A stretch of 64,000 nt of DNA from Hyphomonadaceae bacterium (GTDB lineage Bacteria; Pseudomonadota; Alphaproteobacteria; Caulobacterales; Aquidulcibacteraceae). Location: the NCBI GenBank assembly GCA_022843225.1, contig JALHOC010000005.1, positions 1-64,000 of the forward strand, given 5' to 3'. The position numbers and the translations under genes are program-made. Position 1 is the stretch's first letter. Every line of letters begins with the position of its first letter. This document shows, in pieces, positions 1 through 64,000 of this stretch. A model generated the notes under the pieces. That model was not told the DNA's origin and made no database searches. It worked only from the letters and a program-made list of their open reading frames with translations.

Positions 1-20
1 CGCTTTGGCGGCTGGGGCCC

Positions 21-812
21 TCAGAGGCCGTAGCCGCCTGCAACGTTGATCTGTTGGCCGGTGACGTAGGCGGCGCGGTTGGACGCAAGGAACACCGCCG
101 CGTAGCCGATCTCCTCGGGTTGGCCCCAACGCTTTATCGCGAGCGCCTTGTGTACTTCAGCGACCCATTCGTCGCCGAATGCGCCTTGCGCAGAGAGCAC
201 TTTGAACATGCCGGCGTCGATAACGCCTAGGAGCACGGTGTTGGCGCGGATGCCGTGTTTCCCTTCCTCGCGCGCGATTCCCTTCATCAGCGCTTCGTTG
301 GCCGCTTTAGGGATCACGGAGAGGCCGTCCTTCTCGGGATAGCGGAGGTGGCCCGCAGAACCCAGATGCACATACGAGCCTCCGCCCCAATCACGCAGGC
401 GGTTCAATGTCGCGCGAACGACGGTAAAGGCGCCTTCGAGTTCGGTGGAGATTGCGTTGCGCCATTGCTCGTCGCTCATCTCGCCGAGATAGACTTGCGG
501 TACAACCGGACCCGCGCCCAGCACGATCGTGTGCAGACGCTCGTGCGCGCGCGCGGCGGCTTCGACCGCTGCCTCGACGGTGGCGCGGTCGCGCAGATCG
601 CACGCGTGTATCGTGGCGCGTCGGCCCAAGGCCGTGATTTCAGCTGCGAGCTTCTCGGCGATTTCGCGTTTTTTGCGATAAACGATGGCGACGTCGCTTC
701 CCGCGCGCGCGAACTCAAGCGCCACGACGCTGCCAACTCCGCCGCTGCCGCCGAACACCATCGCCGCACCGTTGGGAAACAGAGCTGGGCTTGATGCGGT
801 TTGACCGGTCAT
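21..812 (-). CDS. Divergent SDR-family oxidoreductase with altered active site
   Basis: A 263-residue short-chain dehydrogenase/reductase-like protein. The N-terminal dinucleotide motif GGSGGVG is present near residues 21-27, and the C-terminal part has the usual SDR end (RWGQPEEIGYAAVFLAS, then VTGQQINVAGG). Two hallmarks are changed. The usual NNAG is LGAG, and the YxxxK tetrad position reads SVIPK, so the catalytic Tyr appears to be Ser. A strong GGGGAGGAAG lies just before the ATG. It is the last gene of a minus-strand operon behind the HsaA-like monooxygenase. It may be a reductase with changed chemistry or a non-catalytic member; the substrate cannot be read from sequence. Confidence 0.85.
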   Translation of the reverse strand: MTGQTASSPALFPNGAAMVFGGSGGVGSVVALEFARAGSDVAIVYRKKREIAEKLAAEITALGRRATIHACDLRDRATVEAAVEAAARAHERLHTIVLGAGPVVPQVYLGEMSDEQWRNAISTELEGAFTVVRATLNRLRDWGGGSYVHLGSAGHLRYPEKDGLSVIPKAANEALMKGIAREEGKHGIRANTVLLGVIDAGMFKVLSAQGAFGDEWVAEVHKALAIKRWGQPEEIGYAAVFLASNRAAYVTGQQINVAGGYGL

Positions 813-876
813 GTCTTCCTCCCCGCGCCGCTTTGTTGTTTTCGCGGGCGGGGCGCGACGCCCTTTGGCTCGTCGC

Positions 877-2079
877 CTACAGGAACATAAACGCTGGCGG
901 CTCGCCCATCAGACCATTGGTGAGATCGGCACCGAAATTGTTGGGGTCGTTGGCGACGTGGGCCCGGGCGGCGTTGATGTCGAGCCAGAACCGTACAATC
1001 GGGCTATCGTTATAGATCGCCCGCCCGCCGAGCAACGGCATCATATCGTCCACCAGATCAGCGCAACGGCGCACGATTGTCGCCGATTGGTAGCGATAGA
1101 GGGTCCGCATTTCCAAGGAGATTTCCTTGTTGGCGCGGGCCAGTTCCATCAATCGCTCAAAATTGCGATCAAGCACGGCGTTCATTTCATCGGCTTGAGC
1201 ATGGGCCTTGGCGATCGCGTTCAAAATCATGGGATCGGTCTTGGACACTTTGCCGGTATTGGTGGAGACGCGAGATTTGGTGATCTCAAGTGCTGCTTTC
1301 ACAGCGCCACGCACACCACCGATGGCCGCGGTCGACACAGAGCGTACGAACACCTGCGCCCAAGGCAATTGGTACAGCGGGGCGTTGTTCTCGGCTTGAC
1401 CGGGATTTTTGCACAAGAAGCCGTCGATGGCCTTGTGCGTGCGATAGTCCGGCACGAAGGCATTCTCAACCAGGATGTCCTCGCTGCCTGTCCCCTTGAG
1501 GCCGAACACGTGCCAATGGTCAACGATTTTGTAGTCGCTGCGCGGCACCAGGAAGGTTCGCATGTCTGGCGGATCGCCTTCCTTGGCCGGCGGTATCACA
1601 GCGCCCAGGAGCACCCATTGGCAATGATCGCAGCCGCTGGAGAAGCCCCACTGGCCGCTGAGCATGAAGCCGCCCTCGACACGCGTCACCTTGCCGACAG
1701 GCTGATAGGATGAGGAGGCCAGGACGCTAGCATCGGCACCCCAGACTTCGCGTTGCGCGCGGTCGTCCATCAAGCCGATTTGGTAAGGATGGCAACCCAC
1801 GACGCCGTAAACCCAGGCGGTGGACATGCAATACTCGGCCAATGTCATCTGAATTTTGAAGAAGGCCTGCGGGTCCAACTCGTAGCCGCCATAGCGGCGC
1901 GGCTGGAGCACGCGGAAGAAGCCCGCCTCTTGCATTTCGGCGATGGTTTCATCGGGGATGCGCCGGTTGGCCTCGGTCGTGGCGGCGCGGGCGGCGAGCT
2001 TCGGCCCCAAGGCGCGGGCGCGCTCGACAAGGATTTCGGGGCTTGGAACTGGATCAATACGGTGAGCGACAACAGGCAT
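877..2079 (-). CDS. hsaA: HsaA-like flavin-dependent monooxygenase (oxygenase component)
   Basis: A 400-residue member of the acyl-CoA-dehydrogenase-fold flavin monooxygenases, close to the usual HsaA/TesA2 length of about 394. Diagnostic stretches are FFRVLQPRRYGGYE (about residues 54-67) and GQWGFSSGCDHCQW (about 143-156), which match my memory of HsaA. HsaA hydroxylates 3-hydroxy-9,10-secoandrosta-1,3,5(10)-triene-9,17-dione to the catechol, using reduced flavin from HsaB. No HsaB-type reductase is visible in the window. The gene is far from hsaC and hsaD, so a related phenol or steroid substrate is possible. AGGAGA lies about 10 bases upstream of the ATG. Confidence 0.82.
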   Translation of the reverse strand: MPVVAHRIDPVPSPEILVERARALGPKLAARAATTEANRRIPDETIAEMQEAGFFRVLQPRRYGGYELDPQAFFKIQMTLAEYCMSTAWVYGVVGCHPYQIGLMDDRAQREVWGADASVLASSSYQPVGKVTRVEGGFMLSGQWGFSSGCDHCQWVLLGAVIPPAKEGDPPDMRTFLVPRSDYKIVDHWHVFGLKGTGSEDILVENAFVPDYRTHKAIDGFLCKNPGQAENNAPLYQLPWAQVFVRSVSTAAIGGVRGAVKAALEITKSRVSTNTGKVSKTDPMILNAIAKAHAQADEMNAVLDRNFERLMELARANKEISLEMRTLYRYQSATIVRRCADLVDDMMPLLGGRAIYNDSPIVRFWLDINAARAHVANDPNNFGADLTNGLMGEPPAFMFL

Positions 2080-2208
2080 CGGCTGTTTTTCTCCTCGATT
2101 TTACCAGGTGACGCGCGAAATGGCGCGCTCCGCCAGGCTAAAATTGCCGTCTTTCGTAAAACTTTCTACCATCCGGTTACGCAACTCGTCAAATAGGTCG
2201 GGCGGCGG

Positions 2209-2661
2209 CTACCCGGGGCGGCGGCGCATCATGGTCATGCGGCGACAGGTGGCGACGAGCTCGCCGCTCTGGTTGAGGCAGTTGTGCTCGAGCTCGACAA
2301 GCCCGACGTCGGGCCGCGAGCGGCTCTTCCGCATTGAGATCACGCGCGTTCGCGCCCGTAGCGTGTCGCCGTGATAGACCGGTTTCGGGAACGCGATGTC
2401 GGTCATGCTAAGATTGGCAAGCGTGGTCCCAAGTGTGGTGTCGGGCACGCTGATGCCGATCATCAGCCCAAGCGTGAATATGCTGTTCACAATGGGTCGG
2501 CCAAATTCTGTGTCAGCCGCGTAATGGGCGTCAATGTGCAGCGGCTGCGGGTTCATGGTCATCATGCAGAACAGCATGTTGTCGGCTTCCGTCACCGTCC
2601 GGGTGATCGGATGCTCGAATTCCTGACCGACGGAGAATTCCTCGTAGTATAGCCCAGTCAT
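2209..2661 (-). CDS. MaoC-like hotdog-fold enoyl-CoA hydratase
   Basis: A 150-residue single hotdog domain of the MaoC dehydratase family. The segment TMNPQPLHIDAHYA near residues 34-47 is the equivalent of the hydratase-2 motif that carries the catalytic His, followed by the typical GRPIVNSIFTLGLMIG helix. Such proteins add or remove water on enoyl-CoA thioesters. The gene starts 11 bases after the stop of the upstream acyl-CoA dehydrogenase and precedes the HsaA-like gene, so a dehydrogenation-hydration pair on one CoA intermediate is likely. The exact substrate is unknown. Confidence 0.87.
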   Translation of the reverse strand: MTGLYYEEFSVGQEFEHPITRTVTEADNMLFCMMTMNPQPLHIDAHYAADTEFGRPIVNSIFTLGLMIGISVPDTTLGTTLANLSMTDIAFPKPVYHGDTLRARTRVISMRKSRSRPDVGLVELEHNCLNQSGELVATCRRMTMMRRRPG

Positions 2662-2672
2662 GAGGTCCGACC

Positions 2673-3839
2673 CTAATAGGAACGCGGCAAACCTAGCACG
2701 CGCTCGGCGATGAAGCAGAGCGCAAGTTCTGGGCTCACCGGCGCGATCCGGGGGATGAGTGATTCACGCAAGTAGCGTTCGACGTGGTATTGTTTGGCAT
2801 AGCCAAAGCCGCCATGGGTCATGACCGCGCGTTGGCAGGCATTGAAGCCGGCTTCGCCGGCGAAATACTTCGCCGCGTTGGCGCTTGCGCCGCAGGGTAG
2901 TCCCTGATCGTATTCCCAAGCTGCGCGCGCCACCAGCAGCGACGCTGCTTCCAACTCCACCCAATTCGCGGCCAGCGGATGCTGGATGCCTTGGTTCTGG
3001 CCGATCGGGCGGTCAAACACGATGCGCTCCTTGGCGTAGCCCGCCGCGCGCGACAGTGCGAGCTTACCCAGCCCGACGGCTTCGGCCGCGATCAGAATGC
3101 GCTCGGGGTTCATGCCGTGTAGGATGTATTCGAAGCCCTTGCCTTCCTCGCCGATGCGATCCTCAACGGGGATCTCGAAACCATCGAAAAAGAGTTCGTT
3201 AGAGTCGATGGCCTTGCGGCCCATCTTGTCGATTTCGCGCACGCTGATGCGGGCGCGGTCGAAATCGGAATAGAACAGGCTCAGCCCTTCAGTAGGCCGC
3301 TGCACGTCTTCGAGCGCGGTGGTGCGGGCCAACAATAGAATTTTCTCCGCCACCTGCGCGGTCGAAATCCAGACCTTCTGTCCATCAATCACATAGCGAT
3401 CGCCTTTGCGCACGGCGCGGGTCTTCAGCTTGGTGGTGTTAAGCCCCGTATTGGGCTCCGTGACGGCAAAACATGCTCTCTCAGCGCCCGACACCATTGG
3501 CGGCAGCATTCGGGCCTTCTGCTCTGGCGAGCCGTGTACGACCACGGGGTTCAGGCCGAAAATGTTGATGTGCACGGCGGAGGCCCCCGACATTCCCGCG
3601 CCTGATTGAGCAATGGTCTGCATCATCAGCGCGGCCTCGGCGATGCCGAGCCCGGAGCCGCCGTATTCTTCAGCGATGCACAGTCCCAGCCAGCCGCCAT
3701 CGGCCAGTGCTTTGTGGAAGTCGGATGGGAAGCCGCCTTCGGTGTCGCGCTTTAGCCAATAGGCATCGTCGAACCCCGCGCACACCGACCCCACCGACTC
3801 CACAATAGCGCGTTGCTGCTCGCTGAGCGCGAAATCCAT
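2673..3839 (-). CDS. Acyl-CoA dehydrogenase, isovaleryl-type catalytic base
   Basis: A 388-residue FAD-dependent acyl-CoA dehydrogenase. The start chosen is the ATG giving MDFALSEQQ, with GGAGAAAG seven bases before it; a longer reading frame upstream has no family similarity. The flavin-binding segment FAVTEPNTGLNTTKLKT is at about 124-140. The common catalytic Glu of YEGT is absent (the C-terminal region reads RIAPVSPEL), but Glu246 in MNPERI matches the alternative base position of isovaleryl-CoA dehydrogenase. The protein ends VLGLPRSY, as in many branched-chain or steroid acyl-CoA dehydrogenases. It heads the minus-strand operon that includes MaoC and the HsaA-like gene. Confidence 0.9.
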   Translation of the reverse strand: MDFALSEQQRAIVESVGSVCAGFDDAYWLKRDTEGGFPSDFHKALADGGWLGLCIAEEYGGSGLGIAEAALMMQTIAQSGAGMSGASAVHINIFGLNPVVVHGSPEQKARMLPPMVSGAERACFAVTEPNTGLNTTKLKTRAVRKGDRYVIDGQKVWISTAQVAEKILLLARTTALEDVQRPTEGLSLFYSDFDRARISVREIDKMGRKAIDSNELFFDGFEIPVEDRIGEEGKGFEYILHGMNPERILIAAEAVGLGKLALSRAAGYAKERIVFDRPIGQNQGIQHPLAANWVELEAASLLVARAAWEYDQGLPCGASANAAKYFAGEAGFNACQRAVMTHGGFGYAKQYHVERYLRESLIPRIAPVSPELALCFIAERVLGLPRSY

Positions 3840-3902
3840 GCGAGACTTTCTCCGCGTTTGAACTCTGTTATGGTCGCGCGAAACGATAAGGAGAGCCGGG
3901 CC

Positions 3903-5051
3903 TTGGCGCAACGTACGTCGACAGAGCGCGTCTTGACTACGCATGTGGGCAGTCTGCCGCGACCGGAATCCGTGCTGGCGCCGATGGTGGCGAAAGCCAG
4001 GGGCGAGGCTTACGACGCCGCGGCTTTAGAGGCCGCGCTAGACCAGGGCGTTCTCGATCTCGTCAAGCGGCAGGTTGAGATTGGCATTGACTGGGTCAGC
4101 GATGGCGAACTGAGCAAGCCGAGTTACGCCACGTACGTCACGGAGCGATTGTCGGGCTTTGGCGGCAATTCAAAGGGCTTTGCCGCGGCCGACCTCCGGG
4201 AGTTCCCCGATTACGCGCGCCACCTGGTTGCGATTGGCGGCGTCGTGCCGCGCGGCGGCGGCGCCTGTTGCCAAGGGCCAGTGGCGGTGAAGGATCGTGC
4301 ACCGCTCGAAGCGGACCTCGCGCGCCTGAACAAGGCAGCGGCGGCGGCCATGCCGACAGGAGCGTTCATGAATTCGGCCTCGCCGGGCGTGGTCGCGGTG
4401 TTCCAGGCCAACGAGCACTATCCAAGCGAGGAGGCCTATGTTGAAGCCGTGGCCGAGGCGCTGCGCGAGGAGTACGAAGCGATCGTCGCGGCCGGCTTCG
4501 ATTTGCAGATTGATGCGCCCGATTTGGCGATGAGCCGTCACTTCACCTATGCGAAACTCGACGACACGGCGTTCCTCAAGATCGTTGCGCGCAACGTCGA
4601 AGCGCTCAATCACGCCACGCGCAACATTGCACCAGAGAAGCTGCGTATGCATGTGTGCTGGGGCAATTATCAGGGCCCGCACCATCGCGACATTCCACTC
4701 GAAACCGTGTTGCCGGAAATCGCCAGGGCGAGGCCGTCGGTATTCCTGATCGAGGGCGCCAACCCGCGCCATGCGCACGAATGGGCCGTTTTCGAACGCA
4801 TGCCGCTGGCGCAGGATAAGATATTGGCGCCGGGCGTGATCGACTCGACCTCGAACTTTATCGAACATCCCGAGCTGATCGCGCAGCGCATCGAAGCGTA
4901 TGCGCGTGTGGTCGGGCGCGAGCGCGTGGTGGCGTCAACAGATTGCGGTTTCGCTACCTTCAACACGACGCCGACCGTGTTTCCCGACATTACCTGGCGC
5001 AAGCTCGAAGCGCTGGTCGCAGGCGCCGCCATTGCGAGCAAACGGACTTAG
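3903..5051 (+). CDS. MetE-like (cobalamin-independent methionine synthase II family) protein
   Basis: A 382-residue protein with only the C-terminal MetE-type barrel. The zinc-site elements are visible: HVCWGNYQGPHHRDI (His and Cys), IEGANPRHAHEW (Glu) and STDCGFATF (Cys). This short subfamily is annotated as methionine synthase II-like and also contains epoxyalkane:coenzyme M transferases, so a thiol alkyl transfer is expected but the substrate is unknown. The start chosen is TTG at 3903, with AAGGAG about ten bases upstream; an in-frame ATG at 3870 is the alternative and lacks a good ribosome site. The gene is divergent from the acyl-CoA dehydrogenase. Its stop overlaps the stop of the convergent aldehyde dehydrogenase by four bases. 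Confidence 0.85.
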   Translation: MAQRTSTERVLTTHVGSLPRPESVLAPMVAKARGEAYDAAALEAALDQGVLDLVKRQVEIGIDWVSDGELSKPSYATYVTERLSGFGGNSKGFAAADLREFPDYARHLVAIGGVVPRGGGACCQGPVAVKDRAPLEADLARLNKAAAAAMPTGAFMNSASPGVVAVFQANEHYPSEEAYVEAVAEALREEYEAIVAAGFDLQIDAPDLAMSRHFTYAKLDDTAFLKIVARNVEALNHATRNIAPEKLRMHVCWGNYQGPHHRDIPLETVLPEIARARPSVFLIEGANPRHAHEWAVFERMPLAQDKILAPGVIDSTSNFIEHPELIAQRIEAYARVVGRERVVASTDCGFATFNTTPTVFPDITWRKLEALVAGAAIASKRT

Positions 5052-6475
5052 CCGCGCGCGCCTAGTATCGCCTTGGTTTCCAAATATTCCTCGAGCCCCC
5101 AGCGGCCATGCTCGCGCCCGTTGCCGGACTGGCGATAGCCCCCGAAGGGCAGTGCGAGATCGAGTGCTGCGCCGTTGATGTGAACGCTGCCGGCGCGGAG
5201 TTGTTCGGCCACGGCGTTCGCGCGCGTGAGGTCTTTTGACTGTACATAGGCCGCAAGCCCGTAAGCCGTGGCGTTCGCGATCTCGATCGCGTGCGCTTCG
5301 TCGCGATAGGGGATGATGCAAAGCGCTGGGCCGAAGATTTCCTCCCGCGCGATGGTCATTTCTGGCGTGACCTCACTGAATACGGTGGGCCGGCAATAAT
5401 AGCCGCAGTTTAAGCCGGGAGGGCGGCCAGGCCCTCCGGTCACTAGCCGCGCGCCCTCGGCAAGGCCTTTTTCGAGGTAACCTTGCACGCGCTCGTACTG
5501 CGCAGCGTTGATCAGTGGCCCCAGTGTGGTGGCTTCGTCGGCCGGATCGCCGACCACCATCGCCTCGGCCGTGGCGCGCGCGATCTCTTCCACTTCGGCC
5601 AGCCGATCCTGCGGCGCCAGCATGCGCGTGGGGGCGGCGCAGGTTTGCCCAGCGTTGGAATAGCAGGAGAGCACGCCGGCGCGCACAGCCTTGGGAAAGT
5701 CTGCGTCATCGAGCATGATGTTGGCGGACTTGCCGCCAAGCTCCTGATGCACGCGTTTGACTGAATCGGCGGCGGCCTTGGCGACGGCGACGCCGCCGCG
5801 GGTGGAGCCGGTGAACGACACCATGTCCACGTCGGGATGACTTGAAAGCGCGTGGCCCGCGCTAGGGCCGTCGCCATTGACCAAATTGAATACGCCGGGC
5901 GGCACGCCTGCTTCGTGCATGATCTCGGCGAACTTGAGCGAACTCATAGGCGCCGTCTCGCTGGGCTTCAGCACAATCGTGCAGCCAGCGGCGATAGCGG
6001 GGGCGACTTTGGCGCCGATCAGAAGCAGGGGCCAGTTCCATGCAATGATAAGGCCGCACACGCCGATCGGCTCAAGCACGACGCGCGCGGCGCCATGGGG
6101 TGCGTCGAACTCGAACGCGGCCAACGTATCGCGCGCAATCTCGAAATGCAGCCGCCCCAGCGGCACATGCAAGCGCTTGGCGATTTTGATCGGCGCGCCG
6201 ACTTCCTGGACGATGATCTGCGCCAGTTCGTCCTCGTGGCGGGCGTAGGCTGCAACAATGCGGTCCAGAAGCTCGATGCGCTGATCGCGGCTGGTGCGTG
6301 AAAACGTGGGAAAGGCCGAGCGCGCGGCGGCGACGGCGCGGTCAATGTCGGCTGCGCCGCCCATCGCTGCTTCACCATAGGCTGCTTCGGTGGCGGGATT
6401 GATGAGCGGGCGGGTGACGCGGCCTATCGGATCAACCCATTGGCCGCCGACGTAGAATTTCGATGCTAGGCTCAT
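5048..6475 (-). CDS. NAD(P)-dependent aldehyde dehydrogenase
   Basis: A 475-residue aldehyde dehydrogenase of normal family length. Visible catalytic elements are Asn147 in AWNWP, Glu245 in HQELGGKSAN and the nucleophile Cys279 in NAGQTCAAPTR. It oxidises an aldehyde to the acid through a thiohemiacetal. In this context the substrate may be a steroid side-chain or other aldehyde released from a degradation step. The start has GGAGA nine bases upstream. It lies 12 bases behind an SDR gene on the same strand, a typical alcohol-then-aldehyde oxidation pair. Confidence 0.93.
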   Translation of the reverse strand: MSLASKFYVGGQWVDPIGRVTRPLINPATEAAYGEAAMGGAADIDRAVAAARSAFPTFSRTSRDQRIELLDRIVAAYARHEDELAQIIVQEVGAPIKIAKRLHVPLGRLHFEIARDTLAAFEFDAPHGAARVVLEPIGVCGLIIAWNWPLLLIGAKVAPAIAAGCTIVLKPSETAPMSSLKFAEIMHEAGVPPGVFNLVNGDGPSAGHALSSHPDVDMVSFTGSTRGGVAVAKAAADSVKRVHQELGGKSANIMLDDADFPKAVRAGVLSCYSNAGQTCAAPTRMLAPQDRLAEVEEIARATAEAMVVGDPADEATTLGPLINAAQYERVQGYLEKGLAEGARLVTGGPGRPPGLNCGYYCRPTVFSEVTPEMTIAREEIFGPALCIIPYRDEAHAIEIANATAYGLAAYVQSKDLTRANAVAEQLRAGSVHINGAALDLALPFGGYRQSGNGREHGRWGLEEYLETKAILGARG

Positions 6476-6487
6476 GGCGCGTCTCCG

Positions 6488-7237
6488 TTACAGCATCACC
6501 ATGCCGCCATCGACGACGAGGGTTTGGCCGGTGATCAGGCGCGATTCTTCCGAGGCGAGAAACGCAGCGGCGGCGGCCATGTCGCGCGGCTCGGGGTTTT
6601 TCTGAATAGAGGCTTGTGATGCGAGCTTCGACAGAAGTTTTTCGGTTTTGGCGCCGAAGAATTCCGCAGTGCCGTCAGTGGCCACGCCCGACGGCGCGAT
6701 GGCGTTGACGCGGATGTTATACTGCCCCAATTCGCGCGCCATTGATCGCGTCATGGTGATAACGGCGCCCTTGGTCAGAGTATAGTGCAACCCTTGCGGA
6801 TTGCCCATCAGCGCGCCGATCGAGGAGATGTTGACGATAGCGCCGCCGCCCGCTTCACGCATCGCAGGCAGCACGGCTTTGCAACACCGCCACACACCGG
6901 TGATGTTGACGTCGAGCGCGCGCCGCCACTCGTCCTCATCGATGTCCTGGAACCAGGCGCCCTTGAGCGCGCCGTAAAGCGCGGCGTTGTTGACCAGCAC
7001 GTCGATGCACCCGAACGCGCTCAGGCCGAAGTCAACTGCGGCTTGCACCGAAGCCTGGTCTGTCACGTCCATCATGACAGGCTTGATTGCTTCGGGCGCG
7101 AGCGCTGCAGTGGCGTCGCAGGGGCGGAGGTCGCCGGCGATCACCTTGGCGCCCTCTGCCGCAAACCTTTTCGCAAAGGCTTGCCCCAGGCCCCGCGCGG
7201 CCCCGGTCACAATCGCGACTTTGCCCTCAAGCAACAC
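6488..7237 (-). CDS. SDR-family oxidoreductase
   Basis: A 249-residue classical short-chain dehydrogenase. The cofactor motif TGAARGLGQ is at the N terminus, NNAA is at mid-domain, and the catalytic YTLTK follows SSIGALMGNPQGLH. The C-terminal TGQTLVVDGGMVML is complete. The start chosen is the GTG at 7237, because GGGAGAG lies six bases upstream; the longer frame starting at 7252 would use that ribosome site as coding sequence. It is paired with the aldehyde dehydrogenase downstream. It probably oxidises a secondary or primary alcohol; no steroid-specific feature can be read. Confidence 0.9.
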   Translation of the reverse strand: MLLEGKVAIVTGAARGLGQAFAKRFAAEGAKVIAGDLRPCDATAALAPEAIKPVMMDVTDQASVQAAVDFGLSAFGCIDVLVNNAALYGALKGAWFQDIDEDEWRRALDVNITGVWRCCKAVLPAMREAGGGAIVNISSIGALMGNPQGLHYTLTKGAVITMTRSMARELGQYNIRVNAIAPSGVATDGTAEFFGAKTEKLLSKLASQASIQKNPEPRDMAAAAAFLASEESRLITGQTLVVDGGMVML

Positions 7238-7371
7238 GAAACGCTCTCCCACACTGTTTCAGGCCACGCATATCGATGTTTCCCGCCGTCTCAAAATTCG
7301 AATTGCGTAAACCTGCGGCGAACTTCATGTTGAAGGCAAGACGCCAAGAAAGAGCCGGTTAGGGAGCCAGG

Positions 7372-8436
7372 ATGACCACAGCCATACCGGTGATGGAGCC
7401 GGCGGATTACTTCGCGCTAGCGGTTGACCGCTTCCACGCCATGGGCGCTCCGCTCTATGCGGCGCTGTCGGCGGCGGTGGCCAAGGACCCGCTCCTCTGT
7501 GACATCGCCCGGCGGGCGCAGCCGGGCCAGCCGCCGGATCATTTGTTGTTTGCCGCCGCTGAGATGGTGCTGGCCGAGCACCCGGAGCATGCGCTGGGGA
7601 AGTTGCTGCGGCCAGGCGGGCCGCAGCCTGGGCTTGCTGACGCATTCCACGATTTCTGCGCTGAGCATCGCGCCGCAATCGAGGCGCTGGTTGCCTCGCG
7701 AACGGTGCAGACCACGTTCGTACACCGCGCAGGGCTCATCGCCGCCGGCGCTCGGGTGGTGGCTGAGGAGGCAGGCGAGCCGCTGTCGCTGGTCGAGATC
7801 GGTTGCAGTGCAGGCATCCTCACTCTGTTCGATCAGTACGAATACGATTTCGGTGCGGCGGGCTGCTTCGGTGAACCGGCGCGCGCGCGCGTGGCGCAAC
7901 CGCCATGGGTGGGGGAGCGCAGACCAGAGCCTGGCCCGGCACCGCAAATCGGCGAGCGCATCGGGCTCGACCTCAATCCCGTTGATCCCTCCGATGCGTT
8001 TGAGCGGCAATGGATTATCGCGCTTGCGCCAATAGATTGGGTTGAAGAGCGCCGGCAGCTTACCGCGGCGCTGGAGCATCGCGCGTCGACGCCGCTGCGA
8101 ACCATCCGCGGCGACGCGATGGCCAGTTTGCCGGCGCTCTTGCCGACGCTGCCGGACCCGGTGCTGATTTTTCATTCTTATTGCCTCTATCAATGGCCGG
8201 CGGATGCGCAGGCAGGGCTAGATCAAGCGCTGCGCACGGCCAGCCAAGGGCGCACGCTCTACCGGCTGGGGATCGACATTGTATTCGGCGCGCGTCCCGA
8301 GGCGTTACCGCCCTTCGACCCCACCAAAGAGCGGCTGTTTGACATGTTCATCACGCGCTACCGCGACGGCGCGGCGGAAACCCAGGTGCTTGGTAGTTGC
8401 GACCCGTGGGGCAAGAGTGCGGAATGGTTGCTTTGA
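7372..8436 (+). CDS. DUF2332-family protein, methyltransferase-like fold
   Basis: A 354-residue protein of the DUF2332 family. The segment LSLVEIGCSAG near residues 138-148 resembles the nucleotide-binding motif I of SAM-dependent methyltransferases, and LIFHSYCLYQW near 264-274 could be a motif IV-like strand. I infer a Rossmann-like, possibly SAM-binding, protein; no reaction is established. AGGGAGCC lies just upstream of the ATG. It is the first gene of a seven-gene plus-strand operon (SDR, EthD, acyl-CoA dehydrogenase, rubredoxin, P450, crotonase). It is divergent from the SDR at 6488-7237 across about 130 bases that should hold both promoters. Confidence 0.85.
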   Translation: MTTAIPVMEPADYFALAVDRFHAMGAPLYAALSAAVAKDPLLCDIARRAQPGQPPDHLLFAAAEMVLAEHPEHALGKLLRPGGPQPGLADAFHDFCAEHRAAIEALVASRTVQTTFVHRAGLIAAGARVVAEEAGEPLSLVEIGCSAGILTLFDQYEYDFGAAGCFGEPARARVAQPPWVGERRPEPGPAPQIGERIGLDLNPVDPSDAFERQWIIALAPIDWVEERRQLTAALEHRASTPLRTIRGDAMASLPALLPTLPDPVLIFHSYCLYQWPADAQAGLDQALRTASQGRTLYRLGIDIVFGARPEALPPFDPTKERLFDMFITRYRDGAAETQVLGSCDPWGKSAEWLL

Positions 8437-8457
8437 TGACGAAGAGGCGAGGTTGAG

Positions 8458-9252
8458 ATGGGCGGACGGCTTGACGGCAAAGTCGCGGTGATCACGGGAG
8501 CCGCGCGTGGCATGGGCCTCGCAACCGCGCAGCTGTTTGCGCGCGAGGGCGCCAAGGTAGTGATGACCGATCTCCTACGCGAGGACGGCGAAGCGGCGGC
8601 CAACGCAATCGGCGATTCCGCTTTGTTCGTGGCTCATGACGTAACCGATGAGGCGCAGTGGCGAGCTGTGGCCGAGACGGCGACAGCGCGCTTCGGCGGC
8701 GCGGATATCCTGATCAACAACGCCGGCGTGCTGTTGTTCAAGGATGTCCTGGACGTTACGCGCGCTGAGTTCGCTCGCATCCTCGACATTAACGTGCTCG
8801 GGACTTTTCTCGGTGTGAAGGCCATCGCGCCGTTGATGCTGAAGCGCGGCGGCGGCGCGATCGTGAACATATCCTCCGCCGATGGCATCAACGCCAGCAA
8901 CGGCGCTAGCCCTTACACGGCGAGCAAATTCGCGGTACGCGGTTTCACCAAGTCGTGCGCGCTGGAGTTAGGACATCGCGGCATTCGCGTGAATTCCATC
9001 CACCCCGGCGCGATCGACACGCCAATGACCAATCCCACTGGCGCGGACTTTGCCGGGCTCAATGCGGGCGCGGCCAGTGTGCCGCTGCAGCGCTTCGGGC
9101 GCGCCAGCGAAGTTGCGGAAGCCTCGCTCTATCTCGCTAGTGAAGCGGCTTCCTATTGCAATGGTATGGAGCTCGTTATCGACGGGGGAATGTTGGCGGG
9201 GCGCTATTATGCAGGGCTGCCCGGCGCGCCGCCCTCTATGCGCGGGAGGTAA
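8458..9252 (+). CDS. SDR-family oxidoreductase, hydroxysteroid dehydrogenase-like
   Basis: A 264-residue classical SDR with TGAARGMGL, NNAG and the catalytic YTASK preceded by NISSADGINASNG. It resembles bacterial 3-alpha/20-beta-hydroxysteroid dehydrogenases in the segment VNSIHPGAIDTPM. It is clearly paralogous to the SDR at 38082: both end in an extra tail of the form AG-YY-LPGAP-S that normal SDRs lack. A role in oxidising a steroid hydroxyl is inferred from the family and the neighbours. GAGGTTGAG precedes the ATG, and the gap to the previous gene is 21 bases. Confidence 0.9.
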   Translation: MGGRLDGKVAVITGAARGMGLATAQLFAREGAKVVMTDLLREDGEAAANAIGDSALFVAHDVTDEAQWRAVAETATARFGGADILINNAGVLLFKDVLDVTRAEFARILDINVLGTFLGVKAIAPLMLKRGGGAIVNISSADGINASNGASPYTASKFAVRGFTKSCALELGHRGIRVNSIHPGAIDTPMTNPTGADFAGLNAGAASVPLQRFGRASEVAEASLYLASEAASYCNGMELVIDGGMLAGRYYAGLPGAPPSMRGR

Positions 9253-9256
9253 GCGC

Positions 9257-9901
9257 GTGAAGTCGATGGCTTTGATGTCGCGCAAGGCTGGCCTCAGCCG
9301 TGCGGCGTTCCGCGCCTACTACGAAGAACAGCATGCCCCGCTTGCATGCACATATTTCCCGTTCCGCAAATATGTGCGCAACCATGTCGTGGCCTCCGAA
9401 CCGCCGGAGGTTGATTTTGATGTCATCGGCGAGTTTTACATGGACTCGCTCGAAGTAGCCGCGGAGGCCTATTCTGGGCCGGTTGCGAAAATCATGGTCG
9501 CCGACGAAGCCAATTTCATGAACTCGGCGATGACGCGCCCCGTCGCCGTTGAAGAACATCTGGTGCTGGGGAGCGTGCGTGGCGAGGATCTGCTCGGCGC
9601 GCGGCGTGCGCTTTATCTGTTGCGCGACGGCGGCGGCGAGGCGCGCGCCGAGCGGTTGCTGGCTCTGGCGCACGCGCTGGCCGTGGCGCGCGGCGTCTCC
9701 CGCGTCACCGCCGATTGCGCCACCGGCGCGATGTTCGCCGCTGCAGCGCCTGTGGACGGGTTCATCTCGGCATGGCTCACCGAAGACGCGCCGATGCCGA
9801 GGCTCATGCCTGCCGAGGATTTTCGCGTCACTGCGTCGGTGCTGACCGAGATTGGAGAAACGCCAGGCGCGGCGATGGCGGCTGCGTTTCGGGCGGGTTG
9901 A
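9257..9901 (+). CDS. EthD-domain protein
   Basis: A 214-residue protein that starts with the GTG at 9257, four bases after the previous stop and seven after GGGAGGT. The frame is open further upstream but that part is a shadow of the SDR. The N-terminal 95 or so residues fit the EthD ferredoxin-like fold: MSRKAGLSRAAFRAYYEEQHAP, then conserved FMNS near residue 91. The C-terminal half could be a second divergent copy of the fold (ADCATGAMFAAAAPVDGF). EthD proteins are often required beside a P450, and a P450 lies three genes downstream, but their biochemical role is unclear. Confidence 0.78.
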   Translation: MKSMALMSRKAGLSRAAFRAYYEEQHAPLACTYFPFRKYVRNHVVASEPPEVDFDVIGEFYMDSLEVAAEAYSGPVAKIMVADEANFMNSAMTRPVAVEEHLVLGSVRGEDLLGARRALYLLRDGGGEARAERLLALAHALAVARGVSRVTADCATGAMFAAAAPVDGFISAWLTEDAPMPRLMPAEDFRVTASVLTEIGETPGAAMAAAFRAG

Positions 9902-9983
9902 TCCGCGCTTACAGCGTGTCAAAGCGTCGTTGACGCGCCAGTGAATGGCGTTCACACTGAAAGAATTGAGGCGAGAACAGTGT

Positions 9984-11174
9984 ATGAGCTTGGCGTTGTC
10001 CCCGGCGGATGAAGCGTTGCGCGATCAAGTGCGCGACTTTCTCGAGGCCAATGTACCGGATGACATTCGCTTTAAGCACGACACCATTGAGCGCCAGTCG
10101 AAAGCAACAGCTGGCTGGGTCCAAGCCTTGCTGCACACACGCGGATGGAGCGTTCCGGGTTGGCCGACGCAATTTGGCGGCCCAGGTTGGAATGCTGTGC
10201 AGCAAAGCATCTTCCACGCCGAGTGCGCGCGCGTGGGCGCGCCGCTACCTTCGCAATTCGGGCCGATCATGATCGGCCCGGTGCTTTACACATTCGGGAC
10301 GCAGGCGCAGCAGCAGCGCCACCTCGAAGGCATTCGCAATGGCTCGGTGTTCTGGTGCCAGGGCTATTCTGAGCCAGGCGCGGGTAGCGATCTCGCGAGC
10401 CTCAAAACGCATGCGGCGCGCGATGGCGACGCCTACATCGTCAACGGGCAGAAGATTTGGACCACGCAGGCGCACTGGGCAGATTGGATGTTTTGCCTTG
10501 TTCGCACTGATGCCGAGGCGCGGCCGCAGAACGGCATCTCGTTTCTCCTCATCGATATGAAGACCCCGGGCATCAGCATTCGGCCAATCATCTCTATCGA
10601 TGGGCTGCATCATTTGAACGAGGTGTTCTTCAGCGACGTGCGCGTGCCGGCGGAGAACCTTGTCGGCGAAGAGAATAAGGGCTGGACCTACGCCAAATTC
10701 CTGCTCGGCAATGAGCGAACGGGCCTTGCCGGCGTCGGGCACATGCGGGCTTTGCTATCACACCTTTACGGCTTCGCCAAAATGCTCGCTGACGAGAATG
10801 AGGCGTTTGATCTCGACGGCGCCTTGCGCCAGTACGCGGAACTCACGATCCGCCTGGATTCCCTTGAAATGCTGGAGAGACGTGCGCTTTTGGCCGCTGA
10901 GGGCAACGCGCAGCGCTTGGCGATGCCGCTCAAGCTGATGGGCACGACGCTGCAGCAGGATATCTCGCAATTCGGAATTGAACTCGCCGGGCAGGGAGCA
11001 ATGCCACTGGCGAACACGGGCGCGCCCGGCAGAGAGCGCGGAAACGAAGCGGATTTGAACATTTCTGGGCCGGTGCTGATGCAGCATTACCTCTTTAAGC
11101 GCGCGGCCACCATTTATGGCGGCACGTCGGAAGTACAACGCAGCATCATGGCCAAAGCGATATTAGGACTTTGA
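9984..11174 (+). CDS. Acyl-CoA dehydrogenase
   Basis: A 396-residue acyl-CoA dehydrogenase. The start chosen is the ATG giving MSLALSPADEAL, preceded by GAGGCGAG. The flavin-contact motif WCQGYSEPGAGSDLASLKT is at about 130-148. The C-terminal end is IYGGTSEVQRSIMAKAILGL, where the usual catalytic Glu of YEGT is Gly. That pattern is common in steroid-type acyl-CoA dehydrogenases, including subunits of heterotetramers. No small partner subunit is adjacent. Its stop is three bases from the rubredoxin start, so the two are translationally linked. Confidence 0.92.
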   Translation: MSLALSPADEALRDQVRDFLEANVPDDIRFKHDTIERQSKATAGWVQALLHTRGWSVPGWPTQFGGPGWNAVQQSIFHAECARVGAPLPSQFGPIMIGPVLYTFGTQAQQQRHLEGIRNGSVFWCQGYSEPGAGSDLASLKTHAARDGDAYIVNGQKIWTTQAHWADWMFCLVRTDAEARPQNGISFLLIDMKTPGISIRPIISIDGLHHLNEVFFSDVRVPAENLVGEENKGWTYAKFLLGNERTGLAGVGHMRALLSHLYGFAKMLADENEAFDLDGALRQYAELTIRLDSLEMLERRALLAAEGNAQRLAMPLKLMGTTLQQDISQFGIELAGQGAMPLANTGAPGRERGNEADLNISGPVLMQHYLFKRAATIYGGTSEVQRSIMAKAILGL

Positions 11175-11177
11175 ACC

Positions 11178-11342
11178 ATGCGTCGCTGGGTCTGCATCAC
11201 GTGTGGCTTTATCTACGACGAAGCGCTGGGCTTGCCGGATAAAGGCGTGGCGCCGGGAACCCGTTTCGAGGACCTGCCGGAGGATTGGCTCTGCCCCGAA
11301 TGCGGCTCTGGCAAGGACTATTTCGAAGTAGTGGAAGAATGA
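11178..11342 (+). CDS. Rubredoxin (54 residues)
   Basis: A small gene of 54 codons plus stop, found by reading between two larger genes. The translation begins [18 protein letters not shown] and contains both rubredoxin knuckles: CITCG at residues 6-10 and CPECG at 39-43, with DLPEDWLCP between. The four Cys bind one iron, so this is a one-electron carrier in the cytoplasm. It begins three bases after the acyl-CoA dehydrogenase stop and 33 bases before the P450 start. The obvious inference is that it carries electrons for the P450 or for another oxygenase in this cluster. Rubredoxin is an unusual partner for a P450. Confidence 0.95.
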
Positions 11343-11375
11343 GGCGCGAGGCGGCGCCGGTACCGGGAGGAAAAG

Positions 11376-12650
11376 ATGGCTGACACAGCAACCGCGATCG
11401 ACCCAAAGGCGGATGGGCGGTGCACCTTGGGGTTCGACGTCTACAATCCGTTCTTACCTGACTTCATTCACAATCCGCGCCCGACTTGGAACCGGTTGCT
11501 GGAGGAATATCCCATCGCTTGGCACCGGGAGATGGGGCTTTGGCTGGTCTGCCCGCACGATCTGGCCTTCGAGACCTTGCGCACGCCGAAACTAAGCCTG
11601 CTGATTTCGGATTGGGAGAACGCGCCGCCGCCCGTGCCTGAGGATCAAAAGACCGACTTCCACCGCGCCGCCGAGCACAGCTTGCTTGCGGTCTCGCCCG
11701 CCCAGCACGTGCGCCAGCGAAAGCTAACCCAGCCTGCGTTCTCGCGCGCGGTGATGGACAAAATTGAACTGAAAATCCGCGACCTGTTCCGTGAAGTGTT
11801 CGACGAGCTTGCTGACCGCGAAGAAATAGACGTGGTTACCGACGTCGCTGAGCGTCTGCCGATGATGTCGATCGCCCGCATGGTGGGCGTACCGCGCGCA
11901 GAGGAAGCGTTATTCAACGAAGGTCTCGGCTATAATCTCGTGCGCTCGACTGACCCGCTGCGCTCGGAGGAAGATCGCGAAGCGGCCAGGCAGGGCACGC
12001 TACCTGGGTATAAATTTCTTCGCGAGCACATCGCAAAGCGGCGCGCGGCCAAAGACGTCGGCGACGATTTCCTCGGCATGCTGATCAAGGCCGAGATCGA
12101 CGGCGACAAGCTTAATGATTGGGAAATCACTGCGCTGATCACTGCGCTGATCACTGCTGGTGCGGATACCGTGCTTGACCTCTACATGGGCGCGGTCAAG
12201 ACGCTTCTGGAGCACCCCGATCAGTATAAGCTGTTGCTGGAACGCCCCGAGCTGATGGAAAATGCGGTGCTCGAAATACTGCGTTACTACATCCCGGGAA
12301 AAGTTGGTCCGATCCCGCGCTTCGTGATCGAGGACATGGAATGGGGCGGACAGCCGCTCAAGAAGGGCGAACTTGTCATGGTGGCGCTCTCGGCGGCTTG
12401 GAGCGATCCGAAGCGCTGGAAGAACCCTGAGGTTTTCGACATCACGCGTAACCAGGACGGCAACATCATCTTCGGGGCGGGAGCGCACTTCTGCATTGGG
12501 CTTAATCTGGTGAAGGCGCAGGGCAAGCTCTTCATCGAGGAGTTTGCCCGTCGTTTCCCCAAGGCCGAACTCACCGGTGAGCTTGAATACGATTACGCTC
12601 ATTTCAACGCGCGCCGGCTGAAGAAGCTGATGGTGCGCACCAACATTTAG
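11376..12650 (+). CDS. Cytochrome P450
   Basis: A 424-residue soluble bacterial P450. The I-helix has AGADT with Asp264 and Thr265. The K-helix ExxR is Glu300/Arg303 in EILR, and the haem ligand is Cys373 in FGAGAHFCIG. The ERR-triad loop reads NPEVFDITRN. No signal or membrane segment is seen, as expected for class I bacterial enzymes. Its position between a rubredoxin and a crotonase, within steroid genes, suggests hydroxylation of a steroid nucleus or side chain. I cannot assign it to CYP125 or another named sterol subfamily. GGGAGGAAAAG lies before the ATG. Confidence 0.95.
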   Translation: MADTATAIDPKADGRCTLGFDVYNPFLPDFIHNPRPTWNRLLEEYPIAWHREMGLWLVCPHDLAFETLRTPKLSLLISDWENAPPPVPEDQKTDFHRAAEHSLLAVSPAQHVRQRKLTQPAFSRAVMDKIELKIRDLFREVFDELADREEIDVVTDVAERLPMMSIARMVGVPRAEEALFNEGLGYNLVRSTDPLRSEEDREAARQGTLPGYKFLREHIAKRRAAKDVGDDFLGMLIKAEIDGDKLNDWEITALITALITAGADTVLDLYMGAVKTLLEHPDQYKLLLERPELMENAVLEILRYYIPGKVGPIPRFVIEDMEWGGQPLKKGELVMVALSAAWSDPKRWKNPEVFDITRNQDGNIIFGAGAHFCIGLNLVKAQGKLFIEEFARRFPKAELTGELEYDYAHFNARRLKKLMVRTNI

Positions 12651-12665
12651 GCGAGGAGCATCCCC

Positions 12666-13496
12666 TTGGAGTTCAAGACGCTGAGCGTGGCCCTGCAAGG
12701 GCGCGTGCTGGTGGTCACGTTGAATCGGCCCAGCAGCCTCAACGCCATTTCCATGACCATGTTGCGCGAGCTGCGCGCGCTGTTCGAAGCGACAGGCGCT
12801 GACCGCGACACATCCGTCGTGTTGGTGCGTAGCACAGGCAGGGCTTTCAGCGTGGGCTATGACCTCAAGCGCGAGGATTGGGTAACCAGCCAATACCCAG
12901 CGGACTACCCCAACGGCGTCGACATCCATATCGACCGTCTGGACATACAGACGCTGTTGTCAGTGTGGCTGACTATCTGGCGTCAACCCAAGCCGGTGGT
13001 CACAGCGGTGCAGGGCGTCTGCTTGTCGGGCGCCAACGAACTGCTCGCGGTGTCTGACATTGCTGTAGCGAGCACAGCGGCGCGCTTCGGCCACCCAGCG
13101 GGACGCGATCTCGGGCTGCCGCCGACGGCATTCTTCTGGCCCATGCTGGTCGGTATGAAGAAAGCGCGGGAGCTGCTGTACACAGCAAAGCTCGTTGACG
13201 CGGAAGAGGCTCTGAAACTCGGGCTGGTGAACGAAGTGACGACGCCTGAGGACCTCGATCAGCGGGCGATGGCGCTAGCACAGGACATTGCGCGGACGCC
13301 GCTAGAGAACCTCACTGTCATGAAACACGCGGCCAATGCGTGGTTCGAGAATATGGGGCTCATGCAATCGTGCGCGGCGACGGTCGATTTCGACGCGATG
13401 TTTCACCAGAGCGAGAGTTTCAAGGCGTTCTTTCGCAGAGTGCAAGAGAGCGGCATGAAGGCCGCGCTCGAGGCCCGTCAGGCGGAGTTCGGCTGA
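12666..13496 (+). CDS. Enoyl-CoA hydratase/isomerase family protein
   Basis: A 276-residue crotonase-fold protein starting at TTG 12666, with GCGAGGAG upstream and 15 bases after the P450 stop. The first oxyanion-hole segment is FSVGYDLK and the second is GVCLSGANELLAVSDIAVAS. At the position of the second catalytic Glu the sequence reads HPAGRDLGLPP rather than the common PE-x-LG, so simple hydration is doubtful. The enzyme could be an isomerase, hydrolase or retro-aldol-type crotonase. It ends the plus-strand operon that begins at 7372. Confidence 0.88.
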   Translation: MEFKTLSVALQGRVLVVTLNRPSSLNAISMTMLRELRALFEATGADRDTSVVLVRSTGRAFSVGYDLKREDWVTSQYPADYPNGVDIHIDRLDIQTLLSVWLTIWRQPKPVVTAVQGVCLSGANELLAVSDIAVASTAARFGHPAGRDLGLPPTAFFWPMLVGMKKARELLYTAKLVDAEEALKLGLVNEVTTPEDLDQRAMALAQDIARTPLENLTVMKHAANAWFENMGLMQSCAATVDFDAMFHQSESFKAFFRRVQESGMKAALEARQAEFG

Positions 13497-13506
13497 AGCC
13501 CAAACA

Positions 13507-15942
13507 TCAAAACATCTGAATCGGGCCGGGACGCACTTCGATGCGGTCGATCGCGCCGTTGAAGCGGGTGCGTCCATCAGGATAATCGAGCACAGGAACG
13601 GCCGTGTCGTCGCCAATGTCCCAGGTTTCTCCTAGGCCCGCTACAATGGTGACCTGACGCTCGATGCGCCCCTCAGCGACACGTTGTCCATTGACCAAGA
13701 TACGCAATCGTCCGCCCTTGCCCAAGCCGCCGCCATCGTAATCGAATTGGTAGCGCAGGCGCACCCGCCCCGGCGGGAGGGGCCGCGTGGCGACAATGCT
13801 GAACTGGTCGCGCGGTTGCTGCGAGAAAGCGTGATGCGCGGCGGGCCGGCCGCGGTCGAGGTAGAAGCTCCAGCCGCCGAACCAGCTGCCATTGCCAATG
13901 AGCACGCCGGCGCCGCCGTCGCGTGGTATCGTGGCGTCTATGTCAATGGTGAAGTCGCGCGCCATCAGCTGCGGCGCGTCCGATTGCAGAATCGAGTAGC
14001 CCTGGCCGGAATAGCGATAGCGCCGCTCGCGGTTGAACGGCGAGGCGGTGGCCAAGCGGAAGAACAACGAATCCATTCGGGCCGTGCCGCGCTGTGGATT
14101 GAGCGGGTAAACGCCGTTGCGCTCAGCTTCCTGGGCGAACAAGTCCTGCATCTGGCGCAGACGTTCGGGCTCGCGCGCCGCGATGTTGGTCGACTGCGAG
14201 AAATCGCGGCGCAGATCATACAATTCCCAAGGCTGGGTGGCGTCGAGGGTCGTGGAAGGCGCGTCGGACGCCCAAGGCGGATTGAGCGGCGTTGTGCCCG
14301 CCATGTAGCCATCATGATAAATGGCGCGGTAGCCGAGGATTTCGAAGTATTGGGTGCGGCGGCTCTCCGGCGCGCTGGCGCTGCGCAGGCTGGGGAACAT
14401 GCTGATGCCGTCGATTTCAAGCTGCCGCGCGCCATCGACAATGGTCGGCGCTCGTAAGCCTGCCGCTTCGAGGATGGTTGGATAAATGTCGATCAGGTGA
14501 TGGAACTGAGTGCGAATTTCGCCGCTGGATCGAAGCCGCGCCGGCCACGAGATCACCGCGCCATTGCGAGTGCCGCCGAGATGCGAGGCGACCTGCTTGG
14601 TCCATGGGAAGGGCGTATTCATCGCCACTGTCCAACCCACTGGATAGGTTTGGTAGCTACGGGGCCCTCCCATGTCGTCGCGCGCTTCGTCGAGCCAGTC
14701 TTCGTCTTCGTGCACGTGGTTGGCGAGGTGGCCGATCTCGTTCATCGTGCCGCCGATGCCGCCTTCGCCGCTGGCCCCATTGTCGCCGCCGATGAAGATG
14801 ACCAGCGTGTTTTCCAGGACGCCAAGCCGGGTCATCTCCTCCATGATCCGCCCGAGTTGCGCATCTTGGAACGCGAGCGCGCCGGCATAGGTTTCCATGA
14901 ATTGCGCCGCGATGCGCCTTTGGCGCGGGTCGAGTTCCGACCATTCCGGTACGCCAGACGGCCATTGCGACAACACCGTCTGCTCTGGCACGACGCCCGC
15001 CGCCTGTTGCCGCGCGAGGGTTTCCTCGCGCACGCGGTTCCACCCTTGATCGAACTGGCCGCGAAAACGGGCGATCCATTCCGCCGGCGCTTGGTGGGGC
15101 GCATGCGCCGTGCCTGGCGCGTAATAAATAAAGAAGGGCTTGTCCGGCGCTGAGGCTTGCTGGACGCGCAGCCAGCCGATTGCATCGTCGGCGAGCGCGC
15201 GTTCCAGGATGAAGTCATCCGGCGCATCGGAAAGATCAACGCGGTTCGTGCCGCGATAAAGCACCGGGCTGAACTGATCTGTATCGCCGCCGAGGAAGCC
15301 GTAAAAATATTCGAAGCCCAGACCGGTGGGCCAGCGGTCAAACGGGCCCGCGGCGGAGGCCTCCCAGTTCGGCGTGTTGTGATGTTTGCCAAAAAACGCG
15401 GTGTTGTATCCGTAGCCCGTGAGAACTCGCCCCAGCGTGCTGGCGCTGCGCGGGATGGCGGAATTGTAGCCAGGATAGCCGCTTGACTGCTCAGCCACCG
15501 TGCCAGCGCCGATGCGATGTGGGTTGCGACCCGTCAGCAATGCCGCGCGAGAGGGCGAGCACATGGCGGTGGTGTGAAATTGTGTAAGTCGCACCCCACG
15601 CGCGGCGAGCGCATCTAGATTGGGCATCGGCACGGGACCGCCGAACGTGCTCGCAGCACCGAAGCCGACATCGTCCGTCATCACCAGCAGAACGTTCGGC
15701 GCGCCCTCGGGCGCGCGCGCCAGTGCGGGAAATGCTTGATCTGATTGATCGGCGCGTCGGCTAATACGCCCCGCGAACGGCGGTTCGGGCAAGGGCAGCA
15801 CCACGTCTTCGCCAGCGGCGAAGCGCTGGGCATGCTGCATGATTGGGCCTCTGGGCACGAAACGGCCGAGCCCAAATCCAACAACCAAGACAACAAGGCC
15901 GATCCCCGCGAAGAGGAGTGAGCGCCTCCACTTGATCTTCAT
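13507..15942 (-). CDS. Membrane-anchored arylsulfatase
   Basis: An 811-residue type I sulfatase. One hydrophobic segment at residues 9-27, after a KIKWRR start, should anchor it in the inner membrane with the enzyme in the periplasm. The metal-binding pair Asp90/Asp91 is in VMTDDVGFG. The formylglycine motif CSPSRAALLTG has the modified Cys at residue 128. The catalytic domain is followed by a long C-terminal region (about 600-811) rich in strands, perhaps a lectin-like domain. It lies seven bases after the KstD-like gene on the same strand. This suggests cleavage of sulfated steroids before ring dehydrogenation; a maturation enzyme is not in the window. Confidence 0.93.
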   Translation of the reverse strand: MKIKWRRSLLFAGIGLVVLVVGFGLGRFVPRGPIMQHAQRFAAGEDVVLPLPEPPFAGRISRRADQSDQAFPALARAPEGAPNVLLVMTDDVGFGAASTFGGPVPMPNLDALAARGVRLTQFHTTAMCSPSRAALLTGRNPHRIGAGTVAEQSSGYPGYNSAIPRSASTLGRVLTGYGYNTAFFGKHHNTPNWEASAAGPFDRWPTGLGFEYFYGFLGGDTDQFSPVLYRGTNRVDLSDAPDDFILERALADDAIGWLRVQQASAPDKPFFIYYAPGTAHAPHQAPAEWIARFRGQFDQGWNRVREETLARQQAAGVVPEQTVLSQWPSGVPEWSELDPRQRRIAAQFMETYAGALAFQDAQLGRIMEEMTRLGVLENTLVIFIGGDNGASGEGGIGGTMNEIGHLANHVHEDEDWLDEARDDMGGPRSYQTYPVGWTVAMNTPFPWTKQVASHLGGTRNGAVISWPARLRSSGEIRTQFHHLIDIYPTILEAAGLRAPTIVDGARQLEIDGISMFPSLRSASAPESRRTQYFEILGYRAIYHDGYMAGTTPLNPPWASDAPSTTLDATQPWELYDLRRDFSQSTNIAAREPERLRQMQDLFAQEAERNGVYPLNPQRGTARMDSLFFRLATASPFNRERRYRYSGQGYSILQSDAPQLMARDFTIDIDATIPRDGGAGVLIGNGSWFGGWSFYLDRGRPAAHHAFSQQPRDQFSIVATRPLPPGRVRLRYQFDYDGGGLGKGGRLRILVNGQRVAEGRIERQVTIVAGLGETWDIGDDTAVPVLDYPDGRTRFNGAIDRIEVRPGPIQMF

Positions 15943-15949
15943 GGCCTCC

Positions 15950-17623
15950 TCAGGTGTTGGCGCCGGTGGCGTGCCGTGCGGCGGCGTAACCGAACGTCAT
16001 CGCCGGGCCGATGGTGACCCCGGCGCCTGGATAGGAGCCGCCCATGGCTGAAGCCGCCGTGTTTCCGATGGCGTAGAGACCTTCGATCGGGCGATCCTCG
16101 CCGTCGAGAACGCGAGCGTACTCGTCGGTAACCAGGCCGCCGCTGCTGCCGATATCGCCGCCATAGATTGGCAACGCGTAGAACGGCGGCTCGGTGATCG
16201 GGGCGAGGTTTGGGTTCGGCTTGACGCTAGGATCGCCATAGAAGTTATCGTAGGGCGCTGCCCCGCGCTGAAAGTCGGGGTCTTCGCCGCGAGCGGCGTT
16301 CTCGCTGAAACGTTCAATCGTGTGACGCAGCACAGAGCCGCGGACGTTGATCTGTTTGGCGAGCTTTTCAATCGTGTCGGCCTTGGACAGGATTTGACGC
16401 ACGCCATCGGAATGCATCCAATCCGGCAGCAGCGGCAAGAGCGGACCCATCGGATACTTGTTCCGGAACTTGGCGTCGAAAATGACGTAGGACGGACTAG
16501 CGATGGCGCCGTGCTTGGCCATGAGCTGACCGACGACGTGATAGGACGCGGCTTCGTTAAGGTAGCGTTTGCCGGTTTGATCGACGATGAGGCAGCCGGG
16601 CAGCGCGCGCTCGATGAAGGTTGGACGCGCGCGCTCCTCGCCAGGCACGCTGATGACCGGCGCCCACCATGCGTGATCGAGATTGCGCGTGGCAGCGCCC
16701 AACGCCATCGCCGCCTGCAGCGCATCGCCGGTGTTGTTCACCTGTGAACCGCTCTTCTCGGGATCGCCGAAGCCTAGATATTGCGCGCGCAGTGCAGTAT
16801 TTCGCTCAAAGCCCCCAGCGCCAAGGATGACGCCGCGACGCACAGCGATGCGCTTGCTTACGCCAGCCTCGTTGACTATCGCGCCGGCAATACGGCCGTT
16901 CTCGCGCACGAGTTCCACCAATCGCGTGTTCAGCCGCACCGGCACATTTCGTTGGTTGAGCGCAACCTTAAGTCCGCCAACCAGCGCATTGCCCTGAGTG
17001 AGAAAACGGTCGGTGCTCGAGCGGAGGCGTTGCGGGATGTCGCTGTAATAGCGCCAGAGCATGCTGAACAGCGTGGCGCTCCAGCCCTTGGGACGCAGCA
17101 ACAGCGGCTGCATTTCGGCCAAGCCCCAATTGATGCGCCCGAACAGGCTCGCGGCTGGGGAGACCGGGCGCACTGTCAGGATGTCGTCGCCAAGCGCACG
17201 CCCGTCCATCGGTGCGGGCAGGTGAGCGCGAAAGCCCATTTTTCCCCCGGGCAATTCGGCGTGGTAGTCCGTATAGGGGATGCTGAGATAGCGAACAGGC
17301 GACGCGGTCTCGAGCCAAGCCAACATCTCTGGGGCAAGCGCGATGTAGGCGCGTATGAGACTGTCGGGCACGTTCGGCGCGGCGAGGCTGCGCACATAGG
17401 CGAAAGCCTCCTCAGGAGAGTCCTGGGCGCCGGCCGCGCGGGCCAGATGTGAGTTTGGGATCCAGATGCCCCCGCCGGAGGTCGCTGATGTGCCGCCCCA
17501 GCGGTCGCTCTTTTCAATCACCAGCGTATCGGCATGTCGACTGGCCGCGGCAAGGGCGGCCGTCATCGCGCCGGCCCCCGAACCGACGACCAGGATATCG
17601 ACTGTCTGATCCCATGTGCTCAA
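15950..17623 (-). CDS. kstD: FAD-dependent 3-ketosteroid delta-1-dehydrogenase-like protein
   Basis: A 557-residue flavoprotein of the fumarate-reductase/KstD family. The FAD motif VVGSGAGAMTAALAAA is at about 12-27, and the second FAD segment EGLYAIGNTAASAMGGSYPG is near the C terminus. The segment YALPIYGGDIGSSGGL carries the Tyr and Gly that match the catalytic C-terminal Tyr/Gly of KstD enzymes as I know them. KstD removes hydrogens from C1 and C2 of 3-ketosteroids. Relatives acting on other 3-ketosteroids or 4-ene substrates have the same fold, so the specific position is not proven. It is the first gene of the KstD-sulfatase operon. Confidence 0.87.
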   Translation of the reverse strand: MSTWDQTVDILVVGSGAGAMTAALAAASRHADTLVIEKSDRWGGTSATSGGGIWIPNSHLARAAGAQDSPEEAFAYVRSLAAPNVPDSLIRAYIALAPEMLAWLETASPVRYLSIPYTDYHAELPGGKMGFRAHLPAPMDGRALGDDILTVRPVSPAASLFGRINWGLAEMQPLLLRPKGWSATLFSMLWRYYSDIPQRLRSSTDRFLTQGNALVGGLKVALNQRNVPVRLNTRLVELVRENGRIAGAIVNEAGVSKRIAVRRGVILGAGGFERNTALRAQYLGFGDPEKSGSQVNNTGDALQAAMALGAATRNLDHAWWAPVISVPGEERARPTFIERALPGCLIVDQTGKRYLNEAASYHVVGQLMAKHGAIASPSYVIFDAKFRNKYPMGPLLPLLPDWMHSDGVRQILSKADTIEKLAKQINVRGSVLRHTIERFSENAARGEDPDFQRGAAPYDNFYGDPSVKPNPNLAPITEPPFYALPIYGGDIGSSGGLVTDEYARVLDGEDRPIEGLYAIGNTAASAMGGSYPGAGVTIGPAMTFGYAAARHATGANT

Positions 17624-17739
17624 AACACCGTCTCCCTGCCTGCGGTTGTTTTCGCCTCGCAGCGGCGCATGGTTAGCGACGAACTGCCGACTTGAGACCG
17701 CTACATGCCACGCAAATCATGAGGTGTGTGGCCCGTCAA

Positions 17740-17751
17740 TACGCATTGCGT
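17740..17751. promoter_or_regulatory. 12-base near-palindromic motif shared with 61720-61731
   Basis: The motif TACGCATTGCGT contains the palindrome ACGCA-T-TGCGT. Its reverse complement is identical to the 12 bases upstream of hsaD. It lies about 120 bases upstream of the kstD-like start and 155 bases before the first AsnC gene. I infer a possible operator of a shared regulator; two copies are thin evidence. Confidence 0.35.
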
Positions 17752-17806
17752 GGGACCGGCAGCACGTTTCCTGCGCGAAGTGACGGCCCCGGGTCTCGCC
17801 TGCTTG

Positions 17807-17825
17807 GGGCGCCTCGCCCTTTTTT
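17807..17825 (+). terminator. Possible intrinsic terminator or attenuator hairpin
   Basis: GGGCG-CCT-CGCCC forms a five-pair GC stem with a three-base loop and is followed by six T on the plus strand. It lies about 80 bases upstream of the first AsnC gene with no plus-strand gene before it for over 4 kb. It could therefore attenuate the AsnC transcript, stop stray transcription, or be chance. Confidence 0.4.
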
Positions 17826-17855
17826 AACGACAAGCCTGGACGACTGCGCCAGTGC

Positions 17856-17871
17856 GTGTTTCGAAAAACAC
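17856..17871. promoter_or_regulatory. Inverted repeat upstream of the AsnC pair
   Basis: GTGTTT-CGAA-AAACAC is a perfect inverted repeat of six-base arms around a self-complementary centre, so all 16 bases are symmetric. It ends 35 bases before the ATG of the first AsnC/Lrp gene. Lrp-family proteins commonly bind symmetric sites in their own promoters, so autoregulation is a reasonable inference. Confidence 0.4.
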
Positions 17872-17906
17872 TCCGGCCCAGGCGCGGGAAAGGTTCGGGT
17901 AAACGA

Positions 17907-18437
17907 ATGAGGCAGTCGGTAAAGAAGACGAAGCGCGCGCCGAAGACGCAGGCCCCGCCGGAGCGGCGCCGGCGCGCCGGCGCCGAGGAACTCGACCAGA
18001 TCGACGAACGCATCATTGCCGCGATGAGAGCCGATGGGCGCATCTCCAACCGCGATCTCGCCAAGATTGTCGGCGTGAACGAGGCCACCGTGCGCACCCG
18101 AGTGCGCAAGCTGGAGCAGAGCAAGACAATCCGGGTGGTCGCCCTGCGCGATTTGAAGGCTCTGGGCTTCGGGCACATGAGCGCTGTGGGCGTTCAGGTA
18201 AAAGGGCGCTCGGTGATCGAGGTGGGCGAGGACTTGGCGCGCATCCCTCAGGTCATGACTGTCAACGCCACCATCGGCGCCTATGATATCGAACTGCAAG
18301 TGGTGGCGCGCGACATCGAGGAGATGGCCCATTTGCTGACCGAGGAAGTGTCGAAAGTCCGTGGGGTCGCTCGCATCGCGCCGAGCCTTGCGCTGAAGGT
18401 GCTCAAGTACGAATCGCAATGGGCGCCGATCCCATGA
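17907..18437 (+). CDS. AsnC/Lrp-family transcriptional regulator, first of a pair
   Basis: A 176-residue AsnC/Lrp regulator. A basic N-terminal tail (about 28 residues, with RRRRRAG-like runs) precedes the winged helix ELDQIDERIIAAMRADGRIS and the recognition helix region VNEATVRTRVRKL. The C-terminal RAM ligand-binding domain runs from about residue 85 to 160. The start chosen is the ATG at 17907; the frame is also open from an ATG at 17856. Its stop overlaps the start of a second regulator in ATGA, so both should be made in equal amounts and may form hetero-oligomers. The likely ligand is a steroid or CoA intermediate (inference). Confidence 0.87.
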   Translation: MRQSVKKTKRAPKTQAPPERRRRAGAEELDQIDERIIAAMRADGRISNRDLAKIVGVNEATVRTRVRKLEQSKTIRVVALRDLKALGFGHMSAVGVQVKGRSVIEVGEDLARIPQVMTVNATIGAYDIELQVVARDIEEMAHLLTEEVSKVRGVARIAPSLALKVLKYESQWAPIP

Positions 18438-18904
18438 GTAAAGTTGAACTCGACGATTTGGATTTGAAGATCATCGAGCGCTTGGGCGAGGACGCCCGGG
18501 TCAGTAACCGAGAGATCGGCCGCGAGTTCGGGCTGACCGAGGGTACGATAAGAGCGCGGCTGCGGCGCTTGATTCAGACGAAAACCATTCAGGTTTCCGC
18601 CGTCACCAACATGGCGAGGTTGAAAAACCCCATGCTGGCTTATCTCTTCATCGAGGCCGATGAGGCTCACAATGTGGAGACGGTGGCGCGTGCCTTGGCC
18701 GATCTGCCGCAGATTAGTTTTGTGGCTACGCTGCTGGGCCGGAGCGACATCCTGGCGATGACGCTGGTTCAGGACGGAAACCAAGTCACGGACCTTCTGC
18801 ATCAGACCATCGACAAAATACCCGGTGTCCACCGGGTCACCTACAGCATTGGCCAGCACTTCATGAAACACGATTACCGCTGGTGCGTATTGACGGATGT
18901 GTAA
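18434..18904 (+). CDS. AsnC/Lrp-family transcriptional regulator, second of a pair
   Basis: A 156-residue regulator with an N-terminal winged helix (ELDDLDLKIIERLGEDARVS, then LTEGTIRARLRRL) and a RAM domain from about 65 to 145. The start is the ATG in the ATGA overlap with the preceding gene; an upstream in-frame start at 18419 would cut further into it. The two proteins share the DNA-binding layout, but the ligand domains are clearly different in sequence, so this is an old duplication or two recruited paralogues. It is followed by the old-yellow-enzyme homologue on the same strand. Confidence 0.9.
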   Translation: MSKVELDDLDLKIIERLGEDARVSNREIGREFGLTEGTIRARLRRLIQTKTIQVSAVTNMARLKNPMLAYLFIEADEAHNVETVARALADLPQISFVATLLGRSDILAMTLVQDGNQVTDLLHQTIDKIPGVHRVTYSIGQHFMKHDYRWCVLTDV

Positions 18905-19026
18905 CGGCGCTTGGCGCAAAATGAACGAAATCGGCTTCGAACCTACGCGGATGCGTATGGATTTAACGACCGGACCGTGCATCATGCGCGCTACGGTCGC
19001 GAAGGGCGGCCTCGTCCGGAGGTGCC

Positions 19027-20253
19027 GTGATCGCAGGACTAGCCACCGCTTTTAGTCCGATCACAATCGGCCCGCTCACGCTGCGCAATCGCTTCATCAA
19101 ATCGGCGACCAATGAGGGTGCGGCCCCCGGCGGCGTGCCAAGCAAGATGCTGTTGCGCCATCACGAGCGCGTCGCCGAAGGCGGGGCGGGCATGACGACT
19201 GTCGCCTATTGCGCGGTTAGCCCAGACGGCAAGACCTTTCTTGATCAGGTCGAAATGACGCGAGATAACTTGCCGCATCTGCGCGCAGTCACTGACGCGG
19301 CGCATCGGCATGGGGCGGCGATCTCAGCCCAAATAACGCACGGCGGCTGCTTCACCTTCCTCCCTCAGCTCTCTACCGGCTCGCCGCTCAGCGCCTCTGG
19401 CGGCTTCAACAAGGTCGGGGTGATGAGCGGGCGGTTCTTCAAACGCGCCATGAGCCGCGCCGACATGGAGGCGCGGATCGGTGAGTTCCGCGAGGCGGCG
19501 CTGCTGGCGCGCGAGGCGGGTTTCGACGCCGTCGAGATTCATATGGGACATGGCTATTTGCTAAGCCAATTTATCTCGCCTGCTTACAACAAGCGCCGCG
19601 ACGCCTATGGCGGCGACGCTGCCGCGCGGGCAAAGTTTCCGGCGGAAGTGCTGCGCGCGGTTCTGGACGCGGTCGGCGATAAGCTAGCGGTTCTGTGCAA
19701 GATAGGAGTCGTGGAGGGTTTCAGGGGCGGGGGCACGGCGGAGGACGCAGCGCATGTGGCGCGCGTGCTTGAACGCGAAGGTGCGCACATGCTGGTGCTA
19801 AGTGGGGGTATGAACGTTGAGTCCACATGGCAATTGTTCGGCAGCGCGATGCCGAACGAGGCGCGTACGCAGGCCGCCAGCGGTCTCATGCGCATCGCCA
19901 CGGCGCTGCAGAAGCAAAGCGAGCCGCCGATCAAGTTCCACGAGATGTATTTCCTAGAACACTCGCGCAAAGTACGTGCGGCGGTGAAGACGCCGTTGGC
20001 GTTCCTAGGCGGGGTGAAATCCGCCGATAGCGTGGCCAAAGCCTTGGATGAAGGCTTTGAGGCGGTGGTGCTAGCGCGGGCGCTGTTGTTCGATCCGAAT
20101 TTCGTGCGCGACCTGGCCTCTGGCGCGCAAACCAATTCTGGTTGCATCACCTGCAATCGCTGTGTGGTGACGATCTACCATCCTTCGGGCACGCATTGTC
20201 CGATTCAACCCTTGCCCGATCCGTCGCTCAATGCGACGCCCGCAGCTGCTTAA
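19027..20253 (+). CDS. Old-yellow-enzyme family NADH:flavin oxidoreductase
   Basis: A 408-residue FMN barrel protein, starting at GTG 19027 behind CGGAGG. Family marks are ITHGGCFTFLP, the segment GFDAVEIHMGHGYLLSQFISP (about residues 167-187) and RRDAYGGDAAARAKF. The C-terminal end carries a four-Cys motif, CITCNRC, then 11 residues, then Cys. This resembles the iron-sulfur motif of 2,4-dienoyl-CoA reductases (normally C-x2-C-x3-C) but with one spacing shortened. The FAD/NADPH domains of those larger enzymes are absent. It may reduce an enone or dienone steroid or a dienoyl-CoA. Confidence 0.9.
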   Translation: MIAGLATAFSPITIGPLTLRNRFIKSATNEGAAPGGVPSKMLLRHHERVAEGGAGMTTVAYCAVSPDGKTFLDQVEMTRDNLPHLRAVTDAAHRHGAAISAQITHGGCFTFLPQLSTGSPLSASGGFNKVGVMSGRFFKRAMSRADMEARIGEFREAALLAREAGFDAVEIHMGHGYLLSQFISPAYNKRRDAYGGDAAARAKFPAEVLRAVLDAVGDKLAVLCKIGVVEGFRGGGTAEDAAHVARVLEREGAHMLVLSGGMNVESTWQLFGSAMPNEARTQAASGLMRIATALQKQSEPPIKFHEMYFLEHSRKVRAAVKTPLAFLGGVKSADSVAKALDEGFEAVVLARALLFDPNFVRDLASGAQTNSGCITCNRCVVTIYHPSGTHCPIQPLPDPSLNATPAAA

Positions 20254-20263
20254 GGAGACAATG

Positions 20264-20743
20264 ATGAGTGCTTTGAGCCTGGAAGATCGGGTCGCGCGGC
20301 TTGAGGCGGAGGCCGATATCCGCAGGTTGAAGGCGCGTTATCTCAATGCGTGCGACCGCAAGGACGCTGAGACGATGCGCGAATGCTTCATTCCGGAAGC
20401 GCGCATCGAATTTCCTCCGATCGGGACTTTCGATGGGCGGGATGGGCTCATCGATATCTTCACTCAATTTGCGATCAATACGCCGATCGTGGACTCGCAC
20501 CAGGGTCACAACGCTGAAATCACCGTGATCGACGCAGACAATGCCGAGGCGCGCTGGCATCTGGCCTACACCATGTACGACCCGCGCAATGGCGGTTTCA
20601 GGCTGCTAAGCACATTCTACTTCGACCGCTACGTTCGCACGCAAGCGGGCTGGCGCATTTCGTTCTCGCGCTCAGAGCCGCGCGCCATCGTTGACGGAAA
20701 ACTCGAGGGCGGTTCGCTCCAAGCGGCCTGGGTGTCGACCTGA
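20264..20743 (+). CDS. SnoaL-like (NTF2-fold) protein
   Basis: A 159-residue protein of the SnoaL-like cone fold. The N-terminal helix pattern DIRRLKARYLNACDRKDAE, then FIPEARIEF, is typical, and the C-terminal sheet contains GWRISFSR. The start chosen is the second of two adjacent ATGs, six bases after AAGGAG. It follows the old-yellow-enzyme homologue by about ten bases. Members include steroid isomerases and dehydratases, but the catalytic Tyr/Asp/Asp set of ketosteroid isomerase is not evident here. I therefore leave the function open. Confidence 0.85.
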   Translation: MSALSLEDRVARLEAEADIRRLKARYLNACDRKDAETMRECFIPEARIEFPPIGTFDGRDGLIDIFTQFAINTPIVDSHQGHNAEITVIDADNAEARWHLAYTMYDPRNGGFRLLSTFYFDRYVRTQAGWRISFSRSEPRAIVDGKLEGGSLQAAWVST

Positions 20744-20744
20744 A

Positions 20745-21527
20745 CTACGCGCGCTGGCTGGACACTGACAGCACTTCGCCGGTCATGTAGCTGGAGAGGT
20801 CACTCGCTAGAAACACGATCACGTTGGCGACTTCCCAAACCTCAGCGGGGCGCCCGAACGCTTCCCGCGAGACGAGGTCGCGCAGCGTATCCTCAGGCGT
20901 CACCTTCGCGAGGAAGGGGTGCATCGCCAGCGAGGGCGCTACCGCATTGACACGTACGCCATGCGCCGCCGCTTCGATGCCCGCGCATCGCGTAAATGCC
21001 ATTACGCCGGCCTTCGCTGCTGCATAGTGCGCCTGTTCGGCCTGTGCCCTCCAGCCCAGCACCGAGGCGTTGTTGACGACCACGCCTGAGCCATTTTTGT
21101 ACATCAAAGGCAGAAATGCCCGGCACATGCGGAAAACACTGGTGAGTGTGACGTCAAGCACCTGGCTCCATTGTGTGTCCGTCATGTCTACAATTGTTGC
21201 AGAGCCGCCCAGGCCCGCATTGTTGATAAGGATGTCGGGCGCGCCGAACGCCTCAACCGCCGCAGTTTTCAGCGCTTGTACATCCTGTTCGCTCGTGACG
21301 TTGCAAAGCCGGGTGAGCGGGCGCACGCCGGTTTCTTGCTCCAGCCGGTCGGCGGCATCGGCCAGTCGGCGCTCGTGGATGTCGCTGATCAGGAGGCGTG
21401 CGCCTTCTTCTATCGCGCGTTTAGCGGTGGCAAAGCCGATGCCAGCGCCTGCCGCAGCGGTGATCACGGCGGACTTGCCGGCGAGCAGATTTCGCGGCGT
21501 GGGATAGGGCGGGATTTCTGGCATCAT
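20745..21527 (-). CDS. ipdF: IpdF-like SDR-family reductase
   Basis: A 260-residue SDR. The start chosen is the ATG giving MMPEIPPYPT; a TTG 33 bases upstream also keeps the frame. The cofactor segment is the unusual TAAAGAGIGFATAK instead of TGxxxGIG, a pattern I associate with IpdF (Rv3559c-type), the reductase acting on 5-hydroxy-indane-carboxyl-CoA after HIP activation. The active-site tetrad is normal: NNAG, NNASVLGW and YAAAKAG. It is a single minus-strand gene, convergent with the SnoaL gene and divergent from the amidohydrolase operon. IpdF fits the C/D-ring pathway encoded at 41255-53517. Confidence 0.75.
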   Translation of the reverse strand: MMPEIPPYPTPRNLLAGKSAVITAAAGAGIGFATAKRAIEEGARLLISDIHERRLADAADRLEQETGVRPLTRLCNVTSEQDVQALKTAAVEAFGAPDILINNAGLGGSATIVDMTDTQWSQVLDVTLTSVFRMCRAFLPLMYKNGSGVVVNNASVLGWRAQAEQAHYAAAKAGVMAFTRCAGIEAAAHGVRVNAVAPSLAMHPFLAKVTPEDTLRDLVSREAFGRPAEVWEVANVIVFLASDLSSYMTGEVLSVSSQRA

Positions 21528-21729
21528 GGCAACGTATAGCGGCGAAGAAGTCCCTGCCAAGCTCCAGCTTTCGTGAAGCAGCGGCGGCCTTGGCTGCGCA
21601 AACCGATAAAATATGGATGAGGGACGTTCACTTCTCTCTTGTGCCGACGCCGACGCCGGGTCAAACTACGGTCGAACACGATGTAAAGGCGGCTCGTCCG
21701 CCAGCGAGCAGAAGCATTTGTCATGGCGA

Positions 21730-21750
21730 CCTAGACCATGGCGGTCTAGG
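21730..21750. promoter_or_regulatory. Inverted repeat upstream of the amidohydrolase operon
   Basis: CCTAGACC-ATGGC-GGTCTAGG has perfect eight-base arms around a five-base centre. It lies 42 bases before the amidohydrolase ATG, in the 264-base divergent region shared with the ipdF-like gene. No T-run follows it, so an operator is more likely than a terminator. The binding protein is unknown. Confidence 0.45.
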
Positions 21751-21791
21751 GGGCGCGTCAGACGCCCATGGCCAAGCAACGGAGGAAGACG

Positions 21792-22895
21792 ATGAGCGCT
21801 GAATCCATCGAACGCGAGCCGCTGATTTCCGTCGATTCACACGTCCACTTTACCGACGATTGGGTCAAGGCGCGCTTGCCCACTGACCTGCGACCGCGTT
21901 GGGACGAGGCCGTCGCCAAGAACGCCGTTTATGAGGCGGAAGTGCTACGCCAGGGCGCGCCGCAATTGGCGATGGAGGATTTCGTTGACCTCGAAGCCGC
22001 GCAAGATCCTGGCCATTTCGAGCCCCACGCCAAGTTGGCGGCGATGGACCGCGACGGCGTCATCGCGGAAGTGATCTTCCCAGAAGTGGGCGGCGCCAAG
22101 CTCTGCACGCCGACGCTGTTGGGTGACGATTGGAAGGAAATTTTACGCGGGTACAACAACGCGATGGGCGATTTTGCGTCGGTCTCGCCGGAGCGTTTGC
22201 TGACAGCATACCAAGTGCCGCTGTTCGATATTCCTTTCGCGGTAGAAGAAGTGAAACGGATCGCCGATCGGGGCGGGCGTGTCGCGCAAGTTCCGATCTT
22301 CCCGCACGATCATGGGCTGCCTGACGTCCATGATCCGATTTATGCCCCACTCTGGAAGACGTTTGAAGAAACCGGCATCACGGTGCTCAACCATTTGGAT
22401 GTGACCAAGTCGCTCTGGGGAATTTTCCGTCGCGATCCGACGCCGCAAAAAGGCATCTTTACCGCCATGCCGGCGAGCGCCACCGCCGAAGCAATCGCGT
22501 TCTGGATCTTGACTGGCACCCTTGAGCGTCACCCTAAGCTCAATGTGATCTTCGTCGAACCCGGTTTGGGCTGGTTGCCCTGGTTCTTCGAATTGATGGA
22601 TCTGCGCATGCACCAGCACTACAGCTTTCCGGGCGTGAAGAAGTTGCCCAGCGAATATTTCAAGTCGCAGATGGGTGCGACCTTCATGGACGAACCGAGC
22701 GGGCTGGCGGCTTGCTACAAGGCTTTTGGCGCAGACTGCCTTTACTGGTCGACTGACTTTCCTCACCCCGCGACCTGCTGGCCGAATTCGCAAGCGCAAG
22801 TGAAGTCGCAATTCGCCAAAGCTGGGATTCCGGACGTCGACAAGCGCAAGATTGTGCATGACAACGCTCTGCGCGTTTTCGGGCTGAAGAAATAA
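21792..22895 (+). CDS. Amidohydrolase family 2 protein
   Basis: A 367-residue metal-dependent barrel hydrolase of the amidohydrolase-2 (ACMS decarboxylase-like) family. The N-terminal metal motif is DSHVHF, the barrel continues with HLDVTKSLWGIF, and the C-terminal catalytic Asp is probably in WSTDFPHP. The start chosen is the ATG at 21792 with GGAGGAAG five bases upstream. Family members hydrolyse or decarboxylate cyclic acids; in this operon a ring opening or decarboxylation of a steroid-derived acid is possible but unproven. It heads a six-gene plus-strand operon. Confidence 0.9.
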   Translation: MSAESIEREPLISVDSHVHFTDDWVKARLPTDLRPRWDEAVAKNAVYEAEVLRQGAPQLAMEDFVDLEAAQDPGHFEPHAKLAAMDRDGVIAEVIFPEVGGAKLCTPTLLGDDWKEILRGYNNAMGDFASVSPERLLTAYQVPLFDIPFAVEEVKRIADRGGRVAQVPIFPHDHGLPDVHDPIYAPLWKTFEETGITVLNHLDVTKSLWGIFRRDPTPQKGIFTAMPASATAEAIAFWILTGTLERHPKLNVIFVEPGLGWLPWFFELMDLRMHQHYSFPGVKKLPSEYFKSQMGATFMDEPSGLAACYKAFGADCLYWSTDFPHPATCWPNSQAQVKSQFAKAGIPDVDKRKIVHDNALRVFGLKK

Positions 22896-22918
22896 CTCAG
22901 ACGGTTGTGGAGATCGCA

Positions 22919-25423
22919 ATGGGGGGTGTCCTCGAAGGCGTGCGCGTTCTCGATCTGTCGTGGGGCGTCGCTGGCCCGATGACGGCGATGCTCATGGCTG
23001 ATCAGGGCGCTGATGTAGTCAAGATCGAGCCGCCGGGCGGCGATCCGTTCCGCGGGCAGCTTGGCTACAAGGTCTGGCAGCGCGGCAAACGCAGCGCCGT
23101 GCTTGACCTGAAGGCTGAAGCGGACCGTGCGGCGCTGCACGCGCTCGCGCGCAACGCCGATGTGTTGATCGAGTCTTACGCGCCGGGCGTAGCCGAGCGA
23201 CTGGGCGTCGATTACAATACGTTGTCGGCGATCAACCCGCGCCTGATCGTCGTTTCCATCACCGCTTACGGCCGCGACAATCCCTTGTCGGATCGCCCTG
23301 GCTATGACGCATTGGTTGCCGCGCGCGTTGGATTGCATTGGGAACAGCGTGGTTGGCCAGAAGGCGCAATCAACCACATGGCCGGTCGGCCCGATCCGTT
23401 CCCGGACATCGAGATCAATTATGATTGGGTGCAAGGCCCGCCACGCGAAGGGCCGGTCTTCCCCGCATCGCACTGGCCAAGCCTGGGGGCGTTCTTCGCT
23501 GCTTCAGTGGGCGTCTCCGCAGCGCTGCGCGCTCGTGAAGTTACCGGCCGCGGCCAATGGGTCGAAACGAGCTTGCTGCAGGGCGCGTTGGCGTGCTCGG
23601 CGGGCGCGTGGCAGCGTGTGAGCAATCCTGACGCCGAAGGTTTCGACACTTGGATTCTAGGTTCGAAATCGCCGAAGGGGCATTTCGAATGCGCTGATGG
23701 CCGTTGGGTGCATAATTGGGTGCCCAATCCGCGCTTCATCCTTCAGGCAAGCCAGGGCGCTACTTTGAACGCGACGCCCGATCTCACCGTACAGAACGAT
23801 CCCGATCGCTTTGGCATCGGGCCCGAAGAATTGCTGGTGATGATGCACTACCAGCCGATCCTTGCCGAGGCGGTGAAGAAGTTTGCGGCCAAGGAATGGG
23901 TAGAGGCCTCGGCGGTTGCCGAGATGACGATGCAGGACGTGCGGCCGCCCGAGGAGGCGCTCACGGACCCATTGTTCATGAAGGACGGTTGCGTCGTTGA
24001 AATCGAAGATCCCGACCTTGGACCGTTGCGGCAAGTTGGCGTGACTTATCGCCTGTCAAAAACCAAGTTCAAGCCAATGCGTCCGGCCCCGCGCGTGGGC
24101 GAGCATACGGAGGCCGTCAAGGCTGAAGCGGCAAGGGCCGTGTCAAAAGAGCCCGCGTCGAAGGCAGGGCGCTCGCTGAAAGCGCCTCTTGAAGGCGTGC
24201 GCGTGATTGATCTTGGCCTTGCGATAGCGGGGCCGTACGGCGCGCAAATCTTGGGCGACATGGGCGCGGAAGTGATCAAGATCAACGCGCTCTACGACGT
24301 CTATTGGCACCGCACGCATATCGCTTATTGCGCCAATCGCGGCAAACGTTCGATCGCGCTGAACCTCAAAGACCCTGCGGCGATGCAAGTGTTGCTGGAT
24401 TTGGTGAAGACGGCCGACGTCGTCCACCATAACATGCGTTACGACGCCGCCGAGAGGCTGAAGATTGATTATGAGAGCCTCAAGGCGATCAATCCGAAGC
24501 TGATCTATTGCCACACCCGCGGATTTGAGACCGGCGAGCGCGAAGGCCTGCCGGGCAATGACCAAACGGGCGGTTGCTTGGCGGGCGTGCAATACGAGGA
24601 CGGTGGAATGGCCGATGGCGGCAAGCCGCTCTGGTCGTTCTCGTCATTGGGAGACACCGGAAACGGTTTCCTATCGGCTGTCGGCGTGATTCAGGCGCTG
24701 TATCATCGCGATCGCACGGGCGAGGGCCAGTTCGTGGACACCTCGATTGTCAACGCCCACCTGCTCAACACCTCGTACGCGGTGGCGCGGCCCGATGGCT
24801 CAGGCTTCGCGCGCCCGCGCGTCGATCGGATGAATTACGGCTTCAACGCCGGTTGCAGATTGTACAAAACGGCCGACGACTGGATATGCATCGTCGCCGC
24901 GACCGAGGCCGAGTGGGACGCGTTGTTCGTTGCGCTCGGCGCGCCAGAACTTGCGGCTGAATTCCCAACAGCTGATGCGCGCGCCCAAAATGACAAGAGG
25001 CTTGCATCCAAGATCGAGGCGGTCATGGCCGGGCGGCCGGCGGCGCTATGGATGGCGGCGTTTGACGCCGGCGGCGTGCCCGCCGAAATTTCCTCAGCCA
25101 CGTTCTCGCAGGAACTCTATCAGAATGAAGAATTCCTGCGCCGGAAGTGGATCACGCGCTCCGCGCACGCAATGGTAGGCACGCTCGAGCAACCGGGCCT
25201 TGCCGTCGATTTTTCGGATACACCGGGAACCATTCAGTGCCCGCCGCTCATCGTGGGTGACCAGACTGAAGCCATCCTTCGCGAACTCGGCCGCAGCGAC
25301 GAGGAGATCGACGCGCTTATCGGGAAGCGTGCGGTGGCGGTTTATCCCCCACGCGCAGGGCAGGCCGAGATGAAAAGCCCTTGGGATTCCGGGCCCGCGA
25401 AAATCAAAGCGAAAGACGAGTGA
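22919..25423 (+). CDS. Fused double family III (CaiB/BaiF) CoA-transferase
   Basis: An 834-residue protein made of two consecutive CaiB/BaiF domains, about 1-395 and 415-834; single-domain members are about 400 residues. Each half begins with the family N terminus (LEGVRVLDLSWGVAGP and LEGVRVIDLGLAIAGP). The second half keeps the catalytic Asp in SLGDTGNGF at about residue 579. In the first half the aligned segment is WPSLGAFF with Ser at about 188, so the first copy may be inactive or changed. The start chosen is the ATG after GGAG rather than the GTG at 22907. It probably moves CoA between organic acids. The stop overlaps the next gene in TGATG. Confidence 0.9.
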   Translation: MGGVLEGVRVLDLSWGVAGPMTAMLMADQGADVVKIEPPGGDPFRGQLGYKVWQRGKRSAVLDLKAEADRAALHALARNADVLIESYAPGVAERLGVDYNTLSAINPRLIVVSITAYGRDNPLSDRPGYDALVAARVGLHWEQRGWPEGAINHMAGRPDPFPDIEINYDWVQGPPREGPVFPASHWPSLGAFFAASVGVSAALRAREVTGRGQWVETSLLQGALACSAGAWQRVSNPDAEGFDTWILGSKSPKGHFECADGRWVHNWVPNPRFILQASQGATLNATPDLTVQNDPDRFGIGPEELLVMMHYQPILAEAVKKFAAKEWVEASAVAEMTMQDVRPPEEALTDPLFMKDGCVVEIEDPDLGPLRQVGVTYRLSKTKFKPMRPAPRVGEHTEAVKAEAARAVSKEPASKAGRSLKAPLEGVRVIDLGLAIAGPYGAQILGDMGAEVIKINALYDVYWHRTHIAYCANRGKRSIALNLKDPAAMQVLLDLVKTADVVHHNMRYDAAERLKIDYESLKAINPKLIYCHTRGFETGEREGLPGNDQTGGCLAGVQYEDGGMADGGKPLWSFSSLGDTGNGFLSAVGVIQALYHRDRTGEGQFVDTSIVNAHLLNTSYAVARPDGSGFARPRVDRMNYGFNAGCRLYKTADDWICIVAATEAEWDALFVALGAPELAAEFPTADARAQNDKRLASKIEAVMAGRPAALWMAAFDAGGVPAEISSATFSQELYQNEEFLRRKWITRSAHAMVGTLEQPGLAVDFSDTPGTIQCPPLIVGDQTEAILRELGRSDEEIDALIGKRAVAVYPPRAGQAEMKSPWDSGPAKIKAKDE

Positions 25424-25866
25424 TGGCGGACGATGCAAGTCTTCGGGGCGGCGTTGCAACGCGGCCAGACCCGATTGTCACGGTAGATTCCAGCGCATTC
25501 TGGGCTGGCGCGGATCGCGGAGAACTGATCATCCAGCAATGCGGCGATTGCACCACGTTCTATCACCCGCCGCGGCCGATGTGCCCGAAGTGCCATACGA
25601 CAGCGATGCGGCCAGTGAAGGCAAACGGGCGGGGCACGATATACTCGTATTGCATTCCTATTCATCCTCCATCCTTTGGCTTCGCGGCGCCGCCAATCGT
25701 TGCGCTGATCGATCTTGAGGAAGGGGTACGCATCGTCTCGAACGTTGTGGGGATCGAGTATGAGAAAGTGACCAACGGACTCAAGGTGGAAGTTGAGTTC
25801 GAACCCACCGAAGGCGGCCATCAAGTCCCTGTCTTTCGTGTGACCACAAAAAAGAAGGCGCGCTGA
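25423..25866 (+). CDS. DUF35 zinc-ribbon/OB-fold protein, aldolase partner
   Basis: A 147-residue DUF35 protein. A rubredoxin-like zinc ribbon with two CxxC pairs (CGDC and CPKC, 11 residues apart) lies at about 40-57 and is followed by an OB-fold (GTIYSYCIPIHPPSF onward). Known DUF35 partners of thiolase-like proteins, such as the ChsH2 DUF35 domain with Ltp2, channel acyl-CoA and are needed for retro-aldol activity. It starts within the stop of the CoA-transferase and ends one base before the thiolase-like gene, a very tight translational linkage. Confidence 0.9.
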   Translation: MADDASLRGGVATRPDPIVTVDSSAFWAGADRGELIIQQCGDCTTFYHPPRPMCPKCHTTAMRPVKANGRGTIYSYCIPIHPPSFGFAAPPIVALIDLEEGVRIVSNVVGIEYEKVTNGLKVEVEFEPTEGGHQVPVFRVTTKKKAR

Positions 25867-25867
25867 C

Positions 25868-27034
25868 ATGGCGATCCGCAACAATGATGCCGTGATCGTT
25901 GGCGTCGGTCAGACTGAGATCTCCAAGCAATCTGGCCGTAGCGAATTGCAGCTTGCGGCCGAAGCGTCGCTATTAGCTTTGAACGACGCTGGCATCGCGC
26001 CCGAAGATGTCGACGGCATGATCACTTACACAATCGACAACAACGACGAAGTAGGGCTCTGCCGTTGTTTGGGCGTGAAAGACCTGAAGTACACGGTGCG
26101 CGTGCCTCAAGGCGGCGGCGGCTCGGTTGTGACGATCTTCCAGGCTATGGCGGCGGTGAAGTCCGGCGTCGCAGATGTTGTGCTGATTTGGCGTGCAATG
26201 AATGAGCGTTCGCAATATCGCTTTGGCCGACCGGTTCCGGCGGGGCGTATTCCCGTAGGCGGCGGCTCGACCTTCATGGAATGGGCGATGCCGTTCGGCG
26301 CGCAGAGCCCAGGATCTTGGGAGGCGTTGGTCGCACAGGCGTACATGAAGAAGTATGGCGTCACCAATGCCGATTTCGGCATGGTCTCCGTGCTCTTGCG
26401 CAAACATGCGGCGACCAACCCGGCTGCATGGTTCTACAAGAAGCCGATCACGATCGATGATCATCAGAATTCGCGCTGGATCGCGGCGCCCGTGTTGCGG
26501 CTGCTCGATTGCTGTCAAGAGAGCGATGGCGGGGTGGCTATTGTCGTGACGCGTATGGATCGCGCGCGTGATCTCAAGCAAAAGCCAGTGAAAATTCATG
26601 GTGCGGTTCACACCATGCTTCCCAACCATGAGATCATCACCAATTACTATCACAGCCAGGATCTCACGCGAGCCGCGCTTTCCGAGACGGTGACAAAACG
26701 TTTGAAGAAAACCGCTAGAATTGCGCCAGCCGAGACGCAGGTCGCGATGATCTACGACAATTTCACACCGCAGATCTTTACGCAGCTCGAGGGGTTCGGC
26801 TACTGCAAGCGCGGCGAGGCGAAGGATTACATCGCTGGCGGCAACCTTGAACTGTACGGCAAGAGCCCACTTAGCCCCAACGGCGGGCATATCGGCGAAG
26901 GCTACATCCACGGCATGAATCTGATCTCCGAGGGCGTACGTCAGGCGCGTGGTACGGCGGTCAACCAAGTGAAGAACGTGGAAACGGTGTTCCTTGGTTC
27001 GGGCGTGTCCGGCGCCATTATCGGCGTGGTCTGA
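25868..27034 (+). CDS. Ltp2-like thiolase-fold protein, probable acyl-CoA aldolase
   Basis: A 388-residue lipid-transfer/SCP2-thiolase-like protein. The thiolase fold is intact, but the nucleophile region reads VPQGGGGSVVTIFQA with no Cys, and the C-terminal GGHIGEGYIHGMN replaces the usual GHP loop. Loss of Cys with an adjacent DUF35 partner is the pattern of Ltp2-type aldolases, which cleave beta-hydroxyacyl-CoA side chains rather than run thiolysis. The Tyr in MIYDNFTP may serve as base. I infer a retro-aldol step removing a CoA-activated side chain from a steroid or related compound. Confidence 0.87.
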   Translation: MAIRNNDAVIVGVGQTEISKQSGRSELQLAAEASLLALNDAGIAPEDVDGMITYTIDNNDEVGLCRCLGVKDLKYTVRVPQGGGGSVVTIFQAMAAVKSGVADVVLIWRAMNERSQYRFGRPVPAGRIPVGGGSTFMEWAMPFGAQSPGSWEALVAQAYMKKYGVTNADFGMVSVLLRKHAATNPAAWFYKKPITIDDHQNSRWIAAPVLRLLDCCQESDGGVAIVVTRMDRARDLKQKPVKIHGAVHTMLPNHEIITNYYHSQDLTRAALSETVTKRLKKTARIAPAETQVAMIYDNFTPQIFTQLEGFGYCKRGEAKDYIAGGNLELYGKSPLSPNGGHIGEGYIHGMNLISEGVRQARGTAVNQVKNVETVFLGSGVSGAIIGVV

Positions 27035-27048
27035 GGCGGGGCGCGCGG

Positions 27049-27981
27049 ATGCAGCCTGCTGCTACGCTGCGCCTTCCTGTCGGCGCGATACTTGCGGGCG
27101 AAGGCGAACTCTTCATCGCCGCCGATGTGTTTTCGCCGCCCGCCGGCGAAAGAACGCATGGCCTGATGTTCTGTCTGCCGGGCGGGGGGGTCACCAAACA
27201 TTTTTTCAACCTCGGCGACCCCGGCGCCGGTATGAGCTTCGCCGAAGCGATGACCGCGCGCGGGTTTCTCGTGGCGGCCTTTGACCATCTCGGCGTCGGC
27301 GAAAGCAGCCGGCCGGCTGATGGGTTCGCGATCACCTCCGCTGTTGCGGCTAAAGCCAATGGGCTTGCGCTCGATGTGTTGACGTCGCTGCTGGCGAAGG
27401 GGGGGGTCCCTGGCGTTGCACCGGTGGAGGGCTTGCCTCTTATTGGCGTGGGCCATTCGATGGGGGCGCTGATCCTAACTGTGCAGGAAATTGAACGCCG
27501 CGAATGCAAGGCGCTCATGCTGTTCGGCTTCGGCAGCTGCGGCTTGCCCCAAGTGTTAAATGAGGCTGAACGTGAGGCGCTGACGCTGCCAGATCGTGGG
27601 GTCGAGCGATATCCCGAGCTTGCGCGCGTGCGGTTTGCGGGGGAGGCTTATGCTCCGATCCCGCGTCCCGAGAGCACGTCGCCCGCCTCCATCGCGCTCG
27701 CGGCTGCCCAGGATCGCGTGCTCGCCGTGCCGGCTCTTCACTCGATGATGCCCGGCAATGTCAAGGAGGCTATGGCGTCGCTGAACCGGCCTATTTTTTT
27801 GGCCGTCGGCGATGCAGACATCGTCGGCATTCCACACGATCTGCCCGCCGAGTATCCGTCTTGCCCTGACTTCACGCTCATCGTGATGCAGAAGTGCGGC
27901 CATCATCAGTTTGTGGCGCGCTCCACGCCGCGTATGTTGCAGCGCGCCGGAGATTGGGCCGTTAGTGTTTTGGTTGAATGA
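27049..27981 (+). CDS. Alpha/beta hydrolase
   Basis: A 310-residue alpha/beta hydrolase. The nucleophile elbow GHSMGA is near residue 138, after AAFDHLGVGESSRP, which is the typical strand-loop before it. A candidate catalytic His is in MQKCGHHQF near residue 286, and the acid could be Asp in VGDADIVGIP. It starts 14 bases after the aldolase gene. A thioesterase, esterase or lactonase role on a CoA ester or conjugate is plausible. The gene holds a G7 tract, a G8 tract and a T7 tract, all in frame here. Confidence 0.83.
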   Translation: MQPAATLRLPVGAILAGEGELFIAADVFSPPAGERTHGLMFCLPGGGVTKHFFNLGDPGAGMSFAEAMTARGFLVAAFDHLGVGESSRPADGFAITSAVAAKANGLALDVLTSLLAKGGVPGVAPVEGLPLIGVGHSMGALILTVQEIERRECKALMLFGFGSCGLPQVLNEAEREALTLPDRGVERYPELARVRFAGEAYAPIPRPESTSPASIALAAAQDRVLAVPALHSMMPGNVKEAMASLNRPIFLAVGDADIVGIPHDLPAEYPSCPDFTLIVMQKCGHHQFVARSTPRMLQRAGDWAVSVLVE

Positions 27982-27991
27982 GGCAGGACGG

Positions 27992-28306
27992 ATGGCAAAA
28001 ACATACAAAGCCGGAACACGGCTGAAGAGCGCTGTATGCGATACCCAGATCATGGTGCTCCGGGCGCCGCCGACGGAACTCGACTTGCGCTGCGGGGGCG
28101 CGGAGATGTTGGCGATGGACGCCGCGACCACGGCAGGTGCCGCGCTCGATGCGGCATTCTCTGCGGGCACCCTGAGTGGCAAGCGCTATGTCGATGCGGA
28201 CGAGAGCATGGAATTTCTGTGCACTAAGGGCGGCGCTGGGGGGTTGAGCCTTGGCGCCACACCGCTGCAGATCAAGCAGGCCAAAGCGCTTCCGTCTTCG
28301 GATTGA
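27992..28306 (+). CDS. Conserved hypothetical small protein
   Basis: A 104-residue protein starting MAKTYKAGTRLKSAVCDTQI, with conserved-looking blocks VLRAP, LRCGGAEM and GKRYVD. I recall similar small proteins beside acyl-CoA ligases and acyl-CoA dehydrogenases, but no function is known to me. Three Cys (in AVCDT, LRCGG and LCTKG) could bind metal. It has no signal or membrane segment. It is the last gene of the aldolase operon, ten bases after the hydrolase stop, with GGCAGGA near its ATG. Confidence 0.78.
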   Translation: MAKTYKAGTRLKSAVCDTQIMVLRAPPTELDLRCGGAEMLAMDAATTAGAALDAAFSAGTLSGKRYVDADESMEFLCTKGGAGGLSLGATPLQIKQAKALPSSD

Positions 28307-28323
28307 GCGCGCGGGAGGCGAGT

Positions 28324-29187
28324 TCAGCGAACGATGGCGGGGTGCGCTATACGTGGCTCTCCAAGCATGTCGCGATAGGAAGGCGGCTGTTTGCCGCCAA
28401 CATCCTTGAGCTCGTAGCGCAATGCTAACTCGGCGCCAATGAAAGTCTGGCCTGAGAGGCTCATCAGGTCTGGATCGTCAAAGAGCGCCGCGAACAAGAG
28501 GCCCGTGAATTCTGGCGTCTCGGCTTGCGCCATGAAGCCTTCGTACTGATCTGGACGCTCACCCAGCGCCTTTTTTGTCCGCTCTGTCACAAGCGGCCCC
28601 ATCCAGATTGAGGCGGTGGCGACATTGTGATCCTTGAGATCGACAGCCATGTCGGCGGCAAATTTGTCGACGCCCGCCTTCTGCGCGCCGTAAGCGGCGC
28701 CGTGCATGTAGCACACCGATCCGAACGACGAGGTGAAGCCGATTAGCCCGCTTTTGGCCCGCACCATCATCGGCGCTGCATAGAAGCTCGAGATGTAATG
28801 GCAGCGGAGGCCAAGCGTGAGGATGTCAGCCAGCTCGATTGAGCGCTCCCAGAAGCCACCGGGCTTGATCAGGTCGTCGTGAATGGTGGCGACATTGTTG
28901 ATGAGGATATCCAGCCGGCCTTGCTCCCGTTCGACCTGTTCGAACAGCGTCTTGATCTGACCGTCATCGGCGTGGTCGACCTGCACTGCGATTCCTTTGC
29001 CGCCACTGGCGGTCACGGCTTCAGCGGTTTCATGGATGGTGCCGGGGAGGGGCGCAGAGCCAGGCGTTACCGTGCGTCCAGTGACATAGACGGTAGCGCC
29101 GCGGGCTCCCAGCGCGCGTGCAATGCCGGCGCCAGCGCCACGGCTCGCGCCAGTGACGACCGCGACTGGATGTTCGACCTTGCTCAT
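28324..29187 (-). CDS. SDR-family oxidoreductase, DHRS1-like
   Basis: A 287-residue SDR of the group with a TGASRGAGAGIARALGARGATVYVTGR start, which resembles DHRS1 and the AtuB/AtuG proteins of acyclic terpene degradation. The catalytic YGAQK is present, but NNAG is NNVA. The start chosen is the ATG behind GGGAGGAAG; the open frame upstream is 11 codons longer. It is the last gene of the TetR-carboxylase operon. A role in oxidising an alcohol or beta-hydroxyacyl-CoA of a branched chain is inferred only from context. Confidence 0.87.
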   Translation of the reverse strand: MSKVEHPVAVVTGASRGAGAGIARALGARGATVYVTGRTVTPGSAPLPGTIHETAEAVTASGGKGIAVQVDHADDGQIKTLFEQVEREQGRLDILINNVATIHDDLIKPGGFWERSIELADILTLGLRCHYISSFYAAPMMVRAKSGLIGFTSSFGSVCYMHGAAYGAQKAGVDKFAADMAVDLKDHNVATASIWMGPLVTERTKKALGERPDQYEGFMAQAETPEFTGLLFAALFDDPDLMSLSGQTFIGAELALRYELKDVGGKQPPSYRDMLGEPRIAHPAIVR

Positions 29188-29226
29188 GACTTCCTCCCTT
29201 TTGTCGTTATTGTTCGACAAACGCCG

Positions 29227-30834
29227 CTACATACGAAACACCCCGTAGCGCGGTGGCGCAATCGGTGTGTTGAGCGCCGCACTTAGAGCGATGGCCAGGG
29301 CGTTGCGCGTGTCGATAGGATCGAGGATGCCATCGTCCCACAATTCCGATGTAGCGTAGTAGGCGCTCTGCTGGCGGCGATAATCCTCCAGGATCGGATT
29401 GCGAATGGTGGCGATTTCTTGCGCGCTTAGGTTTTTTCCTTCGCGCGCCAGCTGCTTAATCTTGATGTCGGTTAACACGCCGGCCGCCTGCTCGGCGCCC
29501 ATGACGGAGGTCTGGCTCTGCGGCCAGGAGAACATGAAACGGGAGTCAAAAGCGCGACCCGACATGCCATAGGTGCCCGCGCCGAACGATCCATTGACGA
29601 CCACTGTGAGCTTCGGCACTTCGCTGCACGCCACTGCCATGATCATCTTGGCGCCGTCCTTGGTGATACCCGCGCGTTCATAGTCGCGCCCCACCATGAA
29701 GCCTGTGATATTCTGCAGGAAGATGAGCGGCGTGCGGTTCTGATTGCACAGTTCAATGAAGTGCGCGCCCTTCAGCGCACTGTCGTTAAATAATACGCCA
29801 TTATTGCCGAGCACGCCGACCTGCATGCCCCAGAGTCGCGCATAACCGCAGATCAGTGTCTTGCCGTAATTGGCTTGATATTCGTGGAAGCGGCTGCCGT
29901 CGAAGATACGCGCGATCACTTCGCGCATGTCGAACTGGACTTTCTGATCGACCGGCAACACGCCATAAAGCTCGCCCGGATCGTAAAATGGCGGTTCGGG
30001 TTCGCAGCGTTCAACTGACGTTTTCTCTGGCCGCGTGAAGCGCCCCACGATTTCGCGGGTAATGGCGATGGCGTGCAATTCAGTCGAGGCAGGATAATCG
30101 GCGACGCCCGACACCGATGTGTGCATGTCAGCGCCGCCTAGTTCTTCGACGCTGATGTCCTCGCCTGTGGCGGCTTTCACCAGCGGCGGGCCGCCCAGGA
30201 AGATCGCGCCGGTTCCCCGCACGATAACATTGTAATCCGACAGCGCGGGAATGTAGGCGCCGCCGGCGGTGCAGTGGCCCAGCACGATCGCCACCTGTTG
30301 CACGCCCATCTTCGACAAGATCGACTGGTTACGGAAAATGCGGCCTGCAAAATATTTGTCGGCGAACAATTCTGCTTGCAGAGGCAGGAAGCCTCCGGCG
30401 CTGTCGCACAAATGCACGACGGGCAGGCGGTTCTCGATGGCGATGTCGAGCGTGCGCACGATTTTCTTTACCGAGAGCGGATACCAGGCTCCGCCTTTGA
30501 CGCTTGCGTCATCGGCGTGGATGATCACTTCACGGCCCGAGACAATGCCGATGCCAGACACCTGCGCGGCGCCCGGCACGTCCCCGCCATAAGCGCAATT
30601 GGCCGCGAGCGTCGAAAGTTCGAGGAAAGGCGTTCCAGGATCAAGCAATTCCGAGAGTCGTTCGCGGATGGTGAGCTTGTTCTGGCGCCGCAGGCGCTCA
30701 ATGTCGCGCGCGGGGCGGTCATAGCGGGCGGCGCGCTGCTTCTCATGCAAGGCTTCAGCGAGCGCGCGATTGTGCTTGGCGTTGGCCTTAAACTCAGGCG
30801 ACTGCGTGTTAACGCGAGATTCAAGCCGCCGCAT
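29227..30834 (-). CDS. Acyl-CoA carboxylase beta subunit (methylcrotonyl/geranyl-CoA type)
   Basis: A 535-residue carboxyltransferase subunit. Both halves of the crotonase-like carboxyltransferase fold are present, with NDA-like HADDASVKGGAWYP, GHCTAGGAYIPALSDYN, GGPPLVKAATGEDIS and QNITGFMVGRDYE. The C terminus ends with an ALN-PI-GVFRM block, as in MccB and AtuC. It transfers carboxyl from biotin to an alpha,beta-unsaturated, gamma-methyl acyl-CoA. Both methylcrotonyl-CoA and geranyl-CoA carboxylases fit; I cannot separate them by eye. It starts four bases after the biotin carrier gene. Confidence 0.93.
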   Translation of the reverse strand: MRRLESRVNTQSPEFKANAKHNRALAEALHEKQRAARYDRPARDIERLRRQNKLTIRERLSELLDPGTPFLELSTLAANCAYGGDVPGAAQVSGIGIVSGREVIIHADDASVKGGAWYPLSVKKIVRTLDIAIENRLPVVHLCDSAGGFLPLQAELFADKYFAGRIFRNQSILSKMGVQQVAIVLGHCTAGGAYIPALSDYNVIVRGTGAIFLGGPPLVKAATGEDISVEELGGADMHTSVSGVADYPASTELHAIAITREIVGRFTRPEKTSVERCEPEPPFYDPGELYGVLPVDQKVQFDMREVIARIFDGSRFHEYQANYGKTLICGYARLWGMQVGVLGNNGVLFNDSALKGAHFIELCNQNRTPLIFLQNITGFMVGRDYERAGITKDGAKMIMAVACSEVPKLTVVVNGSFGAGTYGMSGRAFDSRFMFSWPQSQTSVMGAEQAAGVLTDIKIKQLAREGKNLSAQEIATIRNPILEDYRRQQSAYYATSELWDDGILDPIDTRNALAIALSAALNTPIAPPRYGVFRM

Positions 30835-30838
30835 GCGA

Positions 30839-31333
30839 TCAATCTTCCGCAGCTAGAGTAACGAGCGCGGTGTCACGGTCAAACGTTTGACCAGCCGCGA
30901 CATGGATGCTTTCAACCACGCCCGCGCGCGGCGCCTTGATCGCGGTTTCGAGTTTCATGCTCTCGATAATCAAAAGCACGTCGCCGGCGGCAACCTGCGC
31001 ACCGAGAACCGCCGCCACCGAAAGCACCATGCCGGGCATTGGCGCGCGCGCGATGGCGTCTCCGTGCGCCTCGGCCTCGTGTTCGAACACAGAGACCGCC
31101 GCCTCGAACCGCACCTCGATCTCGCGTCCGGCGATGTGAACATGGACGCTGTCGCCGTTGACAGCGATCAGCACGTCATGGACGGCGTCGCCCACGTAGA
31201 GGCGCGAAGCAGAACCCTCACCTCGAACAAGACGCACCGGCGTCTCGCGATCGCCGATCAAGATCAGTTGCTCGCCTCGACTTGCCAGCCAGGCTCGCCG
31301 GCTTTGGCCTTCGACGGTGAAGAAGTGCTTCAT
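30839..31333 (-). CDS. Biotin carrier/BT-domain half of a split acyl-CoA carboxylase alpha subunit
   Basis: A 164-residue protein that is the C-terminal third of a normal alpha subunit. Residues 1-85 form the barrel-like BT region (RAWLASRGEQLILIGDRETP onward). Residues 95-164 are the biotinyl domain with ESMKLE, so Lys127 carries biotin. The ATG chosen is one base after the stop of the biotin carboxylase gene (TGAGATG). No good ribosome site precedes it, so translation probably depends on coupling. In standard methylcrotonyl/geranyl carboxylases this segment is fused to the carboxylase; the junction here falls at the GW-R motif where BT begins. Confidence 0.87.
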   Translation of the reverse strand: MKHFFTVEGQSRRAWLASRGEQLILIGDRETPVRLVRGEGSASRLYVGDAVHDVLIAVNGDSVHVHIAGREIEVRFEAAVSVFEHEAEAHGDAIARAPMPGMVLSVAAVLGAQVAAGDVLLIIESMKLETAIKAPRAGVVESIHVAAGQTFDRDTALVTLAAED

Positions 31334-31334
31334 C

Positions 31335-32810
<1,476 letters not shown>

Positions 32811-32824
32811 CGTGTCTCCAGCGC

Positions 32825-33421
32825 CTATCGGGCCACGCCGCGCAACACGAGGTCGGCGAGGAGATCGGCGTCGGCCGCGATCCGCGCTTTTGCACGCGCC
32901 GACATGGCGCGCCAAGCGAGGTGCTCGACGCCGCCAAACACGAGGTCACGCAAAAGCGCGGGCTCTACGCCGTCGCGCAATTCGCGCGCCCGCTGCGCAT
33001 CGCGAATAAGATCCAGAAAAACCTTGCTGTAGCGGCGGTTCATGGCCTGGGCCTCGGAGTCCGAAAATTCCGCCGCCCCCCGCACCTCGGCTATAAACAG
33101 GCGGCAAAGCCCGGGCTCGGCCATCAATATCTGAAGGTGCGTGCGGATCAGTGCCCGCAGCTTTGCCGAGAATCCTCGCTCTGCCGCCAAGGCGGGTTCT
33201 AGAACGTTGAGTATCCGCTCGAAGAAGGCTGCGAGCACAGCGTCCAGCAGCTGCCGTTTGCTTTCGTAATAGCGGTAAATAAGGCCATCCGAGATACCAG
33301 CGGCGCGGGCGATTTCAGCGATCGCCGCTGCCTGGTAGCCGCGAGCGACGAAAATTCGCTGTGCCGCCTCGAGTATAGCGGCAGAGCGATCCTGCATGCG
33401 TTTTACGCTGATAGCGGGCAT
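32825..33421 (-). CDS. TetR-family transcriptional regulator
   Basis: A 198-residue TetR regulator. The N-terminal helix-turn-helix is visible in ILEAAQRIFVARGYQAAAIAEIARAAGISDGLIYRYYESKR-like order at about residues 16-58 (quoted in parts: AQRIFVARGYQAAAIAEIAR, then ISDGLIYRYYESK). The C-terminal ligand domain contains HLQILMAEPGLCRLFIAEVRG-like helices. The start chosen is the second ATG of the frame. It is the first gene of the carboxylase operon and divergent from the isovaleryl-CoA-dehydrogenase-like gene, so it probably represses both; AtuR and LiuR systems have similar logic, with CoA esters as inducers. Confidence 0.9.
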   Translation of the reverse strand: MPAISVKRMQDRSAAILEAAQRIFVARGYQAAAIAEIARAAGISDGLIYRYYESKRQLLDAVLAAFFERILNVLEPALAAERGFSAKLRALIRTHLQILMAEPGLCRLFIAEVRGAAEFSDSEAQAMNRRYSKVFLDLIRDAQRARELRDGVEPALLRDLVFGGVEHLAWRAMSARAKARIAADADLLADLVLRGVAR

Positions 33422-33449
33422 CAATACTCTGCAAATAGACAAAACACTT

Positions 33450-33463
33450 GCGGCGAGCGCCGC
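33450..33463. promoter_or_regulatory. GC-rich inverted repeat in the TetR/acyl-CoA dehydrogenase promoter region
   Basis: GCGGCG-AG-CGCCGC lies between the divergent tetR and acyl-CoA dehydrogenase genes. A TetR dimer would need such a symmetric site here. The arms are all G and C, so chance in this composition is a real possibility. Confidence 0.25.
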
Positions 33464-33544
33464 TGTGCCTCATGTAAATGCCATTCAATTTGGGGTCAAC
33501 ATGGCGCCCGTCTGAGGCGCGCCGGCGATTTTGAAAGGGCGTTC

Positions 33545-34741
33545 ATGACGATCCACACCAACATCGTCGCCGCTAACGCTTTCCGGCTGACCCAAGAGCA
33601 AAATGAGATCCTCGACCAGGCCGACGCGTTCGCAAAAAAAGAGCTCTGGCCGTTGCAAAAGAAGATGGATGACGAAGAATGGTGGCCTCCAGAGCTGATG
33701 CCGGCGCTTGGCAAGATGGGGTTCCTCGGCGTCACGGCGAACTCGGATTATGGCGGCGCTGACAGCGATTTCATGACTGCAGGTCTGATTACGCAGGGCC
33801 TGTCACGCTGGAATCACGCGGCGGCGTTAAGCTATGTCGCGCACGACAATCTCTGCCTGAACAATATCGCGCGCAACGCGAGCGAAGCGATCAAGCGCAA
33901 ATATCTGCCCGGCCTTTGCGACGGCTCGTCGGTGGGTGCGTTGGCTTTGACGGAGCCCGGCGCGGGTTCCGACGCGTTAGGCTCGATGGCCACGACTGCG
34001 CGACGCGATGGCGATCGTTACATCCTGAACGGGCGAAAGCTCTACATTACCAACGGCCCAGTGGCAGATGTCATCCTCGTGTACGCGAAAACCAACAAGG
34101 AAAGGGGCTCTAAGGGCATTTCGGCTTTCCTTGTGGAGAAAAATTTCAAGGGTTTCCAAGTCGCTCAAAAGCTCGACAAAATGGGCTTCCGAGGCTCGCC
34201 CACTGGGGAACTTGTTTTTGATGATTGCGAAGTGCCGGCCGAGAATTTGGTCGGCGAAGAGGATCGCGGCGTCGGCGTGGTGATGAGCGGGCTCGACCTG
34301 GAGCGGGCGATTGTCGCGATGATTAATCTCGGTATGGCCGAGCGCGCGTTCGATCTGGCGCTCGATTACGCCAAGTTGCGCACTCAATTCGGCAAGCGCA
34401 TCGCAGACTTTCAGATGGTGCAATCGAAACTTGCCGACATGTGGACGGCGATCGAGACGATGCGCACGTTTTGTTATCGCACGTTGGCGGAGGGTTGCGA
34501 ACTCAAAGAGGGCGAGGGCGGGCGAGGGCGCTTTCATGCGCTGACAGCGTCTTGCATTTATTACGCAGCCGAGACCTGCACGCGCGTCGTTGCTGATGCT
34601 GTGCAAATCCATGGCGGCTCGGGCTATATGCGCGAGTCAGAAGTGAACCGGCTCTATCGTGCAAGCAAATTGTTGGAGATCGGCGCCGGCACCTCGGAGG
34701 TGCGCAAGCTGATCATTGCTGGGGAATTGCTTAAGGAATGA
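33545..34741 (+). CDS. Isovaleryl-CoA-dehydrogenase-like acyl-CoA dehydrogenase
   Basis: A 398-residue acyl-CoA dehydrogenase with the features of the isovaleryl/citronellyl type. Glu253 in GLDLERA is at the position of the isovaleryl-CoA dehydrogenase base, and the C-terminal loop is LEIGAGTSEVRKLIIAGELL, where the common Glu is replaced by Ala, as in that enzyme. The flavin segment LTEPGAGSDALGSM is at about 135-148. It should oxidise a beta-methyl-branched acyl-CoA to the substrate of the carboxylase encoded divergently, like AtuD or Liu enzymes. The stop overlaps the convergent MFS gene by 11 bases. Confidence 0.92.
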   Translation: MTIHTNIVAANAFRLTQEQNEILDQADAFAKKELWPLQKKMDDEEWWPPELMPALGKMGFLGVTANSDYGGADSDFMTAGLITQGLSRWNHAAALSYVAHDNLCLNNIARNASEAIKRKYLPGLCDGSSVGALALTEPGAGSDALGSMATTARRDGDRYILNGRKLYITNGPVADVILVYAKTNKERGSKGISAFLVEKNFKGFQVAQKLDKMGFRGSPTGELVFDDCEVPAENLVGEEDRGVGVVMSGLDLERAIVAMINLGMAERAFDLALDYAKLRTQFGKRIADFQMVQSKLADMWTAIETMRTFCYRTLAEGCELKEGEGGRGRFHALTASCIYYAAETCTRVVADAVQIHGGSGYMRESEVNRLYRASKLLEIGAGTSEVRKLIIAGELLKE

Positions 34742-36017
34742 CGCTCTGTTTTCGCGGCAGATTGACGAACGCGATTAGCAGAGCAGACAATAGCGAGAGG
34801 GCGATGAAGGCCCAGAGCGCTGTTTCATACGATTGAGTGGCGTCATGGGAGCGCCCGACGAGCCAGATCATTAGGATCGCCAGGGGCTGCATGACTAAAC
34901 CCATTGCGCCCATGATCACGCCAAACGACCGCGAACCAAAGGCCTCGGCCGTGAGCGTCGTCCACACGGGATAGACCCCTCCTGTTGCAAGTCCCATAAG
35001 GCCCGCCATCAACAACAGCATCTCGTAGGACGGGTTCGCTAGAAGCGTGATGTTGAAACCGATGTGGCACGCCACGACCACGGCAAAGAGAATGCGTTTG
35101 TCGACGTGGTCGGCCAGGAGTCCCACAACCAGCTTACCCACGATCGACGAAGCCGTTAGTGCGGAAACTACAAAGGCGGCGTTCTGTAGGGTGAAACCCA
35201 TGTCTTCGCCGTAGGGCACAAGCGACACGATCAACGCCTGGTCGCACGCGAGCAAGATCGCAGCGCCAAATGTTATCAATAGGAAATTGCGGTTCACGAG
35301 CAGCTTTGGAATTGTCCAATGTGCCCCGTCGACTTGCTCTTGACCGTCCTGAACGCCGCTTAGGGATTCAGATTCCATGGAAAGCCCCACGGCGGCCGGT
35401 CGGTCTCGTATGAACAAAACCACTGCGAGCGCGATTAGTGCGCCCCCGCCGAGGCCGAGCGCGAGCACTGCCTCACGCCACCCAAAGCTCGCGACCAGAA
35501 GCGCGGCAATAGGCGTCACGATGAAGCCTCCCGTCGAACTCGACACCGCAAGGATGCCCATCGCGAGGCCGCGCCGGCGCTGGAACCAACGCGTAGTGAT
35601 CGTGTTGGCTGCAAGTGCGCCCCCGGCCGCCACACCAAATCCGAGCGGGCCCAATGCCGCCGCGCCCATGACCCAGGGTGCGTTTGCAAGTGCAATAGCG
35701 CTCAACCCACCCGCAAACGCAGCGGCGCCTGACAGCATGACCAAACGCGCTGACGCGCGATCCAGAAGCCACCCCACCAACGGTGACCACAGCGCCATGC
35801 CCAGCAGCATGAGGGTGAAGCCTGTATTGACCTCACCTCGGGTTAGCCGCATTTCCTCGGAAACAGCCCCGACGATCGTTCCAAAAGCGTAGATCGTGCC
35901 GCCGACCGCCAACATGGAGCAGACGAAGCCTGCGCCCACCACAGTCCAACCGCGATAGAAGGGCAGGCCATTCAAGCCGTCCGCACGCGTGATTGTTGGC
36001 GCAGCCTTGGTTTCCAT
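34731..36017 (-). CDS. MFS transporter, probable organic acid or steroid permease
   Basis: A 428-residue major facilitator protein with about 12 predicted membrane segments, the first at GWTVVGAGFVCSMLAVGGTI. The loop 2-3 motif resembles GWLLDRASARLVML. The layout resembles the oxalate/formate and monocarboxylate transporter-like families, which carry anionic substrates. The start chosen is the second of two ATGs, four bases after GGAGGA; the frame is open 63 codons further but that part has no family similarity. It is the only transporter in the window, so uptake of a steroid acid is an attractive but unproven role. Confidence 0.9.
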   Translation of the reverse strand: METKAAPTITRADGLNGLPFYRGWTVVGAGFVCSMLAVGGTIYAFGTIVGAVSEEMRLTRGEVNTGFTLMLLGMALWSPLVGWLLDRASARLVMLSGAAAFAGGLSAIALANAPWVMGAAALGPLGFGVAAGGALAANTITTRWFQRRRGLAMGILAVSSSTGGFIVTPIAALLVASFGWREAVLALGLGGGALIALAVVLFIRDRPAAVGLSMESESLSGVQDGQEQVDGAHWTIPKLLVNRNFLLITFGAAILLACDQALIVSLVPYGEDMGFTLQNAAFVVSALTASSIVGKLVVGLLADHVDKRILFAVVVACHIGFNITLLANPSYEMLLLMAGLMGLATGGVYPVWTTLTAEAFGSRSFGVIMGAMGLVMQPLAILMIWLVGRSHDATQSYETALWAFIALSLLSALLIAFVNLPRKQSVIP

Positions 36018-36050
36018 CATTCCTCCGGTATCCCTCGCCAACTCCAGCTT

Positions 36051-36064
36051 GCGTAAAAATACGC
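36051..36064. promoter_or_regulatory. Small inverted repeat between MFS and SRPBCC genes
   Basis: GCGTA-AAAA-TACGC has five-base arms and an A-rich centre. It lies about 35 bases upstream of the MFS start, in the 167-base divergent promoter region. A GCGTAAA or TACGC half-site also occurs in other intergenic regions here (near 7307, 53630 and 59270), but these are short matches. Confidence 0.25.
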
Positions 36065-36184
36065 TGATGGCAATACGAGTCTGCGTGGTAGAATGCGGCC
36101 GTTCGGTTGAAGGCCGCTTTGGGGTTGTGCTAGTGTTGAGAGTGCGGCGTTGCGGCCGATAGCCTAGGCGCAAGGGAGCGAAAC

Positions 36185-36685
36185 ATGGCGGACTCTGGCG
36201 ACCCACGAACGCAGTTTGATCCCAATGCCGTCGTGGTTTCAGAGCGCGTCGAGATCAATGCGCCTGCATACGTCGTGTGGGGTATCCTGATTGATCTCGC
36301 GCGCTACGGGGAATGGAACCCCTTCTGCGTCGAAGCGCAATCCACGCTGGAGATGGGAGCGCCAGTCGTCATGAAGCTCAAGAATTACACCGAGCCGGGC
36401 GAGTCGTACTTCCCGAATTGCGAATATGTTTGCGCCTTCGAGCCCGAGAAACTGTTGTCGTGGCAATTGCCTCACAACGATGATTGGCCTTATCCGGCCC
36501 GCCGGGATCAGATCATCGAGGCGCTGGGCCCGGAGCGCTGCGCCTATCACTCTACCGATGCTTTTCTAGGACCGAACGGGATCCATGTGATGCGTTTCGC
36601 GGGCCCCTGGGTAAAGCGTGCGTTTGACGACACCGCCTATGCGCTGAAAACGCGCGCCGAAGCGTTCGCTAAGCTGCGGACGTAA
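36185..36685 (+). CDS. SRPBCC-family (START-like) protein
   Basis: A 166-residue protein of the SRPBCC helix-grip fold. It begins with the family pattern SERVEINAPAYVVWGILIDL, then RYGEWNPF at about 40-47, and ends with the long C-terminal helix (DDTAYALKTRAEAFAKL). Such domains have a deep hydrophobic pocket that often binds sterols, lipids or polyketides. No catalytic residues can be named. GGGAGCG lies before the ATG. It is a single plus-strand gene between divergent MFS and convergent sulfotransferase genes. Confidence 0.87.
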   Translation: MADSGDPRTQFDPNAVVVSERVEINAPAYVVWGILIDLARYGEWNPFCVEAQSTLEMGAPVVMKLKNYTEPGESYFPNCEYVCAFEPEKLLSWQLPHNDDWPYPARRDQIIEALGPERCAYHSTDAFLGPNGIHVMRFAGPWVKRAFDDTAYALKTRAEAFAKLRT

Positions 36686-36689
36686 TCGC

Positions 36690-37853
36690 TTAGGCGGCGA
36701 TAAAGCGACGTCGGTATTCGTCGAAAAGTCGCTCTATGCCTTCGCGGGTGAGGCCGAAATCTTCCAGCGTGTATTGGTGCGGCGCGCGATCCTCACGGCG
36801 ATTGGCTTCAACCCATTCATCCATTCCAGCGCGGATTGCGGGTGTGATCTCAATGCCGGTGCGTCGCAACACTTCCTCGCCTTGCGCAATCGGGTCCTTG
36901 GTCAGATCGGAGTAGCGTATATCGATGAAGCGAGAGCTATCGGAGCGATCGCGCACTGCCATGAACGCTGACAGCCATTCTTTTAGGCGAGAGGGCCAGA
37001 AGCGCGCGATGTCTTCGCGCGTGATGGTCTCGGAAGGCATCCGATAGAGGCTGTACTCCATGCTGCAATAAGAGGGCACGGTCGCCACCGGATCGCGATG
37101 CGTCATCACGATCTTGGCTTCCGGGAACACCTCAAGCACGGCGTCGATCGCCATCAAATGCCCTGGCGTCTTCAGCACCCAACGCGCGCCTTTGCGGGCG
37201 GGATCGCTCCACTGCAACAGCTTAAGGATTTGCTTGAGGTCGCGGTAGGGTTGGATGCGATCGCTGCTGTCCATGAGCCATTTGGCGTAGCTAGGCGTGT
37301 AATACATCGCCTCGTTCATGGAACTCGCAAACAGCTGCCCCATGATAATCACTTCTTCGTCGGGCTGGTCGATGTCCATGGGATGGATCGACATGAGATC
37401 GGGGATGGCGGAGACCATGTACGCCATGATGCCCTTGGCGGCTTCGCGCCGCGGTCCTGAATCCGAGGGCGCCTCGCCCGCCAACGGCGTATAATTCTGT
37501 GTCTCCCACCACTTCGCGCCGGTCATCCCGGGCGCCGCACACAGCATGCGGTGCAGCATGGTTGAGCCGGTGCGCGGCAGACCTACGACAACTGCGGCGA
37601 CTTTGATCGCTTCGTCGTCGATCTCGGGGTGGCGCTTCATGATGTCGACAAAGCGAAGGCGATTGATCAACGCACGGGTGATCCCGCCGGTGGCAATGCC
37701 CACCCCAGCCTCGCTCAGTTGCGCCTCCGCGTTTATCGAAGCTATGAGCTGATCAAGATTGGCCAAAAACCAAGTGTCACCGAAGTCCTTGAGGCCGGCC
37801 TCGGCGGTGGCGCTGGCGACCAGAGCGTTCCGGTCAGGTACCTGGTTTGCCAT
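36690..37853 (-). CDS. Sulfotransferase-family protein
   Basis: A 387-residue PAPS-dependent sulfotransferase-like protein. The 5-prime phosphosulfate loop is VVGLPRTGSTMLHRML near residues 87-102, and the 3-prime phosphate region contains TPGHLMAIDAVLEVFPEAKI then MTHRDP. It resembles bacterial sulfotransferase_3-type proteins that are frequent in steroid- and lipid-degrading bacteria. Its acceptor is unknown; a steroid hydroxyl or a lipid is possible. Its stop is four bases from the SRPBCC stop (convergent). Its promoter side holds a 28-base palindrome. Confidence 0.88.
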   Translation of the reverse strand: MANQVPDRNALVASATAEAGLKDFGDTWFLANLDQLIASINAEAQLSEAGVGIATGGITRALINRLRFVDIMKRHPEIDDEAIKVAAVVVGLPRTGSTMLHRMLCAAPGMTGAKWWETQNYTPLAGEAPSDSGPRREAAKGIMAYMVSAIPDLMSIHPMDIDQPDEEVIIMGQLFASSMNEAMYYTPSYAKWLMDSSDRIQPYRDLKQILKLLQWSDPARKGARWVLKTPGHLMAIDAVLEVFPEAKIVMTHRDPVATVPSYCSMEYSLYRMPSETITREDIARFWPSRLKEWLSAFMAVRDRSDSSRFIDIRYSDLTKDPIAQGEEVLRRTGIEITPAIRAGMDEWVEANRREDRAPHQYTLEDFGLTREGIERLFDEYRRRFIAA

Positions 37854-37884
37854 TTGCTGATCTCCCTCATGGGCCCCGCGATTT

Positions 37885-37912
37885 TCGTTTGCAGCCCGAG
37901 GGCTGCAAACGA
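37885..37912. promoter_or_regulatory. Perfect 28-base palindrome upstream of the sulfotransferase
   Basis: The arms TCGTTTGCAGCCC and GGGCTGCAAACGA are perfect 13-base inverted copies separated by GA. The site is 32 bases before the sulfotransferase start and about 170 before the SDR start. No T-run follows on either strand, so an operator for a dimeric regulator is more likely than a terminator. Confidence 0.55.
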
Positions 37913-37971
37913 CCGTATCGCTTGCCAGTTTCTTTTTTGCGTGAAACTATCATCGATATTCGTGGCGTGCG

Positions 37972-37998
37972 AGCGTCGTTATTGCGCATAACGACGCT
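37972..37998. promoter_or_regulatory. Inverted repeat, distal site before the 38082 operon
   Basis: AGCGTCGTTAT and ATAACGACGCT are perfect 11-base arms around TGCGC. The half-site GCGTCG recurs in the palindrome at 38032, with centres about 55 bases apart. This suggests two binding sites of the same regulator upstream of the SDR operon. Confidence 0.5.
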
Positions 37999-38031
37999 GA
38001 ATGTCATTTTGTCGTCCAAAAGGCGACGCGA

Positions 38032-38049
38032 GCGTCGCTGCAGCGACGC
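38032..38049. promoter_or_regulatory. Perfect 18-base palindrome, proximal site before the 38082 operon
   Basis: GCGTCGCTG followed directly by CAGCGACGC is fully symmetric. It ends 32 bases before the GTG start at 38082, where it would overlap a promoter or the early leader. It shares the GCGTCG half-site with the 37972 repeat, and a ten-base direct copy (GCGAGCGTCG) precedes both. Confidence 0.5.
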
Positions 38050-38081
38050 ACCGAAAATAAGAAACGAAGGGAGGACATATC

Positions 38082-38870
38082 GTGGGCAGGCTTTCCGGCA
38101 AGGTGGCGATCGTCACGGGTGCGGCGCAGGGCATGGGGGCCGCAACCGCGCGGCTGTTTGCAGCCGAGGGCGCGAAAGTGGCGCTGGGCGACGTAAAGGA
38201 CGAAGCTGGCGCCGCACTCGCGAAGGAAATCGGCGACGCCTGCTTTTTTCAAAAGCTCGATGTTTCTTCCGATGACAGCTGGCGCGCTTTCGTTGAGGCG
38301 ACCGCAGGGAAATTCGGGGGCATAGACGTCGTCATCAACAATGCGGGGCTGGTGCATTTCACCCCAATCGAGGCGTTCAATCCCGGTGACGCTAACGCGA
38401 TCCTCGGCGTGAACGTTGTTGGTCCAATGCTCGGCGCCAAGCACGCCGTTCCCTACATGAAAAAGCGCGGCAAAGGCGTGATCGTCAACATTTCTTCGGT
38501 TGACGGCTTTCGCGGCTGCAACGGCTTGACCCTCTACACCGCCAGCAAGTGGGCGGTGCGTGGGCTCACCAAGTCGCTCGCCTATGAGCTTGGGCCGCTC
38601 GGCATACGCGTTTGTTCTGTGCATCCCGGCGCGGTCGACACGCCGATGGGCAATCATCGCGGTCAAAAGGGCGATGAGCTCAACGCGAACTACAAACGTG
38701 TCCCGCTACAGCGCATTGGCCAGCCCGAAGAAATTGCACGCGTGTCGTTGTTCGTGGCCAGCGACGACGCCAGTTACGTCACCGGCGCTGAGATAGCTGT
38801 CGATGGTGGGTGGTCCGCCGGCTATTACCAGCCTGCGCTGCCGGGTGCGCCCTCAAGCATCAAGGATTGA
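38082..38870 (+). CDS. SDR-family oxidoreductase, hydroxysteroid dehydrogenase-like
   Basis: A 262-residue SDR starting at GTG behind GGGAGGA. The motifs TGAAQGMGAATARLF, NNAG, NISSVDGF and YTASKWAVRGLTKS are all present. The last two closely resemble bacterial 3-alpha/20-beta-hydroxysteroid dehydrogenases, as does VHPGAVDTPMG. The C-terminal tail (SAGYYQPALPGAPSS) matches that of the paralogue at 8458. Oxidation of a steroid hydroxyl is the likely role. It is the first gene of a four-gene plus-strand operon controlled from the repeat-rich region upstream. Confidence 0.92.
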   Translation: MGRLSGKVAIVTGAAQGMGAATARLFAAEGAKVALGDVKDEAGAALAKEIGDACFFQKLDVSSDDSWRAFVEATAGKFGGIDVVINNAGLVHFTPIEAFNPGDANAILGVNVVGPMLGAKHAVPYMKKRGKGVIVNISSVDGFRGCNGLTLYTASKWAVRGLTKSLAYELGPLGIRVCSVHPGAVDTPMGNHRGQKGDELNANYKRVPLQRIGQPEEIARVSLFVASDDASYVTGAEIAVDGGWSAGYYQPALPGAPSSIKD

Positions 38871-38874
38871 TGCG

Positions 38875-39330
38875 ATGGCGGCGTTTGGACAAAACGAAAT
38901 GGCCGACATTCTGGCTATCCAGAATCTGCTCGCCACGTACGCCTTTGCTCTGGACGAGAAGGATTACGATGCGCTCGATGATGTTTTCACGCCGGACGCC
39001 GTTTTCGATTACACAGCAACAGGCGGCATCGCAGGCGATTGGGCAAAGATTAAACCCTGGCTCAAGGCGGCGCTCTCGCGTTTTCCCGTAACGCAGCATC
39101 TCGTCGGCTTGCCGCGCATCCGCTTGGCGGGCGATCGCGCAACGTGCGCTACAATGCTGATCAACCCTATGCTGCTGAAGCACGAGGGGAGTGATTTGAT
39201 CTTCTTTGTGGGTGGCACTTATCGAGACGACCTAGTGCGCACCGCGCAGGGGTGGCGGATTTCACGTCGGGTCGAAAGCGACCCCTGGATCAAGGATCTG
39301 CCTGCCAACTTTACGCCGACACCTGGGTAA
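38875..39330 (+). CDS. SnoaL-like (NTF2-fold) protein
   Basis: A 151-residue SnoaL-like protein starting at ATG 38875, four bases after the SDR stop. The pattern ILAIQNLLATYAFALDEKDY, then FTPDAVFDYTATGG, fits the family, in which Tyr and Asp near these positions are often functional. The C terminus has the strand GWRISRRV. Relatives include dehydratases, isomerases and binding proteins. Its place between two SDR genes suggests it isomerises or dehydrates their product, but the catalytic set of ketosteroid isomerase is not complete. Confidence 0.86.
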   Translation: MAAFGQNEMADILAIQNLLATYAFALDEKDYDALDDVFTPDAVFDYTATGGIAGDWAKIKPWLKAALSRFPVTQHLVGLPRIRLAGDRATCATMLINPMLLKHEGSDLIFFVGGTYRDDLVRTAQGWRISRRVESDPWIKDLPANFTPTPG

Positions 39331-39364
39331 TTGGCGCAGAATAAAGATGCTTTGGGAGGATTGC

Positions 39365-40144
39365 ATGTTGCTGAAGGACAAGGTGGTGGTCGTGAGCGGT
39401 GTCGGCCCGGGCATGGGCCAATCGCTAGCGCGGATCGCCGCGCGCGAGGGCGCCAAGGTGGTGCTTGGCGCGCGCAACAAAGCCTACCTCGAAGAGGTCG
39501 CGGGCGAGATCAAAAGCCATGGCGGCCACGCTATCGCTCAACCTTGCGACGTTGCCGACGCTGCGCAATGCCAAGCTCTAGCGAAAGCTGCCGTCGATGC
39601 GTTCGGCACGATCAACGGACTTGTGAATAGCGCCTACATGCATGGCGAGTGGAATTCGGTAGAGGCCGCCGATGTCGAGGAATGGGCGAAGATTTATGAT
39701 GTCAATTGTTTGGGCGCGTTGCGTATGGCCCAAGCCGTGCTGCCGGCGATGAAGAAGGCGGGCGGTGGCGCCATCGTCAACGTATCGACGCAAGCTTCGG
39801 TAAAGCCCTTCCCCGGCGAGGGCGGCTACGCTACCGCCAAAGGTGGGCTCAACGCGCTCAGCCGCCAAATGGCCAAGGATTTCGGGAGGTATGGCGTGCG
39901 CGTGAACACAACGCGCATGGGTTGGATTGGCGGAGCGCCGGTTTTGGGCTGGATCGACCGCGAAGTCGCATCTGGGCGCGATCGCGACCAGGTCGTGGGC
40001 GCGATCACCGCTGACATTTCGCTTGGAGTTATCCCGCCTGAAGAAGATTGCGCCAAAGGCGTGCTGTTCTTCGTGTCCGATTATTCCAAGGCCGTGAGCG
40101 GCGCCGTGCTCGACGTCAATGGCGGCCACTACATGGCGCCTTGA
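39365..40144 (+). CDS. SDR-family oxidoreductase
   Basis: A 259-residue SDR. The start chosen is the ATG giving MLLKDKVVVVSG, with GGGAGG seven bases upstream. The cofactor loop reads SGVGPGMGQS instead of TGxxxGIG, the NNAG equivalent is NSAY, and the catalytic YATAK is present after NVSTQASVKPFPGEGG. The C-terminal SGAVLDVNGGHYMAP is complete. This divergent loop group is common in steroid and hopanoid gene clusters, but I cannot name a substrate. Confidence 0.9.
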   Translation: MLLKDKVVVVSGVGPGMGQSLARIAAREGAKVVLGARNKAYLEEVAGEIKSHGGHAIAQPCDVADAAQCQALAKAAVDAFGTINGLVNSAYMHGEWNSVEAADVEEWAKIYDVNCLGALRMAQAVLPAMKKAGGGAIVNVSTQASVKPFPGEGGYATAKGGLNALSRQMAKDFGRYGVRVNTTRMGWIGGAPVLGWIDREVASGRDRDQVVGAITADISLGVIPPEEDCAKGVLFFVSDYSKAVSGAVLDVNGGHYMAP

Positions 40145-40157
40145 GCGGGGTCACTCC

Positions 40158-41270
40158 ATGGCAACGAAGGATGCAGACCCCGACAGAGCTATTTGGCGCC
40201 AGTTCTGTAAAGATCTGGAGCGTGCCGGCGAGACGGTGCTCTCGGCCCCCGGCGCGGAGAGCCCGCTCGACCGCGCCGAGGGGCTGAGGTATCTCACCCG
40301 CCTCTTGCGCATCGGGCTTGAGATGCAGCTGGAATGGGCCGATCCGAATTGCCCTGGGTTTTATCAGGCATCGCACGAGACCGCGAAAATTGGCGCTGAC
40401 AATCCCGACAACCAATATCTCAACGCGACCATCTCGCCCGCGCAGCGCTATCGCATCAAGGGTAAGCGCGGTACCGCGCCGATCCTGACTTTCGCCACTA
40501 AGGCTAATCGCTACGCAACCGACGGCACAATGGTGTCAACCGGCGAATTGGCGATCGAGGACATGAATGTACGCAAGGACGGTACGTTCGAAATCATCGT
40601 TGCGAAAGAGAAGCCCAAAGGTCGCATCAACTGGCTTCCAATGGAGGACGATTCTTCGTTGATTGTGGTGCGTCAGACTTTTCTCGACCGTGCGAAAGAG
40701 CGCCCCAACACGCTCTCGATTGAGTTGGCCGACGGGCCGCCGCGCCCGGCCGTGTTGACTTCGGAGGCGCTGGCCGCTGGGCTGAAACGCACCGCCGCTT
40801 TCGCGGAGGGCACCGCCAAGACGTTCGTGCGGTGGGCGGAGCTGTTTAAGGCAGAGCACTTGAACCAGCTCAACACGCTCGATCAATCGATGTTTCAGCG
40901 CGCAGGCGGCGACCCGGCGATTTATTATCTCCACGGCTATTGGCGGCTCGCGCCGGGCGAAATGCTCGAAATCAAGTCGCCGATACCCGAATGCCAGGCA
41001 TGGAATTTCCAGCTCAACAATTATTGGATGGAATCGCTCGATTATCGCGCGCACCGCATTCACACGAACTCAGCGCTAGCGACCCTCGATTCCCATGGCG
41101 GGGTGACCGTCGTCGCGGCGGCCGAAGACCCGGGCTACGGCAACTGGCTCGATACCGCAGGACATACCCACGGCACCATGCTGTGGCGCTGGACGAATGC
41201 GCAAGAACATCCAATGCCGCGTTGCCGCGTGCTTCCATTGCGCAAAAAGAAGCCTCAGCGCGCCAAGTAG
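40158..41270 (+). CDS. DUF1214-domain protein
   Basis: A 370-residue protein whose C-terminal third is a DUF1214 domain (YYLHGYWRLAPGEMLEIK, then CQAWNFQLNNYWMESLDY and the ending HTHGTMLWRW). The N-terminal part (about 1-200) is helical then strand-rich and of unknown fold, perhaps DUF1254-like. No signal peptide is seen, although many DUF1254/1214 proteins are exported. The start chosen is the ATG at 40158; an ATG 39 bases upstream lies inside the SDR. It closes the plus-strand operon, and its stop overlaps the convergent SDR stop region by 16 bases. The function is unknown. Confidence 0.84.
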   Translation: MATKDADPDRAIWRQFCKDLERAGETVLSAPGAESPLDRAEGLRYLTRLLRIGLEMQLEWADPNCPGFYQASHETAKIGADNPDNQYLNATISPAQRYRIKGKRGTAPILTFATKANRYATDGTMVSTGELAIEDMNVRKDGTFEIIVAKEKPKGRINWLPMEDDSSLIVVRQTFLDRAKERPNTLSIELADGPPRPAVLTSEALAAGLKRTAAFAEGTAKTFVRWAELFKAEHLNQLNTLDQSMFQRAGGDPAIYYLHGYWRLAPGEMLEIKSPIPECQAWNFQLNNYWMESLDYRAHRIHTNSALATLDSHGGVTVVAAAEDPGYGNWLDTAGHTHGTMLWRWTNAQEHPMPRCRVLPLRKKKPQRAK

Positions 41271-42004
41271 CCGCCATCGACCGCGAGCGGATGGCCAGTG
41301 ATGAAGCTTGCTTTGCTTGAACACAGGAAGATCACAGCGTCCGCCACTTCTTGCGCTTGGCCCATGCGGCCCATTGGGTGCATTTGCGCCATGATCGCGG
41401 CGGCTTGCGGGTCCTTGGCGGCGGCCTCCGTCATTGGCGTTACGATGGCGCCGGGGCAGACGGCGTTTACACGCACGCCTTGGGTGGCGTAGGCCATCGC
41501 CGCTGAGCGCGTCAGCCCAATGACCGCATGTTTGCTGCCGCAATAGCCTGGTCCGCTCAAGCCTGACATGCCGGCCACGGAAGAGGTATTGACGATGGCG
41601 CCCCGGCCAGCGGCGGCCATGTGGCGCAGTTCAGCGCGCATGCACACCATCACCGAACGGGCGTTGACGTCCATGACCATGTCGAAGCCTTCGCCCCAAG
41701 GCGTCATTGGCATCTCCGTTGAGATGCCAGCGTTGTTGAAAGCGGCGTCCAGCCTGCCCCACCGGGCGACCACGCCATCGACGAACGCCTCTGCGCGCGT
41801 CTCGTCGGTGATGTCGAACGCTTCGCCGTAAGCATCAGCGTTAAGATTCTGGAGCATCGCGACGGTCTCGCTAACCGGGCCTTCGTTCAAATCGCAGACC
41901 GCGACCTTGGCGCCCTCTTGCGCGAAAGAGATCGCTGTAGCGCGTCCCAAACCGCCGCCGGCGCCGGTGACCAGCGCTACCTGGCCTTCAAACAGCTTTC
42001 CCAC
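41255..42004 (-). CDS. SDR-family oxidoreductase
   Basis: A 249-residue SDR with TGAGGGLGRATAISF, NNAG, NTSSVAGMSGLSGPG and the catalytic YCGSK. The C terminus ITGHPLAVDGGYLAR is complete. It is the last gene of the 14-gene C/D-ring operon, 15 bases after the ketosteroid isomerase gene. That neighbour suggests oxidation of a 3-beta-hydroxy-5-ene steroid to the 5-ene-3-one used by the isomerase. That is inference; beta-hydroxyacyl-CoA substrates of the ring pathway are an alternative. Confidence 0.91.
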   Translation of the reverse strand: MGKLFEGQVALVTGAGGGLGRATAISFAQEGAKVAVCDLNEGPVSETVAMLQNLNADAYGEAFDITDETRAEAFVDGVVARWGRLDAAFNNAGISTEMPMTPWGEGFDMVMDVNARSVMVCMRAELRHMAAAGRGAIVNTSSVAGMSGLSGPGYCGSKHAVIGLTRSAAMAYATQGVRVNAVCPGAIVTPMTEAAAKDPQAAAIMAQMHPMGRMGQAQEVADAVIFLCSSKASFITGHPLAVDGGYLAR

Positions 42005-42019
42005 CGCGTCCTCCTTCAG

Positions 42020-42394
42020 TCAAAATCCGTGCATGTTCTCAGGCCCCCAAAAGGCTCGCATTTCAGTGACTTTTCCTGCTTCGTCGAACGCAAACGTGTC
42101 GATGACTTCGATGCGCTTGTCGCCACCAGCGTAGTTGAGAGTGACCGTGAAGCAGAACGCGGCGTAATTGGCGCCGCCGCGGACCGGCGCATCGAGGCTG
42201 AGCTTGGCGCCGGTTTTCATGGAATTGGCGTAGAAGGCGCGGATGGCATCCTTGCCGTGATGGACAGGCGTTCCGACCGGGTCTTCCACCACGGCGTTCT
42301 CGGCGAAGAGTTCCGCTGCGGCGCTCGGGTCGCCTTTGTCGAAAGCGGCGATATAGGCCTCGACAATTCGGACTTTGTGGGTGTGGTCAATCAT
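42020..42394 (-). CDS. ksi: Delta-5-3-ketosteroid isomerase
   Basis: A 124-residue ketosteroid isomerase candidate, the usual length of about 125-131. The three catalytic residues fall at the same numbers as in the Comamonas testosteroni enzyme: Tyr14 in EAYIAAFDKGD, Asp38 in VVEDPVG and Asp99 in EVIDTFAFDE. Trp116 of the pocket is also kept in RAFWGPEN. The enzyme moves the 5,6 double bond of a 3-ketosteroid to 4,5 by proton transfer through Asp38. It lies between a MaoC-like hydratase (six bases) and an SDR in the C/D-ring operon. Other SnoaL-like proteins in the window lack this full set. Confidence 0.88.
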   Translation of the reverse strand: MIDHTHKVRIVEAYIAAFDKGDPSAAAELFAENAVVEDPVGTPVHHGKDAIRAFYANSMKTGAKLSLDAPVRGGANYAAFCFTVTLNYAGGDKRIEVIDTFAFDEAGKVTEMRAFWGPENMHGF

Positions 42395-42400
42395 GGCCGT

Positions 42401-42859
42401 TCACTCCGGGTAATAGCGACTAATCGTATCCATCACGCAGGCGGGCTTGTCCTCGCCTTCGATCTCGACGGTGAGGCGAACAACCGATTGAATCGCCCCT
42501 TTGATTTCCTCAACGCTGACGACTTCGCCTGCAGCGCGCAGGCGCGATCCGACCTTTACTGGCGCCAGAAACCGCAGCTTGTCCACGCCGACGTTTACGC
42601 CCATGGAAAATCCGCTCAAATGCAAGAGCTGCGGAAGGAAGTGAGCAGCGAGGCTAGCAGTGAGATAACCGTGCGCGATGGTGGCGCCGAACGGACCACT
42701 TTTGGACCGCTCTACATCGACGTGGATCCACTGCCGATCCTCGGTCACTTCAGCGAAACCATCGACGCGCTGTTGGTCAATTCTGATCCAGTCGGTAACG
42801 CCGAGTTTCGCCCCTTCCTTGCCGAGCAACTGGCGGGGCGACGTGAATGTCATGGCCAT
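42401..42859 (-). CDS. MaoC-like hotdog-fold enoyl-CoA hydratase
   Basis: A 152-residue MaoC-family protein. The segment VTEDRQWIHVDVERSKSGPFG at about 38-58 (shown in part: EDRQWIHVD) carries the Asp/His pair of R-specific hydratases, then AHGYLTASLAAHF. The start chosen is the ATG giving MAMTFTSPRQ, seven bases after AAGGAA; the frame runs upstream into the acyl-CoA dehydrogenase without similarity. It probably hydrates an enoyl-CoA of the C/D-ring pathway formed by the adjacent dehydrogenase. Confidence 0.9.
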   Translation of the reverse strand: MAMTFTSPRQLLGKEGAKLGVTDWIRIDQQRVDGFAEVTEDRQWIHVDVERSKSGPFGATIAHGYLTASLAAHFLPQLLHLSGFSMGVNVGVDKLRFLAPVKVGSRLRAAGEVVSVEEIKGAIQSVVRLTVEIEGEDKPACVMDTISRYYPE

Positions 42860-42872
42860 GGGCGTTTCCTTA

Positions 42873-43958
42873 TCATGAATCCAGAACGCCGGCGGCCACG
42901 CGTTCGCGATGATGTGCCGGTGGGTCGAGCAGCGTGCTGGACGAGCGCGCGCGCTTGAAGAAGAGGTGGGCGTGGTGCTCCCAGGTGAAGCCAATTCCGC
43001 CATGCAGCTGAATGCCCTCAGCCGCAAGTTTGAGGTAAGCGTGCGAACAATAGGCGCGCGTCCCGGCACAGGCGAGGGACGCTTCGGGATCGTTGGTTGC
43101 GAGCGCTTCGAGCGCCCAGGACAAAGCGGAGCGGGCGGCTTCCAAGGCAAGCTTCATGTCGGCGAAGCGGTGTTTCATCGCTTGGAACGAACCGATAGCG
43201 CGCCCAAATTGAACACGTTGCTTGGCGTAGGCGACGACCTCATCAAGCGTCCGCTGCATGCCTCCGATTTGTTCGGCGGCCAGCACCACGCTCGCGTGAT
43301 CGAGCGCGCGCATCAGAGGTGCGGCGCTTTTGCCAGGTTGGCCGACCTGAGCGCCATCGATGGGCACGTTGTCAAAATTCAAGGTCGCAAGCGGACGCGT
43401 GAGATCCAGCGAGGTTCGCGGCTCTATCGAAAGCCGGGGTGCGCCCCTTCCGATTGCAAATAGACTCAAACCCGCGGCTTCGCGTGCTGCGACGATGAAG
43501 AGATCGGCTTGCGCGCCGAAGGGTACGTAGTGTGCCGTGCCGCAAAGCTTACCGCCCTCCACGCGTGCGCCGAGCGCTTCTGGGAGCAAACCGCCGCTCT
43601 GGTCGCGCGCGGCGAACGTGGCGATCGCTTCGCCCGACGCGATCTTGCCCAAATGCGCTTCACCGCCAGCCTCGTTGAGGATCAATGTTGCAAGCGCCGC
43701 GCTCTCAAACCAAGGGATTGGCAGCAACGTTTCACCCAGGGCCTCTGCGACCGCAGCGAGTTCGGCGACGCCAAGGCCCGCGCCGCCGACGCTCTCGGGC
43801 GCGGCGAGCCCCGCGAAGCCAAGTTCTGACGCGAACGTGCGCCACTGGGTCGGCGCCCAGCCTTCGGCGGTTGCGGTGGTTTGGCGCACGACATCGAAGG
43901 GGGCCGCTTCCTTAAGGAACGCGCGAGCCGCTTCGCTTATCGCTGCCGCTTCGCTCAT
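42873..43958 (-). CDS. Acyl-CoA dehydrogenase, heterotetramer-type subunit
   Basis: A 361-residue acyl-CoA dehydrogenase-like protein starting at the ATG that overlaps the upstream SDR stop (TGATG). The conserved N terminus is weakly kept, while the C-terminal YAKQRVQFGRAIGSFQAMKH at about 235-254 and LHGGIGFTWEHHAHLFFKRA are typical. The final YEGT-like segment is absent. This shape matches subunits such as FadE33/IpdE2 or ChsE partners that pair with a second subunit carrying the other half of the flavin site. A partner could be the gene at 53727 or 47025. Confidence 0.9.
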   Translation of the reverse strand: MSEAAAISEAARAFLKEAAPFDVVRQTTATAEGWAPTQWRTFASELGFAGLAAPESVGGAGLGVAELAAVAEALGETLLPIPWFESAALATLILNEAGGEAHLGKIASGEAIATFAARDQSGGLLPEALGARVEGGKLCGTAHYVPFGAQADLFIVAAREAAGLSLFAIGRGAPRLSIEPRTSLDLTRPLATLNFDNVPIDGAQVGQPGKSAAPLMRALDHASVVLAAEQIGGMQRTLDEVVAYAKQRVQFGRAIGSFQAMKHRFADMKLALEAARSALSWALEALATNDPEASLACAGTRAYCSHAYLKLAAEGIQLHGGIGFTWEHHAHLFFKRARSSSTLLDPPAHHRERVAAGVLDS

Positions 43959-44872
43959 CAATAGGTGCCGTAGACGGGTTTAGGCGCCAGCCGTTCGGCC
44001 ACCAGACGTGGTATGACTTGATCGTGCTCTTCGATCGTCACGCGACGGTCGGCCTCGTGATGCGGCCCGTCGCGCCAGCCCTCTGAAAGCCACACGCGGC
44101 CTCCGCGCAGCTCGAAGACCTGGCCCGTGATCTCCTTGGAGCGCTCACTTGCCAGCCAAGCCACGAGCTCGGCCATGTTCGCGGGATCGAACACGTCGAA
44201 CTCGCCTTCGACCGCTTTCATTGCGTCGCCAAAAGCGCCATCGGTCATGCGCGTGCGTGCCGCCGGCGCGAGCGCGTTTGCGGTGATGCCATAGCGGCCC
44301 AGTTCTGCGGCCTGTACCAGCGTCAGGGAAGCGACGCCGCCCTTAGCCGCTGAATACGCGGATTGCCCGACGCTGCCTTGGAGGCCCGCGCCCGACGTGG
44401 TGTTGATGATGCGCGCATCGACGGGATGACCATCCTTGAGTTGCGCGCGCCAATAATCGACGGCGTGTCGGGTTGTGCAAAAGTGGCCGCGCAGATGTAC
44501 GCGCACGACTGCGTCCCACTCTTCGACCGTGGCGTTCACGAACATGCGGTCGCGCACGAAGCCGGCATTGTTGATCAGAACATGCAGATCGCCGAAGGCG
44601 TTGAGCGCCGCATCGACGATGCGCTTTCCCGCCTCCCAATCGGCGACATCGTCAGTGTTGCTGATTGCTTCCCCGCCAGCCGATCGGATTTCATCAACCA
44701 CGCTCTCCGCCGCGCCTTTTGCCGCACCGGCCTCACCATGCACGCCGACGCCCAGATCGTTGACGACCACCTTCGCGCCTTCCGCCGCCATTTTAAGCGC
44801 GTAGGCGCGGCCAAGGCCCGCGCCGGCGCCTGTTATGATGACGACGCGACCGTCAAGGTATCCTGGCATCAA
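43958..44872 (-). CDS. SDR-family hydroxyacyl-CoA dehydrogenase-like protein
   Basis: A 304-residue SDR of the multifunctional-enzyme (17-beta-HSD4) type, with TGAGAGLGRAYALKMAAEGA and NDLG near the N terminus (the adenine-binding strand), NNAG and YSAAKGGVASLT. The long C-terminal tail (about 250-304) is typical of this group. It resembles Rv3548c/ScdE-type proteins of steroid C/D-ring beta-oxidation, which oxidise a hydroxyacyl-CoA to the keto form. It overlaps the upstream thiolase stop by four bases and the downstream acyl-CoA dehydrogenase by one. Confidence 0.9.
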   Translation of the reverse strand: MMPGYLDGRVVIITGAGAGLGRAYALKMAAEGAKVVVNDLGVGVHGEAGAAKGAAESVVDEIRSAGGEAISNTDDVADWEAGKRIVDAALNAFGDLHVLINNAGFVRDRMFVNATVEEWDAVVRVHLRGHFCTTRHAVDYWRAQLKDGHPVDARIINTTSGAGLQGSVGQSAYSAAKGGVASLTLVQAAELGRYGITANALAPAARTRMTDGAFGDAMKAVEGEFDVFDPANMAELVAWLASERSKEITGQVFELRGGRVWLSEGWRDGPHHEADRRVTIEEHDQVIPRLVAERLAPKPVYGTY

Positions 44873-46023
44873 TTGACCCTTTCAATGATGGTCACGTTGG
44901 CGAGACCGCCGCCTTCGCACATCGTCTGCAGGCCATAGCGACCGCCGGTGCGCTCTAGCTCGTTAAGCAACGTGGTCATCAGCCGCGCGCCTGTGGCGCC
45001 CAATGGGTGGCCGAGAGCGATGGCGCCGCCATTCACGTTGACCTTTTCGTGCGGGATGTTGAGTTCCTTCATCCAGGCCATGGGAACGGATGCAAAGGCT
45101 TCGTTGCATTCGAAAAGATCAATGTCGCCGACCGTGAGGCCGGTCTTTTCGAGTGCATAGCGTGTGGCGGGGATGGGCGCCGTGAGCATCCAAACCGGAT
45201 CATCGCCGCGAACAGTCATGTAGTGCACGCGTGCACGGGGTTTGAGGCCGTTGGCCTTGAGGCCCCTCTCAGAGGCGAGCAGCATTGACACTGAAGCGTC
45301 GGCGTTCTGGCTTGAAATGCCGGCGTGAATGCGCCCGCCTTCGATCAGCGTCTTCAGGCTCGCCATTCTCTCGAGCGTAGTGTCGGCGCGAATAGTTTCG
45401 TCTGCAGCGAGGGCGCCGACAGGCACGATCTCGTTCTTAAAGCGACCCGTGGCTTGCGCGAGCGCGGCGCGCTGATGGCTCGCAAGCGCGAACGCTTCCA
45501 TCTCCTCACGGCTAATATTCCATTTCTCCGCGATCATCTCGGCGGAGCGGTATTGTGAAACTTCCTGGCGGCCATAGCGGGCGACAAAGCCTTCTGAACC
45601 CGAGAAAGGGTCGGTGAAACCATAGGCCTGCCCGGCCTGCATGGAGGCCATGATAGGGATCGCGTTCATGTTCTGCACGCCGCCGACGACGACCAAGTCC
45701 TGCAGCCCGCTCATCACGCCGAGCGCGCCGAAATGCACCGCTTGCTGTGCCGAGCCGCACTGGCGGTCGATGCAGACGGCTGGCACGGCTTCTGGCAATT
45801 GCGCGGCGAGCCAGCTAGTGCGCGCGAGGTTGCCCGCGTTTGGGCCTAGCGGCTCAAGCACGCCGAAAATCACGTCATCGACGCGTTCGGCATCAATCTT
45901 GGTGCGCTCAATCAGTGCGCGCAGGCTCGCAGCGCCAAGATCAGCCGGGTGCATCTGTGCCAGGCTACCCTTCTTGCGCCCGATGGGCGTGCGGACCGCG
46001 TCGACAATATAGGCTTCAGGCAT
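44869..46023 (-). CDS. fadA6: FadA6-like acetyl-CoA acetyltransferase (thiolase)
   Basis: A 384-residue thiolase with all classical residues: nucleophile Cys89 in DRQCGSAQQ, NEAF in ECNEAFAS, His339 in GHPLGATG and Cys369 in TMCEGGGLANV. The start chosen is the ATG giving MPEAYIVDAVRTP, with GTGAGG about nine bases upstream. It cleaves a beta-ketoacyl-CoA with CoA. In the KstR2-type pathway FadA6 releases acetyl-CoA from the C/D-ring product, and the neighbouring IpdA, IpdB, IpdC and EchA20 homologues support that assignment; sequence alone supports only a degradative thiolase. Confidence 0.9.
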   Translation of the reverse strand: MPEAYIVDAVRTPIGRKKGSLAQMHPADLGAASLRALIERTKIDAERVDDVIFGVLEPLGPNAGNLARTSWLAAQLPEAVPAVCIDRQCGSAQQAVHFGALGVMSGLQDLVVVGGVQNMNAIPIMASMQAGQAYGFTDPFSGSEGFVARYGRQEVSQYRSAEMIAEKWNISREEMEAFALASHQRAALAQATGRFKNEIVPVGALAADETIRADTTLERMASLKTLIEGGRIHAGISSQNADASVSMLLASERGLKANGLKPRARVHYMTVRGDDPVWMLTAPIPATRYALEKTGLTVGDIDLFECNEAFASVPMAWMKELNIPHEKVNVNGGAIALGHPLGATGARLMTTLLNELERTGGRYGLQTMCEGGGLANVTIIERVN

Positions 46024-47020
46024 GGGGGGCCTCACTAATAAACGTTGCATCAGGACCAAGCGGAAGGGTGCCGCCGATGACCGCATCGTCGACACGCTTT
46101 AGGTGAAAGGTGCGATCGCCCCAGGCCCCAATGAGAGCCCAAGCGCGCTTCATCCAATAATGGAGGTCGACCTCATAGGTATAACCCATAGCGCCATGCA
46201 CCTGGATCGCGGTTTCGGCGGCGAGCAGGGCGGCGTCGCCGGCGGCGACTTTGGCGACGCTCACGTGCAGCGGCGCTAGGCCCTGGCCCCGGTCGAGCGT
46301 GTAGGCCGCACGCCAGAGCGGCGGGCGCGCGAACTCGATCGCCAGTGCGACGTTCGCAAGGTGGTGCTTGATAGCCTGGAATGCTCCAATGGGCTGGCCG
46401 AATTGCTCGCGCGTCTTGGCGTAGTCCGCAGCCATCTCCAGCATACGTTCGGCGGCGCCGACGAGCTGAGCGGCGCTCGTCAGCGCGGCGAGATCGAGCA
46501 GAATCGGATCATCGCCACCGTCCAACTCGCCGGACGCAAACAAGCGGCGGAGCGGGTCGACAGAATTGAGCTGCTTTGGCGCAGGGCGAGTGAGCAGAAT
46601 TTCCTCGTGCGCGATCACACCTTTGGCTGTGTCCAGATCTGCGACCCAAGGGTTGATGTCGTGCGTGAGGGCAAGGGTGACATCGCCTGACGCCAAGCCT
46701 TCGAGGTAGGACTTCTCGCCTTTGCGCACGCACCACGGGGCAGCGACGAAAGCGGTGTCCGCGAGCGGTTCGCTGACATTGGCGCGTCCCAACTCCACGC
46801 CAATGAGGGTTGCTTCCAATAGGGTCAGGCCCAGGCCGCCATTGCTCTCCGGGACGAGTAGCCCCGGCAATCCAAGTTCGACAAGGCCGCTCCAGATTGC
46901 GTTGTCGCGACCGCCAGCAGCGTCCAGAGCACGAAGGCGTTCGGGGGGATGAGCCTTGGCTAGATAGTCGCGCACATGATCGCGCAAGCGGAGCTGATCT
47001 TCGCTGAAGCGAAACTCCAT
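46016..47020 (-). CDS. Acyl-CoA dehydrogenase, small heterotetramer-type subunit
   Basis: A 334-residue acyl-CoA dehydrogenase-like protein, shorter than the usual 380. It starts at the ATG giving MEFRFSEDQ. The middle domain lacks the normal T-E-P-x-A-G-S-D flavin motif (it reads ALTHDINPW), while the C-terminal YAKTREQFGQPIGAFQAIKHH segment and IQVHGAMGYTYE are kept. These features suit the small subunit of an alpha2beta2 enzyme with the full-size gene directly upstream at 47025. It overlaps the thiolase by eight bases. A FadE32-like role in C/D-ring degradation is tentative. Confidence 0.9.
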   Translation of the reverse strand: MEFRFSEDQLRLRDHVRDYLAKAHPPERLRALDAAGGRDNAIWSGLVELGLPGLLVPESNGGLGLTLLEATLIGVELGRANVSEPLADTAFVAAPWCVRKGEKSYLEGLASGDVTLALTHDINPWVADLDTAKGVIAHEEILLTRPAPKQLNSVDPLRRLFASGELDGGDDPILLDLAALTSAAQLVGAAERMLEMAADYAKTREQFGQPIGAFQAIKHHLANVALAIEFARPPLWRAAYTLDRGQGLAPLHVSVAKVAAGDAALLAAETAIQVHGAMGYTYEVDLHYWMKRAWALIGAWGDRTFHLKRVDDAVIGGTLPLGPDATFISEAPHA

Positions 47021-47024
47021 GGCG

Positions 47025-48173
47025 CTACCTCGGCAGGCCGAGCATGCGCTCGGCGACGATGTTGCGCTGGATTTCATTCGAGCCAGCATAGATCGGGCCC
47101 GACAAGGAGAAGATGTACCCATCGAGCCATTCATTGGCGCCTGTCTGCGGTCGCAGTTCGGCGTGGCTCCCAAGCAAACTCATCGCCGCGCGGTGCAAAC
47201 TGCGATCGAGTTCGGACCAGAAAATCTTGTTGAGGCTGGCCTCGGCGCCAATTTTTCCGCCAGCTTGGATGGAGGCGGCCACCATGTAAGTGTTCAGCGC
47301 ATAGGCCTCTGCGTCCATCCAGCACTTCAGCACTGTCTCGCGCAAGCCCGGCGCCGCACGGTCAGCGTTGGCGCGATAGAGTTCGACCAGGCGCTTAGCC
47401 GCGGCTTGGAAACGCGCAGGCGAGCGCAGCATCAGTCCGCGCTCAAAGCCTGCCGTCGCCATCGCCACGTTCCAGCCTTCGCCCTCCGCTGCAATCCGGT
47501 TCTCGACGGGAACACGCACGTCATCGAAGAAGATTTCGGCGAAGCCAGTGTCGCCGTGCAATTGGCGGATGGGGCGCACGCTCACGCCTGGCGTATTGAG
47601 GGGCAGCAAAATAAACGATAGCCCTTTGTGGCGCTTGCTTTCGGGATCGGTGCGGAAAAGACCGAAACACCAATCCGCGAAGGCGGCTCGGCTCGACCAT
47701 GTTTTCTGGCCGGTGATCAGGTAATGGTCGCCGTCGCGGATAGCCTTGGTGCGGATCGCGGCCATGTCCGAGCCGGCGCCCGGCTCCGACCAAGCCTGGC
47801 ACCACATGATCTCGCCCTTAGCCATAGGCGTGAGAAAGCGGGCCCTCTGCTCGGGCGTGCCGTACTCCATCACTGTTGGGCCAAGCAGAAAAATGCCATT
47901 CTGATTGGCGCGAAGTGGGGCGCCTGCGCGATAACATTCCTCTTCGAAGATCAACCAACGGATGAGATCGAGGCCGCGCCCGCCATATTCTTCAGGCCAA
48001 GTGACCATACCCCAATTGCCGGAGGCAAGCTCACGCTCCCAGGCGACGTGCGCGTCGAAGCCTTCTTTGCACTCGAGCGTTTTTAAGTCGCGAAATTTCG
48101 GCGCATGCGCCTCCATCCACGCGCGCACTTCTGTACGAAACGCCTGCTGCTCGGGAGTGAAAGCCAGATGCAT
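47025..48173 (-). CDS. Acyl-CoA dehydrogenase, large heterotetramer-type subunit
   Basis: A 382-residue acyl-CoA dehydrogenase. The flavin segment WCQAWSEPGAGSDMAAIRTK is at about 123-142, and the C terminus is IYAGSNEIQRNIVAERMLGLP, with Ala in place of the common Glu base. It is followed four bases later by the short partner at 46016, the arrangement of ChsE-type and FadE31-FadE32 pairs. It starts one base before the stop boundary of the EchA20-like gene. It dehydrogenates a ring-derived acyl-CoA; which one is not readable. Confidence 0.92.
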   Translation of the reverse strand: MHLAFTPEQQAFRTEVRAWMEAHAPKFRDLKTLECKEGFDAHVAWERELASGNWGMVTWPEEYGGRGLDLIRWLIFEEECYRAGAPLRANQNGIFLLGPTVMEYGTPEQRARFLTPMAKGEIMWCQAWSEPGAGSDMAAIRTKAIRDGDHYLITGQKTWSSRAAFADWCFGLFRTDPESKRHKGLSFILLPLNTPGVSVRPIRQLHGDTGFAEIFFDDVRVPVENRIAAEGEGWNVAMATAGFERGLMLRSPARFQAAAKRLVELYRANADRAAPGLRETVLKCWMDAEAYALNTYMVAASIQAGGKIGAEASLNKIFWSELDRSLHRAAMSLLGSHAELRPQTGANEWLDGYIFSLSGPIYAGSNEIQRNIVAERMLGLPR

Positions 48174-48923
48174 CTAGAACTTCGCCGCATCCTTTCCGGC
48201 GACGAACGCGTCGCGCGATTTCTGGCTGTCTTCGTGCATATACATCTCGAGCGTGAAGCCTTGCTCCCAGCGATAGCCGAACACAGGATTGCGCGGCTCC
48301 AACTCGGTAAGAGCCTCCTTGGCCAGGACCAGCGCCTTGCGGCTCTTGGCGGCAATAATGGCGCCGAAAGCGCGGGCTTCGTCCGCCAACTTGTCGCGCG
48401 GGACGACGCGCTCAATCGAGCCATAAGCGTGCAAATCTTCGACGCTGATGCGTCCCCCGGTGAAGAACGCTGCTCGCACTTTTTGCACTGGCGCCATGCG
48501 CCCCAGGAAGCTTGCGCCGCCCATGGCGCCGCGATCAATCTCCGGCAACGAGAGATAGGCGCCTTCTGCTGCGATCACCACATCGCTGGCGCCCACGATG
48601 TTAACGCCGCCGCCAATGATGAAGCCATGTGCGGCTGTGACGACCGGCACGGGGCACCGATGGATTTCCTTGACGACGCGGAAATTGCCGTGATTGAGCT
48701 TCACGATGCGATCGGGGTGCGCCTGCATCTCTTTGATGTCGACCCCGCCGCAAAAGCCCTTGCCCTCGGCGCGGATCAGCACGCAGCTTACGTCCTCGCG
48801 TACGCCAAGCTCTGCGATGTGATTAGGCAGTTCGTTCCAGCCGGCGCTGTCGAGCGCATTGACCGGGGGATGGTCGAACACAATCTCGGCGATGCGGTCC
48901 CTGACGTCGGTGCGGATCGGCAT
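48174..48923 (-). CDS. echA20: EchA20-like crotonase (probable ring hydrolase)
   Basis: A 249-residue crotonase. The start chosen is the ATG giving MPIRTDVRDRIAEIV, with GGGAG seven bases upstream. The oxyanion loops are FCGGVDIKEMQAHPDR and AHGFIIGGGVNIVGASDVVIA, and LPEIDRGAMGGASF has Glu at the catalytic position. Its order relative to IpdC, IpdB and IpdA matches the KstR2 regulon, where EchA20 hydrolytically opens ring D of the HIP-derived CoA ester (ScdY in Comamonas). I assign it by synteny and family rather than by residues. Confidence 0.83.
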   Translation of the reverse strand: MPIRTDVRDRIAEIVFDHPPVNALDSAGWNELPNHIAELGVREDVSCVLIRAEGKGFCGGVDIKEMQAHPDRIVKLNHGNFRVVKEIHRCPVPVVTAAHGFIIGGGVNIVGASDVVIAAEGAYLSLPEIDRGAMGGASFLGRMAPVQKVRAAFFTGGRISVEDLHAYGSIERVVPRDKLADEARAFGAIIAAKSRKALVLAKEALTELEPRNPVFGYRWEQGFTLEMYMHEDSQKSRDAFVAGKDAAKF

Positions 48924-48933
48924 TTGAGCTCCC

Positions 48934-50022
48934 TCAGGCCGCAACGGCCGCGTTGTCGGCGCCCGCAGTCAAAGCGGCAATGCGCTCGCGCGCGTCGCGT
49001 TCGATCGAAGCAAGTAGTTCAGCGCACGTCGGCAGTTCCCGAATACGGCCGGCGACCAGCCCGGTGGCGAGCAGTCCTTCGTCCGGTTTGCCGTCGACCA
49101 CGGCGCGCATGATCAAGCTAGGCGCGGCCGCCGCCAGCATGGCCTGAGCTAAGGAGAGGCCCCCATGGCTGGTCATGCCGCGCGCGGCCTTGATCATGTC
49201 GAGCCAGGTGGCGTTGGTGCGTCGTTTCATTTCCCGCGCCCCCTCGAGCGCGCGCAGCCACATACCCAACGGACCAGAGCGCTCGATCTTCGCGAACATC
49301 GGCGTGCGGATCATACGTTGGGGCAGGCCATCGACTTTCGAGCTGACGCCGATGTCGTCGGTTCCAGCTTTGAGATACCGCTCTTTGGAGATCATCGGCG
49401 TAGGGCTTTCGGCCGTGAGCAAAAAACGGGTTCCCATCGCGATGCCGACGGCGCCGAAGGCGAGCGCCGCTGCAAGCCCACGACCGTCGGCGAAGCCACC
49501 GGCGGCAATCACAGGAATTTTCACCGCATCTAACACCTGCGGCAGCAGCACTGTTGTGGCGACTGACCCTGTGTGGCCGCCGCCTTCGCCGCCTTGGACG
49601 GTCACCATGTCGACGCCAAGCTCAGCCATCTTCTGCGCGTGCTTCACCGCGCCAACAGTAGGCACGCAGAGAATGTCTGCATCTTTGAACTTCTTGATCA
49701 TCGCGGCATCTGGCCCGCGCCCAAAGCTGACCGCGCGCACTTGTTCGCGATTGGCGATGATGAGGTCGACAATTTCTGCCGCACCCGGCTGGAACATGTG
49801 AAAGTTCACGCCGAACAGACGAGGCGTGCCAGCGCGCACGAGCGCAATCTTTTCGCCTGCTTCTTTCGGTGTCATCACCGCCGCGCCCAAAAATCCAAAC
49901 GCGCCCGCTTCGCAAGAGGCGATCACAAGCGGCGGCTCGGCCACCCAGCCCATGGCGGTTTGGATCACGGGCAGCCGGCACCCGAGGCGCGTGGTCATCT
50001 CGGTGGCGAGTGCGTTGCTCAT
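48934..50022 (-). CDS. ipdC: IpdC-like flavin-dependent reductase (nitronate monooxygenase family)
   Basis: A 362-residue FMN barrel of the nitronate monooxygenase family. Visible marks are PVIQTAMGWVAEP, the phosphate-binding GVDMVTVQGGEGGGHTGS and PVIAAGGFADGRGLAAALAF, then GAVGIAMGTRFL. In the steroid pathway IpdC acts on a C/D-ring CoA intermediate after HIP activation. The start overlaps the stop of the crotonase at 50019 by four bases, and it lies ten bases ahead of the EchA20-like gene, consistent with one operon. Confidence 0.87.
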   Translation of the reverse strand: MSNALATEMTTRLGCRLPVIQTAMGWVAEPPLVIASCEAGAFGFLGAAVMTPKEAGEKIALVRAGTPRLFGVNFHMFQPGAAEIVDLIIANREQVRAVSFGRGPDAAMIKKFKDADILCVPTVGAVKHAQKMAELGVDMVTVQGGEGGGHTGSVATTVLLPQVLDAVKIPVIAAGGFADGRGLAAALAFGAVGIAMGTRFLLTAESPTPMISKERYLKAGTDDIGVSSKVDGLPQRMIRTPMFAKIERSGPLGMWLRALEGAREMKRRTNATWLDMIKAARGMTSHGGLSLAQAMLAAAAPSLIMRAVVDGKPDEGLLATGLVAGRIRELPTCAELLASIERDARERIAALTAGADNAAVAA

Positions 50023-50918
50023 CCCTCGCCGGCTTGTTTCTTGTTGGCGGCTGCCATCGCTTTTCCATCGACGCCGCCCAACGCATTGCCGGTGGTGAGA
50101 TCGTTCTGAGCATGCGCGAAATGATGCATGTGGAAATGGGTGTCCATCGCAGTGCGCTTGCCGCGCAGCTCTTCGACGTGGTTGAGCGCCTGCTTGGTAA
50201 GCCAGAGGCCCAAACGGTTCTGCGGCTCGAGTTTGCCGGCCATTTCCGCCACGAAGTCGCGTAGCTGTTCGCGCGGAACGACCTTGTTGACCATTCCAAA
50301 ACGTTCAGCGCGTTCGGCCGACATGCGCTCGCCGAAGAGAATGAATTCCTTGGCGATGCGCGGGGGCAGTTCGAAGCCGTGCGCCGAATACTCAACGCCC
50401 GGAATGCCCATCATGCGCCCGACTGGATCTTGGAAGAACGCATCGTCGCTGGCGACGATCACATCGCACACCCAAGCCAGCATAAGCCCGCCTGCGATGC
50501 ACCCGCCTTGCACCATGGCGATGGTGGGCTTGGGCAGCTCGCGCCAGCGTCGGCACATGCCGAGATAGACTTCTTGTTCGCGCGTGTAGAGGAATTCCGC
50601 CGCCGGCTTGTTGACATGATCGGCCAGCAAGAGCTTGCGATCAAAGGTCTTTGCCACATCACGCCCCGGCGTGCCTATGTCATGGCCTGCAGAGAAGTGC
50701 TTACCCTCGCCGCCCAGCACGATGACCTTGACGTTGTCGTCGTTGACGGCGCGCTGGAACGCGGCGTCGATTGCGTAAGTCATCTGGCTATTCTGGACAT
50801 TGTGGTACTTGGGCCGATTCATCATCAGCCATGCCGTGCGGCCTTCGACGGTATAAGTAACGGGGTCGTCGGTTTCGTACTGGATGTTGGCGGCAGGCGG
50901 CGCTGACAAATCGTCCAT
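50019..50918 (-). CDS. Enoyl-CoA hydratase family protein
   Basis: A 299-residue crotonase with the first oxyanion loop HFSAGHDIGTPGRD and the second VQGGCIAGGLMLAWVCDVIVAS. The region FFQDPVGRMMGIPGVEY replaces the usual PE-x-LG, so the catalytic Glu pair is not obvious. A C-terminal extension rich in His (HFHMHHFAHAQND) is unusual. It is inserted between the IpdB and IpdC genes. It may be an enoyl-CoA hydratase like ScdN/ScdD of the C/D-ring pathway; the synteny is the main support. Confidence 0.89.
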   Translation of the reverse strand: MDDLSAPPAANIQYETDDPVTYTVEGRTAWLMMNRPKYHNVQNSQMTYAIDAAFQRAVNDDNVKVIVLGGEGKHFSAGHDIGTPGRDVAKTFDRKLLLADHVNKPAAEFLYTREQEVYLGMCRRWRELPKPTIAMVQGGCIAGGLMLAWVCDVIVASDDAFFQDPVGRMMGIPGVEYSAHGFELPPRIAKEFILFGERMSAERAERFGMVNKVVPREQLRDFVAEMAGKLEPQNRLGLWLTKQALNHVEELRGKRTAMDTHFHMHHFAHAQNDLTTGNALGGVDGKAMAAANKKQAGEG

Positions 50919-50928
50919 CCCAGTCTCC

Positions 50929-51732
50929 TTAGGAAGCGCGGCGATCGCCCGGAGGATCGCCTTTTAGAATTGTGGCTCGCACATTGTTAGGGTCGAGCCT
51001 GGTGATCTCCGCCAGAGCGGTAGCGTCGGGCGGGGGCGTAATAGGGATAGCGCCTTCGGAACGGACCACCGCAAAGCCAGTGTTGTCCTGCACTTCTTCG
51101 AAGCTAACGCCAGGATGGAGCGACACGAGCCGAACCGCATTGTTCGGCCCGCTGAAATCCATGACGCACAAGTTCGTGACAATGAGGCGCAAATCAATTT
51201 TCCCCGGCATGCGCCCGCCCGGCCAACGCGCGGGATTGTAGCCCGCCATGCAGACGAAATCGACCTCTCCGGCCACAAGCGCGCGGCTATTGTGCACTGG
51301 GAAAAAGAAGCTGTTGGGGTGGTGGATTGAATTGCCGGGAAAGCCGCGGGCGCCGAGCAGGGCGGCTTTTGGTTTGTTGTGGTCGCCAATGACGCTGATA
51401 TTGGCCTGCCCGAAGCGATCAAGCTGCACTGGCGCCACCATGGCGTGGCGCTTGCCGCTCCAAAGATTGTCGAATGTACGTGCATAGGGCGCCCAACCTT
51501 CGGTGACGATCCGTAGATCAGCGGCGCGCGGGCCAGGCGGGACGGGATCTTCGACGAACCAGTTCTCACCGTCGGTAATCATGAGTGCGCTGTTGTATTG
51601 TGTTTTTGCGAAGCTCGCGGCCAGGCGCGGCAGCGGAGTGATGCCGGTGGCGAGCAGCTCTCCGTCATTACGCCACGCTCGCGCGGCGGCAAAGATGATG
51701 AGCTCTGCGAGCGAATAGGGCGGTTGAGACAC
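50929..51732 (-). CDS. ipdB: IpdB-like CoA-transferase-fold subunit
   Basis: A 267-residue subunit of the family I CoA-transferase fold, with MSQPPYSLAELIIFAAARAW at the N terminus and FPGNSIHHPNSFFFPVHNSR in the centre. IpdAB is not a transferase: it hydrolyses the C ring of COCHEA-CoA in steroid degradation. The downstream neighbour order (IpdB, crotonase, IpdC, EchA20) and the preceding IpdA gene, ten bases away, strongly support this pair. It should form an alpha2beta2 complex with IpdA. Confidence 0.92.
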   Translation of the reverse strand: MSQPPYSLAELIIFAAARAWRNDGELLATGITPLPRLAASFAKTQYNSALMITDGENWFVEDPVPPGPRAADLRIVTEGWAPYARTFDNLWSGKRHAMVAPVQLDRFGQANISVIGDHNKPKAALLGARGFPGNSIHHPNSFFFPVHNSRALVAGEVDFVCMAGYNPARWPGGRMPGKIDLRLIVTNLCVMDFSGPNNAVRLVSLHPGVSFEEVQDNTGFAVVRSEGAIPITPPPDATALAEITRLDPNNVRATILKGDPPGDRRAS

Positions 51733-51742
51733 GGCGCCCTCC

Positions 51743-52651
51743 TCAATAAATGGCTTTAGGCAAGGCGCGGATCGCGTCGGCGCCGCCTATCGCCGCGAGA
51801 TAGGCATCGGGCTCTATGGCGACATAGGTCTGCCGGTATGCGGCCCAAGCCTCGGGCGCATCGGCCGATGCCGCATAGGTTCGCAGATGCGCAAGGTCTA
51901 GTTCGTAGTCGGGCGCAGCACTGGTGGGATGGGCCCCAAACGGCGCCTCGGCGACGGCCGCAACCACCGAACGCTCGAACAGATTGAAGCGAGCATTGAC
52001 GGGCAGGTCGAGGTCCCGCGTCGTGACGATTTTCTCTGAGGTCACATAAACCTTGGCGGCGGCGCGCGAGATGAGTTCGTCGAAGAAAGGGTCGGGCGAG
52101 AACACGAGCACGTTGCCCTTCTCATCGCTGCGATGAACATGGATGAGCGCGGCGTCGAGCTTGAGCGCGGGCGCAGCCAGAAGTGCTTCGCCATCTTCAT
52201 ACGGCGATGTGATCATCTTGAAGTCCGGCTGATCAACCACCGAAGTGCCTAGGCCAACGCGCGTGGGTAAGAATGGCAATTTCATCGCCGCCGCGCGCAG
52301 CATCCAATGGGCCATGCCTTCGTCGAGTTCGAGCACGGGAAGGCCCGCTTGGCGCGCGTTCTTGAAGTGTGGTTCGATCGGGATATGATCCATAGACACG
52401 AACGCGAAGACGAGCTTTTTCACTTTACCTGCAGCGGCCAGCATGCCGACGTCGGGCCCGCCATAGGGAGCGACGAGGGTGAGATCGGTGATGTCCGACC
52501 GTAGCAAGGCGCGCACCAACGCCATCGGCTTGCGCCGGGTGGCCCAGCCGCCGATGCCGATCGTCATGCCGCTGGAGAGCCGCTCAATGATGTCAGCAAT
52601 CGAGCAGACCTTGTTCAACGCTTTGGGCTCGCTCAATGGCCGAAATCCCAT
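51743..52651 (-). CDS. ipdA: IpdA-like CoA-transferase-fold subunit
   Basis: A 302-residue alpha subunit with the segments LSSGMTIGIGGWATRRKPMA and TLVAPYGGPDVGMLAAAGKV at about 25-79, then PFLPTRVGLGTSVV, which match IpdA as I know it. It forms the ring-C hydrolase IpdAB with the next gene. The start chosen is the ATG at 52651; a TTG at 52636 that overlaps the HsaC stop in TTGA is equally consistent with the overlap style of this operon. IpdA follows hsaC directly. Confidence 0.92.
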   Translation of the reverse strand: MGFRPLSEPKALNKVCSIADIIERLSSGMTIGIGGWATRRKPMALVRALLRSDITDLTLVAPYGGPDVGMLAAAGKVKKLVFAFVSMDHIPIEPHFKNARQAGLPVLELDEGMAHWMLRAAAMKLPFLPTRVGLGTSVVDQPDFKMITSPYEDGEALLAAPALKLDAALIHVHRSDEKGNVLVFSPDPFFDELISRAAAKVYVTSEKIVTTRDLDLPVNARFNLFERSVVAAVAEAPFGAHPTSAAPDYELDLAHLRTYAASADAPEAWAAYRQTYVAIEPDAYLAAIGGADAIRALPKAIY

Positions 52652-53517
52652 TTGTGACCCCAGAGGTCTTCCTTCTGGGTGATGGTGGGTGTGAAGGTTG
52701 ACCAATCGGGCGTTAGCAAGCCGCCGCAACCGTATTCGACATCGAATCCGCTGGGGCTGCGCACATAGAAGCTGACCATCTTATCATTTGTGTGCCGCCC
52801 CAGTGTCGCCGAAAGGTGGTGTCCGGCCTTCAGCGCTCGATCGAGCGCAAGGCCAACATCGTCGAGAGCCGGCGCTTCGATCATGACGTGGATCAGTCCG
52901 GCGGGATGGGGAAACTCGCCGACCGCGACCGTATGATGGCGTGGGCCTGCAGCATGAAGAAAGTGCAATCCGAGCGATCCGCCTTCAATGGGGATGCGCA
53001 TCTCGTCACTGTCGCCGAAGCCGAGGTGCTTCAGATAAAACGCGCGCGTTTCTTTCAGTTTGAGGGCCGGCAGCACGACGTGACCCATACCGCCGTCGTC
53101 CGTGACGAAGTGCGAGGTGCCAACAGGCGACACAAACGGCGTGCCGGTGACTACATGGCCCCAGCACAATTCGAGCGGGTTGCCCGATGGATCGGCGCAG
53201 GTGACATAGTCGCGCACAGCACGCGCTTGCGCGCCATCGGGCGTGCCTGACGTAAGCTCTACGCCTGCTGACCGCAGGGAGTTTAGCGCCGCTTGAAAAT
53301 CCGCTTCGGTAGTGAACTCCAACCCGGCGGCGAGGAGGCGATCATGGTCGCTCCGTTCGATACGGAAGCGCCAGGGCCGGTCGTCCATTCGCAAAAGCAG
53401 CACGTTGGGGTCGTCGCTTGCGACGGCGGCCAAACCCAAGATTTGTTCGCCAAATGCGCGCCACGCTGTGAGGTCCTTGGCTGCGACGCGAACATAGGCC
53501 AGCGAGCGAACCGCCAT
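52633..53517 (-). CDS. hsaC: HsaC-like extradiol dioxygenase (iron-dependent)
   Basis: A 294-residue two-domain extradiol dioxygenase of the BphC/HsaC/TesB type. The iron ligands are His146 in GHVVLP, His210 in LIHVMIE and Glu261 in VEYGCGG; His195 in HHTVAVG is the likely acid-base residue. It cleaves the A-ring catechol made by HsaA. GGGAGGGC lies five bases before the ATG. It is the first gene of the 14-gene operon. The gene is divergent from the FadE30-like acyl-CoA dehydrogenase at 53727 across about 210 bases. Confidence 0.93.
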   Translation of the reverse strand: MAVRSLAYVRVAAKDLTAWRAFGEQILGLAAVASDDPNVLLLRMDDRPWRFRIERSDHDRLLAAGLEFTTEADFQAALNSLRSAGVELTSGTPDGAQARAVRDYVTCADPSGNPLELCWGHVVTGTPFVSPVGTSHFVTDDGGMGHVVLPALKLKETRAFYLKHLGFGDSDEMRIPIEGGSLGLHFLHAAGPRHHTVAVGEFPHPAGLIHVMIEAPALDDVGLALDRALKAGHHLSATLGRHTNDKMVSFYVRSPSGFDVEYGCGGLLTPDWSTFTPTITQKEDLWGHKWDFGH

Positions 53518-53726
53518 CCTGCCCTCCCTGTGCCGGCTGTGCCGGATTATCGATGATCATGCCTATCAAGCAGGGCGCTTGTATTCAAGCCATCTTCGTC
53601 GCGGTATGGCCGCAAGCAATACGCAAAACGGCGGTGAATGGCGACAAAAGCAACGAGCTGCGCAGGCTTGCGCCATTGCTCGGGCGGCGTGTTGGCGCCA
53701 GGATTGGAAGTGTGAGAGGACGGCCC

Positions 53727-54890
53727 ATGCCCGACAAAATGGAAGCTTTCCGAGGAGAGGTACGCGCGTGGCTTCGAAGTCAGTTGAGCGGGCCTTTTGC
53801 AAGCGTGCGTGGCCTGACGCGGCAGATGGATGACATCGACACCTTGCGCGCTTGGGAGCGCGCGCTTGGTGACGGTGGCCTGAGCTGCATTGCCTGGCCG
53901 AGAGCCTTCGGGGGCTGTGACGCAACCGTCGCAGAGCAGGTTGTGTTCGCCGAGGAATACGCGCGCGCCGGGGCGCCGCCGCGTTTAGGGCATTTGGGCG
54001 TGGAATTGGTTGGGCCAACTCTGCTGACGTTCGGCACGCCCGATCAACAAGCGCGTTTTCTGCCGGCGATCGCGCGGGGCGAGGCGATTTGGTGCCAGGG
54101 GTATTCCGAGCCGGGCGCGGGGTCGGATCTCGCGAGCGTTCGAACGCGTGCCCGCCTAGACGCAGATCGCTGGATCATTGACGGGCACAAAATATGGACC
54201 TCGCTGGGCATGGTCTCGGACTGGGTGTTCGTTTTGGCGCGCACGGAGCCAGGAAGTCGCGGACCGAAGGGTTTGTCTTTTCTGCTGGTTCCGCTTGAGC
54301 AGGAGGGCGTGACGGTGCGCCCGATCCGCCAAATGACCGGCGAGGCCGAGTTCGCGGAAGTGTTCTTCGACGGTGCTGAAACTAGCGCCGACAATATTGT
54401 CGGCGCGCCGGGCCAGGGTTGGGCGGTGGCTATGGGCTTGCTCGGCTTCGAGCGCGGCGTCTCAACCCTCGTGCAGCAGATGCGCTTCAACACCGAGATC
54501 CAGATGCTCATCGAGGCCGCACGCGCCAATGGCGCCGCGAAAGACCCAGTACTCCGCCAGCGCATTGCCGACGCTTGGATCGGTCTCAAGATCATGCGCG
54601 CCAATGCCTTGCGCATGCTGGCTGATGCTGATTCGGAATCGCTCGGCGAAGCCGCATTGACCTACAAGCTCTATTGGTCGCGGTGGCATCGCGATTTGGG
54701 CGATCTGGCGATGGATGTTCTCGGCGTCGCTGGCGAGATTGGCGAAGGCGACTATCGCTATGAGGGCCTGGTGCAGATGCATTTGATGTCGCGTTCGGAC
54801 ACCATCTATGCGGGCTCCAGCCAAATCCAGCGCAACATCATCGCCGAGCGCGGACTTGGGCTGCCCAAGGAGCCGCGCGGCGATCTTTAG
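53727..54890 (+). CDS. FadE30-like acyl-CoA dehydrogenase
   Basis: A 387-residue acyl-CoA dehydrogenase. The start chosen is the ATG giving MPDKMEAFRGEVRAWL, with GAGAGG upstream; the same frame is open for 58 codons more, but that sequence is unrelated and overlaps the promoter region. The flavin motif WCQGYSEPGAGSDLASVRTR is at about 122-141. The C terminus IYAGSSQIQRNIIAERGLGLP has Ala in place of the common Glu. This is the type of FadE30 (IpdE1), which works with a short partner on the HIP-CoA side chain. It is transcribed alone, convergent with the crotonase at 54887. Confidence 0.9.
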   Translation: MPDKMEAFRGEVRAWLRSQLSGPFASVRGLTRQMDDIDTLRAWERALGDGGLSCIAWPRAFGGCDATVAEQVVFAEEYARAGAPPRLGHLGVELVGPTLLTFGTPDQQARFLPAIARGEAIWCQGYSEPGAGSDLASVRTRARLDADRWIIDGHKIWTSLGMVSDWVFVLARTEPGSRGPKGLSFLLVPLEQEGVTVRPIRQMTGEAEFAEVFFDGAETSADNIVGAPGQGWAVAMGLLGFERGVSTLVQQMRFNTEIQMLIEAARANGAAKDPVLRQRIADAWIGLKIMRANALRMLADADSESLGEAALTYKLYWSRWHRDLGDLAMDVLGVAGEIGEGDYRYEGLVQMHLMSRSDTIYAGSSQIQRNIIAERGLGLPKEPRGDL

Positions 54891-55660
54891 CGTTGGCGCG
54901 CAGCGAAAAAGGCGTTGAGCGCGGCTTGAACTTCCGGCTGTCCGGTGGCGCGCGCTATGCCGTGGGCCTCAAGCCCCAACTGTTCCGCGAGGGTGTTCGT
55001 TGACGAGACGCCTAGTTGACGCTTGATCACAGCGATGGCGTCGCCCGGCAGCGCCGCGATGGCGCGCGCCGCCTCGAGTGCTTGGGCGGCAAGTTGCTGG
55101 TCTTCGACGACGCGCGCCACCAAACCCGCGCTGAGCGCTTGTTCGGCTGATAGCGGCGTATTGAGCGCCAGGATTTCAAAGGCCTTCTGGCGGCCGGTAA
55201 GGCGCGGCAAGAACCATGTCGCGCCTCCGTCCGGCGTCAGCCCTGAAGCGCTGTACGCCGATACAAAGCGCGCTGACTTCGCTGCGATCGTTAAGTCAGC
55301 GCCAATGGCGATCGAAAAGCCGCCGCCCGCGGCCACTCCTTGAACTGCCGCTATGACAGGCGCAGGCGCGGCGCGTAGCCGCTCAAGCCCAAGATGAAAC
55401 AACGATGCCATTTCGAGGACGTGGCGTTCGGCGCGCTCGCGCTCCCGCCGTATTTCTTCAAGGTCGCCCCCGACAGAAAATGCTGCGCCTTCTGCGTCGA
55501 GGAGGATCGCGCGTACGCCAGGCATTGCAGCGACATCCAAGGATGCAGCCGCGAACGCTTTGAGAAAGGCGAGGTCTATCGCGTTGCGCCGCTCGGGTGC
55601 GCAGAAGGTAAAGCGCGCAATCGCACCGTCGACGATGAGCCGCAAGCGTTCTTCGCTCAT
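54887..55660 (-). CDS. Enoyl-CoA hydratase/isomerase
   Basis: A 257-residue crotonase with the first oxyanion loop FSVGGDLEEIRRER and the second VQGVAAGGGFSIAIGADLTIA. The region SASGLTPDGGATWFLPRLTG contains Asp rather than Glu at the second catalytic position. The last residues NAFFAARQR are normal. It overlaps the DUF6285 gene in ATGA, so it belongs to the six-gene minus-strand module ending here. An enoyl-CoA hydratase or isomerase role is likely, possibly for the HIP side chain. It ends four bases into the end of the divergent-strand acyl-CoA dehydrogenase gene. Confidence 0.91.
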   Translation of the reverse strand: MSEERLRLIVDGAIARFTFCAPERRNAIDLAFLKAFAAASLDVAAMPGVRAILLDAEGAAFSVGGDLEEIRRERERAERHVLEMASLFHLGLERLRAAPAPVIAAVQGVAAGGGFSIAIGADLTIAAKSARFVSAYSASGLTPDGGATWFLPRLTGRQKAFEILALNTPLSAEQALSAGLVARVVEDQQLAAQALEAARAIAALPGDAIAVIKRQLGVSSTNTLAEQLGLEAHGIARATGQPEVQAALNAFFAARQR

Positions 55661-55968
55661 AAGCGATGCTCCGGCGCGAGATGTTCGGGGCGGACAACGG
55701 CGAGGCGCGCGATGGTGCGGTGCATGATCAGATCGAATGTAGCACCCCAGGTCTCGTCCCGGGCTCCGGTTCGAATCTCAGCGACGAGTTTTGCTTCATC
55801 CATCTCCGCAAGCGGCGGCGCTTCGATCTCGCGTGCGACCAAGTCCAAAATGTGCCCGCAGACGATCAATTGGTAGCGGTCCCCATGGTCGAGCCGCTCG
55901 CGCAAAGCGTGCAGATGGCTTGCCACTGTCCGCAATAATTCAGAGGCGTCGGGTCGATGGTGACGCAT
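55657..55968 (-). CDS. DUF6285-family small protein
   Basis: A 103-residue protein beginning MRHHRPDASELLRTVASHLH. Similar small proteins commonly lie beside APH-type phosphotransferases and acyl-CoA dehydrogenases and are annotated DUF6285. The start is the ATG that overlaps the phosphotransferase stop in TGATG; a longer frame upstream is a shadow of that gene. The conserved blocks YQLIVCGHILDLVAREIE and ETWGATFDLI are mostly helical. A role as partner of the phosphotransferase is suggested by the linkage, but the reaction is unknown. Confidence 0.82.
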   Translation of the reverse strand: MRHHRPDASELLRTVASHLHALRERLDHGDRYQLIVCGHILDLVAREIEAPPLAEMDEAKLVAEIRTGARDETWGATFDLIMHRTIARLAVVRPEHLAPEHRL

Positions 55969-56957
55969 CAGTCGTAGGCGCCTTTGAGCGTCATCATGAG
56001 ATCGTACTCCATCATCGCTACATTGCGTCCGCAAACGGCGTAAGCTGGCGATTTGCGCCCCTGCATGTGGCCGTAGGCCTGCAGCACATTGTACATGCCC
56101 CAGCGAATGAGGCCGTAGATTTCCCACCAGCGCACTTCATCCGCTTCAATGCGGGCGCCGCCTTGAGCACAGTATGCGTCTAGCAAGGCGTCGCGCGTCG
56201 CTAAACCGCCCGCGTGCAGGTTCAGGCGTCCGAAACGCCACGACCGTGTGCACAGCCAGCCCAGGTCTTCCGCAGGCGAACCCAAGTGCGAACACTCCCA
56301 ATCGAGCAGCGCGGTCACCACTGCGCCGTCGACCATGAAGTTTCCTATGCGGAAATCCCCATGCGCAAGCCCTTTTGCGCGCGCCGGCGTTGGGTGGCGT
56401 TCGAGCCAGCGGAGCCCGAATTCGAGGGCGGGGTGAGGTTCATCAAGCGCATCAAGCCGTGTGCGCATGGCTGCGATTGGGTCGCCGCTCTCCGGATACT
56501 CTGCGAGGAATTCGACGGACCCAGCGTCGAGGGCATGTAAGCGCGCGAGCGCATCCATCAGGGCGGTCAAGATGGCCTTATGGTGTGTGTCATCCGCGAG
56601 CAGACGTCGCGGCAGCGTCTTGCCATGAACGAACGCGGTGACGAAGCCTGGGCCAAGCTCGTCTGTGGAATCATAGGCGAAAATGGGCTCGGGCGTTGGA
56701 ATTCCAGCCGCGTGAACGATCGCCAACAGACGATATTGCAGGCCTGGCGGTAGGAAAGGATTGGTTGTGCCGCTGAATGTCTCTTCGCGCGATACGAGCC
56801 GTCGGCGGGTGCCGCCATTGACAAGGTCGAACAGCAGCGTCCGATTTGAGCCGCCGAGCGTGGCTTGCTCAATATGCTCTACGCGCGCGCCTTCGCCGAA
56901 GCGGCGCCGCACAGCACGGCTTAGGCGATCTTCGACTTCAGAGAGGATAGCCGGCAA
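55968..56957 (-). CDS. APH-family phosphotransferase (ACAD10-like)
   Basis: A 329-residue aminoglycoside-phosphotransferase-fold protein. The kinase segments are LLADDTHHKAILTALMDALA, the catalytic loop LAHGDFRIGNFMVDGAVV and the metal-binding LDWECSHLGSPAEDLGW. ACAD10/11-like kinases of this fold phosphorylate 4-hydroxyacyl-CoA before dehydrogenation, so a hydroxyacyl-CoA kinase role is plausible. The start chosen is the TTG behind AGGAC that minimises overlap; an ATG at 56993 would overlap the upstream gene by 56 bases. Confidence 0.84.
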   Translation of the reverse strand: MPAILSEVEDRLSRAVRRRFGEGARVEHIEQATLGGSNRTLLFDLVNGGTRRRLVSREETFSGTTNPFLPPGLQYRLLAIVHAAGIPTPEPIFAYDSTDELGPGFVTAFVHGKTLPRRLLADDTHHKAILTALMDALARLHALDAGSVEFLAEYPESGDPIAAMRTRLDALDEPHPALEFGLRWLERHPTPARAKGLAHGDFRIGNFMVDGAVVTALLDWECSHLGSPAEDLGWLCTRSWRFGRLNLHAGGLATRDALLDAYCAQGGARIEADEVRWWEIYGLIRWGMYNVLQAYGHMQGRKSPAYAVCGRNVAMMEYDLMMTLKGAYD

Positions 56958-57951
56958 GCGTCCCGTCCTCCGCGACCCGTTCGATGTATTCACTCATGCC
57001 GTAGCCGGTGACACCGTCCCAGGTCCAGCGCGTGTGCCCCTCGGCGATGCGGCTCATCATCGTGCGGCCATGTTCTTCGCGGCGATTGCGCAATGGCGCC
57101 AGCGAAAGCACTTCGCCGCTGATGCTGGCGCGCTTGCCGCACTCGGTGATCACGTTGACTCGAATTTGTGCGGGGTCCTTCGCCGCGGTCCAATCTGTCA
57201 CCAAGTCGAAATCGGCGATCTCGTAATATTTACCGTCAAGCATCAGCACGCCGGATCGGCGCGCGCGGTTATGCGCGTCGGCGATTTTGTGGATCATAAA
57301 GCCTCGTCCATCGGGGAAGGCTGCGAGCAACAGCCGATACCAGATGATGTTGGTCCACCAGCGCGGTCCCCAGCTATGGTCGCGCCAGCCATGACCTGGT
57401 GAGAGTGTCCAGCTTTCTTGACCAATCCTGATGAGGCCTTCGGCGCGGACATGTTGATTAAAATGCCCCAGCGAAAAATCACGGCCATACATAGTGGGTT
57501 GATCTTTTGTCGTTGGCTCACCGCCGTGCTGCGGTGAAATCGTGAAGAGCGACCAACGAACGCTACAGGGCAAACGTGGCGCGGACTTCAAGAGGTTCGC
57601 GGGATCCCGGAGGTCGTCGGGGCGATCCACGATCATCACTTCGCCCTCATAGATCGTGTCGATGCGTTTCATCGGTTCGACAATCTCGAAGCGAAGACCT
57701 CCAGCGTCGAATGTGTTGTTATGGGTGATCTTCGGGCGCTTGAACTGCGCCGCTATGCGCCCGTCCGGAAGGTAGAGCACAACCGAGAGCTCAGCGTAAC
57801 CTTCGTTGACGCGATTGCCGAGTCGGATCCAGCCGCCGACCCCGCTAGTGTCGTCGAAAGCGTTCACATAAATGCTCTCGTTGAAATTGACCTCAGGCCC
57901 AGGCGGATGCGCGAATTCGTCTTGCGGCGAGAGCTTGTAGAGATGCGCCAT
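56938..57951 (-). CDS. DUF7064/AttH-like protein
   Basis: A 337-residue protein of mostly beta structure, with WIRLGNRVNEGYAELSVVLY near the N terminus, GHGWRDHSWGPRWWTNI at mid-protein and repeated strands afterwards. I relate it to the DUF7064/DUF7065 (AttH, hydroxyneurosporene-synthase-like lipocalin) families, which bind lipids. His and Trp clusters around GHGWRDHSWGPR are likely functional. No signal peptide is seen. It is the third gene of the module after the SDR and VOC genes, 17 bases behind VOC. Its catalytic role is unknown. Confidence 0.83.
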   Translation of the reverse strand: MAHLYKLSPQDEFAHPPGPEVNFNESIYVNAFDDTSGVGGWIRLGNRVNEGYAELSVVLYLPDGRIAAQFKRPKITHNNTFDAGGLRFEIVEPMKRIDTIYEGEVMIVDRPDDLRDPANLLKSAPRLPCSVRWSLFTISPQHGGEPTTKDQPTMYGRDFSLGHFNQHVRAEGLIRIGQESWTLSPGHGWRDHSWGPRWWTNIIWYRLLLAAFPDGRGFMIHKIADAHNRARRSGVLMLDGKYYEIADFDLVTDWTAAKDPAQIRVNVITECGKRASISGEVLSLAPLRNRREEHGRTMMSRIAEGHTRWTWDGVTGYGMSEYIERVAEDGTLAGYPL

Positions 57952-57968
57952 GGGCTAAAGCTCCGCTG

Positions 57969-58427
57969 TCATGACAGAGGTCCCGATTGATAAAGTTCGA
58001 TACGGAAGCCGTCGGGGTCAATGAGGTAGACGATCCGCCCGTGGAAAAGCGGATGGGGGCTGGTCGTCATCGGCGCGGAAACAAATCTGTGCCCTTCGGC
58101 CAGCAAATTCTCATAAAGAGCATCTAGATCGTCGTCGATCTCGACAGCAAAATGGGCAGCGCCGGCGCTACCATTGGCGGGCAAGATGGGCGGCCCGCCG
58201 CCGACATATTCCAGCAATTCCAGAATTTGATCATTGCGTCCGAAACTCAAGAAGCATTGCCGGACAGAGCATCCCGGATAGCCGGTGATTTCGCCGACCC
58301 GCCGCCCTTCTCTCAGCCACGGCCCGTGCACCTGGATGTCAAATAACTCTCTATAGAATGCGATCGAACGGTCAAGATCAGCGACAGTCAGCCCCACGTG
58401 CTGCAACGCCTTGATACGGGTCCTCAT
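57969..58427 (-). CDS. VOC-family (glyoxalase-like) protein
   Basis: A 152-residue VOC metalloenzyme-like protein with one full pair of beta-alpha-beta-beta-beta repeats. The metal-binding His is in LQHVGLTVADLDRSIAFY near residue 10, a second in AHFAVEIDD, and an acidic ligand in FRIELYQ near the C terminus. This is the layout of methylmalonyl-CoA epimerase or a small dioxygenase. Its start overlaps the SDR stop in ATGA. It may epimerise or cleave a ring intermediate; specificity is unknown. Confidence 0.88.
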   Translation of the reverse strand: MRTRIKALQHVGLTVADLDRSIAFYRELFDIQVHGPWLREGRRVGEITGYPGCSVRQCFLSFGRNDQILELLEYVGGGPPILPANGSAGAAHFAVEIDDDLDALYENLLAEGHRFVSAPMTTSPHPLFHGRIVYLIDPDGFRIELYQSGPLS

Positions 58428-59194
58428 GATTTGGTGACGTATGTCTTGACGATATCTAGGAAGGGCGGCCGCTCGCCCCCGCCGTCAACCGCAAGTTCGG
58501 CTCCGTTGACATAAGACGCGAGCGGAGAAGCCAGGAACAGAGCCGCGTCCGCGATGTCTTGCCCGCGTCCAAGCCGCTTGATCGGCAAGCTGGCGGCGAG
58601 TGCGGCTTGCGTCTCTGGCGAACCATAGGTCACATCCGCCTGCTCGGTTTCAATGAGACCTGCAACGATCGCATTGACTCTGATCTTCGGGGCCCATTCC
58701 TGCGCAAGGCTGCGGGTGAGGGCCAATAGCCCCGCCTTCGCAGCAGAATAGGCCGCCGTACCTGGCGATGGGCGCACCGCAGAAACGCTGGCGATGTTGA
58801 TGATGGCGCCGCCGGAATCTTGCATGAGCGGGTGGCACGCCTGGGATAGGTGCAAAGGCGCCATCAGGTTGAGCGCGACTATGGACTCGGAAAAGCGTGG
58901 ACTTGCGGTCGCGGCGTCAGTTTGCGGGGAGCCCCCGGCGTTGTTGACGAGCACGTCAAGCCGGCCGTGGCGCGCCTGAATTGCGGCTATCATCGCTTTG
59001 ATTTGATCGAGCTGGCGCACATCGCAGATGTGAAACTCCGCTGGAGGTGCAGGCTCTGCTGAATTGCGTCCGCAGGTGATCACCTGTGCGCCCGCGCGAG
59101 CGAAGCGCTCGACAATCGCGCGCCCGATGCCGCGCCCGCCGCCTGTCACTAAGACGACGCGGTCATGGAAGGAGAGCGGGTTGTCGTCCAGCAC
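58424..59194 (-). CDS. SDR-family oxidoreductase
   Basis: A 256-residue classical SDR with TGGGRGIGRAIVERFARAGA, NNAGG, NIASVSAVRPSPG and YSAAKAGLLALTRS. The C-terminal VNGAELAVDGG is intact. It is the first gene of the module of VOC, DUF7064-like, phosphotransferase, DUF6285 and crotonase genes. Its promoter faces the FadD3-like gene across 137 bases, so both may share regulation. The substrate is probably a hydroxy intermediate of steroid or lipid degradation. Confidence 0.92.
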   Translation of the reverse strand: MLDDNPLSFHDRVVLVTGGGRGIGRAIVERFARAGAQVITCGRNSAEPAPPAEFHICDVRQLDQIKAMIAAIQARHGRLDVLVNNAGGSPQTDAATASPRFSESIVALNLMAPLHLSQACHPLMQDSGGAIINIASVSAVRPSPGTAAYSAAKAGLLALTRSLAQEWAPKIRVNAIVAGLIETEQADVTYGSPETQAALAASLPIKRLGRGQDIADAALFLASPLASYVNGAELAVDGGGERPPFLDIVKTYVTKS

Positions 59195-59226
59195 GGGTTC
59201 AATCCATTGCGCGCTTTGCGCTTCTG

Positions 59227-59238
59227 AGTGTGCACACT
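59227..59238. promoter_or_regulatory. 12-base palindrome in the SDR/fadD3 divergent promoter region
   Basis: AGTGTG followed by CACACT is a perfect palindrome, 33 bases upstream of the SDR start and about 94 bases before the ligase start. It could be an operator for either gene. No known KstR- or KstR2-like site is recognised here. Confidence 0.35.
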
Positions 59239-59331
59239 ATAGACCAACCAGGCGGACGCAACTGACCGAACGCGTAAAATGAATGTCGCTCAATTGCGCA
59301 TTTCGGTGTATCAAAGGTTCAGGGAGAATTA

Positions 59332-60834
59332 ATGGCGAGGACGATCCCCGAGGTGGCGCGGGAGGCTGCGGAGCGTTTCGGCGCCGCGGCTGCGGTTGTC
59401 GATGGCGAGCGGGTGGTGTCATTCGCCGATCTCTGGGGTCTCATCCAGCGCGCGGCGGACGCGTTCGTGCGCTTGGAGCTTCGCCCCGGGGACCGTGTCG
59501 GTTTGTGGTCGCCAAACCGGCTCGAATGGATTGTGGCTTGCGCAGGCGCGCAGACTGCTGGTGGCGTCGTGGTTCCGCTCAATACGCGGCTCAAAGGCAG
59601 TGAGGCGGCGTTCATCCTCAACAAGGCGCGGGCGCGCTTTCTCGTTCTGACCGATCCGTTTCTGGCAACCGACTACCGAGCGCTGCTCGCCGATCAGGAA
59701 CTCCCTTATCTCGATCATAGAATCCAGTTTGGCAGGGAGTGGGACGCCTTCTTGGCGGCCGAACCCCTCGACGACTCCAGCGTCGCAGTGACCCCTGACG
59801 ATCCTTCCGATATCATGTTCACCTCGGGCACGACGGGCGAACCTAAGGGCGTTGTCGCCACTCACGATCAAACCGTTCGCACATTTCGGGCATGGGTGGA
59901 GAAAGTCGGGCTGCGCGAGGGTGACCGATATCTCGTCGTGAATCCATTCTTCCATAGTTTTGGTTACAAGGCCGGTTGGCTTGCTTGCTTGCTTGCCGGC
60001 GCCACTGCATATCCATTGGCGACCCTGGATGTCGCCAAGCTCATCGCATTGGTGAGCACGCACCGCATCACGGTGCTGCCTGGCCCCCCGGCGATTTTCC
60101 AGACTTTGCTCGCGACCGATCTCGGCGGCGCTGATCTGTCTTCCATTCGGTTGTCGGTCACCGGGGCGGCGTCGATCCCGCCGGCCTTGATTGAGCGCAT
60201 GCGGAAGGATCTGGGAATTGCGAGTGTGCTGACTGGTTACGGTCTAACCGAAAGCTGTGGCGTCGTGTCGATGTCAAGCGCTGATGATCCGCCCGAGATC
60301 GTGGCGCGGACCTGCGGCCGGCCGATCGAAGGCGTCGATGTGCGGTGTGTGCGCTCGGACGGAGGCGAAGCGCCGATTGGCGAAGACGGCGAAATCATCG
60401 TGCGCGGGTTTAATGTCATGCGCGGGTATTTCGAGGAGCCAGAAGCGACCGAAGCGGCGATCGACGCCGAGGGCTGGCTCCACACCGGCGATGTCGGGCG
60501 CTTCGACGAGAGTGGCCGGCTTATGATCACTGACCGGCTCAAGGATATGTACATCTCGGGCGGCTTCAATTGCTATCCCGCTGAAATCGAGAAAGTTCTG
60601 CAGCGCCATCCGGAGGTGGCGCTGGCGGCTGTGATTGGCGTGCCCGACGAGCGACTCGGAGAAGTGGGGAAGGCGTTTGTAGTGCCAGCCTCGGGCTGCG
60701 CGCCCGCTTCGGAAACATTGCTCGCCTGGGCTCGCGAGAACATGGCGAACTACAAGGCGCCGCGCTTTCTGGATGTGGTGCCATCACTACCGATGAACGC
60801 AGCCGGCAAGGTGCGTAAGGTCGATCTCAAATAG
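59332..60834 (+). CDS. fadD3: FadD3-like acyl-CoA synthetase
   Basis: A 500-residue adenylate-forming ligase. The P-loop FTSGTTGEPKG is at residues 163-173, the A5-like TGYGLTESCG near 302-311, the A8 hinge DRLKDMYISGGFN near 404-416, and the catalytic Lys is in NAAGKVRKVD at the C terminus. It makes an acyl-CoA from a carboxylic acid and ATP. In steroid degradation FadD3 activates the HIP propionate, and the surrounding HIP genes support that substrate. GGGAGAA lies six bases before the ATG. Confidence 0.85.
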   Translation: MARTIPEVAREAAERFGAAAAVVDGERVVSFADLWGLIQRAADAFVRLELRPGDRVGLWSPNRLEWIVACAGAQTAGGVVVPLNTRLKGSEAAFILNKARARFLVLTDPFLATDYRALLADQELPYLDHRIQFGREWDAFLAAEPLDDSSVAVTPDDPSDIMFTSGTTGEPKGVVATHDQTVRTFRAWVEKVGLREGDRYLVVNPFFHSFGYKAGWLACLLAGATAYPLATLDVAKLIALVSTHRITVLPGPPAIFQTLLATDLGGADLSSIRLSVTGAASIPPALIERMRKDLGIASVLTGYGLTESCGVVSMSSADDPPEIVARTCGRPIEGVDVRCVRSDGGEAPIGEDGEIIVRGFNVMRGYFEEPEATEAAIDAEGWLHTGDVGRFDESGRLMITDRLKDMYISGGFNCYPAEIEKVLQRHPEVALAAVIGVPDERLGEVGKAFVVPASGCAPASETLLAWARENMANYKAPRFLDVVPSLPMNAAGKVRKVDLK

Positions 60835-60851
60835 CGAGGGGGCGCCAACAC

Positions 60852-61640
60852 ATGACACGCGAATTGGAGGGCAAGCGCGCCCTGGTCACAGGATCGAGCG
60901 CGGGCATCGGCGAAGCCACCGCGCGCATGATGGCCGACGCTGGCGCGCGCGTGTTTGTGCATGGGCGCGATCAAAGCCGAACAGAGGCGGTCGCGCTCGC
61001 GATAGGCGCGCCGTTTCATGTCGCGGATCTTTGCAACCCCGATGACGTGGAGGCGCTTGTCGATGCTGTGAACCAAGCGTTTGGCGGTATCGACATCCTC
61101 GTGAACAATGCAGGAGGGGAATCTTCTGGCGGTGGCAATGCGGCATGGTTTGAAGCAACGCCTGACATCTGGTTGAAGACCTACAACGCCAATCTGATTT
61201 CTGCGGTTCGCCTTATTCACGCTTTTGCACCGGGGATGAAGGAGCGTGGTCATGGTCGCATCATCAATATCGGATCGGGCATTGCACACACCCCGCAACC
61301 AATGATTCCTGACTATGCCGGCGCGAAAGCGGCGATGACTAATTCGACGATAAGCCTTGCAAAGGCGCTAGCCCGCACGGGCGTCACCGCAAACATCATC
61401 ACGCCTGGGCTCATCGCGACGCGCCAGGTTAGGCAATGGCTTATGGGGCTGGCTGAAAAACAGAACTGGGGTACGGACTGGGAGGCGATCGAAAAGAAGG
61501 CGGCAGCAAGGGTGGGGCCGAACTTGGTGGGCCGGTTGGGAACGCCCGAGGATATCGCCCGCGGTGTCATGTTCTTCGCGAGCCCGTCCGCGGACTATTT
61601 GAGCGGCGTCGAACTCCGGATGGACGGCGGCCAGCCTTAA
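60852..61640 (+). CDS. SDR-family oxidoreductase
   Basis: A 262-residue SDR with TGSSAGIGEATARMMADAGA, NNAGGESSGGG and catalytic YAGAK following NIGSGIAHTPQPMIPD. The C-terminal YLSGVELRMDGGQP is complete. It follows the FadD3-like gene by 17 bases, so it is probably cotranscribed. A ketone reductase or alcohol dehydrogenase of HIP-CoA intermediates is possible; sequence alone does not decide. Confidence 0.9.
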   Translation: MTRELEGKRALVTGSSAGIGEATARMMADAGARVFVHGRDQSRTEAVALAIGAPFHVADLCNPDDVEALVDAVNQAFGGIDILVNNAGGESSGGGNAAWFEATPDIWLKTYNANLISAVRLIHAFAPGMKERGHGRIINIGSGIAHTPQPMIPDYAGAKAAMTNSTISLAKALARTGVTANIITPGLIATRQVRQWLMGLAEKQNWGTDWEAIEKKAAARVGPNLVGRLGTPEDIARGVMFFASPSADYLSGVELRMDGGQP

Positions 61641-61642
61641 GT

Positions 61643-61670
61643 CTTACGCCGGCTCGCTCAGCTGCGTAAG
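61643..61670. promoter_or_regulatory. Seven-base inverted repeat after the SDR gene
   Basis: CTTACGC and GCGTAAG flank a 14-base loop just after the SDR stop. No T-run follows, so terminator function is uncertain; it could also be part of the hsaD promoter control. Confidence 0.3.
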
Positions 61671-61719
61671 GATATGCTCACCCCGAGCTGAATCCACGAT
61701 ATGATCGCGGCGCCAATTG

Positions 61720-61731
61720 ACGCAATGCGTA
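61720..61731. promoter_or_regulatory. 12-base near-palindromic motif upstream of hsaD
   Basis: ACGCAATGCGTA is identical to the reverse complement of 17740-17751 near the kstD-like and AsnC genes. Its core ACGCA-A-TGCGT is symmetric. It lies 117 bases before the hsaD start in the 207-base gap. A shared operator is a reasonable hypothesis. Confidence 0.35.
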
Positions 61732-61847
61732 GCCGAACCTACGGTTTCTTAGATGTGCCGATAGCGGGCAAACAACGCTCGGCGGCGCGCTGATCGCTCG
61801 TAAGGGGGGCTGGCGCGGACGCTCACGGTTCTAGGGAGACGATCGTT

Positions 61848-62672
61848 ATGGTCGCAGGCGCGCTGTCACTGGTGTCCGCTGAGCACCGCTTGAACGGGGA
61901 CTATGTCATCCACGTCAAAGAAGCCGGCCAGGGCCCGGCGGTTGTGTTCATTCACGGCAGCGGACCTGGCGCGTCCGGCGCGTCAAACTTCAAGCTGAAT
62001 GCACCGGCCTTTGTCGATGCCGGCTACCGCGTGATCCTTCCTGACCTGATTGGCTACGGCGCTTCCTCCAAGCCAGAGGGCATCGATTACACGCTCAACT
62101 TGTTCACCGACACGCTCCGCGAGGCTTTGGCCAAGCACGGCGTCGAGCGCGCCATCTTGGTGGGAAATTCGCTTGGCGGCGGTGTCGCCATCCAGATGGC
62201 TCTCAACGAGCCCGCGTTCGTATCCAAGCTCGTCTTGATGGCGCCCGGCTGCATTGAGGAGCGAGAGCGCTATTTCGCAATGCCCGGCATCGCCAAGATG
62301 GTAAGCGGGTTTGGCGGGCCCGATTTCAACCTCGAAGAACAGCGGCGGCTCGTGACGAACCTCGTATATGACCCCAAGCACATCAATGATGCGTTGGTGA
62401 AAGAGCGTTTCGAAGTCGCGCGCACGCAGCCCAAGGACGTGCTCGCCCGCATGCGCACGCCCAATCTCGCGTCGCGTCTGGGCGAACTTAACATGCCGGT
62501 CCTGGGATTTTGGGGGCTCAACGATGATTTCTGCCCAGAGAGTGGCGCGCGCTACTTCCTTGAAAGCTGCCCTGACGCGCGCTTCATGACCTTCAACAAG
62601 GTCGGCCACTGGGTGCAAGTCGAACGTGCTGAAGAATTCAACCGCTACACGATCGAATTCCTCCGTGAGTAA
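61848..62672 (+). CDS. hsaD: HsaD-like meta-cleavage product hydrolase
   Basis: A 274-residue alpha/beta hydrolase of the carbon-carbon bond (MCP) hydrolase group. The nucleophile is Ser108 in GNSLGGG, the acid probably Asp226 in LNDDFCPE, and His254 is in KVGHWVQVE. The N-terminal FIHGSGPGASGASNF is the family oxyanion region. It cleaves the product of HsaC to 2-hydroxyhexa-2,4-dienoate and HIP (TesD in Comamonas). It starts the hsaDEG run; the upstream region has a small repeat and a shared 12-mer. Aromatic-pathway homologues such as BphD are excluded mainly by context. Confidence 0.88.
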   Translation: MVAGALSLVSAEHRLNGDYVIHVKEAGQGPAVVFIHGSGPGASGASNFKLNAPAFVDAGYRVILPDLIGYGASSKPEGIDYTLNLFTDTLREALAKHGVERAILVGNSLGGGVAIQMALNEPAFVSKLVLMAPGCIEERERYFAMPGIAKMVSGFGGPDFNLEEQRRLVTNLVYDPKHINDALVKERFEVARTQPKDVLARMRTPNLASRLGELNMPVLGFWGLNDDFCPESGARYFLESCPDARFMTFNKVGHWVQVERAEEFNRYTIEFLRE

Positions 62673-63441
62673 GGCTGAGCATTACGGCGAGGAATTATAC
62701 AAGGCACTGCGCGAGCGGCGTACCGTTTCGCCTCTGATCGCGCGCGATCCCGCGCTCACTATTGACGACGCCTATGCGATTTCGCTCAACGCGCTGGCCC
62801 GTCGCAAAGCCGACGGCGAACGCGTCATTGGAAAGAAGATAGGCGTTACCTCGAAGGCTGTGCAGGACATGTTAGGCGTGCATCAGCCAGACTTTGGCTT
62901 CCTGACTGACCGAATGCTGGTTGACGGTGTGGTTGATATCGCCGCCAAGGGGCTCATTCAGCCGCGCGCGGAAGCCGAGATCGCCTTCATACTCGCTTAC
63001 GACCTCTCAGGCCCCGGGGTCACCGCGCAGGATGTGCTCGCAGCCACCGAAAGCATCGCGCCGTGTTTCGAGATCGTTGACAGCCGCATTGCCGATTGGA
63101 AGATCGGCATCGTCGACACCGTGGCCGATAATGCCTCGTGCGGGGTGTTCGCATTGGGCGCGGCGCGCGCCGATCCGCGCGCGCACGATCTGCCGGCGCT
63201 CAAAGTCAAAGTGCGCAAGAACGGCCAGCCATTGTCCGAAGGCCTTGGCTCAGCTGTCCAAGGCTCGCCGCAGCAAGCTGTCGCTTGGCTCGCGAATACG
63301 CTGGGCGCCTACGGCGTTACGCTCAACGCTGGTGACATTATCCTCTCCGGAAGCCTTGTGCCGCTTGAGCCAGCGCGCGCCGGCGACCTCTTCGAGATGG
63401 ACCTCGATTGCGTCGGCGGCTGTTCTGTTCGGTTCGTATGA
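62665..63441 (+). CDS. hsaE: HsaE-like 2-hydroxypenta-2,4-dienoate hydratase
   Basis: A 258-residue hydratase of the MhpD/HsaE family. The start chosen is GTG 62665, which overlaps the hsaD stop by eight bases. Visible elements are [20 protein letters not shown], the metal-site region [16 protein letters not shown] and [13 protein letters not shown] near the C terminus. It adds water to the C6 or C5 dienoate released by HsaD, producing a 4-hydroxy-2-oxoacid for HsaF. The decarboxylases of this family are similar, but context supports the hydratase. Confidence 0.88.
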
Positions 63442-63452
63442 GGGAGAAGCGC

Positions 63453-64000
63453 GTGGCGCGAATCAAGGCGGCGATCATCGGTTCAGGCAATATCGGCACC
63501 GACCTGATGATGAAACTGATCAAATACCCGCAGAACATGGTGCTTGCGGCTGTCGCCGGCATCGATCCGGAATCCGAAGGCTTGGCGATGGCGCGCGAGC
63601 GTGGCGTTGCGGCCACGCATGAAGGCATCGAGGGCTTACGCATGCTGCGAGATTATAAGGACATCCGCATCGTTTTCGATGCGACCTCCGCGTACGCCCA
63701 CAAGGCGCATGACGAAGCATTACGCGCCGACGGCAAGCGCGTCGTGGACTTAACGCCTGCGGCTCTCGGCCCGTTCACCGTGCCGCCCGTGAACATGGAA
63801 GCGCACCTCGACGCGCCGAATGTCAACATGGTCACCTGTGGCGGCCAGGCGACCATTCCGATGGTTGCGGCGGTCGCGCGCGTGGCGCGCGTGCGTTATG
63901 CAGAGATTGTTGCCTCTGTGTCTTCGCGTTCCGCCGGCCCCGGCACGCGCGCCAATATCGACGAATTCACCCGCACCACCGCGCGCGGCCTCGAAGCGGT
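63453..64000 (+). CDS. hsaG: HsaG-like acylating acetaldehyde dehydrogenase, truncated by the window end
   Basis: The frame starts at GTG 63453, with GAGGGAGAAG just upstream, and stays open to the last base (182 full codons); about 310 residues are expected for the family. The NAD motif [11 protein letters not shown] is at residues 11-20, and the catalytic Cys129 is in [10 protein letters not shown]. It converts the aldehyde from the HsaF aldolase to an acyl-CoA with NAD and CoA. HsaG and HsaF normally form a channelling complex, so hsaF is expected just beyond the right edge. Confidence 0.93.

Follow-up and report, generated by a model that had tools for sequence, protein, structure and literature searches.

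A run of fourteen minus-strand genes on a contig of a Hyphomonadaceae bacterium (order Caulobacterales; JALHOC010000005.1) raises the question whether it serves the degradation of steroid rings C and D and, if so, how it reached its host. The window, as we call the whole stretch of DNA analysed, comprises the first 64,000 nucleotides of this 88,982-base contig. From comparisons of gene families and gene order, we consider it highly probable that the run is a C/D-ring (HIP) degradation operon of the aerobic 9,10-seco steroid pathway and of the proteobacterial tesB-scd type.

Gene content and organization

The fourteen open frames claimed for 41255-53517 were all present in the open-frame check and fill this interval (Table 1). 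Several of the listed starts were overlong according to homolog alignments and inspection of the upstream bases, and the corrected starts are 52651 or 52618 for IpdA (not 52729), 47020 for AcdB, 46023 for FadA6 and 42859 for MaoC (not 43150). From hsaC to the last SDR gene, the intergenic gaps are -19, 10, 10, -4, 10, 0, 4, -8, -1, -1, -8, 6 and 15 bases; an IpdA start at 52618 would turn the first into +14, and the dehydrogenase-MaoC gap changes from -8 to +13 with the MaoC ATG at 42859. The described overlaps and close junctions were thus borne out, with gaps of -19 to +15 bases after start correction, and such spacing suggests a single transcript for the fourteen genes. A weak scan for sigma-70 promoters and terminators found no more than expected by chance, with two promoter-like sites in 40000-55000, both on the plus strand, against 2.9 expected.

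Table 1. Features of the putative steroid degradation region, in window coordinates, with scores against family models where given.
Feature	Position	Strand	Length (aa)	Basis
hsaC/tesB, extradiol dioxygenase, ring-A meta-cleavage	52633..53517	-	294	
ipdA/scdL1	51743..52651	-	302	start 52651 or 52618
ipdB/scdL2	50929..51732	-	267	
crotonase PRK08290, scdN position	50019..50918	-	299	NCBIfam NF006140 406 bits, cut-off 280
ipdC/scdK, nitronate-monooxygenase family	48934..50022	-	362	Pfam NMO and conserved place
echA20/scdY-like crotonase	48174..48923	-	249	NCBIfam NF005925 300 bits, cut-off 260; listed frame from 48944
acyl-CoA dehydrogenase, scdM position, first subunit	47025..48173	-	382	NCBIfam match and order
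acyl-CoA dehydrogenase (AcdB), scdM position, second subunit	46016..47020	-	334	NCBIfam, Pfam, homolog alignment
fadA6/scdF thiolase	44869..46023	-	384	NCBIfam NF005865 633 bits, cut-off 591
SDR, PRK07791 subfamily, scdE position	43958..44872	-	303-304	NCBIfam NF005861 440 bits, cut-off 373
acyl-CoA dehydrogenase, IpdE2-related, scdC position	42873..43961	-	361-362	NCBIfam IpdE2 193 bits, below cut-off 450
MaoC hydratase, scdD-like by family	42401..42859	-	152	Pfam MaoC; best solved match Rv0130, 145 bits
ketosteroid delta5-isomerase (KSI)	42020..42394	-	124	Comamonas KSI 1ocv 100 bits
SDR, general FabG type	41255..42004	-		no specific family matched
divergent intergenic region, likely promoter	53518..53726	.		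near-palindrome at 53545-53558
divergent acyl-CoA dehydrogenase	53727..54890	+		start 53727, not 53553
fadD3 family CoA ligase	59332..60834	+		NF005801 673 bits, cut-off 657
hsaD-like hydrolase	61848..62672	+		170 bits, cut-off 400
hsaE-like hydratase	62626..63441	+		catechol dmpE model 366 bits, cut-off 409
hsaA-like 3-HSA hydroxylase oxygenase	877..2079	-		392 bits, cut-off 450; solved HsaA (3afe) 286 bits
kstD-like 3-ketosteroid dehydrogenase	15950..17623	-		517 bits, cut-off 789; Pfam FAD_binding_2

Thirteen of the fourteen proteins matched an NCBIfam model at E 0.001 or better, several of them far below the curated cut-offs; the exception was IpdB. The gene names of the preliminary description were upheld in the main by profile, solved-structure and place evidence, those of IpdC and EchA20 being probable from family and place. 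Among the solved structures compared, a non-steroid best match of IpdA or IpdB, which would have spoken against the operon, was not seen. Against the solved IpdAB relatives (6co6/6con), IpdA scored 249 bits and IpdB 137 bits, well above their 102 and 56 bits against glutaconate CoA-transferase, and IpdB passed the Pfam CoA_trans cut-off marginally (23.1 vs 23 bits). IpdA retains the Glu that distinguishes the aligned chains 6co6 and 6coj and from which we read the catalytic Glu. Both subunits are present and are of the steroid type, with this residue kept.

The KSI aligned without gaps to the Comamonas steroid delta-isomerase and matched Tyr14, Asp38 and Asp99, the catalytic residues in Comamonas numbering; judged by these, the isomerase is genuine. 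The solved matches of the EchA20-like protein were other crotonases, with no solved EchA20 among the best matches, and the corresponding gene of a Sphingobium plasmid bears the annotation echA20. The ScdN label for the crotonase at 50019..50918 is suggested by its place between ipdB and ipdC, and the ScdE label for the SDR at 43958..44872 by its position; ScdM, ScdC, ScdD and ScdG are likewise putative assignments from position or family. An IpdF-like label for the latter SDR was dropped, as a published table equates IpdF with ScdG (PMC8399759). The last SDR may correspond to scdG/ipdF, or it may be a hydroxysteroid dehydrogenase.

Identity of the first gene

The first gene could in principle encode a BphC-type dioxygenase, and the run would then break down biphenyl or other aromatics. 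Profile scores cannot separate the two families: NCBIfam gave 270.8 bits for BphC and 268.7 bits for HsaC, a tie with both below cut-off (450 bits for the HsaC equivalog), and the solved structures gave 185 bits for BphC vs 204 bits for HsaC (2zi8). The tree, midpoint-rooted and with a warning from the tool about long branches among the outgroup rows, leads us to reject the aromatic reading. A 99/97 branch parts 66 rows, among them the operon protein and the full set of 61 from ipdAB loci, from ten BphC/NahC rows. The branch of the operon protein is long (0.51), and the steroid side includes one gene with a bphC annotation (L129). An hsaC counterpart also adjoins ipdA in 59 of 80 loci compared, and the same run holds the steroid-type IpdAB and a KSI with catalytic residues, all of which makes degradation of biphenyl or other aromatics extremely improbable. 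The operon gene is the sole match in the genome to the HsaC model at E 1e-10 or better. The earlier HsaC assignment is thus backed by the tree and the adjacency to ipdA, not by profile scores; the protein falls with steroid-cluster dioxygenases, apart from BphC/NahC.

Gene order in other bacteria

Gene order was compared with the 80 closest named loci. The adjacent pair hsaC-ipdA was kept in 59 of them, ipdA-ipdB in 80 and ipdC-echA20 in 63; all ten neighbour pairs from hsaC to the third dehydrogenase occurred together in 17. A Sphingobium plasmid and a Vibrio plasmid have the same order as far as their stretches go, and hsaC-ipdA-ipdB-crotonase was found in all six ipdA-positive order members other than the host. 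Judged by these loci, the order hsaC-ipdA-ipdB-crotonase-ipdC-echA20-ACAD-ACAD-fadA6-SDR matches the proteobacterial HIP (tesB-scd/ipd) operon. The joining of ring-A and C/D-ring genes in one run, which the preliminary description had pointed out, is present, and hsaC directly before ipdA is the usual proteobacterial order.

In Comamonas testosteroni TA441, the tesB-scd cluster, 'tesB through tesR', is listed as scdL1L2, N, K, Y, M1M2, F, E, C1C2, G, D, J (PMC13101464), and ORF numbers (PMC6895838) and locus tags (PMC8399759) agree with this scd order. On that listing, the operon parallels the TA441 series from HsaC through the third dehydrogenase; its MaoC and last SDR may equal scdD and scdG. 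The TA441 KSI lies elsewhere with the 3alpha-dehydrogenase, whereas here it lies inside the run, and here one scdC-type dehydrogenase is divergent. The SD cluster of Novosphingobium tardaugens (PMC6895838) and sphingomonad relatives (loci such as L019, L022, L028, L130) share hsaC-ipdA-ipdB-crotonase-ipdC-echA20-two dehydrogenases; fadA6-SDR comes next where the stretch reaches, as here. The synteny comparison with Comamonas and sphingomonad clusters thus agrees up to the third dehydrogenase (TA441) or as far as the stretches reach. In three sphingomonad loci (L019, L022, L130), hsaA, hsaD and hsaE lie divergent beside hsaC, whereas here the distance is 8 kb for hsaD/hsaE and 50 kb for hsaA.

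The MaoC-KSI-SDR tail was joined to the operon in none of the 80 loci, although only 19 extend at least 1.5 kb past the last SDR1/AcdC hit. The genes could be steroid genes on two or more transcripts, the tail having its own promoter as a later addition, and a KSI-MaoC-SDR-dehydrogenase group in another alphaproteobacterial genome (L147) is in keeping with this. The gaps at the tail joins are about 13, 6 and 15 bases, no promoter-like site was found on the minus strand in 40000-55000, and the SDR (scdG) and MaoC (scdD) come after scdC1C2 in the TA441 listing, so that only the KSI need be an addition. We consider a separately transcribed tail unlikely. The notion of the tail as unique is weakened by L147, by the short downstream reach of most loci (19 of 80 reach) and by the fact that TA441 lists scdG and scdD as well. 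Most of the gene set and order is already known from other steroid degraders, making the operon a sound but ordinary find; unusual are only the KSI within it and the divergent placement of one acyl-CoA dehydrogenase.

Divergent gene and regulation

The divergent dehydrogenase (53727..54890) probably pairs with that at 42873-43961; the counterparts of the two adjoin on one strand in 15 of the 80 loci. The core of the near-palindrome, TATCGATGAT, has exactly one further copy on the contig, located at 37949 in the gap from which the sulfotransferase and SDR genes diverge. In the 59 named loci examined, the 300-base stretch upstream of hsaC held no copy of TATCGATGAT with at most one mismatch, and the near-palindrome is possibly a local operator, not a conserved one.

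The locus had been described as of the KstR2 regulon type. The KstR2 regulon of Mycobacterium tuberculosis/Rhodococcus has IpdA and IpdB homologous to those of the operon and shares IpdC, EchA20, FadA6, FadD3 and FadE enzymes by name; hsaC is not known to belong to the mycobacterial/rhodococcal regulon. Unlike that regulon, our locus has no KstR2-like site above chance: a motif that we presume to be the KstR2 operator gave four matches vs 2.2 expected (20 of 100 shuffles gave at least four), none of them in the divergent promoter. The contig's two TetR genes, one at 32825-33442 in the window and one at about 80 kb on the contig, scored 32 and 21 bits against the KstR model (cut-off 280), with no KstR2 model among their profile hits. 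A review reports that such Proteobacteria lack KstR2 (PMC8399759). Hence, the KstR2 designation was not sustained.

Rest of the pathway on the contig

Most other 9,10-seco genes share the 89-kb contig. KstD, KshA, HsaA and HsaD are all present; KshA, encoded elsewhere on the contig, is above its Pfam cut-off, and the HsaC, HsaD, HsaA, KstD and IpdE2-type matches are all under the curated NCBIfam cut-offs. The hsaD-like protein shares 67-74% identity with its counterpart in eight of the eleven named loci with a match, and 27-52% in the remaining ones. No gene for either reductase, HsaB or KshB, was found on the 89-kb contig. The HsaB family PF01613 had no match in the genome, rated 99.5% complete, while the control matched in 13 of 14 genomes; PF00175 reductases (KshB candidates) gave one match, on another contig. 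A published table gives Sphingobium Chol11 as lacking both HsaB and KshB (PMC8399759), and N. tardaugens is reported to lack tesA1 (hsaB) and to have its kstD and kshA outside the SD cluster (PMC6895838). Constitutive expression has also been reported for N. tardaugens.

In the pathway that we propose, KSI, with KstD and KshA from elsewhere on the contig, would prepare the substrate and open ring B, after which HsaA, then HsaC and HsaD, would remove ring A to give HIP. FadD3 would convert HIP to HIP-CoA. Shortening of the side chain would fall to the acyl-CoA dehydrogenases, the crotonases, MaoC, SDR and FadA6, and rings D and C would be opened with the participation of EchA20, IpdC and IpdAB. 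These activities and the steroid substrate are predictions.

Distribution and origin

No 16S rRNA gene was found in the assembly; the host's RpoB identities of 74-78% with order members agree with the 76% for Brevundimonas terrae, by which the order is probably Caulobacterales, and the genus may be Terricaulis. IpdC was matched at E 1e-60 in one of 30 genus genomes, the host alone, ten of the 30 falling outside the set restricted to 90% or more completeness and 5% or less contamination; because of this restriction to the host, horizontal acquisition of the operon is likely. IpdA was found in seven of 299 sampled order genomes, host included. Its identity to the operon protein is 50-53% in six other order members, less than the 67-68% in two Sphingomonas. 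An old, vertically inherited genus trait, lost by the other 29 sampled genomes, would fit the similar G+C contents (62.3% in the operon, 61.7% in the window and 60.9-62.2% in two other contigs), the finding of no tRNA on the contig stretches scanned and no integrase among the Pfam-scanned ORFs (a subset of all ORFs), and the IpdA of Brevundimonas terrae, which at 63% identity is little below the best matches, if of the same order. Given the narrow distribution in genus and order and the closer Sphingomonas proteins, we regard vertical inheritance as improbable.

More tentatively, it is possible, if doubtful in all its parts together, that a probably Caulobacterales host with a 2.9-Mb genome took up a steroid region of ~75 kb (HsaA to KshA), alone among the 30 genus genomes, with KSI, ring-A cleavage and C/D-ring enzymes on one transcript and with flavin- and Rieske-type oxygenases that work without a dedicated HsaB or KshB. 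Both the placing of the KSI inside the operon and the missing reductases are minor variations on a known pathway. That pathway is patchy in distribution and has spread between Proteobacteria as large clusters, and the operon fits this published pattern (PMC4810484). It adds a probable steroid degrader to a genus in which the marker IpdC is absent from the other 29 genomes sampled.

Extent of the gene run and positions of its starts

The preliminary description had placed 14 minus-strand genes for steroid C/D-ring degradation at 41255-53517, and this was borne out: 14 open frames lie head-to-tail within exactly those limits. Alignment with homologs from the 80 nearest named loci, which were retrieved with IpdA as the top 80 among 578 relatives and serve for all comparisons out of 80 below, indicated that the listed starts were overlong for several genes, as collected in the table. 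With the most likely MaoC start, the gap ahead of this gene is +13 bases, the earlier value having come from a provisional start, and the spacing between genes of the run ranges from -19 to +15 bases. The revised start of the divergent acyl-CoA dehydrogenase gene makes the divergent region ahead of hsaC about 209 bases long rather than 35.

Revised starts and other features of the contig
Feature	Position	Strand	Basis or content
IpdA start	52651 or 52618	-	homolog alignments
AcdB start	47020	-	homolog alignments
FadA6 start	46023	-	homolog alignments
MaoC start (most likely)	42859	-	ATG with purine-rich site ahead
Divergent acyl-CoA dehydrogenase start	53727, not 53553	+	homolog alignments
Last SDR	41255-42004	-
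Near-palindrome GATTATCGATGATC	53545-53558		27 bases ahead of hsaC
Other exact copy of core TATCGATGAT	37948-37961		sulfotransferase/SDR divergent gap
First TetR gene	32825-33442		divergent from acyl-CoA dehydrogenase (33545-34741); biotin carboxylase genes downstream
Second TetR gene	contig ~80 kb
Second unit	59332-63441, on to contig ~65437 (L089)	+	fadD3, SDR, hsaD-like, hsaE-like, acetaldehyde dehydrogenase, aldolase
Operon-to-fadD3 interval	54887-59194	-	crotonase, DUF6285-like, APH-type phosphotransferase, Rv3169-like, glyoxalase, SDR
Sulfatase region	13507-17623		811-residue sulfatase adjoining kstD-like gene
Probable side-chain removal genes	22907-27034		838-residue two-part class III CoA-transferase, ChsH2-like small protein (25381-25866), Ltp-type thiolase
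P450 genes	11376-12650; contig ~77 kb
Region near operon	36690-41270		sulfotransferase, DUF1214 protein

Identity of the encoded proteins

Most of the families proposed for the run stood, although not every gene could be named. IpdA and IpdB scored far higher against the solved IpdA and IpdB (249 and 137 bits) than against glutaconate CoA-transferase (102 and 56 bits), and IpdA has Glu where chain 6coj carries Ala in place of the Glu of 6co6. Four proteins scored above the cut-off of a curated model: the two crotonases (NF006140 and NF005925), the thiolase (NF005865) and the first SDR (NF005861). Acyl-CoA dehydrogenases 2 and 3 matched the IpdE2 model under its cut-off. The SnoaL-type protein, 124 residues long, gives an ungapped alignment with the Comamonas ketosteroid isomerase (KSI) and retains the catalytic residues Tyr14, Asp38 and Asp99 of that enzyme. 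IpdC and EchA20 are putative names based on protein family and gene position; for EchA20, the matches among solved proteins are other crotonases. The nearest solved protein to MaoC is Rv0130. The last SDR is of the general FabG type and received no specific family name from the models; by analogy with the gene list of Comamonas testosteroni TA441, it could be ScdG (IpdF). The AcdA/AcdB pair falls into two subtypes, being 74-79%/56-60% identical to the pairs of four loci (L018, L023, L025 and L026) and about 54-69%/34-46% identical to those of the remaining loci with a match of the pair.

For HsaC, the BphC and HsaC profiles were tied (271 and 269 bits, both under cut-off), so that a separate test by a tree was needed. 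Of the 76 rows in the tree, 59 come from named loci, 16 are plasmid genes and one is the window; the tree has a midpoint root only and carries a long-branch warning. A branch with 99/97 support divides ten BphC/NahC rows from 66 others. Besides the window, these comprise the full set of 61 rows from ipdAB loci (the 59 named loci and two plasmids) and four more: Tsukamurella HsaC, an RHA1 pRHL1 gene, a pNL2 gene and a bphC-annotated gene (L129). The closest row, with 61% identity, is a Rhizorhabdus hsaC adjoining ipdA. The tree thus groups the window gene, the sole match in the genome to the HsaC model at E 1e-10 or better, with genes of ipdAB loci.

Conservation of gene order

A pair was counted as kept if both matches reached 33% identity over half of the query on the same strand, -200 to +400 bases apart. 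From the 5' end, the pairs were kept in the 80 loci as follows: hsaC-ipdA 59, ipdA-ipdB 80, ipdB-crotonase 54, crotonase-ipdC 57, ipdC-echA20 63, echA20-AcdA 62, AcdA-AcdB 60, AcdB-fadA6 54, fadA6-SDR 47 and SDR-AcdC 28. All ten were kept in 17 loci, and ipdA-ipdB alone in ten. Two plasmids, one from Sphingobium and one from Vibrio alfacsensis, show the same order over the stretches available, and hsaC-ipdA-ipdB-crotonase is kept in all six other sampled members of the taxonomic order that bear IpdA. In TA441, the scd genes from tesB to tesR stand in the same series, according to PMC13101464, and a sphingomonad version is described in PMC6895838. The joining of ring-A cleavage to C/D-ring genes, put forward as novel, is therefore the usual proteobacterial order.

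The tail pairs AcdC-MaoC, MaoC-KSI and KSI-SDR were kept in 0/80 loci, zeros that carry little weight because many loci are short, 19 of the 80 extending 1.5 kb beyond the last SDR1/AcdC match. At E 0.001, the 80 loci yielded no KSI match. KSI matches at E <=1e-12 occurred in eight of 385 sampled class genomes, including the host. Among 12 KSI loci drawn from the seven others, with flanks of up to 1.5 kb, one (L147) groups KSI, MaoC, SDR and an Acd445-type dehydrogenase, and another (L150) groups KstD, SDRs and KSI. KSI lies within the run here, whereas PMC13101464 places it elsewhere in TA441. The scdC-type dehydrogenase pair, adjacent in 15/80 loci, is separated in the window, with one member divergent.

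Regulation

Assignment to a KstR2-type regulon found no support: matches to a KstR2-like motif were no more frequent than expected by chance, and the two TetR genes of the contig scored 32 and 21 bits against the KstR model (cut-off 280). The nearest NCBIfam models are FadR for the first (82 bits, cut-off 200) and FasR for the second (52 bits, cut-off 330). The near-palindrome ahead of hsaC shares its exact core with one further site on the contig and is possibly a shared operator; in the 59 named loci, no such element was found ahead of hsaC.

The remaining pathway on the contig

The same 88,982-base contig encodes an HsaA-like oxygenase, a KstD-like dehydrogenase, FadD3, HsaD-like and HsaE-like proteins, acetaldehyde dehydrogenase, aldolase and two KshA-type Rieske proteins; the plus-strand series is a second unit holding ring-A genes apart from hsaC. 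The HsaB family (PF01613 flavin reductase) had no match in the genome (rated 99.5% complete), whereas the control found it in 13 of 14 genomes, and the one PF00175 reductase lies off this contig. HsaB and KshB are also reported to be absent in Sphingobium Chol11 (PMC8399759), and TesA1 in N. tardaugens (PMC6895838). Sulfated steroids may be among the substrates, to judge from the sulfatase directly beside the kstD-like gene. The sulfotransferase and DUF1214 families seen near the operon are adjacent on N. aromaticivorans pNL2 (L131; Novosphingobium), near HsaC-like, flavin-dependent monooxygenase and Rieske genes.

Host and distribution

The assembly yielded no 16S gene. RpoB identity is mostly 91-93% inside the genus and falls to 74-78% for members of the order beyond the family; the value for Brevundimonas terrae, 76%, suggests that the host belongs to Caulobacterales. 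An RpoB piece of L011, a record titled Acidobacteria bacterium, is 72% identical to that of the host, and its taxon label may be wrong. IpdC (E 1e-60) was found in one of 30 genus genomes, the host, and IpdA (E 1e-40) in seven of 299 sampled order genomes, host counted; the G+C content of the operon is not distinct from that of the window and of two other contigs. Two papers describe steroid degradation as patchily distributed and horizontally transferred among Proteobacteria (PMC4810484) and HsaC clusters recovered from metagenomes (PMC5790920). Among the open-licence papers listed, none dealt with steroid degradation in the host lineage. The finding is correct in substance and ordinary in kind; what small interest is left comes from a KSI encoded inside the operon, a dehydrogenase pair that is split, reductases missing from the contig and an occurrence in the genus that is only sporadic.
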